In this document: in pieces, positions 1-43,834 of the stretch
Position numbering within the stretch: the stretch's first letter is position 1
How the letters are laid out: each line of letters starts with the position of its first letter
Source: Alphaproteobacteria bacterium
GTDB taxonomy: Bacteria > Pseudomonadota > Alphaproteobacteria > JABAAW01 > JAHZMA01
DNA length: 43,834 nucleotides
Direction: 5' to 3'
NCBI GenBank assembly: GCA_022599575.1
Contig: JAHZMA010000055.1
Location: 1-43,834, forward strand
Position numbers and translations under genes: made by a program
The notes under the pieces: generated by a model
Database searches by the model: none
What the model was told of the DNA's origin: nothing
The model's input: the letters and a program-made list of their open reading frames with translations, nothing else

Positions 1-693
1 GGCAAGTCGCTGATGCAGTTGCATCTTCTCTGCTTCGGTGAGGGTTTGATTTTTTTCAATCTTCATCAAAATAGAAGCATCAGTTTTTTCTAGCTTCAAC
101 ATTTTCACGCGATAATTCATCAGCTGATTAAAAGCTTTTTCTGGCAATGAAGATAATTTACCGCCATTATCAAGCTGTTTAATCAGCTCATTCGTGCGCG
201 ATGACCCAGCATAATTCGGCTTATATTGAATTTTGACGAACTCGACTGCCAGCGCATCAGATAGGGGAATGCTTTTGATAATGCCCAGAATGCTCTTGAA
301 AGCAGTATCATTATTAAGCTGGTTGAAAAGAGTATTAAGGCTAGGGCGCGTGCGAAACTGATTGGAATAAATTGTCAATGTTTTGGCAATTTTGATAATG
401 GCAAGATATTCCTCATCTTTGGTAAAGCTAGTAATATTGCGCGATGATTGCATCATACCTTTCAAACATGTTATTTCTTGCGGTGTTAGTTGAAACGCCG
501 TGCCAAGTATTTTAGCAAATCTTTCAATGAAATTACTATCATTAATGGCTTGGGAGAGTTTGGTCATCGCCTTATAGGCCTTATCAGCTTCTTGGCGCGG
601 TAGCGTGAGTCCTTTCTCAAGCTTTTCAAAATAAGATTGTAAAAGATTTTTTTCATTGCTGGGGAGTGCTGCAAAATATTTATCATACCACAT
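1..693 (-). CDS. Hypothetical helical protein, C-terminus cut by window edge
   Basis: An uninterrupted frame of 231 codons runs from an ATG at 693 down to base 1 and continues beyond the window, so the stop is not visible. An AGGAAA ribosome site lies about seven bases before the ATG, which supports this start. The protein begins MWYDKYFAALPSNEKNLL and is rich in Lys, Leu, Asn and Gln with regular heptad-like spacing, so it looks mostly alpha-helical and soluble. I see no signal peptide, membrane segment or known catalytic motif, and I do not recognise the family. It is transcribed in the same direction as the acyltransferase at 884-3214 but is separated from it by 190 bp, so it probably has its own promoter. 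The coding assignment rests on the long open frame plus ribosome site; the function is unknown. Confidence 0.75.
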   Translation of the reverse strand, partial: MWYDKYFAALPSNEKNLLQSYFEKLEKGLTLPRQEADKAYKAMTKLSQAINDSNFIERFAKILGTAFQLTPQEITCLKGMMQSSRNITSFTKDEEYLAIIKIAKTLTIYSNQFRTRPSLNTLFNQLNNDTAFKSILGIIKSIPLSDALAVEFVKIQYKPNYAGSSRTNELIKQLDNGGKLSSLPEKAFNQLMNYRVKMLKLEKTDASILMKIEKNQTLTEAEKMQLHQRLA

Positions 694-736
694 AAGTTAT
701 TTCCTTTTAGTTCTGTTGTTAATGCAAAATAATAGA

Positions 737-746
737 CTATTAATAG
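737..746. promoter_or_regulatory. Short palindrome upstream of the edge-cut hypothetical gene
   Basis: CTATTAATAG is a perfect 10-bp palindrome about 45 bp upstream of the ATG at 693. It extends outward as TAG-a-...-c-CTA with one mismatch. It could be an operator or promoter element of the hypothetical gene, but in AT-rich DNA a palindrome this short may be chance. Confidence 0.2.
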
Positions 747-883
747 CCTATACTCTTAATATGTATAATAAAAATGCATAAGGCAAGTGTTTTTTCATTT
801 TTTGTTCGTTTTTTTGCAAAAATGTTCTATTTTTATTGTGAAACGAGGCTATCACAGGCGTTACAACTTTTACAATTATTGTA

Positions 884-3214
884 TTATTGGAGTTGCGGAT
901 CTTGATTTTTGTCCGTGACTTTACTTTGCGCGTATTTTGCAATCAAAGCATCAAGCTTATCGATAATGATTGCATTCACCAATTCGGCACCCCATGGGCT
1001 AAGATGCGCGGTATCAGAATAGAATGTATGGCTCAAATCATGGGCAACACATTTATCGGGTAGGTAGCTATCGCAAAACAAATGATGCGGATAGAGTTGA
1101 TGCAGATTTTCAATATCAGTTTGGGCAAAAGGCTTTACCACTCTTTTGGTTCTTGTCAGAAAAACGTTCAAATCTGTCCAAAGCCAGTTGGCGCGGAGAA
1201 ATTCTTGTTGTTGCGCGATACTCATCACATCGACCTGATATTTTATTGCCAGTGCTTTTATGCGTTGCACAACATGAAAATTCATTGTAGGAATATCATA
1301 CACCATCACAACATCATTGCCGATAGCAAGCGTTGCGGTGAGCGCATTAAAAAACGCATCTTTCAAAGTTGCAGGCCCATTCTCGCTTCGCAAAAAAGCA
1401 TAGCTACGTGGTGATTTTTCAAACAATGCTTCCTTGCTATCATATAACTTTGCGTGATGATAACGGCTATACCAGCCATGCAAAACCAGAATATCAGGTT
1501 GATATTCCTGCAAAAATTTTAAGCGATTGCTTTGCCATTCGGCATCGCATTTTTTCACGCGCGCTCTAAACAATGTTAGCCCAAGATAGAAAGGGCAATT
1601 GCCTTCTGCAATCACAGTTATCTCTAAATTCGTGGGTGATTGCGATAAATATTGCACCAAACCATAGGATATTGTCGCCATTTGGCTATCGCCCAGCAAG
1701 ATAATTTTTACAGGTGGCGTATTGCTATTTGCTTGCGATACAAAGCGGCAATGTTTAATTTGAAACGCCAATGTTTGTCTGTAACAGAAGCGGGCATCAT
1801 TGGTTGAGCGTAAATTCTTAAAAGGCGCATCGGTGATATTCAGGCTTGCCAAGATACTGGCAGGTTCTGCTTCTGGTTGGGGCGGTGCTTCTGGGGCAGG
1901 TTCTGTTGGTGTTTCTTGTAGCACTGGCTGTGGTTCGGGTGTTGTTTCAGGCACGAGTTCGGGTTCGGTCACTACATTTGGCGTTGTTTCAAGTGCGGGT
2001 TTGGCTTCTGGCATAGGGAGGGGAGTCGGTGCAGGTGCAGGTGGCGATACAAGTGTCGGTGCTTTCACCGCAAAACGTTCGGGGTAGCCCTGATGATTGA
2101 TAGCATAAATATTGGGTGCGCTGATGGCAATAAACGCCATGCCCAATAGTAAGAAGCAGGTTTTGCGAGAGATAACAGTGTTTTTTCTAAAAGGCTGCTC
2201 AATCACAAAATATGATAGCACCGATAGCGCGAATGTGATGGCAAGGCAGATGATTTTATCGTGATTAGTGAATTCAACCGCATTGATGCGTGCAAAAGCA
2301 AAAATCGGGAAATGCCATAAATAAGCCGAATAGCTGATAAGCCCAATAAACGCAAAAACCTTGATGCGTAAGGCTTTACTCACAATATCATTTTGCGTGC
2401 CAAAGGCAAGAATAAGCATTGTGCCAATAATTGGTATCAGCGTTAAAAAATTGGGATGGGTAACGCCATAATCTAGCCCAAATATCGCGTAAATAATCAT
2501 GGCGAGGCCTAATAAAGGCATCAAATTGTTGAAAGGCTTATGTTTAATGGCACTATATTTCACTTCGTGATATGCAACCAACGCACCTGCTAATAATTCC
2601 CAAAAGCGCGAGAAAGTAAAATAAAAATTAAGCGAGGGGTTAAACTGCCCCATCAGATAGGCAGATTGCAGGCTTAATATGAACAGTGCCAACAACACAA
2701 ATAGAACATAGTGACGCGCGAATTTATAGCATAAAAATAAGATGAGGGGTAGGATAATGTAGAATTGCTCCTCAACTGCTAAACTCCATGTATGTAAGAA
2801 TGGCTTTAATAACGCGCTTGTCGCGCCATATTCGGTATTGGCAAAATAAAAGAAAAAATTCGAGCCAAAAAACAAAGCCGATATAATGCTTTGGCTATAT
2901 TCTATGAAATCAATCGAAAACAACCTCTGCCATGCCAATGGAAAACTAGCCAGCATCACCACAAATAGCATGGGCAATATACGGCGCGCGCGCCTTTCAT
3001 AGAAATGAGCGAAATTGAACGTGCCAGATTGCGATAATTCGTTAAGAATGATGCGGGTAATCAGATAGCCACTGATGATAAAGAAAATATCAACGCCAAT
3101 GAAGCCTGCATCAAACCAATCATTGCGCCCTAGAATTTCAAATTCGGCATGATAAAAAATCACCGCTAGCACAGCAATGGCACGTAATCCGTTTATTTCA
3201 CCACGATATAACAT
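884..3214 (-). CDS. Membrane O-acyltransferase (acyltransferase 3) fused to SGNH domain, OafA/YrhL type
   Basis: A 776-residue protein with two domains. Residues 1-380 are the multi-pass acyltransferase-3 domain: MLYRGEINGLRAIAVLAVIFYH at the N-terminus, then the typical FIGVDIFFIISGYLIT and the Arg-rich FYERRARRILP loop, with about ten hydrophobic segments. Residues 389-452 form a Pro/Glu/Ala/Thr-rich linker. Residues 500-776 are an SGNH-hydrolase-like domain with GDSQMA at 508-513 (nucleophile Ser) and DTAHLSP at 734-740 (catalytic Asp/His pair). Proteins of this architecture transfer acetyl groups from a cytoplasmic donor across the membrane to surface polysaccharide, lipopolysaccharide or peptidoglycan; which one applies here cannot be told. 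The gene stands alone between long intergenic regions, with no glycan genes nearby. The linker is unusually long and repetitive. Domain assignment is firm, substrate unknown. Confidence 0.93.
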   Translation of the reverse strand: MLYRGEINGLRAIAVLAVIFYHAEFEILGRNDWFDAGFIGVDIFFIISGYLITRIILNELSQSGTFNFAHFYERRARRILPMLFVVMLASFPLAWQRLFSIDFIEYSQSIISALFFGSNFFFYFANTEYGATSALLKPFLHTWSLAVEEQFYIILPLILFLCYKFARHYVLFVLLALFILSLQSAYLMGQFNPSLNFYFTFSRFWELLAGALVAYHEVKYSAIKHKPFNNLMPLLGLAMIIYAIFGLDYGVTHPNFLTLIPIIGTMLILAFGTQNDIVSKALRIKVFAFIGLISYSAYLWHFPIFAFARINAVEFTNHDKIICLAITFALSVLSYFVIEQPFRKNTVISRKTCFLLLGMAFIAISAPNIYAINHQGYPERFAVKAPTLVSPPAPAPTPLPMPEAKPALETTPNVVTEPELVPETTPEPQPVLQETPTEPAPEAPPQPEAEPASILASLNITDAPFKNLRSTNDARFCYRQTLAFQIKHCRFVSQANSNTPPVKIILLGDSQMATISYGLVQYLSQSPTNLEITVIAEGNCPFYLGLTLFRARVKKCDAEWQSNRLKFLQEYQPDILVLHGWYSRYHHAKLYDSKEALFEKSPRSYAFLRSENGPATLKDAFFNALTATLAIGNDVVMVYDIPTMNFHVVQRIKALAIKYQVDVMSIAQQQEFLRANWLWTDLNVFLTRTKRVVKPFAQTDIENLHQLYPHHLFCDSYLPDKCVAHDLSHTFYSDTAHLSPWGAELVNAIIIDKLDALIAKYAQSKVTDKNQDPQLQ

Positions 3215-3606
3215 TCTTAACCGTCAATAGATATTTATAATATCACATCTTTATAAGTGAAATTTGTTGCTATGCCAATAACATTGAGACATCAATTAAC
3301 AATAAATCTGTGTAACCTAATTGTTGTCCTTATGGTTTTTTATCTGCTTCGAGTGCTTGTTCGATGATGCGGACCACCTTAACGGCTTTTTTGATTTGGG
3401 CGGGAAATATTTCATATTCAGGGCTATCATATTGTTCGGTTCTTGATGTTTTTGTCTCTCGCTTGATGTTATTGGCATTGCCACGTAAATTTCCTAATTC
3501 TTTTGTCCGCTCGCCCGTTCGGCAGGCTCAGGATGCTGTTGTGTGGGGTGGGAATGAAGATGAGTTCTACCTTTAATATCGTGATTAATATCGTGCGCTA
3601 GCTCGG
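3215..3606. other. Intergenic region, 392 bp, between island A end and acyltransferase start
   Basis: This gap holds the promoter region of the acyltransferase gene (minus strand, start at 3214) and the 3' end region of the TPP-enzyme operon. I found no convincing coding sequence: the small frames on the plus strand have no ribosome site and no recognisable product. The part at 3500-3560 is markedly richer in G+C than its surroundings and contains a repeat-like element reported separately. Confidence 0.6.
3509..3535. repeat. GC-rich interspersed-repeat-like element
   Basis: The core GTTCGGCAGGCTCAGGATG resembles the widespread bacterial intergenic repeat whose translations give strings such as RQAQ or SLSK and whose DNA core is like TTCGACAGGCTCAGG. 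It stands out as GC-rich DNA in an AT-rich gap. Only one copy is visible in this window, so repeat status rests on resemblance alone. Confidence 0.3.
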
Positions 3607-5385
3607 TTATGTCGCCACATGCGATGCTTTTTTATCAGGCGAGTAAATATCTAAAATATTCCAATGCCCTGTGGTGGGGGTAGGGTTGTTAATCATCGCG
3701 ACATCAATCACGGTGGGCTTATCTGATTTAATCGCAGCTTGTAGGGCAGGCAGAAATTCATCTGCCTTTGTTATTTTAACGCCAACCGCACCATAGCTTT
3801 CAGCCAATTTTGCATAATCAGGTCCGAATTCTGGTGCGCCTGCCTCGCCCGAAAACACCGTGCCATAAGTGATATCGTAATGTGCTTTTTGTAAACCAGC
3901 GATTGTGCCAAAAGCGTTATTATTCATCACAATCCAGATGATGCCAAGATTACGCTCAACTGCCGTTGCCAACATTGCCGGATTTTGCCCGAACCCACCA
4001 TCGCCCACCAGCGATATAACCACCCTTTCAGGTTGTGCGATTTTAGCACCAATGGCGGCAGGTGGCCCAAACCCCATCGTGGCAAAACCACCGGGCGTTA
4101 GAATAGAACCGGGTGTTAAAATATCAAATTGTTGCCCAACACCATTTTTATTCCAGCCTACATCGGTAGTGATGATGGCATCATCGGGCAAGGCAATGCG
4201 GGTATCGGCTAAAATACGTTCAGGCATCATGGGGAACGCATCACTGCACGCCATCTTTTTGTTTTCTGCCTTGAAATTTTGCTTGAAATCCCTAATGGCT
4301 TTAACAGTTTTTTCGCGCTTAATACCATTAGGATAATCGCGTTGGGCGATTTTTATCAGCACCGATAATGCTGCTTTGGCATCGGCAATCGCGCCGATTT
4401 CAGTCGGGTAATTTCTGCCAATTTCAGATGCTTCAATATCAATATGAATAATTTTACTGTTAGGCACATTAAAAGTATAGCCAGGGTACCAGCTGGAACA
4501 ATCGGCTTCTTTAAAACGTGTGCCAATGGCAAAAATCCAATCCGCATTTAAGCAGGCTTGATTCACTAATCTTGTACCCCAAAAGCCAGTCATGCCAAGC
4601 ACTAACGGGTTGGCATCGCTGACCGCACCTTTACCCATTAAACTATGGGCAATCGGCAGTTGAAAATGTTCAGCAAAAATTCGCAGTTCTTCACTGGCAC
4701 GGGCTGATAATATGCCACCGCCTGCATAGATGAGCGGTTTTTTTGCCTCTGCCAATTTGGTGATAATATTGCTTGCCGTTGCTTCGTCAATGGAAGGCTT
4801 AATAAGCTGACGCGTATTTTGTTTAACCAAATCAAAGCTATCACTGGCAATTTTTTGCGAGAAAATATCCATCGGCACATTTACCAAGACTGGACCAGGT
4901 TGACCGCTTTGGGCAAGGTGAAAGGCTTTTTCTAATATTTCTGCCATTAATATAGCACTATCCACCCGCCATGCGCGCTTAACAAATGGGCGATAAATCT
5001 CGTATTGCTGGGCATCGGCATGTAGATTCACTTCCTGATGCGGATGTTTACCGTAATAATGGGTAGGAATATCACCAGCAATCACCACCATCGGAATGCA
5101 ATCAAGTGCGGCATTGGCAACACCAGTCGCGCAGTTTGTTAAGCCCGGTGACAGATGCGATAACACCACTGAAGGCTTGCCTGTTACCCGCGCATAAGCA
5201 TCAGCGGCATGGCTAGCAATTTGTTCATGCCGCACAGTGATAAATTCCATGCGATTGGCTGAGTTGCTTTTGGCAATTGCCGATAGCACTGCAATATTGG
5301 TATGACCACATAGCCCAAATATATGTTTTACGCCACGATTTTCTAAAAAATCAACCATATGTTCTGCAACGGTTTTTTCATTCAT
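3607..5385 (-). CDS. Thiamine-diphosphate-dependent enzyme, acetolactate synthase-like
   Basis: A 592-residue protein with the three-domain layout of the acetolactate synthase/benzoylformate decarboxylase family: PYR domain about 1-170 with the cofactor-activating Glu in RHEQIASHAADAYAR (E54), a central domain about 195-345, and the PP domain about 385-570 with the metal/diphosphate motif GDGG at 461-464 and NNN at 488-490. Such enzymes decarboxylate 2-oxoacids or carry out carboligations. It does not show the HEGSAG pattern I associate with sulfoacetaldehyde acetyltransferase, nor is a small regulatory subunit adjacent, so a biosynthetic acetolactate role is unlikely. The ATG at 5385 follows a GGAGAGG ribosome site; a GTG immediately before it is less likely. 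It lies 12 bp after an acylating-type aldehyde dehydrogenase, so the two probably share an intermediate. Substrate unknown. Confidence 0.85.
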   Translation of the reverse strand: MNEKTVAEHMVDFLENRGVKHIFGLCGHTNIAVLSAIAKSNSANRMEFITVRHEQIASHAADAYARVTGKPSVVLSHLSPGLTNCATGVANAALDCIPMVVIAGDIPTHYYGKHPHQEVNLHADAQQYEIYRPFVKRAWRVDSAILMAEILEKAFHLAQSGQPGPVLVNVPMDIFSQKIASDSFDLVKQNTRQLIKPSIDEATASNIITKLAEAKKPLIYAGGGILSARASEELRIFAEHFQLPIAHSLMGKGAVSDANPLVLGMTGFWGTRLVNQACLNADWIFAIGTRFKEADCSSWYPGYTFNVPNSKIIHIDIEASEIGRNYPTEIGAIADAKAALSVLIKIAQRDYPNGIKREKTVKAIRDFKQNFKAENKKMACSDAFPMMPERILADTRIALPDDAIITTDVGWNKNGVGQQFDILTPGSILTPGGFATMGFGPPAAIGAKIAQPERVVISLVGDGGFGQNPAMLATAVERNLGIIWIVMNNNAFGTIAGLQKAHYDITYGTVFSGEAGAPEFGPDYAKLAESYGAVGVKITKADEFLPALQAAIKSDKPTVIDVAMINNPTPTTGHWNILDIYSPDKKASHVAT

Positions 5386-5397
5386 CACAAGCCTCTC

Positions 5398-6804
5398 CTA
5401 TGCCAATTCGCTGTTATAAAATTCGCCAAATAATTCTTGTTCCGAAGGTCTATCTTCGGCTATTGGGCGCGCCACCCATGTGTAATTCATAAAATGTTTC
5501 AGGCTAACATTCTCGTTAGTGATGTTGCCGCCCCATATGCCACAGCCCAAAGATGAGGTCATTGGCATGCCATTATTAAAAGCACCCGCATTGGCTTTAG
5601 ATTGCGGTTGCCGTACCATCATACGGCTTACTGGTGCCACCCGTGCCAGTGCATCAATATTGGCATCATCATGCGAATAGATACCGCAAGAATGTCCTTT
5701 GCCACCTACATCGTAAATTTGGCGAACAATATCAAGCGCATCAGCAAATTTTGCAAAATGATATAATGCCATCACAGTGGTTAATTTTTCTTTAGAAAAT
5801 TTATGTGCGCTACCAATTTTCCCCTGATTTTCAACCATTAAAAATTTGCATGTTGCAGGCACTTCAAATCCTGCGACTTTGGCAGTTTGTTGTGGCGCGC
5901 AGGCGATAGTTGTAAAAGTGCGGTTGCCTTTTTCGTCCCACATGGCTTGTTGTAATTTTTGTTTTTGGGCATCATCACATAAATAGCCGCCTTCTGCTTG
6001 TAGTGCTTTTACCATTCTATCATAAATAGATTTTTGAATAATAATATTGCCATCAGCCGAACAGCCTGAACCAAAATCAGATGTTTTAGAAAGTCTTGTA
6101 TTCATGGCGGCAATATCAATATCGGCGGTGTCATCAATCACCATCGTCGCATTGCCTGCGCCAACGCCATAGGCGGGGCTACCCGAACTATAAGCAGCAC
6201 GCACCATCGGTTGTCCGCCAGTTGCCAACACCAAATCGCAAGCTGACATTAAATAATTGGTGATCGGAATGCTAGGTTTTTTTATAGCCTGAAATAAATC
6301 TTCGGGTGCGCCAACAATTTTACAAGCACGGCGCATCAGCGCAACCATCTCAAAGCTGGTATTGGCGGTGCGCGGATGTGGTGTAAAAATAACGGCATCG
6401 CGTGCCTTTGCGGCATAAACGCCGGTAACAGGCGGTGTTAATGCAGGGTTGGTCATGGGAATCAGTGATGCAATCACGCCCGCAGGTTTGGCATATTTTA
6501 CAATGCCTTTGGTTTCATCTGTCTCAACAATGCCCGTGCTTTTTTGCCGTAACGCATCGCGCAACACGCCATGAATCTTAAATCGTTTATTCGGACGTCC
6601 AGCACGGTCGCCAATACCGCTTTCATCAACCCCCATTTGCGCCAAACGGGTGAAGTTTTTTTCATTTGAACTATACCATGCAATCGATTGACATAATCTA
6701 TCAAGTTTGGCTTGCGGCCAATCTTCAATCTGTTGCATCGCATCAGATGCCCGTTTTATCATGACATCAATCATTTCTTTATCATTTTGTGATATGTCGC
6801 TCAT
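5398..6804 (-). CDS. Aldehyde dehydrogenase, acylating (CoA-dependent) SauS/AdhE-like type
   Basis: A 468-residue aldehyde dehydrogenase superfamily protein. The catalytic Cys is C248 in DFGSGCSADGN, and residues 100-145 carry the nucleotide-binding strand pattern seen in AdhE/EutE and sulfoacetaldehyde dehydrogenase (SauS) relatives. The C-terminal segment SSLGCGIWGGNITNENVSLK is characteristic of this acylating branch, which converts an aldehyde plus CoA and NAD(P)+ to an acyl-CoA, or the reverse. The Glu general base of ordinary aldehyde dehydrogenases is not evident, which also fits an acylating enzyme. An AGGGATAAC ribosome site precedes the ATG. It sits between a TIM-barrel isomerase-like gene and a TPP enzyme in one operon. 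SauS itself acts on sulfoacetaldehyde, but no sulfonate transporter, Xsc or Pta gene is nearby, so the substrate here should be left open. Confidence 0.85.
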   Translation of the reverse strand: MSDISQNDKEMIDVMIKRASDAMQQIEDWPQAKLDRLCQSIAWYSSNEKNFTRLAQMGVDESGIGDRAGRPNKRFKIHGVLRDALRQKSTGIVETDETKGIVKYAKPAGVIASLIPMTNPALTPPVTGVYAAKARDAVIFTPHPRTANTSFEMVALMRRACKIVGAPEDLFQAIKKPSIPITNYLMSACDLVLATGGQPMVRAAYSSGSPAYGVGAGNATMVIDDTADIDIAAMNTRLSKTSDFGSGCSADGNIIIQKSIYDRMVKALQAEGGYLCDDAQKQKLQQAMWDEKGNRTFTTIACAPQQTAKVAGFEVPATCKFLMVENQGKIGSAHKFSKEKLTTVMALYHFAKFADALDIVRQIYDVGGKGHSCGIYSHDDANIDALARVAPVSRMMVRQPQSKANAGAFNNGMPMTSSLGCGIWGGNITNENVSLKHFMNYTWVARPIAEDRPSEQELFGEFYNSELA

Positions 6805-6825
6805 TGTTATCCCTTTTGTAATATG

Positions 6826-7710
6826 TTACGCAGCTTTTGCGTTTTTAATATGGCGCGCTGAACGCACATTACCAAATTGTTGCTTGGCATGATACAAACA
6901 ACGCCTTGCATGCTCTTCATGCCCTAATTCTTTGATACGCGCCTGATTGGGCAATTCAATAGAATAATTTAACGGTGGCAACCGTTCGATAATCCCCTTA
7001 AAATCAATCCAACCTTCGCCCGGATAAAGTCGTGCATCGCGCGCTAACTGAATCATGCCTGCCTTAGTATCAGCAATACCCGGCAAGCAATCGGAGATAT
7101 GTAAAAAATGAAAATATTTCTCTGGCACATGTAAAAGCTCGCCCAAATCAACACGGCTTAAATGCAAATAAAGCGTATCAACCAAAATACCACTATTGGG
7201 TTGTGCAGCAGCACGCACAATATCAAGGGTTTCATCTAGGTTACGCAACCGCGAAAAGCTAGGAAATTCAAGGTCAACCGTTAGCCCATAAGGGGCGGCA
7301 AGTTGACATGTTTCGGCATAACAATCAATCACGAAATTCCTATCATCGCGTGATTTTGTCCACGCGCTCATAATCAAGCGTTCAGCACCCAATTCTGCGC
7401 CTAACGCCAAAGCGGGTTTAAATTTTCGTGGGTCACAATCTTCGGTGATACGGGCGATTTCAATATCAAGCACTTTTAAGCCTGTGGTTTTAAGCGCGTA
7501 TTTTGTGGCTTGCACCAGCGCTTTATCTTCGGGGTAACAGCAAAATTCATCAGTGATATTCATCGGGATAAAGCGCGGACTAATAGCATCGTAACCAGCA
7601 CGGGCGGCAATAAAGATAAGCTCAGGCACCGAAGCATCAATCAGCGTTAAATGCGCTAATGAATAAAGCGGTTCTTTATGTTTTTGCAACTTGTTTGCTT
7701 GATACGACAT
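6826..7710 (-). CDS. Sugar phosphate isomerase/epimerase-like TIM-barrel protein (xylose isomerase-like fold)
   Basis: A 294-residue protein of the AP-endonuclease-2/xylose-isomerase-like TIM-barrel family. It shows the usual barrel strands: YSLAHLTLIDASVPELIFIAARAGYDAISPR at the start, GLKVLDIEIARI, AERLIMSAW, LTVDLEF, ILVDTLYLHL, FHFLHISD, and GEGWIDFKGII near the end. The acidic and His residues on strand ends (for example E in LDIEIARI and H in FLHISD) suit metal binding. Members isomerise or epimerise sugars and inositol derivatives, or dehydrate cyclic acids. It is the first gene of the transcription unit TIM barrel, aldehyde dehydrogenase, TPP enzyme, and tandem inverted repeats lie directly upstream. 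The ATG at 7710 is preferred over a TTG just before it, with AAGGTG upstream. Exact reaction unknown. Confidence 0.8.
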   Translation of the reverse strand: MSYQANKLQKHKEPLYSLAHLTLIDASVPELIFIAARAGYDAISPRFIPMNITDEFCCYPEDKALVQATKYALKTTGLKVLDIEIARITEDCDPRKFKPALALGAELGAERLIMSAWTKSRDDRNFVIDCYAETCQLAAPYGLTVDLEFPSFSRLRNLDETLDIVRAAAQPNSGILVDTLYLHLSRVDLGELLHVPEKYFHFLHISDCLPGIADTKAGMIQLARDARLYPGEGWIDFKGIIERLPPLNYSIELPNQARIKELGHEEHARRCLYHAKQQFGNVRSARHIKNAKAA

Positions 7711-7745
7711 CAAACACGCACCTTAATAATTATCATAGTTTTTAT

Positions 7746-7781
7746 AAAATATCATATATTTTATAAAATATCAAATATTTT
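7746..7781. promoter_or_regulatory. Tandem AT-rich inverted repeats, candidate GntR operator
   Basis: Two copies of the same inverted repeat lie head to tail: AAAATAT-CAT-ATATTTT at 7746-7762 and AAAATAT-CAA-ATATTTT at 7765-7781, centres 19 bp apart. They stand 36-71 bp upstream of the TIM-barrel gene ATG. The first 17-mer is found again, base for base, at 13541-13557 before dctP. The GntR-type regulator at 14846-15496 is the obvious candidate to bind here (inference). Confidence 0.6.
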
Positions 7782-7797
7782 TAATTAAATTTGATAA

Positions 7798-8622
7798 TTA
7801 TGTCGGCAATTTACTCTTTGGTTGATAAGTAGGAAAATAAGCAGGTGGCATAGGGCCTTTATTTCTTCCGCCCTGCTGCATTTGCTCCCAACCATGTGCC
7901 AGCACACCCACCGCGCGCGAAAGACAAAACAACCCACGTGAAAGGGGTGGTGCAAAGCCAAGCTCACAAAATATAATGGCGCTAGAACCATCAATATTTA
8001 AGGCAATCGGTTTGCCTGTTGCATTTGTTAGCTGATGCTGAATCGCTTCGGCAATATCAGCAAAACGCCCCGAAACCGTTTTTTCATCAGCGGCTTTTCT
8101 TACCAATTCTAAAATACGGGGCGCGCGTGGGTCGTTTGGTTTATGAAAGCGATGCCCAAAACCACTGATAATCTTACCATGCGTGGCGCGCCACTCATCT
8201 ATGCCTTTTGTTACCGCATCGTTGAATGCCAATCCCTCATCAATCAGTTCGGCAATCTGGTAATAAAGCGAGGCACATTGTTCGCCCGCACCGCCATGCA
8301 CATCGCCTAGCATATTGATGCCCGTTGCCATCACATTATTCAAACCAATCCCGCAAGTTGCCGCCATGCGTGCAGCTGCGATAGAGGGCGCTTGTGGACC
8401 ATGGTCAACGCCTGCGACTAATGCGGCTTCTAGTAAATTCGCTTGCGCTTTGTTCGGAATATCACCGCGTAACATCAGCCAAATCATTTGCGCGAAACTT
8501 AATTCACCAATCAGTTTTTGGATAGGATTGCCGTAAAATTCAATCTTACCGGGTGCCATATCAATGATGCTGGTTTGCCACCATGTTTCAATATTCTGTT
8601 TATGGTCTTCATGTTTAGCCAT
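7798..8622 (-). CDS. Citrate synthase-family protein, citryl-CoA lyase-like
   Basis: A 274-residue protein, much shorter than citrate synthase (about 370-430). It keeps the catalytic positions of that family: H109 in GDVHGGAGEQ, H157 in GFGHRFH and D211 in NIDGSSAII. Stand-alone short members of this kind are usually annotated citryl-CoA lyase, cleaving (3S)-citryl-CoA or a related 3-hydroxy-3-carboxyacyl-CoA to acetyl-CoA and an oxoacid. The start at 8622 overlaps the stop of the upstream dehydratase gene (8615) by 8 bp, showing translational coupling and a shared substrate route. It ends at 7798, just before the operator repeats of the next unit. No CoA ligase is seen next to it, so how its acyl-CoA substrate forms is open; the acylating aldehyde dehydrogenase downstream is one candidate. 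Confidence 0.82.
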   Translation of the reverse strand: MAKHEDHKQNIETWWQTSIIDMAPGKIEFYGNPIQKLIGELSFAQMIWLMLRGDIPNKAQANLLEAALVAGVDHGPQAPSIAAARMAATCGIGLNNVMATGINMLGDVHGGAGEQCASLYYQIAELIDEGLAFNDAVTKGIDEWRATHGKIISGFGHRFHKPNDPRAPRILELVRKAADEKTVSGRFADIAEAIQHQLTNATGKPIALNIDGSSAIIFCELGFAPPLSRGLFCLSRAVGVLAHGWEQMQQGGRNKGPMPPAYFPTYQPKSKLPT

Positions 8623-10516
8623 TAGTCACCTCACTTTCTTGATAATGTTTCCGCATAGAAGCCAAGCGAATGGGCGCATTACTTGAGCCATAGCCATTAT
8701 ATTTGACGCGCCTTTCAACAATTTCAAAAAAGAAACCACCCAGAAAAGGCGTGCTATAAATTTGAAAAAATTCACCATTTTCGCTTTTGCTGTAAAGAAT
8801 ATTTTCGGCCTGCATGGTTTGAATGGTTTGTTCATCAAGCGCAGTGCTGGCGGTAAGCGCATCGTAATAATGCGGTGAAATCTGTAAGCGCGGAAAATCA
8901 TTTGCCAGCAACCATTTTGATGTTTCGAAAATATCATCACTTGCCAGCGCGATATGCTGAACACCTGCTTCAAATCGCTCATCTAAAAACGCACCCGCCA
9001 GTGTTTTTGCCGATGATGCGCCATTAAGGTTAATTCTTACCTCGCCTTCGGGGCTTGCAATGCTTTGCGATTTAACTGTGCCGAATGGGTCGGCAACATC
9101 AACAATCTTTGCCTTGTGCATTTGGAATGTTGCAAGATAATAAAGCAACCATGATTGCATATCATCATAATCCATCACCAGCGATATATGGTCGATACGC
9201 CTGATACAAGCGGGCGCGGTGATGCTATTTTTTTTATGATTTTCAAATTCCTTATCATAGTCAAACTCAATATTCCATATTTTATGTAGGTCAGAATTTT
9301 CATCAATAAAATTAATAATCGTGCCGCCATCCGATTTGATTGCTGGAATAGAAACGCCATAAGTCTGCTGATTGAAAATTTCTGCACCTAACTTTTTAGC
9401 GCGTTCTACCGTTTGATTGGCATTTTCAACCCGAATGCCCATCGCGCATACCGAAGCCCCATTGCTTTTAAGATAATCTGCAACAAAGCCAGTTTTCTCG
9501 CGGTTGATAATCATTAACACCGCGCCTTGTCGCCATAATTCAACCGCCTTTTTGATATGATTTTTTTCTTTACGAAAACAAAGCGATTGAAGCATATTAG
9601 ATAATGGCTGGTAATGGTCATCATCAACAGCAAATTCAATAAATTCAAACCCTAGTGGATAGACTCGTTTGGGCAAAGCAGGCAACTTAAATTTGGTATT
9701 TTTATCAATATTCTGCACATCATCAAGCAGACTCACCAACGAACGATAGGCATCTCTTACCATTATCTTCGCCGATGTACGCGCATTATCGCGAATGCGC
9801 GAAATTGCCCACGCGCCTTGATAGCCATTGCGCGCAATCATCTGAACAAAACCTTGCAAATTCAACTCGCCCTGCCCAGGCAACAAGCTAATTTGTCTTT
9901 TTAAGAAGCGAATATCGCCATTGATTTTTGGCGCATCGGAAAGCTGAACATAAAAGATTTTGCTGCCATCAATATCGCGTAATTTTGCTGGCATCGAGCC
10001 ATCGGCAAGCGAGAAAAAACTATTCAAACATAAGCCAAAATTAGGGTGATTAACCGCAGTAACAATATCATATGCTTGCAAATCATTATTAACATATTTT
10101 GCCCATGGCGAAGCCATATAGGCGATACGCACATTATATTGCGCCGCCATTTGCGCCAATAGGGTTAAATCTTCGATTTGTTGCACCTGATTTTCCGATG
10201 TTTCCATATGTTTTGAAGCGCCAACAAGCAAGCAGTTTATATCAAGCTGTTGCATTAACTCAAATTGATAGGTAACATTTTTAAACGCTGCCTGTTTCAA
10301 ACCATCGGGCAAGCCTTCAATTTCCGAACAAGGCTGTAGAACCTCAATTGTAAGTCCCAATGATGTGATTTGTTGTTTGAGGGTTTTGATGCTGATGTTC
10401 GAACAAATAAAATCGCGTTGATGAAGCTCGATACCCTTAAAGCCCGCTTGCGCGATAATGTCAATTTTTTCCGATAGCAATCCCAAAACAGATGTGGTTG
10501 CGATTGTAAGATTCAT
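8615..10516 (-). CDS. Bifunctional TIM-barrel/HPPD-like fusion protein, 3-dehydroshikimate dehydratase (QuiC-type)
   Basis: A 633-residue fusion. Residues 1-280 form a sugar-phosphate-isomerase-like TIM barrel (AGFKGIELHQRDF near the start). Residues about 300-610 resemble 4-hydroxyphenylpyruvate dioxygenase, with the three metal ligands visible as H443 (RIDHISL), H521 (VQHIAL) and E598 (FFFEIVERR). In bacteria this fusion is the QuiC1 type of 3-dehydroshikimate dehydratase, which makes protocatechuate in quinate and shikimate breakdown; the barrel does the dehydration and the role of the HPPD-like part is less clear. The ATG at 10516 is preferred because a longer frame would run into dctM. 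It follows dctM directly and overlaps the citryl-CoA-lyase-like gene, so its substrate is probably imported by the TRAP system. No protocatechuate ring-cleavage gene is present in the window, which is odd for that function. Confidence 0.8.
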   Translation of the reverse strand: MNLTIATTSVLGLLSEKIDIIAQAGFKGIELHQRDFICSNISIKTLKQQITSLGLTIEVLQPCSEIEGLPDGLKQAAFKNVTYQFELMQQLDINCLLVGASKHMETSENQVQQIEDLTLLAQMAAQYNVRIAYMASPWAKYVNNDLQAYDIVTAVNHPNFGLCLNSFFSLADGSMPAKLRDIDGSKIFYVQLSDAPKINGDIRFLKRQISLLPGQGELNLQGFVQMIARNGYQGAWAISRIRDNARTSAKIMVRDAYRSLVSLLDDVQNIDKNTKFKLPALPKRVYPLGFEFIEFAVDDDHYQPLSNMLQSLCFRKEKNHIKKAVELWRQGAVLMIINREKTGFVADYLKSNGASVCAMGIRVENANQTVERAKKLGAEIFNQQTYGVSIPAIKSDGGTIINFIDENSDLHKIWNIEFDYDKEFENHKKNSITAPACIRRIDHISLVMDYDDMQSWLLYYLATFQMHKAKIVDVADPFGTVKSQSIASPEGEVRINLNGASSAKTLAGAFLDERFEAGVQHIALASDDIFETSKWLLANDFPRLQISPHYYDALTASTALDEQTIQTMQAENILYSKSENGEFFQIYSTPFLGGFFFEIVERRVKYNGYGSSNAPIRLASMRKHYQESEVTNG

Positions 10517-10533
10517 CAATCCATTCCTATCAC

Positions 10534-11847
10534 TTAACTCTGATAGCCAAAAATGCGTGGCAACCAAAGCACAAAATCAGGAAATAATATCATGATGGTC
10601 AGCGCGCCAATCAGCATCACTAAAAATGTCCAGATTTCCGTAATAATCTCGCGTAACGGTATGCCCGTTACGGCATTAATCACAAATAGCAAAATGCCAT
10701 AAGGCGGTGTAATCAGCCCAATCATTGAATTAACCACCACCAACACACCAAAATGAATCAAATCAATCCCCAATGCGCGACAAGAAGGAATGAATAGAGG
10801 CACAATCACCAAAATAATGGTGGTGGCATCTAACACACAGCCCAATAATAAAATCAACAGATTAACGCCAATCAAAAACACGATTGGCGATAGTTCTTTT
10901 GTTACCAATGTGTTAGAAATAATTTCTGGAATACCCTCTGAAATAACGATAAAATTAAGGATAAACGCCCCGCCAATAACAATGCCAACCGAAGCCGATG
11001 AGCGCGCACTATCAATCAAAACCTCATAAAGGGATTTAACCGATAGGCTTCTATAAAACCCAGCCGTCAAAATAAGAGCGTAAAAAGCGGCAATCGCGGC
11101 GGCTTCGGTAGCAGTGGTTTTAATGCCGAATATCCCATTTTCCGAATAAATACCAACCAACAGAATCACTGGCATCATCAAGGCTGGAAAGGCATTAAAC
11201 GTAACGCGTGGCATCTGGCTGAATGGCGTAGCGGCTTCGGTAGGAAAATTGCGCTTTTTGGCAATCACGGCATTCATTATCATCAAAACCAAGCCCATTA
11301 GTAAGCCCGGTAAAATGCCTGCAATAAACAGCGCACCAATAGATTGGTTGGATACCAAACTATAAAGCACCATCGGAATCGATGGCGGTATAATCGGTCC
11401 TATGGTTGCCGAAGCTGCTGTAATGGCGGCGGCATAGCCCCGTGAATAGCGGTTTTTATGAGTCATCATGCCGATGATTAATTTGCCAACGCCCGCAACA
11501 TCAGCAACTGCCGAGCCAGACATGCCCGAAAAAATCAGAGATGCAACAATATTCACATGCCCTAGTCCGCCCCTAAATCTGCCGACCAACGCCACGCTAA
11601 AATTGAGCAATCTTTCAGTGATACCGCCAGAATTCATAATATTAGAGGCGATAATGAATAAAGGCACTGCCAATAACACAAAACCATTATAAAGCCCTTG
11701 CAGAATTTTTTCAGGGCCAATGGCAACATCTAAACCTGATATACCCAACCATACCAGCGCGGCAATCATAATGGAATAGCCAATCGATGTGCCAATACCT
11801 GCCAAACCAAATAACACAAGCAGAAAAATGAGTATTTCTATGCTCAT
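10534..11847 (-). CDS. dctM: TRAP transporter large permease subunit DctM
   Basis: A 437-residue, very hydrophobic protein with about 12 membrane segments. The start MSIEILIFLLVLFGLAGIGTSIGYS and inner motifs such as ILNFSVALVGRFRGGLGHVNIVAS (in part), GMSGSAVADVAGVG and PPSIPMVLYSL are typical of DctM proteins. It forms the Na+-coupled channel of a tripartite ATP-independent periplasmic carrier with the DctQ and DctP proteins encoded just upstream. It overlaps dctQ by 4 bp (ATGA junction), a usual arrangement. Such carriers take up organic anions, including C4-dicarboxylates, sugar acids and cyclic acids. Given the dehydroshikimate-dehydratase-like gene directly after it, a hydroxylated cyclic or sugar acid is a reasonable guess (inference). 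Confidence 0.95.
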   Translation of the reverse strand: MSIEILIFLLVLFGLAGIGTSIGYSIMIAALVWLGISGLDVAIGPEKILQGLYNGFVLLAVPLFIIASNIMNSGGITERLLNFSVALVGRFRGGLGHVNIVASLIFSGMSGSAVADVAGVGKLIIGMMTHKNRYSRGYAAAITAASATIGPIIPPSIPMVLYSLVSNQSIGALFIAGILPGLLMGLVLMIMNAVIAKKRNFPTEAATPFSQMPRVTFNAFPALMMPVILLVGIYSENGIFGIKTTATEAAAIAAFYALILTAGFYRSLSVKSLYEVLIDSARSSASVGIVIGGAFILNFIVISEGIPEIISNTLVTKELSPIVFLIGVNLLILLLGCVLDATTIILVIVPLFIPSCRALGIDLIHFGVLVVVNSMIGLITPPYGILLFVINAVTGIPLREIITEIWTFLVMLIGALTIMILFPDFVLWLPRIFGYQS

Positions 11848-12401
11848 TTAGCCACCTTATTTGTGGTTTTTATTTCTGTATTATCCGCTGTATCTTTTGC
11901 CGTTTCAATCAGACTCATCAAAGGCGGTGGCGGTGCGCCTTGCTTGATGATTGTATAAAAATTCCAGAGGCTTCGTATGAGCACCACTATCATAAACAGC
12001 ATATAAATTGAAAATACCGAACGCATACTGATATGCAACGATGCGCTGTTACGAATGTTCAAAAAATTAATAAAATCCCATGTGGGTAAGAATGTTAGTA
12101 GCATCGCAAGCGTAACTGCACCTGCCGATATTAATGCCATGATTTGGCGTAATTTTTTACCCGCCGCTTGATAGAAAATATCGAAAGTAACAGCATCACG
12201 TTGCCGCACAATAAAAGCGTTGCCAAAAAAAACAATCCATACCCATAGGGTGAGACATAATTCTAACGTCCAAGAATAGGGTTGTTCCATAAAATTTCGT
12301 GAAAAAATTTGCAACAAAAAGGTTGCGAATAATGCGGCAACCATTAAGGCCGCAATAAATTCAGCAACATGGTTGATATAAGTGATGAATGTTTTTTTCA
12401 T
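11844..12401 (-). CDS. dctQ: TRAP transporter small permease subunit DctQ
   Basis: A 185-residue inner-membrane protein with four hydrophobic segments and the DctQ pattern EFIAALMVAALFATFLLQIFSR near the N-terminus, followed by SWTLELCLTLWVWIVFFGNAF. It is the small membrane subunit that pairs with DctM. The C-terminal 30 residues form a polar tail of no clear role. It lies 54 bp after dctP and overlaps dctM. The gap to dctP holds AT-rich sequence including GATGATATTT, a half-site-like match to the AT-rich repeat of this island, but no strong hairpin. Confidence 0.93.
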   Translation of the reverse strand: MKKTFITYINHVAEFIAALMVAALFATFLLQIFSRNFMEQPYSWTLELCLTLWVWIVFFGNAFIVRQRDAVTFDIFYQAAGKKLRQIMALISAGAVTLAMLLTFLPTWDFINFLNIRNSASLHISMRSVFSIYMLFMIVVLIRSLWNFYTIIKQGAPPPPLMSLIETAKDTADNTEIKTTNKVAK

Positions 12402-12455
12402 TAGCTTAAATCCCCATGTTGCTGATAGATGATATTTATATTATATTAAATCAAA

Positions 12456-13463
12456 TTACTTTCCAAGTGCATTGATTTTTTTCAACACACCTTTTGGCCA
12501 TGTTTTAGCCAAATCGCTTTTTCCATATTCTGCTTGAACTCGCTTACGGAATGCTGCCACATCGGGCTCATACACTTGCAAACCTTGTTCTTCTAGAAAC
12601 GCAACAAGCTCACTTTCAAGCTGTAACTGACGTTGCCTCCCTAATTCAGCGGCGTCATCGGCTGCTTTTTGAACAATCCGTTGCTCTTTTTTGCTCATTT
12701 TATCAAAGGTTTTTTTGGAAATAGCAATATAATTCAAATCAACCAAATGCGAGGTAAGAACAATTTGTTTTGTTACTTCATAGAATTTCTTATCCACAAC
12801 TGTTGGCAATGGATTATCTTGCCCATCAATCGCGCCTGTTTGCAAAGCCGTATAGACTTCAGAAAAAGCCAGCGGTGTTGGTGCAGCACCCAAAGCGCGC
12901 CCTAAAAATTGCCACGCATCAGTGCCCGGCATACGTAAATTCACCCCTTTTAAGTCGCTTGGTGTTCTCACAGTTAACTCATTTTTGGTTTGACGCAAAT
13001 TCACCTGACGACGCCCAAGATACATCACCGAAAGAAGCTTTACGCCTAATTTCTTTTCAGCTTTCTTCTTAAAGTCTTTCATCAGAGAATCATTAAAGAC
13101 CGCCACTTGATGGGCAGCATCTTGATGGACATAACCTGCTGTGAAAATTGAAAATTCAGGGATATATTGCGCCAATTCTTGTGCCGATGCAATTGTCATT
13201 TCTAAATTGCCGCGGGCAATTGCTTCAAGTTCGGTGCCTTGTGCAAATAACGTGGCATTATAGCTTGGCTTATAATCAGCAAATTTTGCAACAGCTGGTC
13301 CAAAAACTTCGGCAAGTGCAACCGAACGTTGGTCAGTTGCCGAACCTGATGCTGATAGGCGCAGGGTGATTTTATCAGCAGCCAAACTTGGTAATGATGT
13401 TACCATGAACGCACTTGCTGTAAGTGCTAATAGTGTTTTTCTTCGTGAAAGATTAAATGTCAT
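12456..13463 (-). CDS. dctP: TRAP transporter periplasmic substrate-binding protein DctP
   Basis: A 335-residue secreted binding protein. An AGGAGG ribosome site at 13470-13475 fixes the ATG at 13463 (a longer frame starts at 13505). The signal peptide MTFNLSRRKTLLALTASAF ends near SLAA-DKI; the SRRK pair makes export by the Tat route possible. The mature part shows DctP hallmarks: DLKGVNLRMPGTDAWQ, with its substrate-binding Arg, then SEVYTALQTGAIDGQDNPL. It delivers the ligand to DctQM. An exact copy of the AT-rich operator candidate lies about 80 bp upstream. The substrate cannot be read from the sequence; the following dehydratase-like gene hints at a quinate- or shikimate-like acid. Confidence 0.95.
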   Translation of the reverse strand: MTFNLSRRKTLLALTASAFMVTSLPSLAADKITLRLSASGSATDQRSVALAEVFGPAVAKFADYKPSYNATLFAQGTELEAIARGNLEMTIASAQELAQYIPEFSIFTAGYVHQDAAHQVAVFNDSLMKDFKKKAEKKLGVKLLSVMYLGRRQVNLRQTKNELTVRTPSDLKGVNLRMPGTDAWQFLGRALGAAPTPLAFSEVYTALQTGAIDGQDNPLPTVVDKKFYEVTKQIVLTSHLVDLNYIAISKKTFDKMSKKEQRIVQKAADDAAELGRQRQLQLESELVAFLEEQGLQVYEPDVAAFRKRVQAEYGKSDLAKTWPKGVLKKINALGK

Positions 13464-13540
13464 AACAGTCCTCCTATTTGTGACGTGGGTTAGCGCGATT
13501 GACAATATATCAAAATATATAAAAATACAATATTTTTTTT

Positions 13541-13557
13541 AAAATATCATATATTTT
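13541..13557. promoter_or_regulatory. AT-rich inverted repeat before dctP, candidate GntR operator
   Basis: AAAATATCATATATTTT has 7-bp perfect arms around CAT. It is identical to the copy at 7746-7762. A related sequence, CAATATATCAAAATATAT, follows closer to dctP at 13503-13520. The position, 78-94 bp upstream of the dctP ATG, suits control of the transporter operon. Confidence 0.55.
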
Positions 13558-13594
13558 TTTAATTTAGTCAATTTTTTACCATTTGCAAGATATT

Positions 13595-14668
13595 TTATGG
13601 CGTTAATGAAATCAAAGCATGTGATTGCGCTGATTGCTGAATTGCTTCTATCACCCGCAAAGTTTTATAACCTTGCCTGCCACTGATTAAAGGCTGTGCT
13701 TGCTTTTGAATCACGTCAACAAAATGCTTCATTTGATTGGCCAACGGGTCTAAAGCCTGATATTCTAGCGATTGCGATAAAAGCGGGCTAAACCAATCAG
13801 GTTGTTTTTCATGGTGCCATAAATTCAAATCAGGCACGCTGAACGCCCCTTTAGACCCACCAATATAATATGTATTCTGCGTTGTTTTATGATAAGCTGG
13901 ATTTTCGCCAGATGTCATTTCCCAACTCCAAGGTGAGACCACCGAATCTGAAACACTGATTGTGCCAATAGCACCATTGTTAAACCGCAATAATGCTGCT
14001 GCAACATCTTCATTTTCAAATCCGCGTTTAGATTGAGCCGCTTGCGCTTGCACACTGATAATATCACCACATAAAAATTGTAGTAAATCAATATCATGCG
14101 CCAGATTCACCGATATAGGGCCTGCGCCTTTTAATTTCCGCCATGAAGCATCATTAAAATATTTATCGGGTTTGTAAAACCAGCACACCGCTTGAATAGC
14201 CCGAACATCGCCAATTTCGCCTTGCGTTATCAGCTGTTTAGCTCTTAAGATTAAAGGGTTATATCGCCGATGATGCCCGACCAAAATCGGGATATCATGT
14301 TGTTCAGATAATTCTACCAGTTCTAAAGCGGCGGCGGCAGAGGTGGCAATCGGTTTTTCAATAAGCATCGGGCATTGATGCTGGATACACAGCATGCCTT
14401 GTGCGACATGAAGCGGGGTTGGCGTTGCTAATATACAACCATCAAATGTTTCAGATGCAAATGCCGCTTCAATATTACAATAAAATCGGCTATTAAAACT
14501 TTGTGCTACTGCCTTTGCATCATCCATCGGGTCGATAATGGCAGTCAGTTCAGTTTCAGGCAATGCTTGCAATATTTTGGCATGGCGCTTACCAATAAGC
14601 CCCGCACCAACCAATGCTATTTTTACAGGGGCTATTTTTACAGGGGCTATTTTTGTAAGATGTGGCAT
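13595..14668 (-). CDS. Gfo/Idh/MocA-family NAD(P)-dependent dehydrogenase
   Basis: A 357-residue oxidoreductase. The Rossmann motif VGAGLIGKRHAKIL lies near residues 20-33, EKPIA (family-typical Glu-Lys-Pro with the catalytic-region Lys) near 99-103, and the C-terminal domain holds the NLAHDIDLLQFLCG segment with the catalytic-type His/Asp. Members oxidise or reduce hydroxyl groups of sugars, inositols and cyclic acids with NAD(P). In this island it could oxidise the imported substrate before dehydration (inference). The N-terminal PHLTKIAPVKIAPVKIALVG repeats because of a 15-bp tandem DNA repeat at 14616-14659, so the true start is uncertain by some codons. It is divergent from the GntR gene and precedes dctP on the same strand with a 131-bp gap. 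Confidence 0.88.
   Translation of the reverse strand: MPHLTKIAPVKIAPVKIALVGAGLIGKRHAKILQALPETELTAIIDPMDDAKAVAQSFNSRFYCNIEAAFASETFDGCILATPTPLHVAQGMLCIQHQCPMLIEKPIATSAAAALELVELSEQHDIPILVGHHRRYNPLILRAKQLITQGEIGDVRAIQAVCWFYKPDKYFNDASWRKLKGAGPISVNLAHDIDLLQFLCGDIISVQAQAAQSKRGFENEDVAAALLRFNNGAIGTISVSDSVVSPWSWEMTSGENPAYHKTTQNTYYIGGSKGAFSVPDLNLWHHEKQPDWFSPLLSQSLEYQALDPLANQMKHFVDVIQKQAQPLISGRQGYKTLRVIEAIQQSAQSHALISLTP
14616..14659. repeat. 15-bp tandem repeat inside the start of the Gfo/Idh gene
   Basis: The unit GCTATTTTTACAGGG occurs twice in full and then as a partial third copy, each adding five residues (KIAPV) to the encoded N-terminus. Because the period is 15 bp the frame is kept. This looks like replication slippage just before the Rossmann fold. 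Confidence 0.8.
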
Positions 14669-14732
14669 CTATTTCTCTATTTTTAATTTTGATAATTTTT
14701 AGATAGTTTAAGCATAATAAATGATATTTGCA

Positions 14733-14749
14733 AGAATATATGATATTAT
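14733..14749. promoter_or_regulatory. AT-rich inverted repeat in the Gfo/Idh-GntR divergent gap, candidate operator
   Basis: AGAATATATGATATTAT matches the reverse complement of the AAAATATCATATATTTT repeat at 15 of 17 positions, and the two differences are symmetrical. Additional ATGATATTT half-sites lie at 14721-14729 and 14768-14777. The site is midway between the divergent dehydrogenase and regulator genes, as expected for autoregulation. Confidence 0.5.
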
Positions 14750-14845
14750 ATATGATTTATTAATTAAATGATATTTTTTGAATTGCTTATATCATGCGTT
14801 TCTTATAAAATTCATGATAAAACATGATAGGATATTGCGGATAAA

Positions 14846-15496
14846 ATGGATAATAACATAACGGTTGGGTCTTCAACTTACGAAAAAATCAAGCATGATA
14901 TTATATTTGGTATATTGGCGCCCGGTAAAAAGCTAAAGCTTAATCAGCTGAAAGAAGAATATAATGCCAGCGTTTCTACCATGCGTGAGATGCTGAATCG
15001 CCTCGCCAGCGATGGTTTTGTACATGCCGAAGAACAACGTGGCTTTTTTGTTGCGTCAGTATCGTCAGATGATTTAACTGAAATTGCCAATTTGCGTATT
15101 TTGCTTGAATGCCATGCGCTTGAAACATCTATTGCCAAAGGTGATACCGAATGGGAGGGCAATTTGGTTGCCGCCCATCATAAATTGCATTTGCTAGAAC
15201 AGCGCATGTTGGCAGGTGATGAAACCGAAAAAGAAACTTGGAAACGCTATGATTGGGAATTCCATTTAGCCCTCATTCAGGCATGTGATTCCAATAATTT
15301 ATTGCGGTTGCACCGCACAATTTACGATAAATATTTGCGCTATCAGATGCTTATTCTTACCCATCGGGGGCAATTAGCGGTTGATGAACATAAGCAAATT
15401 TTTGATGCGTCGCTGGCGCGTAACACAAATATCGCGGTTGAGGTGCTAGCGCGTCATATTAGAAAAGGTCTTGAACACACAATCGCGCGTATGTGA
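14846..15496 (+). CDS. GntR-family transcriptional regulator with FCD ligand-binding domain
   Basis: A 216-residue regulator. The N-terminal winged helix (about 8-70) includes TYEKIKHDIIFGILAPGKKL and the recognition region YNASVSTMREMLNRLASDGFV, the usual GntR pattern. Residues 80-210 form an all-helical FCD domain, with metal/ligand-type His residues in the region LAAHHKLH, the EFHLALI segment and RHIRKGLEH. FCD regulators bind small carboxylates or sugar acids and are typically released from DNA by them. The gene is divergent from the dehydrogenase at 13595-14668 and next to the TRAP/dehydratase operon, so it is the probable local repressor of island A; repeats AAAATAT-N3-ATATTTT in front of three units are the likely binding sites (inference). 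Confidence 0.92.
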   Translation: MDNNITVGSSTYEKIKHDIIFGILAPGKKLKLNQLKEEYNASVSTMREMLNRLASDGFVHAEEQRGFFVASVSSDDLTEIANLRILLECHALETSIAKGDTEWEGNLVAAHHKLHLLEQRMLAGDETEKETWKRYDWEFHLALIQACDSNNLLRLHRTIYDKYLRYQMLILTHRGQLAVDEHKQIFDASLARNTNIAVEVLARHIRKGLEHTIARM

Positions 15497-15541
15497 GGCA
15501 TGAATATTTGTGTCATGATGGTACAGCAATATTTTATTGTT

Positions 15542-16348
15542 TTATTGTAAAATCATACCGCCATCGATCATTAATAATTGACCCGTCATGTAATCAGATT
15601 CGCTGCTAGCAAGAAAAGAGGCAGTGCCAACAATATCTTCAGGATAGGAATAGCGTTTCATCAAAATCATATCGCGGGCTAATGTATCCATTGATTCACC
15701 CTCATTCTTAAATTTGCCAATCGCCACTAAATCCTTATCTAACTGCTCCCAAAGCTCGGTTCGCACAACGCCCGGGGCATAGCCATTCACTGTGATATTA
15801 TTGTCAACCAACGCTTTGGCGCCGCCATTTATCAATGCTTGCACGGCATGTTTAGAACAAGAATATGGCACAACATCATCAAATGCCTGACGCGATAAAA
15901 TAGACCCAACATTGATAATTTTATAAGGGCCATTTTCTTTGCCCTGTTTAATCATTTGTTTGGCAGCTTCTTGCATACATAGCAACACACCTAACGCATT
16001 GATATCCATAATTTTGTGCCAATTTTCTTCGGTAATATCTAAAAACATCAGTGGCTTATTAATACCCGCATTATTTAATATCACATTCAATGTGCCAAAC
16101 GCCTCAACTGTTGCATTGACGGCCGCTTGAATGTCGGCACGTTTGGTTACATCAAGTTTAATCGCAATGGCTTTGCCACCATCGCGATTATTGATTCTAT
16201 CAGCAACTTCTTGGCAGCCTTCAAAATTAATATCACCAACGCAAATATTTGCCCCTTGTGCGGCATAATGTTCGGCAACTGCTGCCCCCATGCCTTGCGC
16301 TGCACCAGTGATTAAACAATTTTTGCCCAATAATCTTGTCTTATCCAT
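15542..16348 (-). CDS. Short-chain dehydrogenase/reductase, acetoin/polyol dehydrogenase-like
   Basis: A 268-residue classical SDR. It has the cofactor motif TGAAQGMGAAVA (about 15-26), an Asp after strand beta-2 (CVGDIN) favouring NAD+, NNAGIN, the active-site Ser in NVGSILS, and YSCSKHA with catalytic Tyr and Lys, then the NGYAPGVVRT segment. The sequence resembles meso-2,3-butanediol/acetoin reductases and sorbitol/polyol dehydrogenases of this length. A GGAGGG ribosome site precedes the ATG at 16348. It is divergent from the ABC sugar transporter operon and likely oxidises the imported polyol or sugar. The presence of an acetoin-dehydrogenase-like E1 pair in the same block makes an acetoin link possible but not proven. 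Confidence 0.9.
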   Translation of the reverse strand: MDKTRLLGKNCLITGAAQGMGAAVAEHYAAQGANICVGDINFEGCQEVADRINNRDGGKAIAIKLDVTKRADIQAAVNATVEAFGTLNVILNNAGINKPLMFLDITEENWHKIMDINALGVLLCMQEAAKQMIKQGKENGPYKIINVGSILSRQAFDDVVPYSCSKHAVQALINGGAKALVDNNITVNGYAPGVVRTELWEQLDKDLVAIGKFKNEGESMDTLARDMILMKRYSYPEDIVGTASFLASSESDYMTGQLLMIDGGMILQ

Positions 16349-16761
16349 AAAACCCTCCGCTTTATAATAAATAGCTGGTTATTTTTATCTCATATCGATA
16401 AAGTAGAAAGACATGGTGTCATTATTCATAATGCGTTACTATTTGAAAATTATCCATTTTGAATAAAAAAAATCCATTATGGATAAGTTAGACGGTGAAT
16501 TTATGTTACCTTCCTGCAATGATTGACCTGTTGAACATGTTTTACGGTAATTTTGATGGTTGACCATTTAATTATCTAAAAGCATCGCAGAAATATCTTT
16601 GCTGAATATTTATGATGATTTTTTTGGCAATGATTTTTTTACTTTGTGTCATGTTTAAGTAACTGAAGAGATAACAGTTTTTACAAAATGTTTGATTAAA
16701 AAACATTCAAAATGTGAAGATGTTATCGAAGAACATGTTAATTATCAACTGGAGGTATTCT
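16349..16761. other. Divergent regulatory region, 413 bp, between SDR and ABC-importer genes
   Basis: No gene is supported here. The region must hold promoters for the SDR gene (minus) and the binding-protein gene (plus). It contains the tandem TTATCCA-type inverted repeats at 16450-16486. The 8-bp palindrome AACATGTT occurs twice, at 16534-16541 and 16732-16739; both resemble, but do not fully match, the island C operator. Confidence 0.6.
16450..16486. promoter_or_regulatory. Tandem inverted repeats TTATCCA-N3-TGGATAA, candidate operator of island B
   Basis: Two imperfect copies are arranged with centres 20 bp apart: TTATCCA-TTT-TGAATAA at 16450-16466 and AAATCCA-TTA-TGGATAA at 16470-16486. 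A perfect version with 8-bp arms is present at 27990-28008 before the M24 hydrolase gene. The spacing of two helical turns fits a pair of dimers on one face of the DNA. Which regulator binds is unknown; the winged-helix/SBP fusion at 21545-23344 is the local candidate. Confidence 0.5.
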
Positions 16762-17784
16762 ATGGTTTTAACAAAATTTTTATCACGGCTAGCGTGCGTT
16801 ATCGTATGTTTCTCAGCAACGATTGCACATGCGGCTGACCCTTCGATTATATCTTTCAACGGCCCTGCTGGTGAAGCATATATCGGCAAATTTATCAAAG
16901 GCATTAAAGCGACAGCAAAGCTTAATGGCTATGATATAAAAGTATATGAAAATCAATTTAATCAAGCTGAACAAGATCAACAAGTGCAGCAGGTATTGGC
17001 AGCGGGCAAATTGCCTGATGTGTTTATCTGGTGGCCTTCTGATGCAACAGCAGGTTTGGGGTCGCTTCGTGCCTTGCATAAAACAGGTGTGCCCGTATTG
17101 AAGATTAATCAGCTGCCCAATGACCAAGATAAGAAATATATCTTTGGTTATGCTGGCCCTGATGACCGCTTGCGTGCCCGTAATGCTGGTTATATGCTAC
17201 GTGAGGCGGCGGCAAAGAAAAAAGCCGAAGGTGGCAAAGGCTTTAATGTGATTGTGTTATCTTATCCGCATTCTTATGGTGGCTATGGTCTATCTATCAA
17301 TGCTTTCAAAGATGCTATTGCTGGTTCTGGTTTGAAAATCATCGGTGATGTTGATGAAGGTTTTGGTCAGGCAAATGGTTATAAAGGTGCGGCAAAATTG
17401 ATTGCGAAAGTGAAAAAGCAAGGCATTCATTTTGTTTATGGCATGGATGACGCTATTTTGACTGGTGGCATTAAGGCACTAGAAGAAGCGGGCTATAAAA
17501 TGGGCAAAGATGTGATTGCTGTTGGCACAGTATGTAATGGTGATAAGCAATTAATCGAAGAAGGCAAACAATTCGGCACCACATTGCAATCTCCGCTACA
17601 TGAAGGGCAGTTGGCAATCAAATTGGTTGGTGAATATCTAAAAACGGGTAAGTTGAAAAATTATATCAATTTCACACCTAACCCCTCTGTTACGTTAGAT
17701 AATCTTGAAACCACTTCTTTAAGAGGTTTTGATGGCAAGCTATATGGCATTGACGAACTTTGTTCAGGTGCATGGAGTGGCTAA
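16762..17784 (+). CDS. ABC sugar transporter periplasmic-binding protein, RbsB-like
   Basis: A 340-residue type I periplasmic-binding protein. A GGAGG ribosome site at 16751-16755 supports ATG 16762 rather than the upstream ATG at 16714. Signal peptide MVLTKFLSRLACVIVCFSA... ends near AHAA-DPS. The mature part has the two alternating alpha/beta lobes of the ribose/galactose-binding family, including GFGQANGYKGAAKLI, the hinge-region VYGMDDAILTGGIKALEEAGY and VGTVCNG. It captures a sugar or polyol in the periplasm for the ATPase and two permeases encoded next. A strong hairpin follows the stop codon, probably limiting read-through into the ATPase gene. Ligand unknown. Confidence 0.93.
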   Translation: MVLTKFLSRLACVIVCFSATIAHAADPSIISFNGPAGEAYIGKFIKGIKATAKLNGYDIKVYENQFNQAEQDQQVQQVLAAGKLPDVFIWWPSDATAGLGSLRALHKTGVPVLKINQLPNDQDKKYIFGYAGPDDRLRARNAGYMLREAAAKKKAEGGKGFNVIVLSYPHSYGGYGLSINAFKDAIAGSGLKIIGDVDEGFGQANGYKGAAKLIAKVKKQGIHFVYGMDDAILTGGIKALEEAGYKMGKDVIAVGTVCNGDKQLIEEGKQFGTTLQSPLHEGQLAIKLVGEYLKTGKLKNYINFTPNPSVTLDNLETTSLRGFDGKLYGIDELCSGAWSG

Positions 17785-17819
17785 AAAACACATCACCATC
17801 AATGAATAAAAATGGTATA

Positions 17820-17864
17820 AAGGTAATGGGTTTTAATAAGATTAACGCCCATTGCCTTATTTTT
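17820..17864 (+). terminator. Hairpin with T-run between binding-protein and ATPase genes (attenuator)
   Basis: AAGGTAATGGG at 17820-17830 pairs with CCCATTGCCTT at 17848-17858, an 11-bp stem with one G-U pair and a 17-nt loop, followed by five T. It lies between the binding-protein stop and the ATPase start. Partial termination here would give more binding protein than membrane parts, a usual ratio in ABC importers. Confidence 0.7.
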
Positions 17865-17892
17865 ACAACATATATTAAGAGTATCTAAAAAA

Positions 17893-19407
17893 ATGCCGTC
17901 ATTGTTAGAGTTGAAAAATATTAAAAGGAATTTTGGCGCAATTCATGCCCTAAAAGGTGTGAATTTTTCCATTAATGCGGGCGAGATTGTTGGATTGGTT
18001 GGTGAGAATGGTGCAGGCAAATCAACTTTAGTCAAAATATTAAGCGGCTTTGATAATGGTTATAGTGGAGAATGTATTCTTGACGGCAATGTAATAAAAT
18101 TTTCCAGCCCCGATAAAGCTGAAGCGATGGGCATTGCGATTGCCCAACAAGAATTAAGCCTTATCCCCGCGATGAGTGTTGCAGAAAATATCTTTTTAGC
18201 GGGGCATAATGTGCCGATATTTTCAACAAAAAAATCTTTGGCACAAAAAGCACGTCCCTTTCTTGAAGAAGTAGGATTACATAATATTAATCCTTTAACA
18301 ACAGTAGAGCGTTTATCGGTTGGTGAACAACATTTGGTGGAGGTGGCAAGATTGATAGCCCATGATGCCCGTATTTTGGTACTAGATGAACCAACTGCCG
18401 CATTAGGCGATAGCGATAGTATTCGTATTATGGATATGGTCAAACGGCTTGCCTCACGCGGTAAAGCCATTATCTATGTGAGCCATAGATTAGATGAAAT
18501 TTTTAAGATTTGCCATTCGGTAACAGTCTTGCGTGATGGCGAAAGTCAGGCAAGCCTGCCCGCAAGCGAGTTGAATACTGAAAGTTTGATTACATTAATG
18601 CTTGGGCGGTCTTTAAGTAAGTTATTTCCCAAACGCACAGCACCCCCTGTAAGCAAGGAAAGTGACATATCGCTTGAAGTGATAGATGTTTGGGCAGATG
18701 GTTTGATTGAACCTGTTAGCTTTCACATAAAATCTGGTGAAATTTTAGGGCTTGCTGGGCAGTTAGGCAGTGGTTCAGCAGAATTATTAGCCGCGATTGC
18801 TGGCGCGCATAAAAGCCGTTCGGGCATGATTAATGTTGCGGGCAAACATCAATTTATGCCCAAACGTCCGTACCATACGATTAAACATAAAATTGCATAT
18901 TGTTCTGAAGATAGAAAATATGATGGCTTGTTTCTGGGGCGGCCAATTGTTGAAAATTTAACCGCACCATCGTTAGAAACAATTTCTCAGTTAGGATTGC
19001 TTCATCACAAAAAAGAAGAAACCAAAGCAACAGAACATGCGCGTAATTTCACCGTTGATATTGCCCGTTTGAAAGCGGAAGCGGGTGTGTTGAGTGGTGG
19101 TAATCAGCAAAAAGTTGCGCTTGGCAAATGGCTATCGATTGCGCCGAAAATCATTTTGGTGAATGAACCCACACGCGGGGTAGATGTAGGGGCAAAGGCC
19201 GAAATTTATCAAAAATTACGCGACCTTGCCGATGAAGGTGCGGCGATTGTAATGTCATCAACCGATATTCTTGAAATCACCAACCTGCCTGATAGGGTGC
19301 TTACCTTTTATCGTGGTATGCATATCGGCGAAGTGAGTGGTAAAACACTAACAAACTATAATATTTTGAAACAAATTACGGATCCCTTCAATGAAGCGGG
19401 CATGTAG
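17893..19407 (+). CDS. ABC sugar transporter ATPase with two nucleotide-binding domains, RbsA-like
   Basis: A 504-residue duplicated ATPase of the ribose/xylose type. The first half has Walker A GENGAGKST, signature LSVGEQHLVEVAR and Walker B ILVLDEPTAAL. The second half has the naturally divergent Walker A GQLGSGSAELL, signature LSGGNQQKVALGK and Walker B IILVNEPTRGVDVG. This asymmetry is normal for RbsA/MglA proteins. It powers sugar uptake with the two permeases at 19426-21520. No strong ribosome site is visible before the ATG, so lower translation than the binding protein is likely. Confidence 0.94.
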   Translation: MPSLLELKNIKRNFGAIHALKGVNFSINAGEIVGLVGENGAGKSTLVKILSGFDNGYSGECILDGNVIKFSSPDKAEAMGIAIAQQELSLIPAMSVAENIFLAGHNVPIFSTKKSLAQKARPFLEEVGLHNINPLTTVERLSVGEQHLVEVARLIAHDARILVLDEPTAALGDSDSIRIMDMVKRLASRGKAIIYVSHRLDEIFKICHSVTVLRDGESQASLPASELNTESLITLMLGRSLSKLFPKRTAPPVSKESDISLEVIDVWADGLIEPVSFHIKSGEILGLAGQLGSGSAELLAAIAGAHKSRSGMINVAGKHQFMPKRPYHTIKHKIAYCSEDRKYDGLFLGRPIVENLTAPSLETISQLGLLHHKKEETKATEHARNFTVDIARLKAEAGVLSGGNQQKVALGKWLSIAPKIILVNEPTRGVDVGAKAEIYQKLRDLADEGAAIVMSSTDILEITNLPDRVLTFYRGMHIGEVSGKTLTNYNILKQITDPFNEAGM

Positions 19408-19425
19408 AACAAAGGGGCTATCATT

Positions 19426-20451
19426 ATGTCACAAACAATGATGCAACAATTAAGCGATAGATTGCAACAATATTTACCCCGTCATGCGGCGGCGGGGTCG
19501 CGCATTGCTTATATTATGGTTGCGTTATTTGTGGTTGTTTTTGTTTTTGGCATGGTAACAGCACCCAATTTTTTAACGATTTTTAATTTCAAAACAGTCA
19601 TTCGTGATGCTGCTTTGGTTGGCATTATGGCGATAGGACTCACCTTTGTAACATTATCAGGCAATTTCTTTTTACTATCATTAAAAGAAACCGCTGCTTT
19701 ATCTATTGTTGCTTTTGCCACATTTATGGCGGCAGGCTATGGCTTTGAATTATCATTTTTGTTCACGATGGGGATTGCCGCTGTTGCAGGTGCTTTGCAG
19801 GGTGTTCTTATCGGATTTGGTGGCAATCCAATTGTGGTTACTTTGGGCGCGGCAGGATTGTTTTTTGGCATTGGCTCGTGGTGGAGCGATAATTTGGTTG
19901 TTTCTTTTCGCCGCCCACATGGTGCGGAATGGCTTGGCACAGGGTCATTTTTAGGATTGCCCAATATCACCATCGCCTTTATTGTGATTGCGATTGTTGC
20001 AGAATTATCGCTACGCTATACAACATTTGGCAGGCAAGTCTATCTTATCGGTGATAACCGTGCCGCTGGGCGTGCCACAGGACATGAAAATTTTGCGATG
20101 GCAATTAAAGTGTGCATCATCGCATCTTTATGCGCTGCTTTTGTCGCCATTGCCTTTGCTGCACAAGTTTCAAGCGCGCATGTCAATTATTTTTCTTCTT
20201 CATTCGGCTCATCAGGTGATATGACTATTTTGGTGATTGCCACAGTGATGGTGGGGGGCAATTCCATTATGGGCGGTTATGGTTCTACCTTGCGTTCAAG
20301 TATTGGCGCGTTGTTTATTTCATCAGTTGATAATATGATGGTGTTGCACGGCTTTAATTCTGGACCGCGGGTGTTAGCAGTGGGGGTCATGATTGTTTTC
20401 AGTATTGTTGTGTTTGCGCTATTAAGGCGTGGCAGCAGAAGTCAGGAGTAA
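19426..20451 (+). CDS. ABC sugar transporter permease, RbsC-like (first)
   Basis: A 341-residue inner-membrane permease with about eight to ten hydrophobic segments. It shows the family pattern GIMAIGLTFVTLSGNFFLLSL near the start, FGGNPIVVTLGAAGLFFG in the middle, YTTFGRQVYLIGDNRAAGRATG (cytoplasmic coupling loop) and MVGGNSIMGGYGSTLRS near the end. An AAAGGGGC ribosome site precedes the ATG. It follows the ATPase by 18 bp and would form a heterodimeric channel with the next gene product. Confidence 0.93.
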   Translation: MSQTMMQQLSDRLQQYLPRHAAAGSRIAYIMVALFVVVFVFGMVTAPNFLTIFNFKTVIRDAALVGIMAIGLTFVTLSGNFFLLSLKETAALSIVAFATFMAAGYGFELSFLFTMGIAAVAGALQGVLIGFGGNPIVVTLGAAGLFFGIGSWWSDNLVVSFRRPHGAEWLGTGSFLGLPNITIAFIVIAIVAELSLRYTTFGRQVYLIGDNRAAGRATGHENFAMAIKVCIIASLCAAFVAIAFAAQVSSAHVNYFSSSFGSSGDMTILVIATVMVGGNSIMGGYGSTLRSSIGALFISSVDNMMVLHGFNSGPRVLAVGVMIVFSIVVFALLRRGSRSQE

Positions 20452-20461
20452 AATAAAAGCG

Positions 20462-21520
20462 ATGTTAAATAATTTACTTATTAATAAAAATCCATTTGGT
20501 GCTGTGCGTGATTGGATAACGCGCAATCCAGATTTAGCATTTTCTATTTTACTGGCGGCATGTGTCTATAGCTATTTCGCCTTCAGCAGCGAATTATTCA
20601 TGACTCACCGCACCCATTTTGCGATTATGGAACGGTTTGCAGTGTTAGGGCTGGTAGGGCTTGCGCTTACCTTGTGTATTATCGCTGGCGAGATTGATTT
20701 ATCAATCGGTTCTAACGCAGCTTTGGCCGCAGTTGTGGTGGTGCGCTTCACCGATGCGTTAGGTGCATTTAACGCATTGGCGATTGCGCTACTGATTTCA
20801 ACATTTATTGGCATCGTGCAAGGCTATTTTATTGCTTACTTAAAAGTACGCGCCATTGTTTTAACAGTTGGCACGTTAATGCTATTGCGCGGTATATCAT
20901 TATTTGTAGCGGAAGAAAAAACAGTGATGCTGACTAATTTTGATGTGCCAGATTTTATTCAAACAAAGATGTTTGTCTATTTCTCACCAGCCAGCATAGT
21001 GGTGATAATGGTCTTTATTATCATTGCCATTTTTATGAATTATACGCGGTTTGGGCGCGAAATTTATGCGATTGGTGGGGCGCGCAAAGAGGCACTAGCA
21101 TCAGGTGTTAACTTAAAGCGGCCGATGATTATTGTGTTCACCATTTCAGGATTTTGTGCTGGATTAGGCGGTGCCATTATCGGGTTACGGTCGGGCACAG
21201 CACAGGCGCTTGGTTTGCAATATTTGCTATTGGCAGGCACTGTTGCCGCCTTTATCGGTGGGGCGAGTATTTTAGGTGGCAAAGGCGGCGTGATTGGCGC
21301 AATGATTGGTACATTAACAGTCAATTTTCTTAATACGGGTTTGGTGTTTAATGTAACGCCTTCTTTCATGGTGCAGCTTTATTTAGGAATTTTGTTAATT
21401 GTAGTCATTATTTTTCAAACGGGTTCGCGTCTTTACGATAATTATCAACGCCGTCGCTCGATTTTGATGGCGGTTGATAAGACACGCAAGAAGTTATTAG
21501 CTAAAAAGCAACATTTATGA
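20462..21520 (+). CDS. ABC sugar transporter permease, RbsC-like (second)
   Basis: A 353-residue permease of the same family, with LALTLCIIAGEIDLSIGSNAAL, the inner loop NYTRFGREIYAIGGARKEALASGV and FIGGASILGGKGGVIGAMIG. The ATG at 20462 follows the stop of the first permease by 10 bp and an AGGAG site overlaps that stop region, so I prefer it to a GTG at 20429 inside the previous gene. Two distinct permeases plus a dual ATPase make a full RbsABC-like importer. The C-terminal tail is rich in Lys and Arg. Confidence 0.92.
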   Translation: MLNNLLINKNPFGAVRDWITRNPDLAFSILLAACVYSYFAFSSELFMTHRTHFAIMERFAVLGLVGLALTLCIIAGEIDLSIGSNAALAAVVVVRFTDALGAFNALAIALLISTFIGIVQGYFIAYLKVRAIVLTVGTLMLLRGISLFVAEEKTVMLTNFDVPDFIQTKMFVYFSPASIVVIMVFIIIAIFMNYTRFGREIYAIGGARKEALASGVNLKRPMIIVFTISGFCAGLGGAIIGLRSGTAQALGLQYLLLAGTVAAFIGGASILGGKGGVIGAMIGTLTVNFLNTGLVFNVTPSFMVQLYLGILLIVVIIFQTGSRLYDNYQRRRSILMAVDKTRKKLLAKKQHL

Positions 21521-21544
21521 TAGTGTTAGATAAGATATGGATAG

Positions 21545-23344
21545 ATGGTAATGAATAAAACTCACTCTTATTCTCATTCGCGCGAACCTGAAGGGCCTTT
21601 TGAAAATACGGATATGAATAATATTCGCAATGGTAATCTTGATAGTAAATTATCGCAAACAATTAACCTTATCGAACAGCTAGATGATGAAATGCGGACC
21701 AACCTTTCAATCAAGCAAGGCTATAGCGAAATTAAAATATTAACCAGTTTGGTGCGAAATCATTTATTAGGAAAGATGACAACGCGTTCCGTGTTATCGG
21801 CAAGTTCGGGGCTATCTTATGGCACATCATTTCGGGCGATTGAAGATTTGGTTGAACGCGGGCTTATCAGCAAACGTTCCCGAAGCGTGACTGGCAAATC
21901 TTTTTCGCTTCACCCAACACCGAAATTATTAGCGGAATGGGAAATATTATCAAGGCGCCTCTATTCATTGATTAATACAAGTTTTTTGTTGAGCAATGAG
22001 CATAATTATGAAAAGCTGCAAGGCTATTTTTATGGTGCCAGCTATTATGAAGGGGATGTGATTAACACGCATATCACACTTGACCATCGCTTATTTATGG
22101 CGGGGCAGTTGCGTATTTTAGCGCATGCCGATCCTTGTTTTATGGCGATGGGAAAATTAAAAAGACAGTTAGAAGTCATCTTTGGGGCATCTATTAAAAT
22201 TCGCGCGCTTTCCATTGATAAATTGCGTGATGAAATTATCGCCAATGCGAAACGCAAACATTCTAAATATGATTTGATTGCATGTGATTTTCCATGGTTT
22301 GGTGAATTGGCAGAAAAAAAATGCTTAATGAATTTAGATAGTCTTATTCAATCATCAGCACTGAAAATGGAAGATTTTCATGAAAGCGCATTAGCAACAT
22401 CGCGCTATCAGGGCAAGCAATATGGTTTGCCAATTCTTTCCACCCCTGAATTGCTATTTGTGCGGCAAGATATGCTAGATAAGCATGATTTGCCATTACC
22501 CAAAACCACTGATGATTTATTACAGACTGCCAAAAAACTGCATAAGCCGCATCAAGAGGTTTCAGGAATTGCGTGGAATGCCGCCAAAGGCACGCCGCTA
22601 GGGCATTCATTTTTATATATGATGGCAAGTTTTGGTGGCGCAGTGATAAATTTATCAACATCTGTGTCAGGATTTGATGCTGAAAATGTCAGTGGCGAGA
22701 ATTATCGCCCGCAATTTGATAGCGATGCGGCAAAACAGGCGGCTGAATATTTGAAAGAGCTTATCACCTATTCACCAGATACGATTTTATCTATGTCGTG
22801 GTACGAGCGCACGCGTTGCTATGCTGAGGGTCATGCGGCAATGGTTTATTCTACAACTTTGCTTGCGCCGATGATTGAAGGTAATAAAGATTCCCCTGCT
22901 TATAAAAATACAATCTATTTGCCGTTACCACATGGTGCGGCAGGAAAAAATCTTGCGCCGATTGGTGGCTATGGGTTGGCAATCCCTGCCAATATTGAGC
23001 AGGAGCGGATTCATTCAATTTGGACAATTTTGCAGTTGTTGGTATCGCCGCAAGCCAGTAAATTATATATTGAAAATGGCAGTTTCGTCTCATCTTGCTA
23101 TGCTGTAGGCAACGACCCACAAGTAAAAGAAATAACTTTGTTGCCCTCTTATGTTAATAAATTATCGCGTTCAGGAGAATTGCAAATGTGGCCACGCCCC
23201 CCGATAGCGGAAATAACGCAAATCATTAATATGGTGGGTGTTGAAGCTCATGATATGTTGCGCGGTGTTACAACCATCAAGCAAGGGCTTAACAAATTGC
23301 AAAATGATGTTGATAAATTGATGCGCGCCCATCATCATTATTAA
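21545..23344 (+). CDS. Winged-helix regulator fused to solute-binding-protein domain (cytoplasmic)
   Basis: A 599-residue protein without a signal peptide. Residues about 60-125 look like a winged helix: SEIKILTSLVRNHLLGKMTTRSVLSASSG, the recognition-type segment GLSYGTSFRAIEDLVERGLI, and the wing KRSRSVTGKSFSL. Residues about 170-590 resemble an extracellular solute-binding protein family 1 (MalE/UgpB-like) fold: LRILAHADPCFMAMGKLKRQLEVIFG, KYDLIACDFPWFGELAEKKCLMNLDSLI, YQGKQYGLPILSTPELLFVRQDMLDKHDLPLPKTTDDLLQTAKKL and MSWYERTRCYAEGHAAMVYSTT. So a sugar-binding domain has been placed behind a DNA-binding domain, giving a one-component sensor that would detect sugar in the cytoplasm. It sits between the sugar importer and the E1/E2 genes. 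DNA target not known; TTATCCA-N3-TGGATAA repeats are candidates. Confidence 0.8.
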   Translation: MVMNKTHSYSHSREPEGPFENTDMNNIRNGNLDSKLSQTINLIEQLDDEMRTNLSIKQGYSEIKILTSLVRNHLLGKMTTRSVLSASSGLSYGTSFRAIEDLVERGLISKRSRSVTGKSFSLHPTPKLLAEWEILSRRLYSLINTSFLLSNEHNYEKLQGYFYGASYYEGDVINTHITLDHRLFMAGQLRILAHADPCFMAMGKLKRQLEVIFGASIKIRALSIDKLRDEIIANAKRKHSKYDLIACDFPWFGELAEKKCLMNLDSLIQSSALKMEDFHESALATSRYQGKQYGLPILSTPELLFVRQDMLDKHDLPLPKTTDDLLQTAKKLHKPHQEVSGIAWNAAKGTPLGHSFLYMMASFGGAVINLSTSVSGFDAENVSGENYRPQFDSDAAKQAAEYLKELITYSPDTILSMSWYERTRCYAEGHAAMVYSTTLLAPMIEGNKDSPAYKNTIYLPLPHGAAGKNLAPIGGYGLAIPANIEQERIHSIWTILQLLVSPQASKLYIENGSFVSSCYAVGNDPQVKEITLLPSYVNKLSRSGELQMWPRPPIAEITQIINMVGVEAHDMLRGVTTIKQGLNKLQNDVDKLMRAHHHY

Positions 23345-23392
23345 TGGGTTACGATAACATGACAAAAAAAGTAACAGGAAAAAGAAAATAAC

Positions 23393-24394
23393 ATGCCGAA
23401 AAGAACACCGAAAAGAACAATCGATAAAACCGATAATACCGAAAAATATTTGCAAATGTTGCGTCAAATGCTGCGAATTCGGGCGTTTGAAGAAAATGCC
23501 AATAAATTGTATTTAAGCGCAAAAATGCCGGGACTTACCCATATGTATAGCGGGCAAGAGGCTGTTGCGGTGGGCATTTGCGAGGCATTGGAGACCAGCG
23601 ATTATATCACCAGCACACATCGCGGACACGGGCATTGCGTTGCCAAAGGCGCGAATATCAAGCAAATGTTTTGCGAATTATTAGGCAAGGAAGAAGGTTA
23701 TTGTCGCGGCAAGGGTGGCTCTATGCACATTGCCGACCAAGCCAATGGCAATCTAGGCGCCAATGCGATTGTGGGTGGCAGTGCGGGCATTGCCACAGGG
23801 GCTGCTTTTTCAGCAAAATATTTGCAAAAAAATGATGTAGCCGTTTGTTTTTTTGGTGATGGTGCGCTAGGGCAGGGCTTGCTGTATGAAGTCATGAATA
23901 TGGCATCTTTGTGGAAATTGCCAGTGATTTACGCATGTGAGAATAATCTTTATGGCGAATATACCCATGTTTCTGAAATGGCAGCAGGCGAATTAACAGC
24001 ACGGGCAAAAGCCTTTAACATTGAAAGTTTTGACGTTGATGGGCAAGATGTGTTAGCAGTGAATCAATTAACTCAAAATTTGGTTGCGCGCGCCCGTAAA
24101 GGTGAAGGGCCATTCTTTATTGTGCTAAATACCTATCGCTATTTTGGGCATCATGTGGGTGATATTAATCGCGACTATTATCGCTCAAAACAAGAAGAGC
24201 AAGAATGGAAAGAAAAGCGTGACCCGATTACCAATTTTAGCGCATGGATGCTTGATAATAACATGATTGATGCGAGCGAACTTGCCGATATTAAAACAAA
24301 AATCAGCAGTGAAGCAAGCGATGCTGTTGCCTATGCGCTTGATGCTGCTTACCCCGATGAAGCAGAAGTTACATTGCATGTCTATGCTGAATAA
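23393..24394 (+). CDS. 2-oxoacid/acetoin dehydrogenase E1 component, alpha subunit
   Basis: A 333-residue TPP-dependent E1 alpha subunit. It has MYSGQEAVAVGICEALE, the TPP-binding GDGALGQGLLYEVMNMASLWKLPVIYACENN, and the GGSMHIADQANGNLGANAIVGGS segment with phosphorylation-loop-like residues and conserved His in THRGHGH. Together with the beta subunit it decarboxylates a 2-oxoacid or cleaves acetoin and passes the acyl group to a lipoyl carrier. The length and sequence fit acetoin dehydrogenase AcoA or pyruvate dehydrogenase PdhA about equally. It starts 48 bp after the regulator gene and is followed by the beta subunit after 22 bp. Confidence 0.92.
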   Translation: MPKRTPKRTIDKTDNTEKYLQMLRQMLRIRAFEENANKLYLSAKMPGLTHMYSGQEAVAVGICEALETSDYITSTHRGHGHCVAKGANIKQMFCELLGKEEGYCRGKGGSMHIADQANGNLGANAIVGGSAGIATGAAFSAKYLQKNDVAVCFFGDGALGQGLLYEVMNMASLWKLPVIYACENNLYGEYTHVSEMAAGELTARAKAFNIESFDVDGQDVLAVNQLTQNLVARARKGEGPFFIVLNTYRYFGHHVGDINRDYYRSKQEEQEWKEKRDPITNFSAWMLDNNMIDASELADIKTKISSEASDAVAYALDAAYPDEAEVTLHVYAE

Positions 24395-24416
24395 TCGCTT
24401 AATGAGGAATGTTTGA

Positions 24417-25400
24417 ATGAGAGAAATTACTTTATCACAGGCGGTGAATGAAGCCATCGCTGAAGAGATGCGCCGCGATGAAACGGTATGGCTATTAGGC
24501 GAAGATGTTGCAGAAGCAGGCACGCCCTTTAAGGTTTTATCAGGATTAGTGGAAGAATTTGGCACAAGGCGGGTTGTTGATACTCCTATATCTGAACCCG
24601 GTTTTACGGGCATTGCAGTGGGTGCAGCCATGACGGGCACCCGTCCGATTGTTGATTTAATGTTTGGCGATTTTCTAACATTGGTGATGGACCAAATGGT
24701 GAATCAAGCCGCAAAAATTCATTATATGTCGGGTGGCAAGCTTAATGTGCCGATGGTGTTACGCACCAATATGGGCGCAACCAGACGTTCGGCGGCACAG
24801 CATAGTCAAAGTCTGCATGCTTGGCTGTGCCATATTCCGGGTTTGAAAATCGCGATGCCATCAAATGCTTATGAAGCAAAAGGACTGTTAAAAACTGCCA
24901 TTCGCGATAATAATCCAGTGGTGATTATAGAAGATAAATTAATGTATCAGGAAAAATTCTTCGTGCCAGAAGAAGAATATATGATTGAATTTGGCAAAGC
25001 AAATATTTTGCGCTATGGCGATGATATTAGTTTTATTGCCACCAGCTCGATGGTGCAAGTGGCAGAACAAGCCGCAGAAATCCTTGCCACTGAAAATATA
25101 ATGGCGGAAGTGATTGACCCACGAACATTAGTGCCATTAGATGAAGAAACAATTTTAGAATCGGTAAAGAAAACATCTAGGGTGATTGTGGTTGATGAGG
25201 GGCATAAAAATTATGGCATTACCGCAGAGATTGCATCGCGTATTGCCGAAAAAGCATTTTACTATCTTGATGCACCCGTCACAAGGTTAGGCGCAATGGA
25301 TGTGCCAATTCCTTTTTCGCCAGTGCTAGAAGATTTAACTGTGCCAACGCCAGCATTGCTTGCTGATAAAGCGCGCCTATTATGCAAGGGCAAGCAATAA
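24417..25400 (+). CDS. 2-oxoacid/acetoin dehydrogenase E1 component, beta subunit
   Basis: A 327-residue E1 beta subunit starting MREITLSQAVNEAIAEEMRRDETVWLLGEDV, with the TPP-activating Glu region, SEPGFTGIAVGAAMTGTRPIVDLMFGDF, and RRSAAQHSQSLHAWLCHIPG including the conserved active-site His. The C-terminal transketolase-type domain contains VIDPRTLVPLDEETI. A GAGGAATG ribosome site lies before the ATG. It ends one base before the lipoyl-protein gene. No dihydrolipoamide dehydrogenase (E3) gene is next to the set, so E3 must come from elsewhere on the chromosome. Confidence 0.93.
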   Translation: MREITLSQAVNEAIAEEMRRDETVWLLGEDVAEAGTPFKVLSGLVEEFGTRRVVDTPISEPGFTGIAVGAAMTGTRPIVDLMFGDFLTLVMDQMVNQAAKIHYMSGGKLNVPMVLRTNMGATRRSAAQHSQSLHAWLCHIPGLKIAMPSNAYEAKGLLKTAIRDNNPVVIIEDKLMYQEKFFVPEEEYMIEFGKANILRYGDDISFIATSSMVQVAEQAAEILATENIMAEVIDPRTLVPLDEETILESVKKTSRVIVVDEGHKNYGITAEIASRIAEKAFYYLDAPVTRLGAMDVPIPFSPVLEDLTVPTPALLADKARLLCKGKQ

Positions 25401-25401
25401 A

Positions 25402-26496
25402 ATGGCGCATTCTATCATCATGCCAGCATTGGGCATGACCCAAAATACGGGCATCATCGTGTTATGGCATAAAAAATTGGGTGATAAAGTCACGGCAAAT
25501 GATATTTTGCTAGATGTGGAAACCGATAAAAGCACGATGGAAGTGGAAGCGGGTTATGATGGGATTTTGGCATCGATAAAGGGTGCTGTTAATGTGCCGA
25601 TTGATGTGGGCGATGTGATTGCATTGATTGCTGAAAATGATGATGAGGCACAAAAAATCATGACTCAAAATGCCGAACCCCCAACAAATCCCCTAACAAA
25701 TCCCGCAACTATTGCCAAACCTGCCATTCAACCTAGCATGATGGCGATAACAAAAAAAAGATCGCCTGCAAAAAGACCGCCTGCTGTGGCAAAAGCCCCA
25801 TCAAAAAATGATGCGCCAACAGATGATGCGCCAAAAAATGATGCGCGCCAACAATATGATGGTAAAATTCTTATATCGCCTAAAGCAAGAAAATTGGCAA
25901 AAACACGCGGCATTAATGTACAACAAGCCGTTCAAAAAGGCTTGAAAATGCCAATCCATGTTGCTGATATTGAAAATTTGGCATCTGCAACCAGATATGA
26001 TAATCAGTTGGCGGTGAGTGCTTGCGTGACTATCCAAAAATTAGCTGAATTAAGAAATATGGTAATGGCATATAACAATCAAGAAATTGCGCTATCTTTT
26101 ATTGTGGCGCATATATTTTGCCATTGTTACCGCCATATGAAAGGGCGTGAAAATATCAATGTGCATGTCCAAACTTTCGGAGAACAGCAAAATATTGATA
26201 TCGTTTTAGATAATCCAGACTTATCAGGGCTTGCTGATGCTAGGGTAGAAAGCAAAGAACAAGCGGATATTATCGTGGTGGATATCAGCCAAACATCGCT
26301 TAATAATATGAAACCAACGCATGTGGAAATACCATTATTAATCATGAGCGCCCCCAAATATCACAAAAGTGAGCGCGCACAACATATCCGCTTAACGCTA
26401 TGGTGTTATGAACAAGATTTGGCGATGAATCAAGCGATTGACTTGCTAGAATATATCAATGAAATGATTGATGAGCCATTATTGTTATTGCTATAA
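25402..26496 (+). CDS. Lipoyl-domain E2-like protein with degenerate acyltransferase domain
   Basis: A 364-residue E2-like protein. Residues 1-78 form a lipoyl domain with lipoylation Lys K43 in DVETDKSTMEVEA. Residues 85-155 are a Pro/Ala/Lys linker with repeats like KNDAPTDDAPKNDA. Residues 156-193 match the peripheral subunit-binding domain (ISPKARKLAKTRGINVQQAV). Residues about 200-364 should be the catalytic core, but only about 165 residues remain against some 230, and the active-site DHRxxDG motif is missing; CYEQDLAMNQ at 335-344 stands in its place. The start at ATG 25402, immediately after the E1 beta stop, gives the complete lipoyl domain. It may still carry acyl groups and bind E1/E3 while having lost CoA transfer, or have another acceptor. 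Confidence 0.85.
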   Translation: MAHSIIMPALGMTQNTGIIVLWHKKLGDKVTANDILLDVETDKSTMEVEAGYDGILASIKGAVNVPIDVGDVIALIAENDDEAQKIMTQNAEPPTNPLTNPATIAKPAIQPSMMAITKKRSPAKRPPAVAKAPSKNDAPTDDAPKNDARQQYDGKILISPKARKLAKTRGINVQQAVQKGLKMPIHVADIENLASATRYDNQLAVSACVTIQKLAELRNMVMAYNNQEIALSFIVAHIFCHCYRHMKGRENINVHVQTFGEQQNIDIVLDNPDLSGLADARVESKEQADIIVVDISQTSLNNMKPTHVEIPLLIMSAPKYHKSERAQHIRLTLWCYEQDLAMNQAIDLLEYINEMIDEPLLLLL

Positions 26497-26523
26497 GGAA
26501 CATTATTCATTACCTCTTATTAA

Positions 26524-26547
26524 GGGGATGCGTATCAAAACACCCCC
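26524..26547. terminator. Weak GC hairpin between convergent E2 and M24 genes
   Basis: GGGGATG at 26524-26530 pairs with CACCCCC at 26541-26547 (seven pairs with one A-C mismatch), loop ten bases, then ATTTTC. The position between two convergent genes fits a bidirectional terminator, but the T-run is short. Confidence 0.35.
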
Positions 26548-26573
26548 ATTTTCATGGTTTAAGAGAGAATAAT

Positions 26574-27914
26574 TTAAGCAGAAAAATACGCATTGGCAAT
26601 CGGCAATTCTTCCGCAGGGAATAGGGTAATCACTTTACAACCCTTATCGGTTACCACCACTTCTTCTTCAATGCGCGCCGCTGAATAGCCATCTTTGGCA
26701 GGGCAGTAAGTTTCCAGCGCAAACACCATACCCGTTTCAATAATCATCGGATTTTCCATAGATACCAAACGTGAGATAATGGGGCGTTCATGTAATGCCA
26801 AACCAAGCCCATGCCCAAACTGCAAACCAAAAGCAGCCATTTCACTGGGGAAGCCAAACTCTTCTGCCTTTGGCCATACTGCCGCCACTTTATCGGTGCT
26901 AACACCCGGCTTAATCATCGCAATTGATGCATCTAACCATTCGCGGGCTTGTTTATAGGCATCGCGTTGCACAGGCGTTGATTTGCCAACATTTAAGGTA
27001 CGATAATAGCAAGTGCGGTAGCCTTGATAAGATTGCAAAATATCAAAAAATGCTTGGTCGCCCGGGCGAAAAATTCTATCGGTGAAATTATGCGGATGTG
27101 GGTTGCAACGTTCCCCTGAAATGGCGTTAATGGCTTCCACATCATCTGATCCCAATTCGTAAAGTAATTTATTGGCTTTGGCGACAATATCATTCTCGCG
27201 CACCCCTGGCTTCATTTCTTCATAAATCATGTGATACACACCATCTACCATTGCGGCGGCTTGATTGAGCAAAATCAACTCATCTTGATTTTTAATTTCG
27301 CGCGCGCTTAACATCACTTGCTGGCCATCAACAATATTCATTCCCGCTTTTTGCAATTCAAAGAACATTGCGGTTTCGGCATAATCCACGCCAATTTGCA
27401 TATCAGCCACGCCAGCTGTTTTTAATAAATCCATGATTTCTTTGGCATGATTTTTCATCAGCCCAACATCTGGCGGTACAGTGCCACGCAACCCAACCAT
27501 ACCAGGGCGGCAATTATCAGGCTGTAGCCAGTCGCAATTTTGTTTATGATGCACAGCGGCCGAGCCAAAATCCCAAACAATCGGTTCTTCATCGCCTGCT
27601 AATAGGCAAAATCTGCTCATCTTATCGCGTTCCCACTCACCGATTTTGGTGGAAGAAACATAGCGGATATTATTGGTATCAAATAATAACAACGCACCCA
27701 AGCCTGAATTTTTCAAAGCCTGCCGTGCACGTGCCAAACGATATTTACGCAAGCGGTCATGGTCGACCCGTTTTTCAAAATCAACCGAAATAAAACCGGG
27801 CGATGGCAGATGTTTTTGCCAATTCCAATTTGTTTCCAGATGATGCGGTTTTAGCAGTAAAGGTGATAGAGCAGGGTTTTTAGAAACTTCGCCCCATAAA
27901 TGATTTTCGCACAT
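26574..27914 (-). CDS. M24-family metallopeptidase-like hydrolase (Xaa-Pro peptidase/creatinase/DddP superfamily)
   Basis: A 446-residue protein with the N-terminal creatinase-type domain (about 50-200) and the C-terminal pita-bread fold. The expected metal ligands are D291 (FFDILQS), H368 (FGHGLGLALHERP), E401 (ALETY) and E416 (ARIEEEV), all present; but the second Asp of the usual D-x10-D pair is replaced by C302 (GYRTCYYRT). It therefore may bind one metal, bind it differently, or work without metal as creatinase does. The length matches DMSP lyase DddP, a member of this superfamily, but the DddP D-x-D pair is not seen, so I do not call it DddP. A GAGGAAAC ribosome site precedes the ATG. 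It is convergent to the E1/E2 operon and has a perfect TTATCCA-type repeat upstream. Confidence 0.85.
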   Translation of the reverse strand: MCENHLWGEVSKNPALSPLLLKPHHLETNWNWQKHLPSPGFISVDFEKRVDHDRLRKYRLARARQALKNSGLGALLLFDTNNIRYVSSTKIGEWERDKMSRFCLLAGDEEPIVWDFGSAAVHHKQNCDWLQPDNCRPGMVGLRGTVPPDVGLMKNHAKEIMDLLKTAGVADMQIGVDYAETAMFFELQKAGMNIVDGQQVMLSAREIKNQDELILLNQAAAMVDGVYHMIYEEMKPGVRENDIVAKANKLLYELGSDDVEAINAISGERCNPHPHNFTDRIFRPGDQAFFDILQSYQGYRTCYYRTLNVGKSTPVQRDAYKQAREWLDASIAMIKPGVSTDKVAAVWPKAEEFGFPSEMAAFGLQFGHGLGLALHERPIISRLVSMENPMIIETGMVFALETYCPAKDGYSAARIEEEVVVTDKGCKVITLFPAEELPIANAYFSA

Positions 27915-27989
27915 AATTGTTTCCTCTATATAAAATAAACTTAATACATGCCTAACGTAATTGATTTTTACGATGCGATAAAAGTGTTA

Positions 27990-28008
27990 TTTATCCAATA
28001 TGGATAAA
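27990..28008. promoter_or_regulatory. Perfect inverted repeat TTTATCCA-ATA-TGGATAAA before the M24 gene
   Basis: Eight-base perfect arms around ATA, 76-94 bp upstream of the M24 hydrolase ATG at 27914. The same motif in imperfect tandem form is at 16450-16486, before the ABC importer and SDR genes. It links the hydrolase to island B rather than to the adjacent TTT transporter. Confidence 0.6.
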
Positions 28009-28088
28009 TATATTTTGATAATGCGCTGTGCATAGGGGCTTGATGATGGCCAAAAATTCTATATGCTCTCCTACACCCTTATTTTATG

Positions 28089-29588
28089 CTAATGTCGCCG
28101 CGCCAAAGATGTTTGAAGATTTCTATACATCTTATAGAATTGCCAGATAATGATTAATATAATGATAGTGGCTAAAATGGCTGAAATAGGTCTGCTAAAA
28201 AAATCGCCTATTGTTTTGACCTTTGCCAAAGAAGCGCGCAGTTTAAATTCCATAATATTGCCCAGCACCATGCCCAATATAATCGGCACAATCGGATAAT
28301 TAAGCCGTTTTAATATCATACCAAACACGCCAAACCCACAGGCAATCATGCAATCCACAAAGCTGTTACGCAATGAATAAACGCCGATAAAGCTTAAAAT
28401 TAAAATAAAAATTGCTAAAATACGGTTAGGAACTTTGATGATTTTTAGTAAATTATTGGTGAAAAAAAGCAAGAATATCACAACAATGATGTTTAAAAGT
28501 AACAAAATCATGAATAATGCCCATATAAAATCCAAATGGTTTTGAAATAATTCGGGACCTGGTATCACGCTATGCACATAAAATACCGATAGCATCATGG
28601 CTGTGAGTGCTTCGCCCGGAATACCCAATGCAAGCAGTGGAATCATCGCAGCTGCTGGCACGGCATTATTGGCAGTTTCTGATGAGACAAGCCCTTCTTC
28701 ACTGCCCTTGCCAAATTTCTCTTTTGTTTTACTGCTATTTTGGGCATAATTATACGAGAAAAATTGTGCAGTGAATTCACCCACACCCGGTATCATACCC
28801 ATCACCACCCCAAACGAAGAAGAGACAGCAACAATCCGCTTATAAAGCCAAATTTTCTTAATATGCGTCCATAGATTGCCTTCAATATCGGCAGAAACGT
28901 CATCATATGTTTTATCGCCTTCAAGGAATAACACAAATGATTGCGATAAGGCGAACAACCCTAATATCACAACAATTAAATCAAAGCCCGATGCCATCCA
29001 ATTGAATGAAAAGCTAAAACGTTGCGTGTAACCGATGGGCTCTAATCCAACAGTGCTTAATAATATCCCAAAGCCTGCTAACATACCAGCAGCGGCAACA
29101 TGTTTGCGATGGGCAACAATCACCAGAATAATGCCCAATAATGCCGCAAGAAAAATTTCGCGTGACCCGAAATGCGGTGAAATTTTTGCTAAAATCGGTG
29201 ACAATAGCATCAACGCAAGCACTGAAATAATACCGCCACATAATGATGCCCCATAGGCTAATCCTAATGCTTGTTTGGCTTTGCCTTGTTTGGTCATGGG
29301 GTAGCCTTCATAGGTGGTGAGCGCATTCACTGCTGTACCAGGCACATTGATTAAAATCGCAGGAATGGCACCGCCAAACATTGATGAGCCATAAATGCCT
29401 AATAACACAGTTAAACCAACAATCGGCTCTAATGAAAAAGTTGCGGGCAGTAAAATTGCAATGGCAACCGCGGGCCCAATGCCCGGAATAGCACCAATCA
29501 ACACGCCACCAATAGAACCAACTAAAATGGCAAGCAACACGTTGAACTGTGTCATGATATTTAAGGCACTTATTAATGTATCAAACAT
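28089..29588 (-). CDS. tctA: Tripartite tricarboxylate transporter large permease TctA
   Basis: A 499-residue membrane protein with about 12 segments. Family marks include IGAIPGIGPAVAIAILLP near the N-terminus, the repeat-related GMIPGVGEFTAQFFSYNYAQ in the middle, and GIYGSSMFGGAIPAILINVPGTAVNALTTYEGYPM. It forms the transport channel of a TTT system with TctB and TctC. It starts six bases after tctB, and the translation is probably coupled because no strong ribosome site is seen. The TTT family carries carboxylates such as citrate, tartrate, terephthalate and other aromatic acids, so an aromatic acid cargo suits the neighbouring homoprotocatechuate genes (inference). Confidence 0.95.
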   Translation of the reverse strand: MFDTLISALNIMTQFNVLLAILVGSIGGVLIGAIPGIGPAVAIAILLPATFSLEPIVGLTVLLGIYGSSMFGGAIPAILINVPGTAVNALTTYEGYPMTKQGKAKQALGLAYGASLCGGIISVLALMLLSPILAKISPHFGSREIFLAALLGIILVIVAHRKHVAAAGMLAGFGILLSTVGLEPIGYTQRFSFSFNWMASGFDLIVVILGLFALSQSFVLFLEGDKTYDDVSADIEGNLWTHIKKIWLYKRIVAVSSSFGVVMGMIPGVGEFTAQFFSYNYAQNSSKTKEKFGKGSEEGLVSSETANNAVPAAAMIPLLALGIPGEALTAMMLSVFYVHSVIPGPELFQNHLDFIWALFMILLLLNIIVVIFLLFFTNNLLKIIKVPNRILAIFILILSFIGVYSLRNSFVDCMIACGFGVFGMILKRLNYPIVPIILGMVLGNIMEFKLRASLAKVKTIGDFFSRPISAILATIIILIIIWQFYKMYRNLQTSLARRH

Positions 29589-29594
29589 GGCAGA

Positions 29595-30128
29595 TTAAAA
29601 ATAAGTGATAAAAAAGTTGCGAATGGCAGGGGGGAATGTTTCATATAGCATGGCACCCGGAACTTTAATTTGTAAAAAACTCTTAAATATCACCACAATC
29701 ATAACGCTTGTAAAGAGACAAATAAGAATGGTTTTTTTATCTCGCACGCCAATACGCCATAATAATACAAACATCATGATGATGGTCATCGGCAGATAAC
29801 CAACAATCGGCACCAGAATCACATAGCCAAGAAACCATGCACAATATTCTAATGACTGACACCATAAGGTGACTTCTTGCCATCTGCCCGCCTGTCTTTG
29901 CGATATAATGCTCGCATAGAGATGAATAAAACCAAAAAATACCATCATGCCAATGCCGAACATTGACCAAAAAGCGGGCTGTGCAAAAAAACGCTTATTA
30001 GCAAACCATGTTGTTTGTGCGGGGATTTGACTGGCAAGAAACAGTGAAAATAACACAAAAACCACACTAAACACAAAATCAGCAGGATTGCGTTCACGGG
30101 TTAATAGGGCTTTTAAGACATTATTCAT
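29595..30128 (-). CDS. tctB: Tripartite tricarboxylate transporter small permease TctB
   Basis: A 177-residue membrane protein with four or five hydrophobic segments, beginning MNNVLKALLTRERNPADFVFSVVFVLFSLFLASQIPA and ending near VPGAMLYETFPPAIRNFFITYF. TctB proteins are poorly conserved, and the call rests on size, topology and position between TctC and TctA. Its ATG is preceded by an AT-rich stretch without a clear ribosome site. A long hairpin separates it from tctC. Confidence 0.85.
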   Translation of the reverse strand: MNNVLKALLTRERNPADFVFSVVFVLFSLFLASQIPAQTTWFANKRFFAQPAFWSMFGIGMMVFFGFIHLYASIISQRQAGRWQEVTLWCQSLEYCAWFLGYVILVPIVGYLPMTIIMMFVLLWRIGVRDKKTILICLFTSVMIVVIFKSFLQIKVPGAMLYETFPPAIRNFFITYF

Positions 30129-30142
30129 AGCGCATTATAGCA

Positions 30143-30180
30143 GATGATGACCAACCTATAAAGATAGATTGGCCATCATC
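30143..30180 (-). other. Long intercistronic hairpin between tctC and tctB
   Basis: An almost perfect 17-bp stem closes on a four-base loop. Read from the minus strand the two imperfect positions become G-U pairs, whereas on the plus strand they would be A-C mismatches, so the structure is built for the tctCBA transcript. There is no T-run, so it looks more like an mRNA-stabilising or processing hairpin than a terminator. It would raise TctC over TctB/TctA. Confidence 0.7.
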
Positions 30181-30193
30181 AGTAACAATATCA

Positions 30194-31132
30194 TTATTCT
30201 AATATTTTTTTGATATTTTCTAATGTGGCAATATCTTTTTTGATTTTTTTGGTGACGATTTTGCCATCTTGCCAATAAATTAACGCACCAGTTTGTTGTG
30301 CAATTTTTTGCGCTTTTTTAGAAAGCACAGTCTTTTTAGCAACTTTAGCAATTTTCTGCTGCACATCTTTTGGCGTGCCTTTTTTAACAAACAAACCATT
30401 CCACAGCGAAACATCTAATGTTTTATCAAATTCTTTTACCGTTGGTGTCTTGGGCGTTAAAGAAATACGGTCGTCACCAATAGATGCCAACACTTTAACA
30501 TCTTTCAAACATGGCAATATAAGCTGAATGGTTGTGTTCATCACATCAACATCGCCCGATGCCAATGTGTTACAATCTAGCTTATCAAAAGCCGCATCGC
30601 TGGCATAAGAAAAACCCATTTTCTTTGCCAATGCAAATGTAACACGTGTTGGCACCAATGGCACACCAAAATGCCCTAATGCCACATCATTTTTTTTAGC
30701 GTATTTTGCCAAACCTTGCATATCATCATAAGGCGCGTTTTTGCCTGCTACAATAACGAAAGGATAGGTAAGAAAATTGCCGATTGGGGTAAATGGGTCA
30801 GGGCTTAAATCAGGAATGCCAAGCGTTGGCCCTACAACTGGAATCGCAATAATAAAAGAACCAATCATATAACCATCGGCAGGTGCTTTTGCCACCTCTA
30901 CTGCTGCCGCAAATGGATTGCCACCAGCGGGCTTATTAACCACAGCCGCTGATACGCCATAGGTTTTTTGGAAATCTTCGGCAATCATACGGGTTAAAAT
31001 ATCTTCCAAATCACCGGGCGGAAATGGAATCACAAATGTGACAGGTTTATCTGGATATTCTGCACGTGCAATCGCAAAAGGCAACATAAATAGTGCCACA
31101 ATAATAATAAAATTTTTTGATATGGTTTTCAT
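30194..31132 (-). CDS. tctC: Tripartite tricarboxylate transporter substrate-binding protein TctC (Bug family)
   Basis: A 312-residue secreted protein. The ATG at 31132 has an AGGGAGAA ribosome site and opens a proper signal peptide, MKTISKNFIIIVALFMLPF, cut near ARA-EYP; the longer frame to 31267 runs into the amidotransferase gene. The mature part shows the Bug-family start YPDKPVTFVIPFPPGD, then VNKPAGGNPF and later DVSLWNGLFVKKGTPKDVQQKI. Bug proteins bind carboxylates through backbone contacts and two waters. The gene is led by a promoter with a TTAACATGTGAA palindrome that is also found before the hpa operon, suggesting that its cargo feeds that pathway. Confidence 0.94.
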   Translation of the reverse strand: MKTISKNFIIIVALFMLPFAIARAEYPDKPVTFVIPFPPGDLEDILTRMIAEDFQKTYGVSAAVVNKPAGGNPFAAAVEVAKAPADGYMIGSFIIAIPVVGPTLGIPDLSPDPFTPIGNFLTYPFVIVAGKNAPYDDMQGLAKYAKKNDVALGHFGVPLVPTRVTFALAKKMGFSYASDAAFDKLDCNTLASGDVDVMNTTIQLILPCLKDVKVLASIGDDRISLTPKTPTVKEFDKTLDVSLWNGLFVKKGTPKDVQQKIAKVAKKTVLSKKAQKIAQQTGALIYWQDGKIVTKKIKKDIATLENIKKILE

Positions 31133-31168
31133 AATAATTCTCCCTAATATAAAAACAGTGATAATAAT

Positions 31169-31195
31169 ATTTAACATGTGAAGTAATTTGTCAAG
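31169..31195 (-). promoter_or_regulatory. Promoter with overlapping TTAACATGTGAA operator for tctCBA
   Basis: On the minus strand a perfect -35 box TTGACA (31194-31189) is followed six bases later by the palindrome (31182-31171), which fills the spacer up to an AT-rich -10 region. Over 27 bp this site differs from the hpaF promoter at 40088-40114 by one base. A repressor bound here would block RNA polymerase directly. HpaR is the candidate. Confidence 0.7.
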
Positions 31196-31199
31196 AAAA

Positions 31200-31910
31200 T
31201 TATCGATTTTGTTCAAAAAAAGCAATAATAAGTTGCGCGAATTGGTTGCCTTCATGTCCTTTGGCAAATTCTTTGCATGCTTTCGCTAATTTATCCGCGC
31301 TTACCATGCCTTGCATCTCGTCGGTGAGGGCTATCAGAAAATCGGCGGTCATTTCAGGGTGATATTGTGATGTAAAAATATGTTTGCCAATGGTGAAAGC
31401 AGCATTGGTACAATGTTCGTTACTGCCCAATAATATCGCGCTATCGGGTAGCTTTATCACTTCTTCTTTATGCACCGAATATAGCGTGATAGATGCGGGG
31501 GCATCGCGCATGAAATCAGGTTTTTGCACGAAATGGGTGGTTTCCAACCCAATGGAAAAATAATCATTGCTGTTTTTTGCAACTTTTCCTCCCAAAGCAA
31601 GCGCGATTGCTTGATGCCCAAAACAGCCGCCAAAGAGCTTCATTTTATGGTGATGCATCACTTTAATAAGGTCGATTAATGTTGCAACCCATGCATCAGA
31701 ATCATGCACCGAAGCAGGGCTACCAGTGATGATAACGCCATCATAATCTAAGATATTTTCAGGGAAATCATCTTGCCACACCGCATAGCAATCAAATTGC
31801 CAATCGGGGCGCAATGGCTGTAATAGCGCGATATATTTCAAATCATCAGTGGGAAAGCGCGCTGCAAAATCTGAAACATCGTTACTGGTGAGTAAAATGG
31901 CAATTTTCAT
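31200..31910 (-). CDS. Class I glutamine amidotransferase-like protein (possible gamma-glutamyl hydrolase)
   Basis: A 236-residue stand-alone class I amidotransferase domain. The triad is visible: C96 in FGGCFGHQAIALALGG, with H184 and E186 in SQYHPEM. Free-standing members act as gamma-glutamyl hydrolases, as PuuD does in putrescine breakdown, or as partners of GS-like ligases, as in aniline gamma-glutamylation clusters. It is divergent from the P450 and GS-family genes over 111 bp with a shared palindrome at 31953-31964, so its partner is probably the GS-like ligase at 33314-34600. It may remove glutamate from a gamma-glutamylated intermediate or prevent its build-up (inference). The closest resemblance by eye is GMP-synthase-type GATase rather than PuuD. 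Confidence 0.85.
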   Translation of the reverse strand: MKIAILLTSNDVSDFAARFPTDDLKYIALLQPLRPDWQFDCYAVWQDDFPENILDYDGVIITGSPASVHDSDAWVATLIDLIKVMHHHKMKLFGGCFGHQAIALALGGKVAKNSNDYFSIGLETTHFVQKPDFMRDAPASITLYSVHKEEVIKLPDSAILLGSNEHCTNAAFTIGKHIFTSQYHPEMTADFLIALTDEMQGMVSADKLAKACKEFAKGHEGNQFAQLIIAFFEQNR

Positions 31911-31952
31911 TTTTTTCTCATTTTTTAATTAAAAACACTTTGCAAATATTAT

Positions 31953-31964
31953 TTAACATGTTAA
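31953..31964. promoter_or_regulatory. Perfect TTAACATGTTAA palindrome between amidotransferase and P450 genes
   Basis: A perfect 12-bp palindrome in the 111-bp divergent gap, immediately before a perfect -10 box TATAAT at 31968-31973 on the plus strand that would serve the P450-GS operon. It is one of four such sites in island C. Confidence 0.7.
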
Positions 31965-32021
31965 TAATATAATAAACGGTAAATTGCAATATTTTAATGT
32001 AATAATTTAAGAGGAATCGCA

Positions 32022-33281
32022 ATGACAATTTGGCAACCCAACGATGATGGCAAGCAAGATATTACCAGCCATGATGTGTTTACTAAAGGTACCCCCCATA
32101 ACACATTCAAAAACTTGCGCGATAACGACCCATGCCACTGGACTGAATGGGATATGGGCAAAGGGTTTTGGTCAATCACGCGTCATGCAGATATTTTGCA
32201 GATGAATAGATTAGCGACTATTTTTTCTTCCGCACAAGGCATTCGGATGGAAGACCAAACCTATGATGAATATATGGCACGGCGCACATTTCAAGAAACT
32301 GACCCGCCTGAACATAGTAAATTTAGGCGCAGGGTGATGAACGCATTTTCAAAGCCAGTGATTGCCAAATTTGAACAGCAGATTGAAGATATTTGCAATG
32401 AGCTATTAGATGAAATTTTACCTTTAGGCATTTTTGATGCCACTGACCGTTTGGCACGAAAATTACCGATGCGAATGTTGGGGCAAATTTTAGGTCTGCC
32501 CGAAGAAGATTTAGAATGGTTGGTGGCAAAAGGTGATGAGTTGATTTCCAACACCGACCCCGAATATACCCAATATGTGTTAGATAAAATGCAAACTGAT
32601 GATTATAGAATGATGCCTTTTAATTCGCCAGCTGGCGCAGAATTATATGATTATGCTAAAAAGCTAATGGCAATCAAAGATGCCAAAGGCGAGCAATCGG
32701 GCATTTTACATATGATGAAAAAACCCGATAAACATGGCAATGCTATTTCAGAAAATGAGTTTCGCAATTTTTTCTGCCTATTGGTGGCGGCAGGTAATGA
32801 TACAACCCGTTATTCGTTAGCCTCAGGTATGCACGCCCTTGCCAATCAAGAAGGGCTTTTGCAACAAATGAAACATGGTGATGATGCGCTTTGGCAAACT
32901 GCCCCCGATGAAATTATCCGCTGGGCAAGCCCAACAATGTATTTTAGGCGCACCGCAACGCAAGATTATGAATTGCACGGCAAAACCATCAAAAAAGGCG
33001 ATAAGGTGATTTATTGGTTCGTCTCTGCCAACCGTGATGAACGTGTTTTTGATAATCCTTTTACGTTGGATTTAACGCGCAATCATCAGCTGCATATTGC
33101 ATTTGGGCAGGGTGGCCCGCATGTCTGTTTGGGCATGTGGCTTGCGAAATTAGAGGTGAAAATATTTTTTCGTGAATTTTGCAAAAGAGTCAAGACAATT
33201 GAGCCTGCTGGTGATATTGAATATTTGCGGTCTAATTTTATTGGTGGTATCAAAAAATTACCGCTACATGTTACTTTATAA
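32022..33281 (+). CDS. Cytochrome P450
   Basis: A 419-residue soluble bacterial P450. The heme-binding signature FGQGGPHVCLG has its thiolate Cys at C369; the oxygen-activation motif AGNDTT is at 257-262; the ExxR motif (EIIR) is at 297-300. The length and lack of a membrane anchor fit a class I enzyme needing ferredoxin and ferredoxin reductase, but neither is encoded nearby. It would hydroxylate or O/N-dealkylate the imported compound. A GAGGA ribosome site lies upstream. Its operon partner is a GS-family ligase and it stands under an island C operator. Because hpaBC (4-hydroxyphenylacetate hydroxylase) is not in the window, this P450 may perform the ring hydroxylation that prepares homoprotocatechuate (inference). 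Confidence 0.93.
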   Translation: MTIWQPNDDGKQDITSHDVFTKGTPHNTFKNLRDNDPCHWTEWDMGKGFWSITRHADILQMNRLATIFSSAQGIRMEDQTYDEYMARRTFQETDPPEHSKFRRRVMNAFSKPVIAKFEQQIEDICNELLDEILPLGIFDATDRLARKLPMRMLGQILGLPEEDLEWLVAKGDELISNTDPEYTQYVLDKMQTDDYRMMPFNSPAGAELYDYAKKLMAIKDAKGEQSGILHMMKKPDKHGNAISENEFRNFFCLLVAAGNDTTRYSLASGMHALANQEGLLQQMKHGDDALWQTAPDEIIRWASPTMYFRRTATQDYELHGKTIKKGDKVIYWFVSANRDERVFDNPFTLDLTRNHQLHIAFGQGGPHVCLGMWLAKLEVKIFFREFCKRVKTIEPAGDIEYLRSNFIGGIKKLPLHVTL

Positions 33282-33313
33282 TTTTATAGATAATAGATTA
33301 AAGGAGAAAAGCA

Positions 33314-34600
33314 ATGGAACGGTTAAGAATTTTAGGGTGTGACCATTTGAATCTGGCACGGGGCAAATATATGACGATTGCAAAAGCAGATTCGCAAGTA
33401 ACGCGCATCTGTCAAGGAGTGTATGCGGTTACATATAAGCGCGATTTACTGCCCGCCCCCGGTTCAAAAATGCTCGAAGGACTCCCCGATATGGAAATGC
33501 GGTGGCAGATGGATGATATCCGCGATGGTTGGGAAGAAAATACCAAAATAGTCATCGCTGATTTTGCTGAAAATGCCACAAATCCGTTGCCCGTATGTGG
33601 CAGGTCTGCGCTTAAAAAAGCATTGGCAGATTGGCAAGATTTAGGCTATAGCGTGAAGATAGGCATTGAATTAGAAGCCCATGCTTTCATTCGTGATGAT
33701 AATAATGCGTTGCAATTGGCTGAAAATTCGGGTTCTTTTGTTTATGCCACAGGCACTCATGCTGATCCGTTAGGCTTTACCGATGCTATCTGGCAAGCTG
33801 CTCATCAGATGGGTTTTCCGTTAGAAGTGATAACCACTGAATATGATGCCAGCCAATATGAATTTGTGCTAACCTTTGATGATGCGCTCAAAGCGGTTGA
33901 TGATATTTTTCTATTCAAACAGATGGCGCGTGAAATTGCGTTAGAATGCGGGGTTGTGCTCGCCTTCATGCCGAAGCCAGTGGCAGAATCAGGTGGCAAT
34001 GGGGTGCATATCAATTTCTCACTTTGGAAAGATGGTAAAAACGCCATTTCTACAAGCGAACAAGGCGGGGCAGAAAATTTAAGCGATATTGCCAAAGCTG
34101 TGCTTGCTGGCTTGTTACAGCATCATAAAAGTTTGGCTGGTTTGCTTGCCCCCACGGTTAATTCTTACGAACGTTTGAAGCCTGCATCATTAAGTGGCTA
34201 TTGGGCGAATTGGGGCATTGACCATCGTTCGGTAACGGCGCGCGTTTCTTCTGAAGGCGGACAAAAGGCGCGGATTGAGCATCGCTTGGCTGATGCGGGC
34301 GCAAATCCTTATACGGCAGTGGCAGCGATGTTGCAAGCTGGGCGTTTGGGTTTTATCAACACATATCAACTGCCTGCGATGGAAGTTAATGATGGGCTTG
34401 AAACCATCAATACCGATATTCATGTGGCAGATAATTTAGCGGGTGCATTAGATGATTTGGCTGCTGATAAAGCATTGACCGAAGCTGTAGGGCAAATATT
34501 GGTGGATAATCATATTTTCATCAAACGTGCTGAAATTGAAGAAGTTGCCGCTTGCGATAATGATATTGCCAAGCGCGATTATTATATTCATTTTCTATAA
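33314..34600 (+). CDS. Glutamine synthetase-family ligase (gamma-glutamyl-amine synthetase-like)
   Basis: A 428-residue protein of the GS superfamily, of the PuuA/GlnT-like branch. It shows the RGKYM start region (CDHLNLARGKYM), the metal-binding Glu in KIGIELEAHAF, GNGVHINFSLW, NSYERLKPASLSGYWANWGIDHRS and RIEHRLADAGANPYTAVAAMLQ. Relatives join glutamate to amines using ATP: PuuA acts on putrescine, and related enzymes on isopropylamine, aniline and ethanolamine. An AAGGAGA ribosome site precedes the ATG, 32 bp after the P450 gene. Together with a PuuC-like dehydrogenase, an amidotransferase and a class III aminotransferase nearby, an amine-degrading role is more likely than ammonia assimilation. 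It ends only seven bases before the convergent hpaI gene. Confidence 0.88.
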   Translation: MERLRILGCDHLNLARGKYMTIAKADSQVTRICQGVYAVTYKRDLLPAPGSKMLEGLPDMEMRWQMDDIRDGWEENTKIVIADFAENATNPLPVCGRSALKKALADWQDLGYSVKIGIELEAHAFIRDDNNALQLAENSGSFVYATGTHADPLGFTDAIWQAAHQMGFPLEVITTEYDASQYEFVLTFDDALKAVDDIFLFKQMAREIALECGVVLAFMPKPVAESGGNGVHINFSLWKDGKNAISTSEQGGAENLSDIAKAVLAGLLQHHKSLAGLLAPTVNSYERLKPASLSGYWANWGIDHRSVTARVSSEGGQKARIEHRLADAGANPYTAVAAMLQAGRLGFINTYQLPAMEVNDGLETINTDIHVADNLAGALDDLAADKALTEAVGQILVDNHIFIKRAEIEEVAACDNDIAKRDYYIHFL

Positions 34601-34607
34601 AATCTGT

Positions 34608-35387
34608 TTATAGATTGCGCTTAATATATTTATTGGCGAGTGTTTGCAGGGAGTTAACATATTCTAGCACATCAATGCCGACAGCAATAAAATCAATATT
34701 TAGTGCATCAATGCAATGCTGATTGAAAGCCTCGTCTAGCGATAAAATACCTGCCGCTTTGCCAGATTTTTTAATGCGCGTTAACGTATCGGTTACCGCC
34801 TTGCGGACTTCTTCATGCCCTGTTTGACCGATAAAACCCATATCAGCCGCCAAATCAGATGGGCCAATAAAAATACCATCGATATTGTCTAGCTGTAAAA
34901 TATCATCAAGCGCATTTAACCCCTTAACTGTTTCAATTTGCAATAATAAGCAGATGTCATCATTGGCAGTATGTAGATAATCTTTGATTATATTAAAGTG
35001 CGATGCCCGTGCCAATGCCGCGCCAATGCCACGTTGCCCTTTGGGCGGATAATTCACGGCTTCAACCATTGCCCGCGCTTCTTCCACGCTTTCAATCATC
35101 GGTATCAGCAATGTTTGCGCGCCAATATCTAGCACTTGCTTGATTAATGTTTTATCGCCAGTAGGTAACCTGACGATGGGGTGGCTTGCAGATGCTTCTA
35201 AAACCTGTAATTGCGCTAAAATTGTTGGCAAATTATTAGGTGCGTGTTCCCAATCAAGCAATAGCCAATCAAAACCTGCCTTGCCAAGCATTTCGGTGCT
35301 ATAAGGATGGGCTGTGCCTGCCCAACAACCGATTTGCGATTGATTTGTTTGTAATCTTTGCTTAAAGATATTTGTGGGTGCGGGCAT
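34608..35387 (-). CDS. hpaI: HpcH/HpaI-type aldolase (4-hydroxy-2-oxoheptanedioate aldolase)
   Basis: A 259-residue class II (metal-dependent) pyruvate aldolase. Motifs include GCWAGTAHPYSTEMLGKAGFDWLLLDWEHAPN at the N-terminus, VRLPTGDKTLIKQVLDIGAQTLLIPMIESVEEA with conserved Arg and metal Glu region, and IDGIFIGPSDLAADMG. HpaI splits 4-hydroxy-2-oxoheptane-1,7-dioate to pyruvate and succinic semialdehyde, the last step of homoprotocatechuate breakdown. It is the last gene of the hpaFEDGHI operon. No succinic semialdehyde dehydrogenase is obvious in the window, though the aldehyde dehydrogenase at the right edge might act on it. Confidence 0.92.
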   Translation of the reverse strand: MPAPTNIFKQRLQTNQSQIGCWAGTAHPYSTEMLGKAGFDWLLLDWEHAPNNLPTILAQLQVLEASASHPIVRLPTGDKTLIKQVLDIGAQTLLIPMIESVEEARAMVEAVNYPPKGQRGIGAALARASHFNIIKDYLHTANDDICLLLQIETVKGLNALDDILQLDNIDGIFIGPSDLAADMGFIGQTGHEEVRKAVTDTLTRIKKSGKAAGILSLDEAFNQHCIDALNIDFIAVGIDVLEYVNSLQTLANKYIKRNL

Positions 35388-35399
35388 GATAGTATCTTT

Positions 35400-36197
35400 T
35401 TATTCAAAATTAACGCGCACCGAACCGAACGCGCCAAAATCAGCAAAAATCCCACTGCCTGATGGGCATTCAATCGGGCGGATAAAAGAACCTGATAGCA
35501 CAATATCGCCTGCTTTAATCATCTGACCATAATGTTGCAACCGTTGCACCAACCACAGCATAGAGGTGAGCGGGTCGTCAAGCACACCTGCGCCCAAACC
35601 TGTTTCTTCTACCGCATCATTACATTTGCAAATAACGCCAATAAAGCGCAAATCAAAATCTTGAAGCGCATGTTTTTCATCACCCAAAATCACGCCTGCA
35701 TTGGCGGCATTATCGGCAATCGTATCAAAGATTTTTCGAGCAATGCCAGTTTTTTTATCTTTGCGAATAATTCTGGTATCTAAAATTTCTATGCTGGGGG
35801 TGATATAATCTGTGGCGGTAATAATTGCATCACGGCTAGCATCACGCACATCATGTTTCATGATAAAAGCAATTTCGGCTTCGATACGCGGTTGGATAAA
35901 ATGATTTTTTACAATATTGGCGCCATTGGCAAATAGCATATTATCAAATAAAACACCAGAATCAGGAATATCAATATTGAGTGCCGATTGCATGGCTTTA
36001 GATGTTAAGCCAATTTTCCAACCAATCTGTTTATGCCCTTTTTGTTTCTTTAACGCCACCAACGCATCTTGAATTTTATAGGCATCATCCATATCTAAAT
36101 CGGGATATTGCAGGCTTAACAAACCAATTTGCGTTTGCGTTTGTTCTGCCTGATATAATGTTTCGGCAGCTTTTTGAACATCAGCATTTTTGATCAT
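35400..36197 (-). CDS. hpaH: 2-oxohept-4-ene-1,7-dioate hydratase
   Basis: A 265-residue member of the fumarylacetoacetate-hydrolase/hydratase fold, MhpD-like branch. Sequence marks are GWKIGLTSKAMQSALNIDIPDSGVLFDNMLF, RIEAEIAFIMKHDV with metal-binding Glu residues, and GDIVLSGSFIRPIECPSGSGIFADFGAFGSVRV at the C-terminus. HpaH adds water to the decarboxylated ring-cleavage product to form the HpaI substrate. Its ATG overlaps the hpaG stop (ATGA), and hpaI follows after 12 bp, so the three final steps are translationally linked. Confidence 0.93.
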   Translation of the reverse strand: MIKNADVQKAAETLYQAEQTQTQIGLLSLQYPDLDMDDAYKIQDALVALKKQKGHKQIGWKIGLTSKAMQSALNIDIPDSGVLFDNMLFANGANIVKNHFIQPRIEAEIAFIMKHDVRDASRDAIITATDYITPSIEILDTRIIRKDKKTGIARKIFDTIADNAANAGVILGDEKHALQDFDLRFIGVICKCNDAVEETGLGAGVLDDPLTSMLWLVQRLQHYGQMIKAGDIVLSGSFIRPIECPSGSGIFADFGAFGSVRVNFE

Positions 36198-37084
36198 TTC
36201 TCATCTGCCACTATATTGCGTAACACGCCAATGTTAGAAATTTCCACTTTAATTTCATCATCGGGTTTCAAGAAAATCGGTGGGTCAAACCGCGCCCCTG
36301 CCCCCGTTGGCGTGCCAGTGATAATCATATCGCCTGCCACCAATGTGGTGAAAGTTGAGATATAAGCGATTTGCTCACAAATAGGAAAGATCATACGGCT
36401 GGTATTATCATTTTGCCGCATCTCGCCATTAACATAGGTGGTGATTTCGGCATTTTCAATCTGTTCAATATCGGTAAAAGGCACCAGCCATGGGCCTAGC
36501 GCGCCTGAATTATCAAAATTTTTGCCTTGCGTTACATTAAATTTGGCATGGCGCACCCAATCGCGCAATGTGCCTTCATTGCAAATGCTTAAGGCGGCAA
36601 TATGGTTTGGCGCATTGGGCGCGCTGATATGGCGTCCCCCTTTGCCAATTACCACAACCATCTCGCCCTCATAATCTAATTTATCGCTGGCTTTGGGGCG
36701 GATAATCGGTTGTTGATGCCCCGAAAAACTACGGGCAAACCGAATGAAGAGCGACATTTTATCAGGTGCTTGTATACCATCTTTATATTCTGCATTTCTA
36801 TCGGGGAAATTTACCCCAACACAGATGATTTTCTCGCCATTATGAATCGGCACATTAAATTGAAAATTGCCATCTTTATGAGTGATTGCCTGATTTTCTG
36901 CCTTTTCCAGCAATGCGGGTAATTTATCTTGTGCGATGGCGGTTTTTAAGTCAGGAATATCAGGAAAATGAGGCGTTAAATCAATCGCGCCCTTATCATT
37001 GATGGCAGCGTAAAAATTTCTACCATCAGCACAAATATAAGCAAGTTTGGTATAAGCAAGTTTTTTATCGGTAAGTTCGGTCAT
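36194..37084 (-). CDS. hpaG: Fumarylacetoacetate hydrolase-family decarboxylase/isomerase, HpaG-like
   Basis: A 296-residue FAH-fold protein with the motif ICVGVNFPDRNAEYKDG, the metal-binding LDYEGEMVVVIGKGGRHI, and TGTPTGAGARFDPPIFLKPDDEIKVEISNIG. In the homoprotocatechuate pathway HpaG decarboxylates 2-oxohept-5-ene-1,7-dioate-type intermediates. Enterobacterial HpaG is a fusion of two FAH halves (about 430 residues), while this one has a single half, which is common in other phyla. The ATG at 37084 has an AGAGAGA ribosome site; an ATG at 37105 is possible. Its place between hpaD and hpaH supports the call. Confidence 0.88.
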   Translation of the reverse strand: MTELTDKKLAYTKLAYICADGRNFYAAINDKGAIDLTPHFPDIPDLKTAIAQDKLPALLEKAENQAITHKDGNFQFNVPIHNGEKIICVGVNFPDRNAEYKDGIQAPDKMSLFIRFARSFSGHQQPIIRPKASDKLDYEGEMVVVIGKGGRHISAPNAPNHIAALSICNEGTLRDWVRHAKFNVTQGKNFDNSGALGPWLVPFTDIEQIENAEITTYVNGEMRQNDNTSRMIFPICEQIAYISTFTTLVAGDMIITGTPTGAGARFDPPIFLKPDDEIKVEISNIGVLRNIVADEK

Positions 37085-37106
37085 GATTCTCTCTTTTAAT
37101 ATCATG

Positions 37107-38114
37107 TTATGGTGCGATGATAGGGCTGGCTTTTAGGTCAGATTTCCGCGGGGTAACGCCATGAAATACCGAACCTTCCTCAAACCAACTTCTGGGCGCA
37201 GGTGCTCCCCATAGAGTTTGCCGTTGCGGGTCAGTCAAATCCCATTTAATCGGTTCTAAATCAGGGTCAACAGTTGAATAATCACTGCAATAAATTTCAA
37301 TTCTATGCCCATCAGGGTCTGTGATATATAAGAAAAACGCGTTAGAAATGCCGTGTCTGCCGGGCCCGCGTTCAATATTTTCAAGGTAGCCAGTGGTTGA
37401 CATAAGGTCTAATAAATCAATAATGTTAAGCGGTGTTGGCACCCAAAAAGCGATATGATGCAGGCGCGGACCAACGCCATTGGTGAAAGCAACATCATGC
37501 ACGCCACCTTTGCGATGCAACCATGCCGCCCAAACGCGCTTTGTTGCCTCATCTTCGGTATATTCAGTCACGCGAAAACCAAAATCCGACCAAAATGCAA
37601 CGCTTTCATCGGCATGGTATGAAAAATAATTGACATGGTCAATTCGTAACGGTTTCACGCCGCGATAAAGCTGATATTGTTGATGAATCGCGGGCATTTT
37701 ATCCATTTTGTGAAAAAATTCTATTGGCATATCATGGCAATCCGATGTTTGCAATGTTCGCCCTTGATAGGGGCGTTCTACCCATGCAACAGGGCGATTT
37801 TTACTTTGAAAATAAGCATAAGCCTTATCTAAATCATCCTCATCATAGGTCTTAAACGCCACCGTTTGCACTGATGGTATATCGGGTGGTGCATCAGAAA
37901 CTTCATCAGAATTTTGCGTCAAAATAATGCAATGATGAAAACGTTCTTCCATCGCGCGCAAATAAAGATTCTTATCATCTTCATCGCTTATTTGTAACCC
38001 TAAAATTTCGGTATAGAATTTTTTAGAAGCTGTTAAATCTTGCACATTCAAATGGACATGGCTAAGGCGCACAACATTGAAATCAGGATAAAGATTGGGG
38101 GCTGGAATCGGCAT
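37107..38114 (-). CDS. hpaD: Extradiol dioxygenase of VOC type, homoprotocatechuate 2,3-dioxygenase
   Basis: A 335-residue type I (vicinal oxygen chelate) extradiol dioxygenase with two repeated domains. Metal ligands are readable as H160 (RIDHVNYFSY), H220 (LHHIAFWV) and E273 (HRIEIYCSD); the spacing of 60 and 53 residues is close to that of the Brevibacterium/Arthrobacter homoprotocatechuate dioxygenases. It opens the ring of 3,4-dihydroxyphenylacetate to 5-carboxymethyl-2-hydroxymuconate semialdehyde. Enterobacterial HpaD belongs to the unrelated LigB-like type, so the operon uses the other enzyme class. An AGGAG site overlaps the hpaE stop three bases away. Confidence 0.92.
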   Translation of the reverse strand: MPIPAPNLYPDFNVVRLSHVHLNVQDLTASKKFYTEILGLQISDEDDKNLYLRAMEERFHHCIILTQNSDEVSDAPPDIPSVQTVAFKTYDEDDLDKAYAYFQSKNRPVAWVERPYQGRTLQTSDCHDMPIEFFHKMDKMPAIHQQYQLYRGVKPLRIDHVNYFSYHADESVAFWSDFGFRVTEYTEDEATKRVWAAWLHRKGGVHDVAFTNGVGPRLHHIAFWVPTPLNIIDLLDLMSTTGYLENIERGPGRHGISNAFFLYITDPDGHRIEIYCSDYSTVDPDLEPIKWDLTDPQRQTLWGAPAPRSWFEEGSVFHGVTPRKSDLKASPIIAP

Positions 38115-38117
38115 TGT

Positions 38118-39656
38118 TTAAGCTCCTAATTGTGGAATTTTATGGGGTTTGGTGGCAAAACCGATATTTTTGGTTTCCATATAAAAATCAAACGACCAAT
38201 CACCACCATCACGCCCGATACCAGAATATTTCATGCCACCAAAGGGCGAGGGTAAATGGCGTAAATTTTCAGAATTCACCCAAACCATGCCCGCTTCTAG
38301 CGCATCAGAAACCCGTAAAGCCTGCTGAGTATTATCAGTCCATAAATAAGCCGCCAGCCCATAATCAACATCATTGGCAATGTTAATCGCATCTTGCTCG
38401 GTTTTGAAAGGAATCGCGGTTAGCACAGGTCCAAAAATTTCTTCTTGGGCAATTCGCATCTTATTATGGGCGTTGGTGAATAAGGTAGGCGGCACATAGC
38501 AATTACCAGAACAATTACCATGAAAATTACTTTCTATGTCTTGCACGGGCTCACCACCCAAAGCAATCGTTGCGCCTTCAGCTTTGGCAATATCAAAATA
38601 AGAAGTTACCTTATCAAAATGAGTGGGGTGAATTAGCGGGCCTATCACTGTTTTAGGGTCAAGCGGATGCCCAACTTTGATGTTTTTTGCTTTACTGACA
38701 ACCATTAAGGTAAATTCATCATAAATGGATTCTTCCACCAGCAGGCGCGATGATGATGTGCATCGCTCGCCATTAAGCGAATAAATCATAAAAATCGCCG
38801 CATCGGCAGCGCGTTCAAGGTCAGAATTTGCAAACACAATCACCGGATTTTTACCGCCCAATTCAAAATGGTAACGCTTTAAGGTATCAGCACCTTGCTT
38901 GGTAATCATAGTACCTGTGCGGCTTTCACCTACAAACGCAATCGCTTTAATCGCCTCATGTTCGGTTAAAGCGCGCCCTGTATCCTCACCCATGCCATTG
39001 ACTAAATTCCACACGCCCTTCGGCAATCCTGCTTCTGTGGCAATCTCTACCAACAGCCTTGCGGTGAGGGGCGATAATTCAGCGGGCTTATGCACAATTG
39101 TGCAACCCGATGCCAATGCAGGCGCAATTTTCCACGTTGATAGCATAAAAGGCGTGTTCCATGGCGTGATAATGCCAATCGCGCCAATCGGTTTGCGCGA
39201 TGTTATATTGATTTGCGATTCATTATAAAGGCTTTGTCCATCACGCGCGGTGGGCGCCATATCGGCAAAATAGCGAAAATTTTCAGCACCCCTGATGGCA
39301 GCCTTTGCCATAAAACGAATGGCTTGCCCCGTATCCACCGATTCCACAAGGCTGATTTCTTCGGCACGTGCTTCGATAATATCAGCGATTTTATGTAAGA
39401 TTTTCTTGCGCGCCACCCCCGATATGCCCGCCCATTCCTGAAATGCTTCTTTAGCTGCGGTGGCGGCACTATCAATATCCGCTTTTGTGCCGTGCGCGGT
39501 TTGGGCAATCGGCTTTAAGTCAATCGGGGAAATAACCTCAAATGTTTTACCATCAGAAGCAGGCATATCCTGACCATTAATATGGTTGAGAATGGGTTTA
39601 TCTTTAAATCTTTTTAGATATTTTTCAGCTTTTTGTAAATTTTCTTGTAACGACAC
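38118..39656 (-). CDS. hpaE: 5-carboxymethyl-2-hydroxymuconate semialdehyde dehydrogenase
   Basis: A 512-residue NAD-dependent aldehyde dehydrogenase with catalytic C299 (NGERCTSSSR), general-base E265 (FELGGKNP) and the Rossmann-binding TPWNTPFMLSTWKIAPAL. HpaE oxidises the semialdehyde from ring cleavage to 5-carboxymethyl-2-hydroxymuconate. I chose a GTG start at 39656 because it follows the hpaF stop at 39661 and has an AAGGGGG site overlapping the end of hpaF; an ATG at 39686 would add ten residues overlapping hpaF and no better ribosome site. Confidence 0.93.
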   Translation of the reverse strand: MSLQENLQKAEKYLKRFKDKPILNHINGQDMPASDGKTFEVISPIDLKPIAQTAHGTKADIDSAATAAKEAFQEWAGISGVARKKILHKIADIIEARAEEISLVESVDTGQAIRFMAKAAIRGAENFRYFADMAPTARDGQSLYNESQINITSRKPIGAIGIITPWNTPFMLSTWKIAPALASGCTIVHKPAELSPLTARLLVEIATEAGLPKGVWNLVNGMGEDTGRALTEHEAIKAIAFVGESRTGTMITKQGADTLKRYHFELGGKNPVIVFANSDLERAADAAIFMIYSLNGERCTSSSRLLVEESIYDEFTLMVVSKAKNIKVGHPLDPKTVIGPLIHPTHFDKVTSYFDIAKAEGATIALGGEPVQDIESNFHGNCSGNCYVPPTLFTNAHNKMRIAQEEIFGPVLTAIPFKTEQDAINIANDVDYGLAAYLWTDNTQQALRVSDALEAGMVWVNSENLRHLPSPFGGMKYSGIGRDGGDWSFDFYMETKNIGFATKPHKIPQLGA

Positions 39657-39660
39657 AGCT

Positions 39661-40047
39661 TTACGCCCCCTTATTAATACGCGCATGGATAGGATTCACC
39701 TTCCATGATGTTTCTTGAAGCTCAACCAGCTCTAACGATACCATCAAATAGCCTTTAGCCAATTCATCTTTGAAAAAATCTTGCGTTTCTTGCATTAATA
39801 AATCGCCCGTTTCTTGCTTTTGTTCAAAAGAACGGCCTTTGCCAAGCCGAAAAATCATATCAATAAACGCATTATCCTGATGCCCATCAGCAAGCGCGTA
39901 ATGTTTTTGTGGTTCTGCCCGCACCCTAATACCGCCAAGCGGATAGGTTGTAAGAGTCGTGATTTTTTGACGCATCAGCTCACAAAATGCGCTGATATCA
40001 GCTTTATCTTCTAAATTAGAAGAATATTGAATAAGCAAATGTGGCAT
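39661..40047 (-). CDS. hpaF: 5-carboxymethyl-2-hydroxymuconate delta-isomerase
   Basis: A 128-residue protein of the tautomerase-like fold. It begins MPHLLIQYSSNLEDKADISAF, with the N-terminal Pro2 that serves as catalytic base in this superfamily, and contains GGIRVRAEPQKHYALADG. HpaF isomerises 5-carboxymethyl-2-hydroxymuconate to its 2-oxo form. It is the first gene of the hpaFEDGHI operon and is divergent from hpaR. An AGGGGCGG ribosome site is present. Length matches the usual 125-130 residues. Confidence 0.92.
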   Translation of the reverse strand: MPHLLIQYSSNLEDKADISAFCELMRQKITTLTTYPLGGIRVRAEPQKHYALADGHQDNAFIDMIFRLGKGRSFEQKQETGDLLMQETQDFFKDELAKGYLMVSLELVELQETSWKVNPIHARINKGA

Positions 40048-40087
40048 TGATACCGCCCCTAAAGAGTGTTTTAACGATTGCCTATTT

Positions 40088-40114
40088 ATTTAACATGTGA
40101 AGTATTTTGTCAAG
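40088..40114 (-). promoter_or_regulatory. Promoter with overlapping TTAACATGTGAA operator for hpaFEDGHI
   Basis: The minus-strand -35 box TTGACA (40113-40108) is followed after six bases by the palindrome (40101-40090), in exactly the same geometry as at 31169-31195 before tctC, with 26 of 27 bases shared. It lies 41-67 bp upstream of the hpaF ATG. Two further TGTCAA/TTGACA elements are located toward hpaR at 40122-40127 and 40143-40148, so more than one protein dimer may bind in this gap. Confidence 0.72.
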
Positions 40115-40155
40115 TAATTTTTGTCAATAACATTATTTTTACTTGACATATTTGC

Positions 40156-40161
40156 TATAAT
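40156..40161 (+). promoter_or_regulatory. -10 box of hpaR; near-leaderless transcript likely
   Basis: A perfect TATAAT lies 18-23 bp before the hpaR ATG at 40179, which would place the transcript start only about ten bases before the codon. No ribosome site is visible in that space. TTGACA at 40143-40148 is too close to act as its -35 box and may belong to an operator. Confidence 0.4.
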
Positions 40162-40178
40162 CACGTCAAAATTGCGCT

Positions 40179-40688
40179 ATGAATAAGCCTAAAAAAATTA
40201 CGTCTGAAAATATTTCCGATTCATCTGATAATATCTCAGATGATATTTTGGTTACCACGCGGCAAAGTCTGCCAATTTCGTTGTTACGCACCCGCGAACT
40301 GATTATGAGTGATATTCGCCCGATTTTGCAAAAATATGATTTAACCGAACAGCAATGGCGTTTCTTGCGGGTTGTTACCGAAACCGAAAATGCTGATGCC
40401 AGTTTTATCGCTCATAAAGCATGTTTGCATGCCCCTAGTGTTACACGGATTTTACGCAATTTAATTGAGAGGGGCTATGTGCAAAGCCATGTTAGCGCGA
40501 ATGATAAAAGACGCGTTATCATAAAACCAACAGCCAAAGCGCATAAAATTATTACTGCTGTGTTGCGTGAAACCAATCTTGCTTTTGAACAATTACGACA
40601 GATTATTGGTGCGAAACGCTGGAAAAATTTGGTTGATTTGCTGATTGAAGTGCGCGATGAAATCAACAATCATCATCAAAAGAAGTAA
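40179..40688 (+). CDS. hpaR: MarR-family regulator of homoprotocatechuate degradation
   Basis: A 169-residue MarR-type winged-helix protein. After a Ser/Asp-rich N-terminal stretch of about 28 residues it shows RQSLPISLLRTRELIMSDIRPILQKYDLTEQQWRFLRVV, the recognition segment HKACLHAPSVTRILRNLIERGYV, and the wing NDKRRVIIKPTAKAHKII. This matches HpaR, the repressor of hpa operons that is released by aromatic pathway compounds. It is divergent from hpaF with TTAACATGTGAA in between. The same palindrome in three other gaps of the island suggests a wider regulon than hpa alone (inference). Confidence 0.92.
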   Translation: MNKPKKITSENISDSSDNISDDILVTTRQSLPISLLRTRELIMSDIRPILQKYDLTEQQWRFLRVVTETENADASFIAHKACLHAPSVTRILRNLIERGYVQSHVSANDKRRVIIKPTAKAHKIITAVLRETNLAFEQLRQIIGAKRWKNLVDLLIEVRDEINNHHQKK

Positions 40689-40730
40689 TTCCAAGAAGCA
40701 ATTCCAAGAAGCAATTCCAAGAAGCAATTA
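40681..40730. repeat. 13-bp tandem repeat across the hpaR stop
   Basis: The unit AGAAGCAATTCCA is repeated 3.8 times (first copy AGAAGTAATTCCA, which supplies the hpaR stop TAA). It fills the 39-bp gap to the convergent aminotransferase gene. The 13-bp period would break a reading frame, and it lies just outside both genes. It looks like recent slippage. Confidence 0.85.
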
Positions 40731-42080
40731 TTGGGATTGCAAGCCAATCTCTAACGCGTCCAATATTTTTTCAATATCCTCTTTGGTCACAATCAATGGT
40801 GGTGATAAAATAATATTTGCGCCTGAAATCCGCACCATCACCCCTGCCTGATAGATTGCCTCATGAATTTTTGCCAATATCGCCTTATCAATTGGCGTTT
40901 TCTTTTCTTGGTCTGAGACCAATTCTAACGCGCACATTAGTCCATAACCGCCACGCACATCGCCAATTAGCGGATATTTTTTAGCCAATGATAAAAGCCC
41001 TTGATAGAGCTGTTCGCCACGAATTTTAGCATTTTTGTAAATCTGTTTTTCCTGCATCACGCGTAAACTTGCCAAAGAAGCCGCTGCCCCTACGGGGTGT
41101 CCTGAATAGGTGTAACCGCTGGAAATGGTGGCTTTTCCTGTTTTATCCTGTTCGAATATTTCTGCCAAATGGTCGGCAATCATCACTGCGCCAAACGGAA
41201 AATAGCCATTGGTAATTGCTTTTGCTGTTACCATCATATCGGGCTGAACGCCAAAAAGCCGCGAACCGCTCCATGCGCCAGCGCGTCCAAAAGCGGTAAT
41301 CACCTCGTCGGCAATCAGCAAGATATTATGTTCCTTACATATTTTGCTGACCATTGGCATAAAGCGAGGATGCGCGGGAATAACGCCGCCTGCGCCTAAT
41401 ATCGGCTCCATAATCATTGCAGCGATGGTTTCAGCACCTTGAAACTGAATCTCATCTTTTAATGCTTGCACCGATAATTCCGCCAATTGCTTTGCATCAG
41501 TTGCGCCAAATGGATTGCGATAAAGATAAGGGCCAGCAATATGAAAGCAACCGGGTAGCATGGGTTCGTACTGCATGCGAAAATGACTATTGCCATTGAC
41601 CGCCGCCCCGCCCATATGCGTGCCGTGATAGCCTTTTTTGAGCGATAGAAACTTAACTTTTCCAGCGTCACCGCGAATTTTATGATATTGCCGTGCCAAC
41701 CGTAGCGCAATTTCAACCCCATCAGACCCACCTGACGTGAAAAACGAACGGCTTAAACCATCGGGGGCAAAAAATTCTTTCAGCTGATATGAAAGCTCAA
41801 TCACGGCTTCGTTACTGGTGCCACGAAAAATAGAATAATAGGGCAATTTATCAAGCTGTTCGGCGATTGCCTGCTTAATTTCATCGCAAGAAAAACCCAG
41901 ATTAACATTCCATAAGCCACCAATAGCATCAAGCAACTGATGCCCATCAATATCGGTGATATAGACGCCCTCAGCCTTTGTGATGATTTTGGGATAGTTA
42001 GTAAGACTATCGGCAGGGTGTGCCATCGGGTGCCATAAATGTTTGGCATTATTGGCTTTTAGAAAATTATTATCAACCAT
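40728..42080 (-). CDS. Class III PLP-dependent aminotransferase (omega-amine:pyruvate type, SpuC-like)
   Basis: A 450-residue aminotransferase. The PLP Lys is K287 (TAKAITNGYFPFGAV), the pyridine-binding Asp is D258 (LIADEVITAFGR), and the phosphate-binding SGGSDGVEIALRLAR lies at 116-130. The start LWHPMAHPADSLTNYPKIITKAEGVYITDIDG is close to the putrescine/omega-amine:pyruvate group. Such enzymes turn a primary amine or omega-amino acid into an aldehyde, with pyruvate as acceptor. Here it is between hpaR and a PuuC-like aldehyde dehydrogenase, so amine to aldehyde to acid is a natural sequence. It follows the HAD gene on the same strand after a 25-bp gap. Confidence 0.9.
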   Translation of the reverse strand: MVDNNFLKANNAKHLWHPMAHPADSLTNYPKIITKAEGVYITDIDGHQLLDAIGGLWNVNLGFSCDEIKQAIAEQLDKLPYYSIFRGTSNEAVIELSYQLKEFFAPDGLSRSFFTSGGSDGVEIALRLARQYHKIRGDAGKVKFLSLKKGYHGTHMGGAAVNGNSHFRMQYEPMLPGCFHIAGPYLYRNPFGATDAKQLAELSVQALKDEIQFQGAETIAAMIMEPILGAGGVIPAHPRFMPMVSKICKEHNILLIADEVITAFGRAGAWSGSRLFGVQPDMMVTAKAITNGYFPFGAVMIADHLAEIFEQDKTGKATISSGYTYSGHPVGAAASLASLRVMQEKQIYKNAKIRGEQLYQGLLSLAKKYPLIGDVRGGYGLMCALELVSDQEKKTPIDKAILAKIHEAIYQAGVMVRISGANIILSPPLIVTKEDIEKILDALEIGLQSQ

Positions 42081-42105
42081 ACCAGTTTCTTTCCATGATA
42101 ATTCA

Positions 42106-42759
42106 TTATTTTATCGCTAATAAATCAAGCGCGTTTTGATAAGCATTAGCAGGATTCATAACATCGAAATGCACAATTTGCATATTCATTTTTTGCGCGC
42201 CCACAATATTGCGCCATTGGTCATCAACAAAAACAGTTTGTTCTGCCTCTATATTAAGCGCATCTAATACCGCCTGATAGGCGCGAGGGTCGGGCTTTAA
42301 TATCTTGCTATAGGTAGCATCAATGATGGTCGCAAAATCATCAATAAAAGGTAGTTTATGCCTAAAATCCTTGCCATAAAATAAATCTAACTCATTGGAT
42401 AAAATGGCAGTGGTAATAGATGCTTGCTTCACCTTTGCCAATGTTGTCAAAAATTCAGGGCGAATAAAATCAAGCGGATTCATTTTGCCACGTGCCGCCA
42501 TCACAAAATCTTGCATCTTGTGCCAATCTGTGCCAATAAGCGCGCCCACTTGTTTGGTTCGCATTTGCCAATAATCGCGTTCGGTGATTTTATCGGCACA
42601 CATATCTTGCCATAAAGCATCGGTTTCGGGCGCAAACGGCCCTTGCCATGTAAGAGTATGCGGCTCTAACCCTAATGCGCGTTCGGTATCGCGATGGGTT
42701 TCAAATAAGGTTTTGGTAATTACCCCACCAAAATCTAAAATCAATGCTTGTTTTTTCAT
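42106..42759 (-). CDS. HAD-superfamily hydrolase (subfamily IA)
   Basis: A 217-residue HAD protein. Motif I is LILDFGGVI, with the nucleophile Asp but Gly in place of the second Asp; motif II is ILSNE (Ser-Asn); motif III is the Lys in KILKPDPRAYQ; motif IV is FVDDQWRNIVGA. The DFGG variant is shared with epoxide-hydrolase N-terminal domains and some haloacid-type or small phosphatases, so a phosphatase role is likely but not sure. ATG 42759 is preferred over a GTG at 42768; no clear ribosome site is visible. It heads a unit with the aminotransferase, under the operator at 42800-42811. Its role in the pathway is unclear. Confidence 0.85.
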   Translation of the reverse strand: MKKQALILDFGGVITKTLFETHRDTERALGLEPHTLTWQGPFAPETDALWQDMCADKITERDYWQMRTKQVGALIGTDWHKMQDFVMAARGKMNPLDFIRPEFLTTLAKVKQASITTAILSNELDLFYGKDFRHKLPFIDDFATIIDATYSKILKPDPRAYQAVLDALNIEAEQTVFVDDQWRNIVGAQKMNMQIVHFDVMNPANAYQNALDLLAIK

Positions 42760-42799
42760 CGCGCGCACTATACCGTTTGTGTGACTATATAAAAATTAC

Positions 42800-42811
42800 T
42801 TAACATGTTAA
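42800..42811. promoter_or_regulatory. Perfect TTAACATGTTAA palindrome between HAD and aldehyde dehydrogenase genes
   Basis: The perfect 12-bp palindrome is in the divergent gap at 42760-42892. A plus-strand TTGACA begins six bases after it (42818-42823), so the same operator-N6-(TTGACA or its complement) layout as at the tctC and hpaF sites is kept. No good -10 box at standard spacing was found on the plus strand. Confidence 0.68.
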
Positions 42812-42892
42812 ATTTTCTTGACATAAAAACATAAATAATGCAAACATTATTTTACATTATCGTAATAATTATCGCATGATTAGGAATATAAG

Positions 42893-43834
42893 ATGATAAC
42901 ACAGGCACAGATTGATTTGCTTCGGCATCAAGAAATTCCACAGCAAAAATTGCTGATTGATGGTGATTATCGCAACGGTAACGCAGAAAAGATAGCGGTT
43001 ATCAGCCCGATTGATGGCGCCATTATCAGCCATATTGCCAGCGCCAGCAAAAGCGATATTGATGATGCGGTGATGGCGGCAAGGAAAAGTTACGAATCTG
43101 GCATATGGACAAAGCAATCACCCGCTGCCAAAAAGAAAATCTTATTCCGCATTGCAGAATTGATTGAAGCGCAAGCATTAGAACTAGCTGTGTTAGGTGT
43201 GCGCGATAATGGCACTGAAATTGGCATGGCATTGCGGGCAGAACCCGGCTCAGCCGCGGGCACATTTCGTTATTATGCCGAAGCGCTTGATAAAATCAAT
43301 GGCGAGATAACCACCACTGACGAGAGTTTTTTGGGCATGGTGTTGCGCGAACCATTAGGCGTGGTGGGCGCGATTGTGCCATGGAACTTTCCTTTGATGA
43401 TTGCGGCATGGAAAATCGCCCCTGCTTTGGCGATGGGCAATAGTGTTGTGTTAAAGCCATCAGAACAAGCATCATTAAGCGTGCTAAAATTAGGCGAGAT
43501 ATGTTTGCAAGCAGGTTTGCCCAAGGGGGTGCTAAATATTGTTACTGGCACGGGCAGTGTGGCGGGCAATGCGATGGCGCATCATCATGATATTGATGCG
43601 ATTGGCTTTACGGGGTCGGGCAGAGTTGGTGCTAGTCTGATGCAAGCTGCGGCGCAATCAAACTTAAAGCGATTATTTTTAGAATTGGGCGGTAAATCAC
43701 CCAATATTATTTTTGCCGATACCAAAGATTTAAGCCAAGCGGCCAAAATATCAGCAGCGGGTATTTTTAGAAATTCGGGTGAGGTATGTGTGGCAGGGTC
43801 AAGGCTTTTGGTGGAAGCATCCATTGCAGAAGAA
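42893..43834 (+). CDS. Aldehyde dehydrogenase, PuuC-like (C-terminus cut by window edge)
   Basis: An open frame of 314 codons from ATG 42893 to the end of the window; a TTAGGA ribosome site is upstream. It is an NAD(P)-dependent aldehyde dehydrogenase with VPWNFPLMIAAWKIAPAL, NADP-site K188 (VLKPSE), general-base E264 (LELGGKSP) and catalytic C299 (GEVCVAGSRLL). The middle part, YAEALDKINGEITTTDESFLGMVLREPLGVVGAIVPW (quoted in part), closely follows PuuC, the gamma-glutamyl-gamma-aminobutyraldehyde dehydrogenase of putrescine degradation, and related broad-range enzymes such as phenylacetaldehyde-type ones. Under an island C operator, it probably oxidises an aryl- or glutamyl-alkyl aldehyde to the acid entering the hpa route (inference). 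Confidence 0.9.
   Translation, partial: MITQAQIDLLRHQEIPQQKLLIDGDYRNGNAEKIAVISPIDGAIISHIASASKSDIDDAVMAARKSYESGIWTKQSPAAKKKILFRIAELIEAQALELAVLGVRDNGTEIGMALRAEPGSAAGTFRYYAEALDKINGEITTTDESFLGMVLREPLGVVGAIVPWNFPLMIAAWKIAPALAMGNSVVLKPSEQASLSVLKLGEICLQAGLPKGVLNIVTGTGSVAGNAMAHHHDIDAIGFTGSGRVGASLMQAAAQSNLKRLFLELGGKSPNIIFADTKDLSQAAKISAAGIFRNSGEVCVAGSRLLVEASIAEE

Follow-up and report, generated by a model that had tools for sequence, protein, structure and literature searches.

A conserved gene cluster predicted to open quinate/shikimate-like hydroaromatic acids without aromatisation

The window (the whole analysed stretch of DNA, 43,834 nucleotides) contains a gene cluster that is best filed as a new catabolic route made of known enzyme families. 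Its substrate class, a quinate/shikimate-like hydroaromatic acid, is well supported. It is probable (roughly 0.6) that this acid is opened by a TPP-dependent enzyme, without aromatisation or an oxygenase, and is then cleaved as a CoA thioester. More tentatively, the cluster may encode an undescribed O2-free, non-aromatising quinate/shikimate route, in which ring hydrolysis by the TPP enzyme and formation of homocitryl-CoA lead to acetyl-CoA and 2-oxoglutarate, in marine Alphaproteobacteria, SAR324, an Azoarcus and actinomycetes. Such a route could provide the genetic basis that is missing for anaerobic hydroaromatic degradation, for example in Propionivibrio limicola, which is cited as a fermentative degrader in PMC4140718. 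Searches of the open-access literature on the pathway, the TRAP protein and hydroaromatic fermentation returned nothing on this gene set, and an earlier description elsewhere is possible.

Textbook catabolism of quinate and shikimate proceeds via protocatechuate, and O2 is required for ring cleavage. If the proposed route is true, it would represent a second solution, in which the saturated ring is opened by a TPP enzyme and the pathway ends in central metabolites. Families of TPP, isomerase-like and citryl-CoA-lyase-like proteins that are so far unnamed would gain a function, the annotation of QuiC and of acetolactate synthases would be corrected, and the anaerobic use of hydroaromatic acids would be given a gene basis.

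Gene content, conservation and predicted operator

Nine genes lie in the same direction on the minus strand, from 14668 down to 3607, with short gaps or overlaps between them. The first encodes a Gfo/Idh/MocA dehydrogenase (MocA, 13595..14668), assigned by HMM and proposed to carry out the first oxidation. It is followed by a complete TRAP transporter (Pfam PF03480, PF04290 and PF06808), with the solute-binding protein DctP (12456..13505, alternative ATG at 13463), the small permease DctQ (11844..12401) and the large permease DctM (10534..11847, also assigned by HMM). The next genes encode a QuiC-like fusion (8615..10567), whose true start is likely at 10516 (codon 18), a citryl-CoA-lyase family protein (CCL, 7798..8622), a xylose-isomerase-like TIM barrel of the AP_endonuc_2/sugar-isomerase-like type (XIE, 6826..7713), a CoA-acylating aldehyde dehydrogenase of the SauS/EutE/AdhE group (ALDH, 5398..6804) and the TPP-dependent enzyme (3607..5388); XIE and ALDH were assigned by HMM, and the fusion by HMM and residues. 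On the plus strand, divergent from MocA, lies a regulator (14846..15496) whose GntR family was read from the sequence. An earlier note on this DNA had named genes and families of this unit, and ORF positions and HMM matches confirmed its genes and coordinates; its range was too short, as MocA and GntR are also members.

CCL was used as the query in a genome-wide scan, which returned 80 loci, 28 of them also carrying the TPP gene. All of these TPP-bearing loci (28/28, ALDH included) keep the order CCL-XIE-ALDH-TPP without change, and the four genes are never separated. Of the 28, 21 share the complete arrangement GntR|MocA-DctPQM-QuiC-CCL-XIE-ALDH-TPP, MocA being found in 23 and GntR in 24. The cluster genes are one real conserved unit and not a chance assembly. 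Relatives in which these genes are never found together would have spoken against the unit proposed in the earlier note; the co-occurrence search found them recurring together. An insert of about 3 kb separates CCL from XIE in 15 of the 28 loci and is absent from the window. Where it was read, this insert contains two more MocA-type genes and a gene for a protein of about 220 residues, cupin-like by reading, for which no NCBIfam model matched. In a single locus (L071), an HpcH/HpaI-type aldolase gene, named by reading, is located directly 3' of TPP; it is not frequent enough to settle what the end products are.

A palindrome, AATATCWGATATT, was derived by comparing the GntR-MocA gaps between loci. 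With at most one mismatch it occurs four times in the window, always within the gaps of this cluster. The motif scan placed AATATCATATATT at 7748..7760 and AATATCAAATATT at 7767..7779, both 5' of XIE-ALDH-TPP, a further copy of AATATCATATATT at 13543..13555, 5' of DctP, and AATATATGATATT at 14735..14747, between MocA and GntR. In shuffled sequences the mean was 0.24 per whole window, and four copies were never reached. Across the 28 loci, 50 of 53 sites of this type are located upstream of XIE (21), DctP (13), MocA (12) or GntR (4). The exact palindrome was found 22 times in 15 whole genomes and its reversed control not once (0); 21 of the 22 sites appear to be within clusters, as judged by contig position and with the XIE side of the split L164 cluster counted, the exception being G389:C17. 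Since the GntR/MocA gap was the source of the motif, the sites at XIE and DctP count as independent support. This predicted common operator ties MocA, DctP and XIE into one regulated set. Together with the gene order (21/28), it supports one co-regulated set, where the earlier note had spoken of "one or two operons".

Shikimate genes in related clusters

The window's own cluster has no shikimate dehydrogenase (SDH, AroE) or dehydroquinase gene, so the hydroaromatic assignment is drawn from its relatives. One or both of these functions are encoded in 14 of 31 TPP-bearing loci, among them those of Azoarcus, SAR324 and two actinomycetes. The same genes occur in 2 of 51 CCL loci without TPP, both of which are cut-off members of the cluster. 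Ten alphaproteobacterial loci carry a gene for an AroE-type shikimate dehydrogenase between the fusion and CCL; the one tested scored 343 bits against NF009201 (cut-off 235). The aroQ/aroD genes of the relatives were confirmed by TIGR01088 and TIGR01093. SAR324 carries two type II dehydroquinase genes 3' of TPP, and a plasmid of Azoarcus sp. KH32C carries a row of genes for HPPD-like and DSD-like proteins, a CoA transferase, CCL, a TPP enzyme 64.7% identical to that of the window, SDH and a type I dehydroquinase (aroD). Streptomyces and Nonomuraea replicons encode a TPP enzyme (49%), CCL, a CoA transferase and SDH, to which Nonomuraea adds PQQ dehydrogenases and a QuiC. In Azoarcus and the actinomycetes the CoA transferase, of the CaiB type, replaces ALDH. 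The product of their TPP enzyme may therefore be an acid and not an aldehyde, and a thioester would still be supplied to CCL. The linked SDH and dehydroquinase genes support the suggestion made for the window, that a hydroxy acid related to quinate is used without aromatisation.

Enzymes of the proposed route and likeness to myo-inositol catabolism

CCL scored 425 bits against NF004864 (cut-off 261), and the catalytic H, H and D of the citrate-synthase fold are conserved, its HGGA, GHR and NIDG motifs aligning with 6hxp. It thus belongs to the same family as the Hydrogenobacter citryl-CoA lyase Ccl (6hxp) and the lyase domain of ATP-citrate lyase, whose catalytic residues it keeps. We infer that CCL splits a citryl-CoA-type thioester into acetyl-CoA and an oxoacid, in line with the citryl-CoA-like intermediate put forward in the earlier note. 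In contrast to citryl-CoA lyase, the partner of CCL is an acylating aldehyde dehydrogenase and not a citryl-CoA synthetase, and its proposed substrate is homocitryl-CoA (or citryl-CoA).

The metal site of XIE is intact in the window (E149, D179, H205 and E253). Residues E149, D179 and E253 are present in 20 of 20 aligned proteins and H205 in almost every one, L048 having Q instead. The nearest solved folds to its predicted model (pLDDT 83.9) are IolI and then QuiC1, IolE coming ninth; all three act on cyclic hydroxyketones. XIE is proposed to be a ring-ketone dehydratase or isomerase, the latter role being possible since it matches IolI over IolE.

HMM families, motifs (CGHTN, HLSPG, KHPHQEVN and DVGWNKNG) and the tree assign the TPP enzyme to a subfamily of its own. 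The cluster's TPP enzymes form a separate clade, and a sister relationship to IolD was dropped, as this placement has supports of 0.08-0.09. Against the IolD model TIGR04377, the enzyme scored 240 bits, below the cut-off of 715. The GHxN motif, close to the N-terminus of the TPP-binding domain, reads GHTN in the TPP enzyme and GHGN in IolD, and is also found in two other TPP enzymes, so it is not specific to IolD. Cyclohexane-1,2-dione hydrolase (2pgn), which uses TPP to open a cyclic 1,2-dione, resembles the TPP enzyme in the proposed step only; by phmmer the score was 152 bits, under those of acetolactate synthases, and it represents another subfamily. The TPP enzyme is the proposed ring opener, and may instead cleave a hydroxyketone or act as the decarboxylase of a 2-oxoacid.

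We infer every substrate and reaction of the following model, whose exact intermediates (3-dehydroquinate, dione, homocitrate semialdehyde and homocitryl-CoA) are put forward with less than even confidence. Quinate, shikimate or a related acid would be taken up by the TRAP system, and quinate would be oxidized to 3-dehydroquinate by MocA, or by the AroE-type enzyme in some relatives. Shikimate would enter via 3-dehydroshikimate, from which dehydroquinase acting in reverse would give 3-dehydroquinate. In an IolE-like reaction, XIE would then dehydrate 3-dehydroquinate to 1-hydroxy-3,4-dioxocyclohexane-1-carboxylate. Acting as IolD and cyclohexane-1,2-dione hydrolase do, the TPP enzyme would hydrolyse the C3-C4 bond to give homocitrate semialdehyde, which ALDH, proposed to turn an aldehyde into an acyl-CoA, would convert to homocitryl-CoA. 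Finally, CCL would release acetyl-CoA and 2-oxoglutarate. In quinate, C1(OH)(COOH) stands between CH2 groups and forms a citrate/homocitrate-type centre, as a citryl-CoA-type lyase needs. The carbon would balance (7 = 2 + 5), with a yield of two NADH and the use of neither O2 nor ATP.

The myo-inositol route (IolG, IolE, IolD, IolA), whose steps were taken from PMC9430895 as an analogy, likewise combines a MocA-type dehydrogenase, a TIM-barrel ketone enzyme, a GHxN TPP enzyme and a CoA-acylating aldehyde dehydrogenase. Opening of a carbocycle without O2 is common to both, being proposed in the case of this cluster. Unlike the myo-inositol route, the cluster has no IolB, IolC or bisphosphate-type aldolase, its aldehyde dehydrogenase is of the SauS/EutE type, and its pathway ends with a citryl-CoA-type lyase. 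Elsewhere, the window's genome encodes a genuine IolD as a separate protein.

The QuiC-like fusion and alternative readings

Residues E134, D165, Q191 and E239 are among the active-site residues of QuiC1/QsuB (PMC7442255). To check these metal ligands, the fusion dehydratase domains of 30 cluster proteins were aligned to 5hmq. In all 30 the site is lost: E134 is replaced by L, I, Q, M or others, E239 by A, G, S or others, and D165 by N throughout, only Q191 of the four being kept. The window's fusion has M, N, Q and S at these positions. In the C-terminal HPPD-like domain, the H/H/E ligands are retained in all 30 proteins. L048, a single complete chromosome of 1.86 Mb, and the SAR324 genome have no fusion, and both keep the core. 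The term "dehydroshikimate-dehydratase-like" used for the fusion at first sight is thus correct by homology, but the metal site of the dehydratase is gone. The lost ligands speak against the fusion as an acting dehydratase and, given also the two cluster genomes without a fusion, against the suggestion that it acts in this way on a related hydroxy acid. As judged from its residues and distribution, the role of the fusion is probably accessory.

Ordinary quinate/shikimate breakdown via protocatechuate, with the TPP enzyme, ALDH and CCL serving another purpose, is very unlikely. The fusion is indeed a QuiC homologue (407 bits against NF042435, under the cut-off of 1200), the QuiC adjoining the Nonomuraea cluster has its full dehydratase site intact, and PF00775 dioxygenases are encoded in 14 of 19 other cluster genomes. 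However, protocatechuate should not be the product of a fusion without its metal site, a loss which the intact Nonomuraea QuiC shows to be specific to the fusion of this cluster family. The window's genome, 94.6% complete so that the absence is not absolute, has no match to PF00775 or PF02900, the two main types of protocatechuate dioxygenase; a dioxygenase located elsewhere and co-induced with the cluster, which the earlier note had regarded as a sign of plain quinate breakdown, was thus not found. Three of the five relatives without PF00775, all MAGs, also have no PF02900. Moreover, CCL-XIE-ALDH-TPP are never apart in the 28 loci, and XIE and the transporter have a common operator. The likeness to the classical pathway (QuiA/AroE, AroD/AroQ, QuiC, Pca) consists of the QuiC homologue in the operon and of AroE and AroD/AroQ in sister clusters, whereas its dehydratase site is lost, its dioxygenase is missing here, and CoA- and TPP-dependent cleavage would replace aromatisation. 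For the same substrate class, an O2-dependent scheme is unlikely, though less so: the HPPD-like domain would open the ring, the TPP enzyme would decarboxylate a 2-oxoacid, ALDH would form citryl-CoA, and CCL would yield acetyl-CoA and oxaloacetate, with release of CO2. The conserved H/H/E, kept while the dehydratase half decays, is in its favour, as are the citrate skeleton, which equals quinate minus C4, and the natural pairing of a TPP decarboxylase with an acylating dehydrogenase. Yet L048 and SAR324 manage without the fusion, which weakens the case for ring opening that depends on the HPPD-like domain, and the stand-alone HPPD-like protein of Azoarcus is short of one His (H/D/E).

The preferred reading, hydroaromatic acid opening by the TPP enzyme, has also been weighed against other substrates. 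The best match of ALDH is the SauS model NF047625 (449.8 bits), as would be expected of a sulfonate/C2-aldehyde pathway with a SauS-type sulfoacetaldehyde dehydrogenase and an Xsc-like TPP enzyme. This score falls short of the 600 bits set as that model's cut-off, the 25 best models for the TPP enzyme include no Xsc, and neither the lyase nor the link to shikimate genes makes sense for a sulfonate; the sulfoacetaldehyde pathway was rejected as hardly credible. The main rival substrate, itself quite improbable, is KDO or another 2-keto-3-deoxy sugar acid, which the marine lineage would import through the TRAP system and degrade with the same C-C bond enzymes. DctP, whose predicted structure is of low confidence (66.6), is 71% identical to the closest solved TRAP protein, 4pf6 (Roseobacter denitrificans RD1_0742), which we take to be a KDO complex, and its next relatives are the SiaP sialic-acid proteins. 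Against KDO, the SDH and dehydroquinase genes of the clusters have no role in its breakdown, and none of the cluster genes was recognised as coding for a KDO aldolase or kinase. Furthermore, KDO pyranose and quinate have a C(OH)(COOH)-CH2-CHOH-CHOH ring segment in common, so that a protein made to bind quinate could pick up KDO from the host in which it is expressed, and the 4pf6 ligand fits either acid.

Ring-cleavage and inositol genes outside the cluster

The window also carries a homoprotocatechuate meta-cleavage set (34608-40688), in which the model scores of HpaD and HpaE are above the cut-off, those of HpaI, HpaH and HpaR are slightly below it, and an HpaG-like gene is also present. A ring-cleavage cluster therefore exists 20 kb from the cluster of the TPP-dependent enzyme (TPP) and the citryl-CoA-lyase family protein (CCL), and its predicted substrate is homoprotocatechuate. 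A true IolD, the TPP enzyme of myo-inositol catabolism, is encoded elsewhere in the same genome (locus L113, G000:C61:1561-3348; 764 bits, above the cut-off), which sets inositol breakdown apart from the TPP/CCL cluster.

Variants of the cluster and of the fusion

In 15 of the 28 clusters, an insert of about 3 kb separates CCL from the xylose-isomerase-like gene. Where this insert was read, it encodes a conserved protein of about 220 residues (L045:11964-12626 in one such locus), cupin-like by eye and without NCBIfam match, whose gene lies between two extra MocA-type dehydrogenase genes. Loci L062 and L070 are cluster versions in decay: the TPP gene is broken in the former, while in the latter the QuiC-like fusion is reduced to its HPPD-like part, accompanied by GntR, CCL and an incomplete MocA. 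In Azoarcus (locus L142), a stand-alone HPPD-like gene (L142:9961-10785) is the equivalent of this QuiC half; residue comparison gave H/D/E, versus H/H/E in the fusion. It adjoins a stand-alone dehydratase-like half (E/D/Q/D), and these separate genes suggest that the two halves are able to function apart.

CCL loci without a TPP gene

Of the 51 CCL loci without a TPP gene, 29 (L082-L105 and others) have a CaiB-type CoA transferase gene together with CCL, which suggests a distinct module that activates and then cleaves an acid. This arrangement occurs in Cupriavidus, Martelella, Roseobacter and others.

Other genes of the window

As read from its sequence, a 599-aa ORF (21545-23344) resembles an N-terminal DNA-binding domain joined to an extracellular solute-binding-protein-like domain. 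On one side of it lies a sugar-type ABC transporter, on the other an E1/E2 set of acetoin/pyruvate-dehydrogenase-like type (23393-26496). Moreover, an acyltransferase-3-like membrane protein (884-3214) has a C-terminal domain preceded by a long proline/glutamate-rich linker.

Follow-up and report, generated by a model that had tools for sequence, protein, structure and literature searches.

The window, by which we mean the whole 43,834-nucleotide stretch of DNA analyzed here, carries a ribose-type importer operon with a putative regulator gene among its members (Table 1). The operon is headed by the gene of an RbsB-class binding protein, whose ATG at 16762 is preceded by GGAGG (the longest open reading frame starts at 16714). 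Because only 24 bases separate the regulator gene from the second permease gene and 48 bases separate it from the E1 alpha gene, the regulator is an internal gene of this operon. A preliminary description of the locus had claimed an open reading frame of 599 residues and two different binding-protein folds in one operon. Indeed, 21545 to 23344 on the plus strand translates to 599 amino acids from an ATG, and the binding protein of the importer matches Peripla_BP_4 (type I fold), whereas the regulator matches SBP_bac_1 (type II fold).

The enzymes encoded nearby, an acetoin-reductase-like dehydrogenase and acetoin/pyruvate-dehydrogenase-type E1-E1-E2 proteins, suggest together with aldehyde dehydrogenase a route from a vicinal diol via an acyloin to acyl-CoA plus aldehyde. 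This reading draws on window genes at 15542 to 16348 and 23393 to 26496 and on the aldehyde dehydrogenase genes of related loci. The M24-like protein scores 118 bits against the NCBIfam model for the dimethylsulfoniopropionate (DMSP) lyase DddP, for which the cut-off is 600, and in many genomes an orthologue (68 to 76% identity) accompanies the regulator cluster.

Table 1. Features of the locus, in window coordinates
Feature	Position	Strand	Basis and remarks
GntR/FCD regulator	14846-15496		1 kb from candidate operator
Short-chain dehydrogenase (SDR)	15542..16348	-	Nearest acetoin reductase, below cut-off; divergent from importer, shares operator region
Tandem operator candidate, upstream copy	16452..16464	+	ATCCATTTTGAAT, one mismatch; 20 bp to next copy
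Tandem operator candidate, downstream copy	16472..16484	+	ATCCATTATGGAT; between divergent SDR gene and importer operon
Importer binding protein, RbsB class, type I fold	16762..17784	+	Peripla_BP_4; near neighbor of regulator in 30 loci
Importer ATPase, two ABC domains	17893..19407	+	Open reading frame, domain match, neighborhood
Importer permease (BPD_transp_2)	19426..20451	+	Open reading frame, domain match, neighborhood
Importer permease (BPD_transp_2)	20429..21520	+	Open reading frame, domain match, neighborhood
Putative regulator gene	21545..23344	+	ATG start, 599 amino acids, predicted winged helix plus family-1 solute-binding domain
Predicted N-terminal winged helix	Residues about 60-125, window about 21722-21919	+	AlphaFold2, profile, fold comparison
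Family-1 solute-binding domain	Residues about 185-595 (also 184-595), window about 22097-23329	+	Pfam, fold comparison
2-Oxoacid/acetoin dehydrogenase-type E1 alpha	23393..24394	+	Open reading frame, domain match, neighborhood
E1 beta	24417..25400	+	Open reading frame, neighborhood
E2-like lipoyl protein	25360..26496	+	Domain match
M24-peptidase-like gene	26574..27914	-	Nearest NCBIfam model DddP; candidate operator upstream
Single operator candidate	27993..28005	-	ATCCATATTGGAT; centered 85 bp upstream of M24-peptidase-like gene

Distribution of the family and its gene neighborhoods

Full-length relatives of the regulator are present in 7 of 385 genomes of the class. While back-translation of the single protein retrieved no relative, alignment-based searching did, and a profile-guided scan of one genome per GTDB species, a search for the same architecture that the preliminary description had proposed, identified 445 stretches encoding relatives. 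We kept 80 of these, which are 41 to 55% identical over nearly the full length. Many of the hosts are marine or soil bacteria; they belong to Rhodobacterales, Hyphomicrobiales, SAR116, Halomonas, Marinobacterium, Devosia, and others. Two of them (L034 and L043) lie on metagenome-assembled contigs labeled Bacteroidetes and SAR202; their clusters look alphaproteobacterial, and the labels are probably binning errors. When 398 genomes of the phylum were searched with a profile built from the N-terminal domain alone, every hit was an open frame of 596 to 714 residues; the fusion is therefore stable, and the N-terminal domain was not seen alone at that threshold.

An importer component of the ribose type lies no more than seven open reading frames away in 61 of the 67 loci that have at least 4 kb on both sides. 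The gene order of divergent SDR, RbsB, ATPase, permease, permease, and regulator, followed by the M24-like gene, E1, E1, E2, and aldehyde dehydrogenase, recurs in many genomes. Elsewhere, the regulator gene is transcribed divergently from the gene of a second RbsB-class type or, in Halomonas, stands last in an operon of importer and dioxygenase-pathway-like genes, and a smaller group of regulators adjoins importers with family-1 binding proteins. In the class sample, a close relative of the importer protein of the window is found in 4 of 385 genomes, all 4 of which also carry the regulator. In the Halomonas-group clusters (L108, L112, and L113), the operon of the ribose-type importer also includes genes for catechol-type dioxygenase-like, iron-ADH-like, amidohydrolase, and malonic semialdehyde reductase proteins, so that a sugar-type importer is oddly paired with what resembles a ring-cleavage pathway.

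Predicted structure of the regulator

An AlphaFold2 model of the whole protein, built on a 51-sequence alignment, has a pLDDT of 85.4 and a pTM of 0.79, with high confidence outside the first 30 residues and a linker at 151 to 169 (means over 16 blocks). Structure prediction for both domains, suggested in the preliminary description, thus yields a winged helix of the helix-turn-helix (HTH) type and a MalE-like fold. The segment from 60 to 125, taken there for DNA binding, is where the model places a MarR-like winged helix: helices at 63 to 74, 81 to 87, and 92 to 104 and strands at 108 to 112 and 120 to 124, with a long helix (126 to 150) after the two-stranded wing. The pLDDT of this block is mostly 82 to 89, falling to 72 over the wing loop, and the same set of elements is obtained when the N-terminal part is folded by itself.

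Profile searches with the window protein alone give no HTH family above the cut-off (best E value of 0.07, range 0.07 to 0.25), the MarR-type profile falling below it at 0.25; 20 of the 51 aligned family members match MarR_2 at E values up to 0.1, the best being 8.2e-7. The N-terminal domain folded alone has MarR-family proteins as its best Foldseek matches (5eri, ZitR, and SlyA with DNA), and a structural aligner places MepR first, with a Z score of 9.4, just above many other winged helices. The MarR likeness is distant (10 to 21% identity, Foldseek E value of about 5e-4); long flanking helices accompany the winged helix, and a Z score of about 9 reflects a fold common to other winged helices too. 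We consider the predicted winged helix secure and its assignment as MarR-like likely. Conservation within the domain is highest in the wing, RxRTxTGKSFSLHP, where the region R-x(5)-G-K/R-S-F-S-x-H-P is invariant across the family.

The remainder of the protein bears out its earlier description as a family 1 solute-binding region. SBP_bac_1 (Pfam PF01547) matches residues 218 to 504 with an E value of 5.7e-25 and 89.4 bits against a cut-off of 26, and it is matched by all 51 family members; SBP_bac_8 also matches the C-terminal two-thirds of the regulator. The nearest solved protein by sequence is 5iai (4.2e-25), whose fold match (Foldseek E value of 4.5e-29; Z score of 46.3 over 395 residues, 2.4 Å root mean square deviation) indicates a MalE-like type II fold. 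Next in the structural comparison are Thermotoga maritima MalE3 (Z score of 41.9) and SmoF (Z score of 41.4). These family-1 importer solute-binding proteins share the fold at 16 to 23% identity over the whole domain; unlike the window protein, they are exported and lack a DNA-binding domain.

A palindrome conserved upstream of regulator and importer genes

The aligned intergenic regions between SDR and RbsB genes contain one conserved block. In an unbiased count of 2,816 palindromes (all 256 four-base half-sites with gaps of 0 to 10), TCCA-N3-TGGA ranks first upstream of the regulator, where it is found in 29 of 53 non-redundant sequences and the perfect palindrome is absent from about 45%. 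The importer binding-protein gene gives the same result: in the sequences upstream of it, this palindrome again ranks first of the 2,816 (21 of 35 non-redundant sequences). The ranks below are taken by its own overlapping variants, and the first unrelated palindrome reaches a count of 8 in each set. Tandem copies are spaced by 20 bp in 19 of 24 non-redundant RbsB-type promoters and by 21 bp in 8 of 10 promoters of the other type; reversed sequences, used as a control, have no tandem pairs of the same spacing. The proximal copies are mostly centered 84 to 98 bp before the importer start codon, with a longer leader of 284 bp in the window.

Two DNA stretches that the preliminary description had singled out, 16450 to 16486 and 27990 to 28008, both contain this palindrome. 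The exact pattern occurs three times in the 2.3-Mb genome, two of them in this cluster. Allowing one mismatch, the window holds 3 copies, compared with 3.1 expected by chance, so the evidence for an operator lies in conservation and place. Regulons cannot be called across whole genomes with the 15-base, one-mismatch pattern, which is too permissive: in some genomes the reversed control matched just as often. Most genomes have no palindrome before the M24-like gene. Promoter scans next to the candidate operators gave no convincing promoter. By eye, a TTGACC-N17-GGTAAT pair lies at 16523 to 16551, 45 bases downstream of the nearer operator; it failed the threshold of the scan itself, and its placement downstream of the candidate operator would suit activation. 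Two perfect TCCA-N3-TGGA palindromes also lie inside the 3' part of the regulator coding sequence (positions 9425 and 9558 of locus L022, with the same places in L023 to L029 and L048). Since they encode conserved residues, we set them aside as operators; codon conservation most likely accounts for them.

Similar sites occur in other lineages. In a second alphaproteobacterial family (three genomes, with regulators 34% identical), ATATTCA-N3-TGAATAT, with the half-site TTCA, lies in the intergenic region of regulator and importer, exactly 74 bp from the importer start in all three genomes. Five of six Halomonas genomes carry ACCA-N3-TGGT in the importer promoter and the other one carries TCCA-N3-TGGA, which is also the Marinobacterium site. 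The CA-N3-TG core and the spacing are thus kept from alpha- to gammaproteobacteria, with drift in the outer bases, a pattern to be expected if regulators and sites each form a single family.

The palindrome might instead belong to another regulator, such as the GntR/FCD protein of the window, with the winged-helix protein serving as a sensor or accessory factor without binding this site itself. That protein is encoded 1 kb from the candidate operator, and palindromic sites are typical of its family in general. However, the palindrome and the winged-helix protein co-occur across alpha- and gammaproteobacteria in clusters with different enzymes, and the palindrome also precedes the regulator gene itself. 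Because all the loci searched hold a single, distant homologue of the GntR protein (26% identity), it is an unlikely owner of the site, and we regard this alternative as improbable.

Probable ligand binding and cellular location

Across the 51 sequences, which come from different orders, the solute-binding domain has many invariant positions (for example, W251, P296, N345, W419, R422, G474, and G475), and this argues for a retained binding function. Binding domains can lose their ligands in evolution, and the domain could then serve dimerization or interaction only. Weighed against these invariant residues and an alignment to family-1 solute-binding proteins, including sugar-bound structures, that spans the whole length, a role of this kind seems very improbable.

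The hydropathy of the N terminus (first 45 residues) peaks at 0.31 in the regulator, compared with 2.59 in the RbsB-class binding protein of the same operon. Among 87 family members, the highest value is 1.34, whereas 27 of 30 RbsB-type proteins of the same loci exceed 1.6. By this simple measure, a signal peptide or lipobox-like hydrophobic start, including one that might have been missed in the window protein, is found in none of the 87 members, in line with the earlier statement that the protein lacks a signal peptide. Many relatives carry a hydrophilic motif, PEGP(F/Y), near the N terminus; it precedes the winged helix and falls in a predicted disordered region (residues 15 to 19 in the window protein). 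Because the N terminus lacks signal-like hydropathy and many relatives have this hydrophilic motif, the regulator is very probably cytoplasmic. An exported solute-binding protein with an unusual N-terminal extension, the reading of public plasmid records that label relatives "extracellular solute-binding protein," agrees with an SBP_bac_1 match well above the cut-off but deserves almost no credence, given the hydropathy contrast with the RbsB-type proteins, the predicted winged helix with its invariant wing region in that extension, and an importer that already has its own binding protein of another family.

The preliminary description had proposed a cytoplasmic sugar sensor. The location holds; the sugar is less certain, since the clusters differ in their enzymes even though the closest solved structures are of proteins that bind sugars or sugar-like solutes. 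The gene product, a secreted sugar-binding protein according to databases, is very probably an intracellular DNA-binding switch whose binding domain, of the kind used by transporters, senses a sugar-like molecule.

Discussion

We favor, with a probability of roughly 0.86, a cytoplasmic one-component regulator whose winged helix would read TCCA-N3-TGGA and whose MalE-like domain would sense a solute, together controlling the importer operon. DNA binding is predicted from the structural model and from footprinting of aligned sequences. In the mechanism that we propose, the MarR-like winged helix, probably dimeric, would recognize the palindrome, and two dimers would usually sit side by side, two helical turns apart, before the importer operon. 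The MalE-like domain would close on a sugar-like solute brought in by the ribose-type importer, or on a breakdown product of it, and this closing would alter DNA binding. The genes controlled would be the importer operon, including the regulator itself and the E1/E2 genes, and probably also the divergent dehydrogenase and the M24-like gene. We infer the binding of the palindrome by the regulator, as well as its dimer state, its ligand, and its activating or repressing effect.

Several known systems share parts of this arrangement. The MarR-family proteins MepR, SlyA, and ZitR have a winged helix with long flanking helices like the N-terminal domain of the window protein but lack its solute-binding domain. 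The LacI family likewise has a sensor domain borrowed from a periplasmic binding protein; it combines a type I fold with a LacI HTH, whereas the window protein has neither, and none of the 51 members matches a LacI HTH or type I binding-protein domain. LysR-type regulators join a winged helix to a smaller type II binding-protein fold. The window protein shares that combination, but its sensor is full-size and MalE-like, at about 400 residues, and no match to HTH_1 or LysR_substrate was found in the 51 members.

Closest in general plan are SgrR of Escherichia coli and its homologue DsvR of Vibrio cholerae, in which an HTH at the N terminus precedes a C-terminal SBP_bac_5 domain (PMC13060122). 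Their solute-binding domain is thus of family 5, whereas that of the window protein is of family 1, and none of the 51 members matches SgrR_N or SBP_bac_5 at E values up to 0.1. Another difference from SgrR and DsvR is the candidate site, in which copies of a palindrome stand in tandem at 20 to 21 bp. By this comparison, the window protein would work like SgrR yet is not SgrR, being built from different domain families.

A MalE-like fold behind a winged helix had been called rare in the preliminary description, a word that proves too strong because hundreds of species have the architecture and SgrR and the LysR-type regulators are precedents for a winged helix on a type II fold. Fusions of SBP_bac_1 to further HTH types, for example GntR in Bacillota, may be recorded in domain databases. 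A search of the open-access literature, in which absence is weak evidence, found SgrR/DsvR but no article describing SBP_bac_1 fused to a winged helix. The general plan is therefore already known from SgrR/DsvR, and the window family consists of widespread one-component regulators that are apparently undescribed. We think it probable that they form a widespread Pseudomonadota family, so far undescribed and misnamed as secreted, in which a MarR-like winged helix is joined to a full-size MalE-like sensor, with TCCA-N3-TGGA or close variants bound as tandem dimers two helical turns apart, each member controlling an importer of the other fold.

If this is true, hundreds of genes annotated as secreted binding proteins would become cytoplasmic sensors, and their reassignment would alter how many transporters are counted, and how regulons are mapped, in abundant marine bacteria (SAR116, Rhodobacterales, and the G035 lineage). 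The operator would offer a direct handle on which genes respond. Further, the ligand-driven closing of MalE-like domains is very well understood, so the family would provide a clear case for how a hinge motion becomes a change in DNA binding, and a MalE-like sensor would also serve the building of biosensors.
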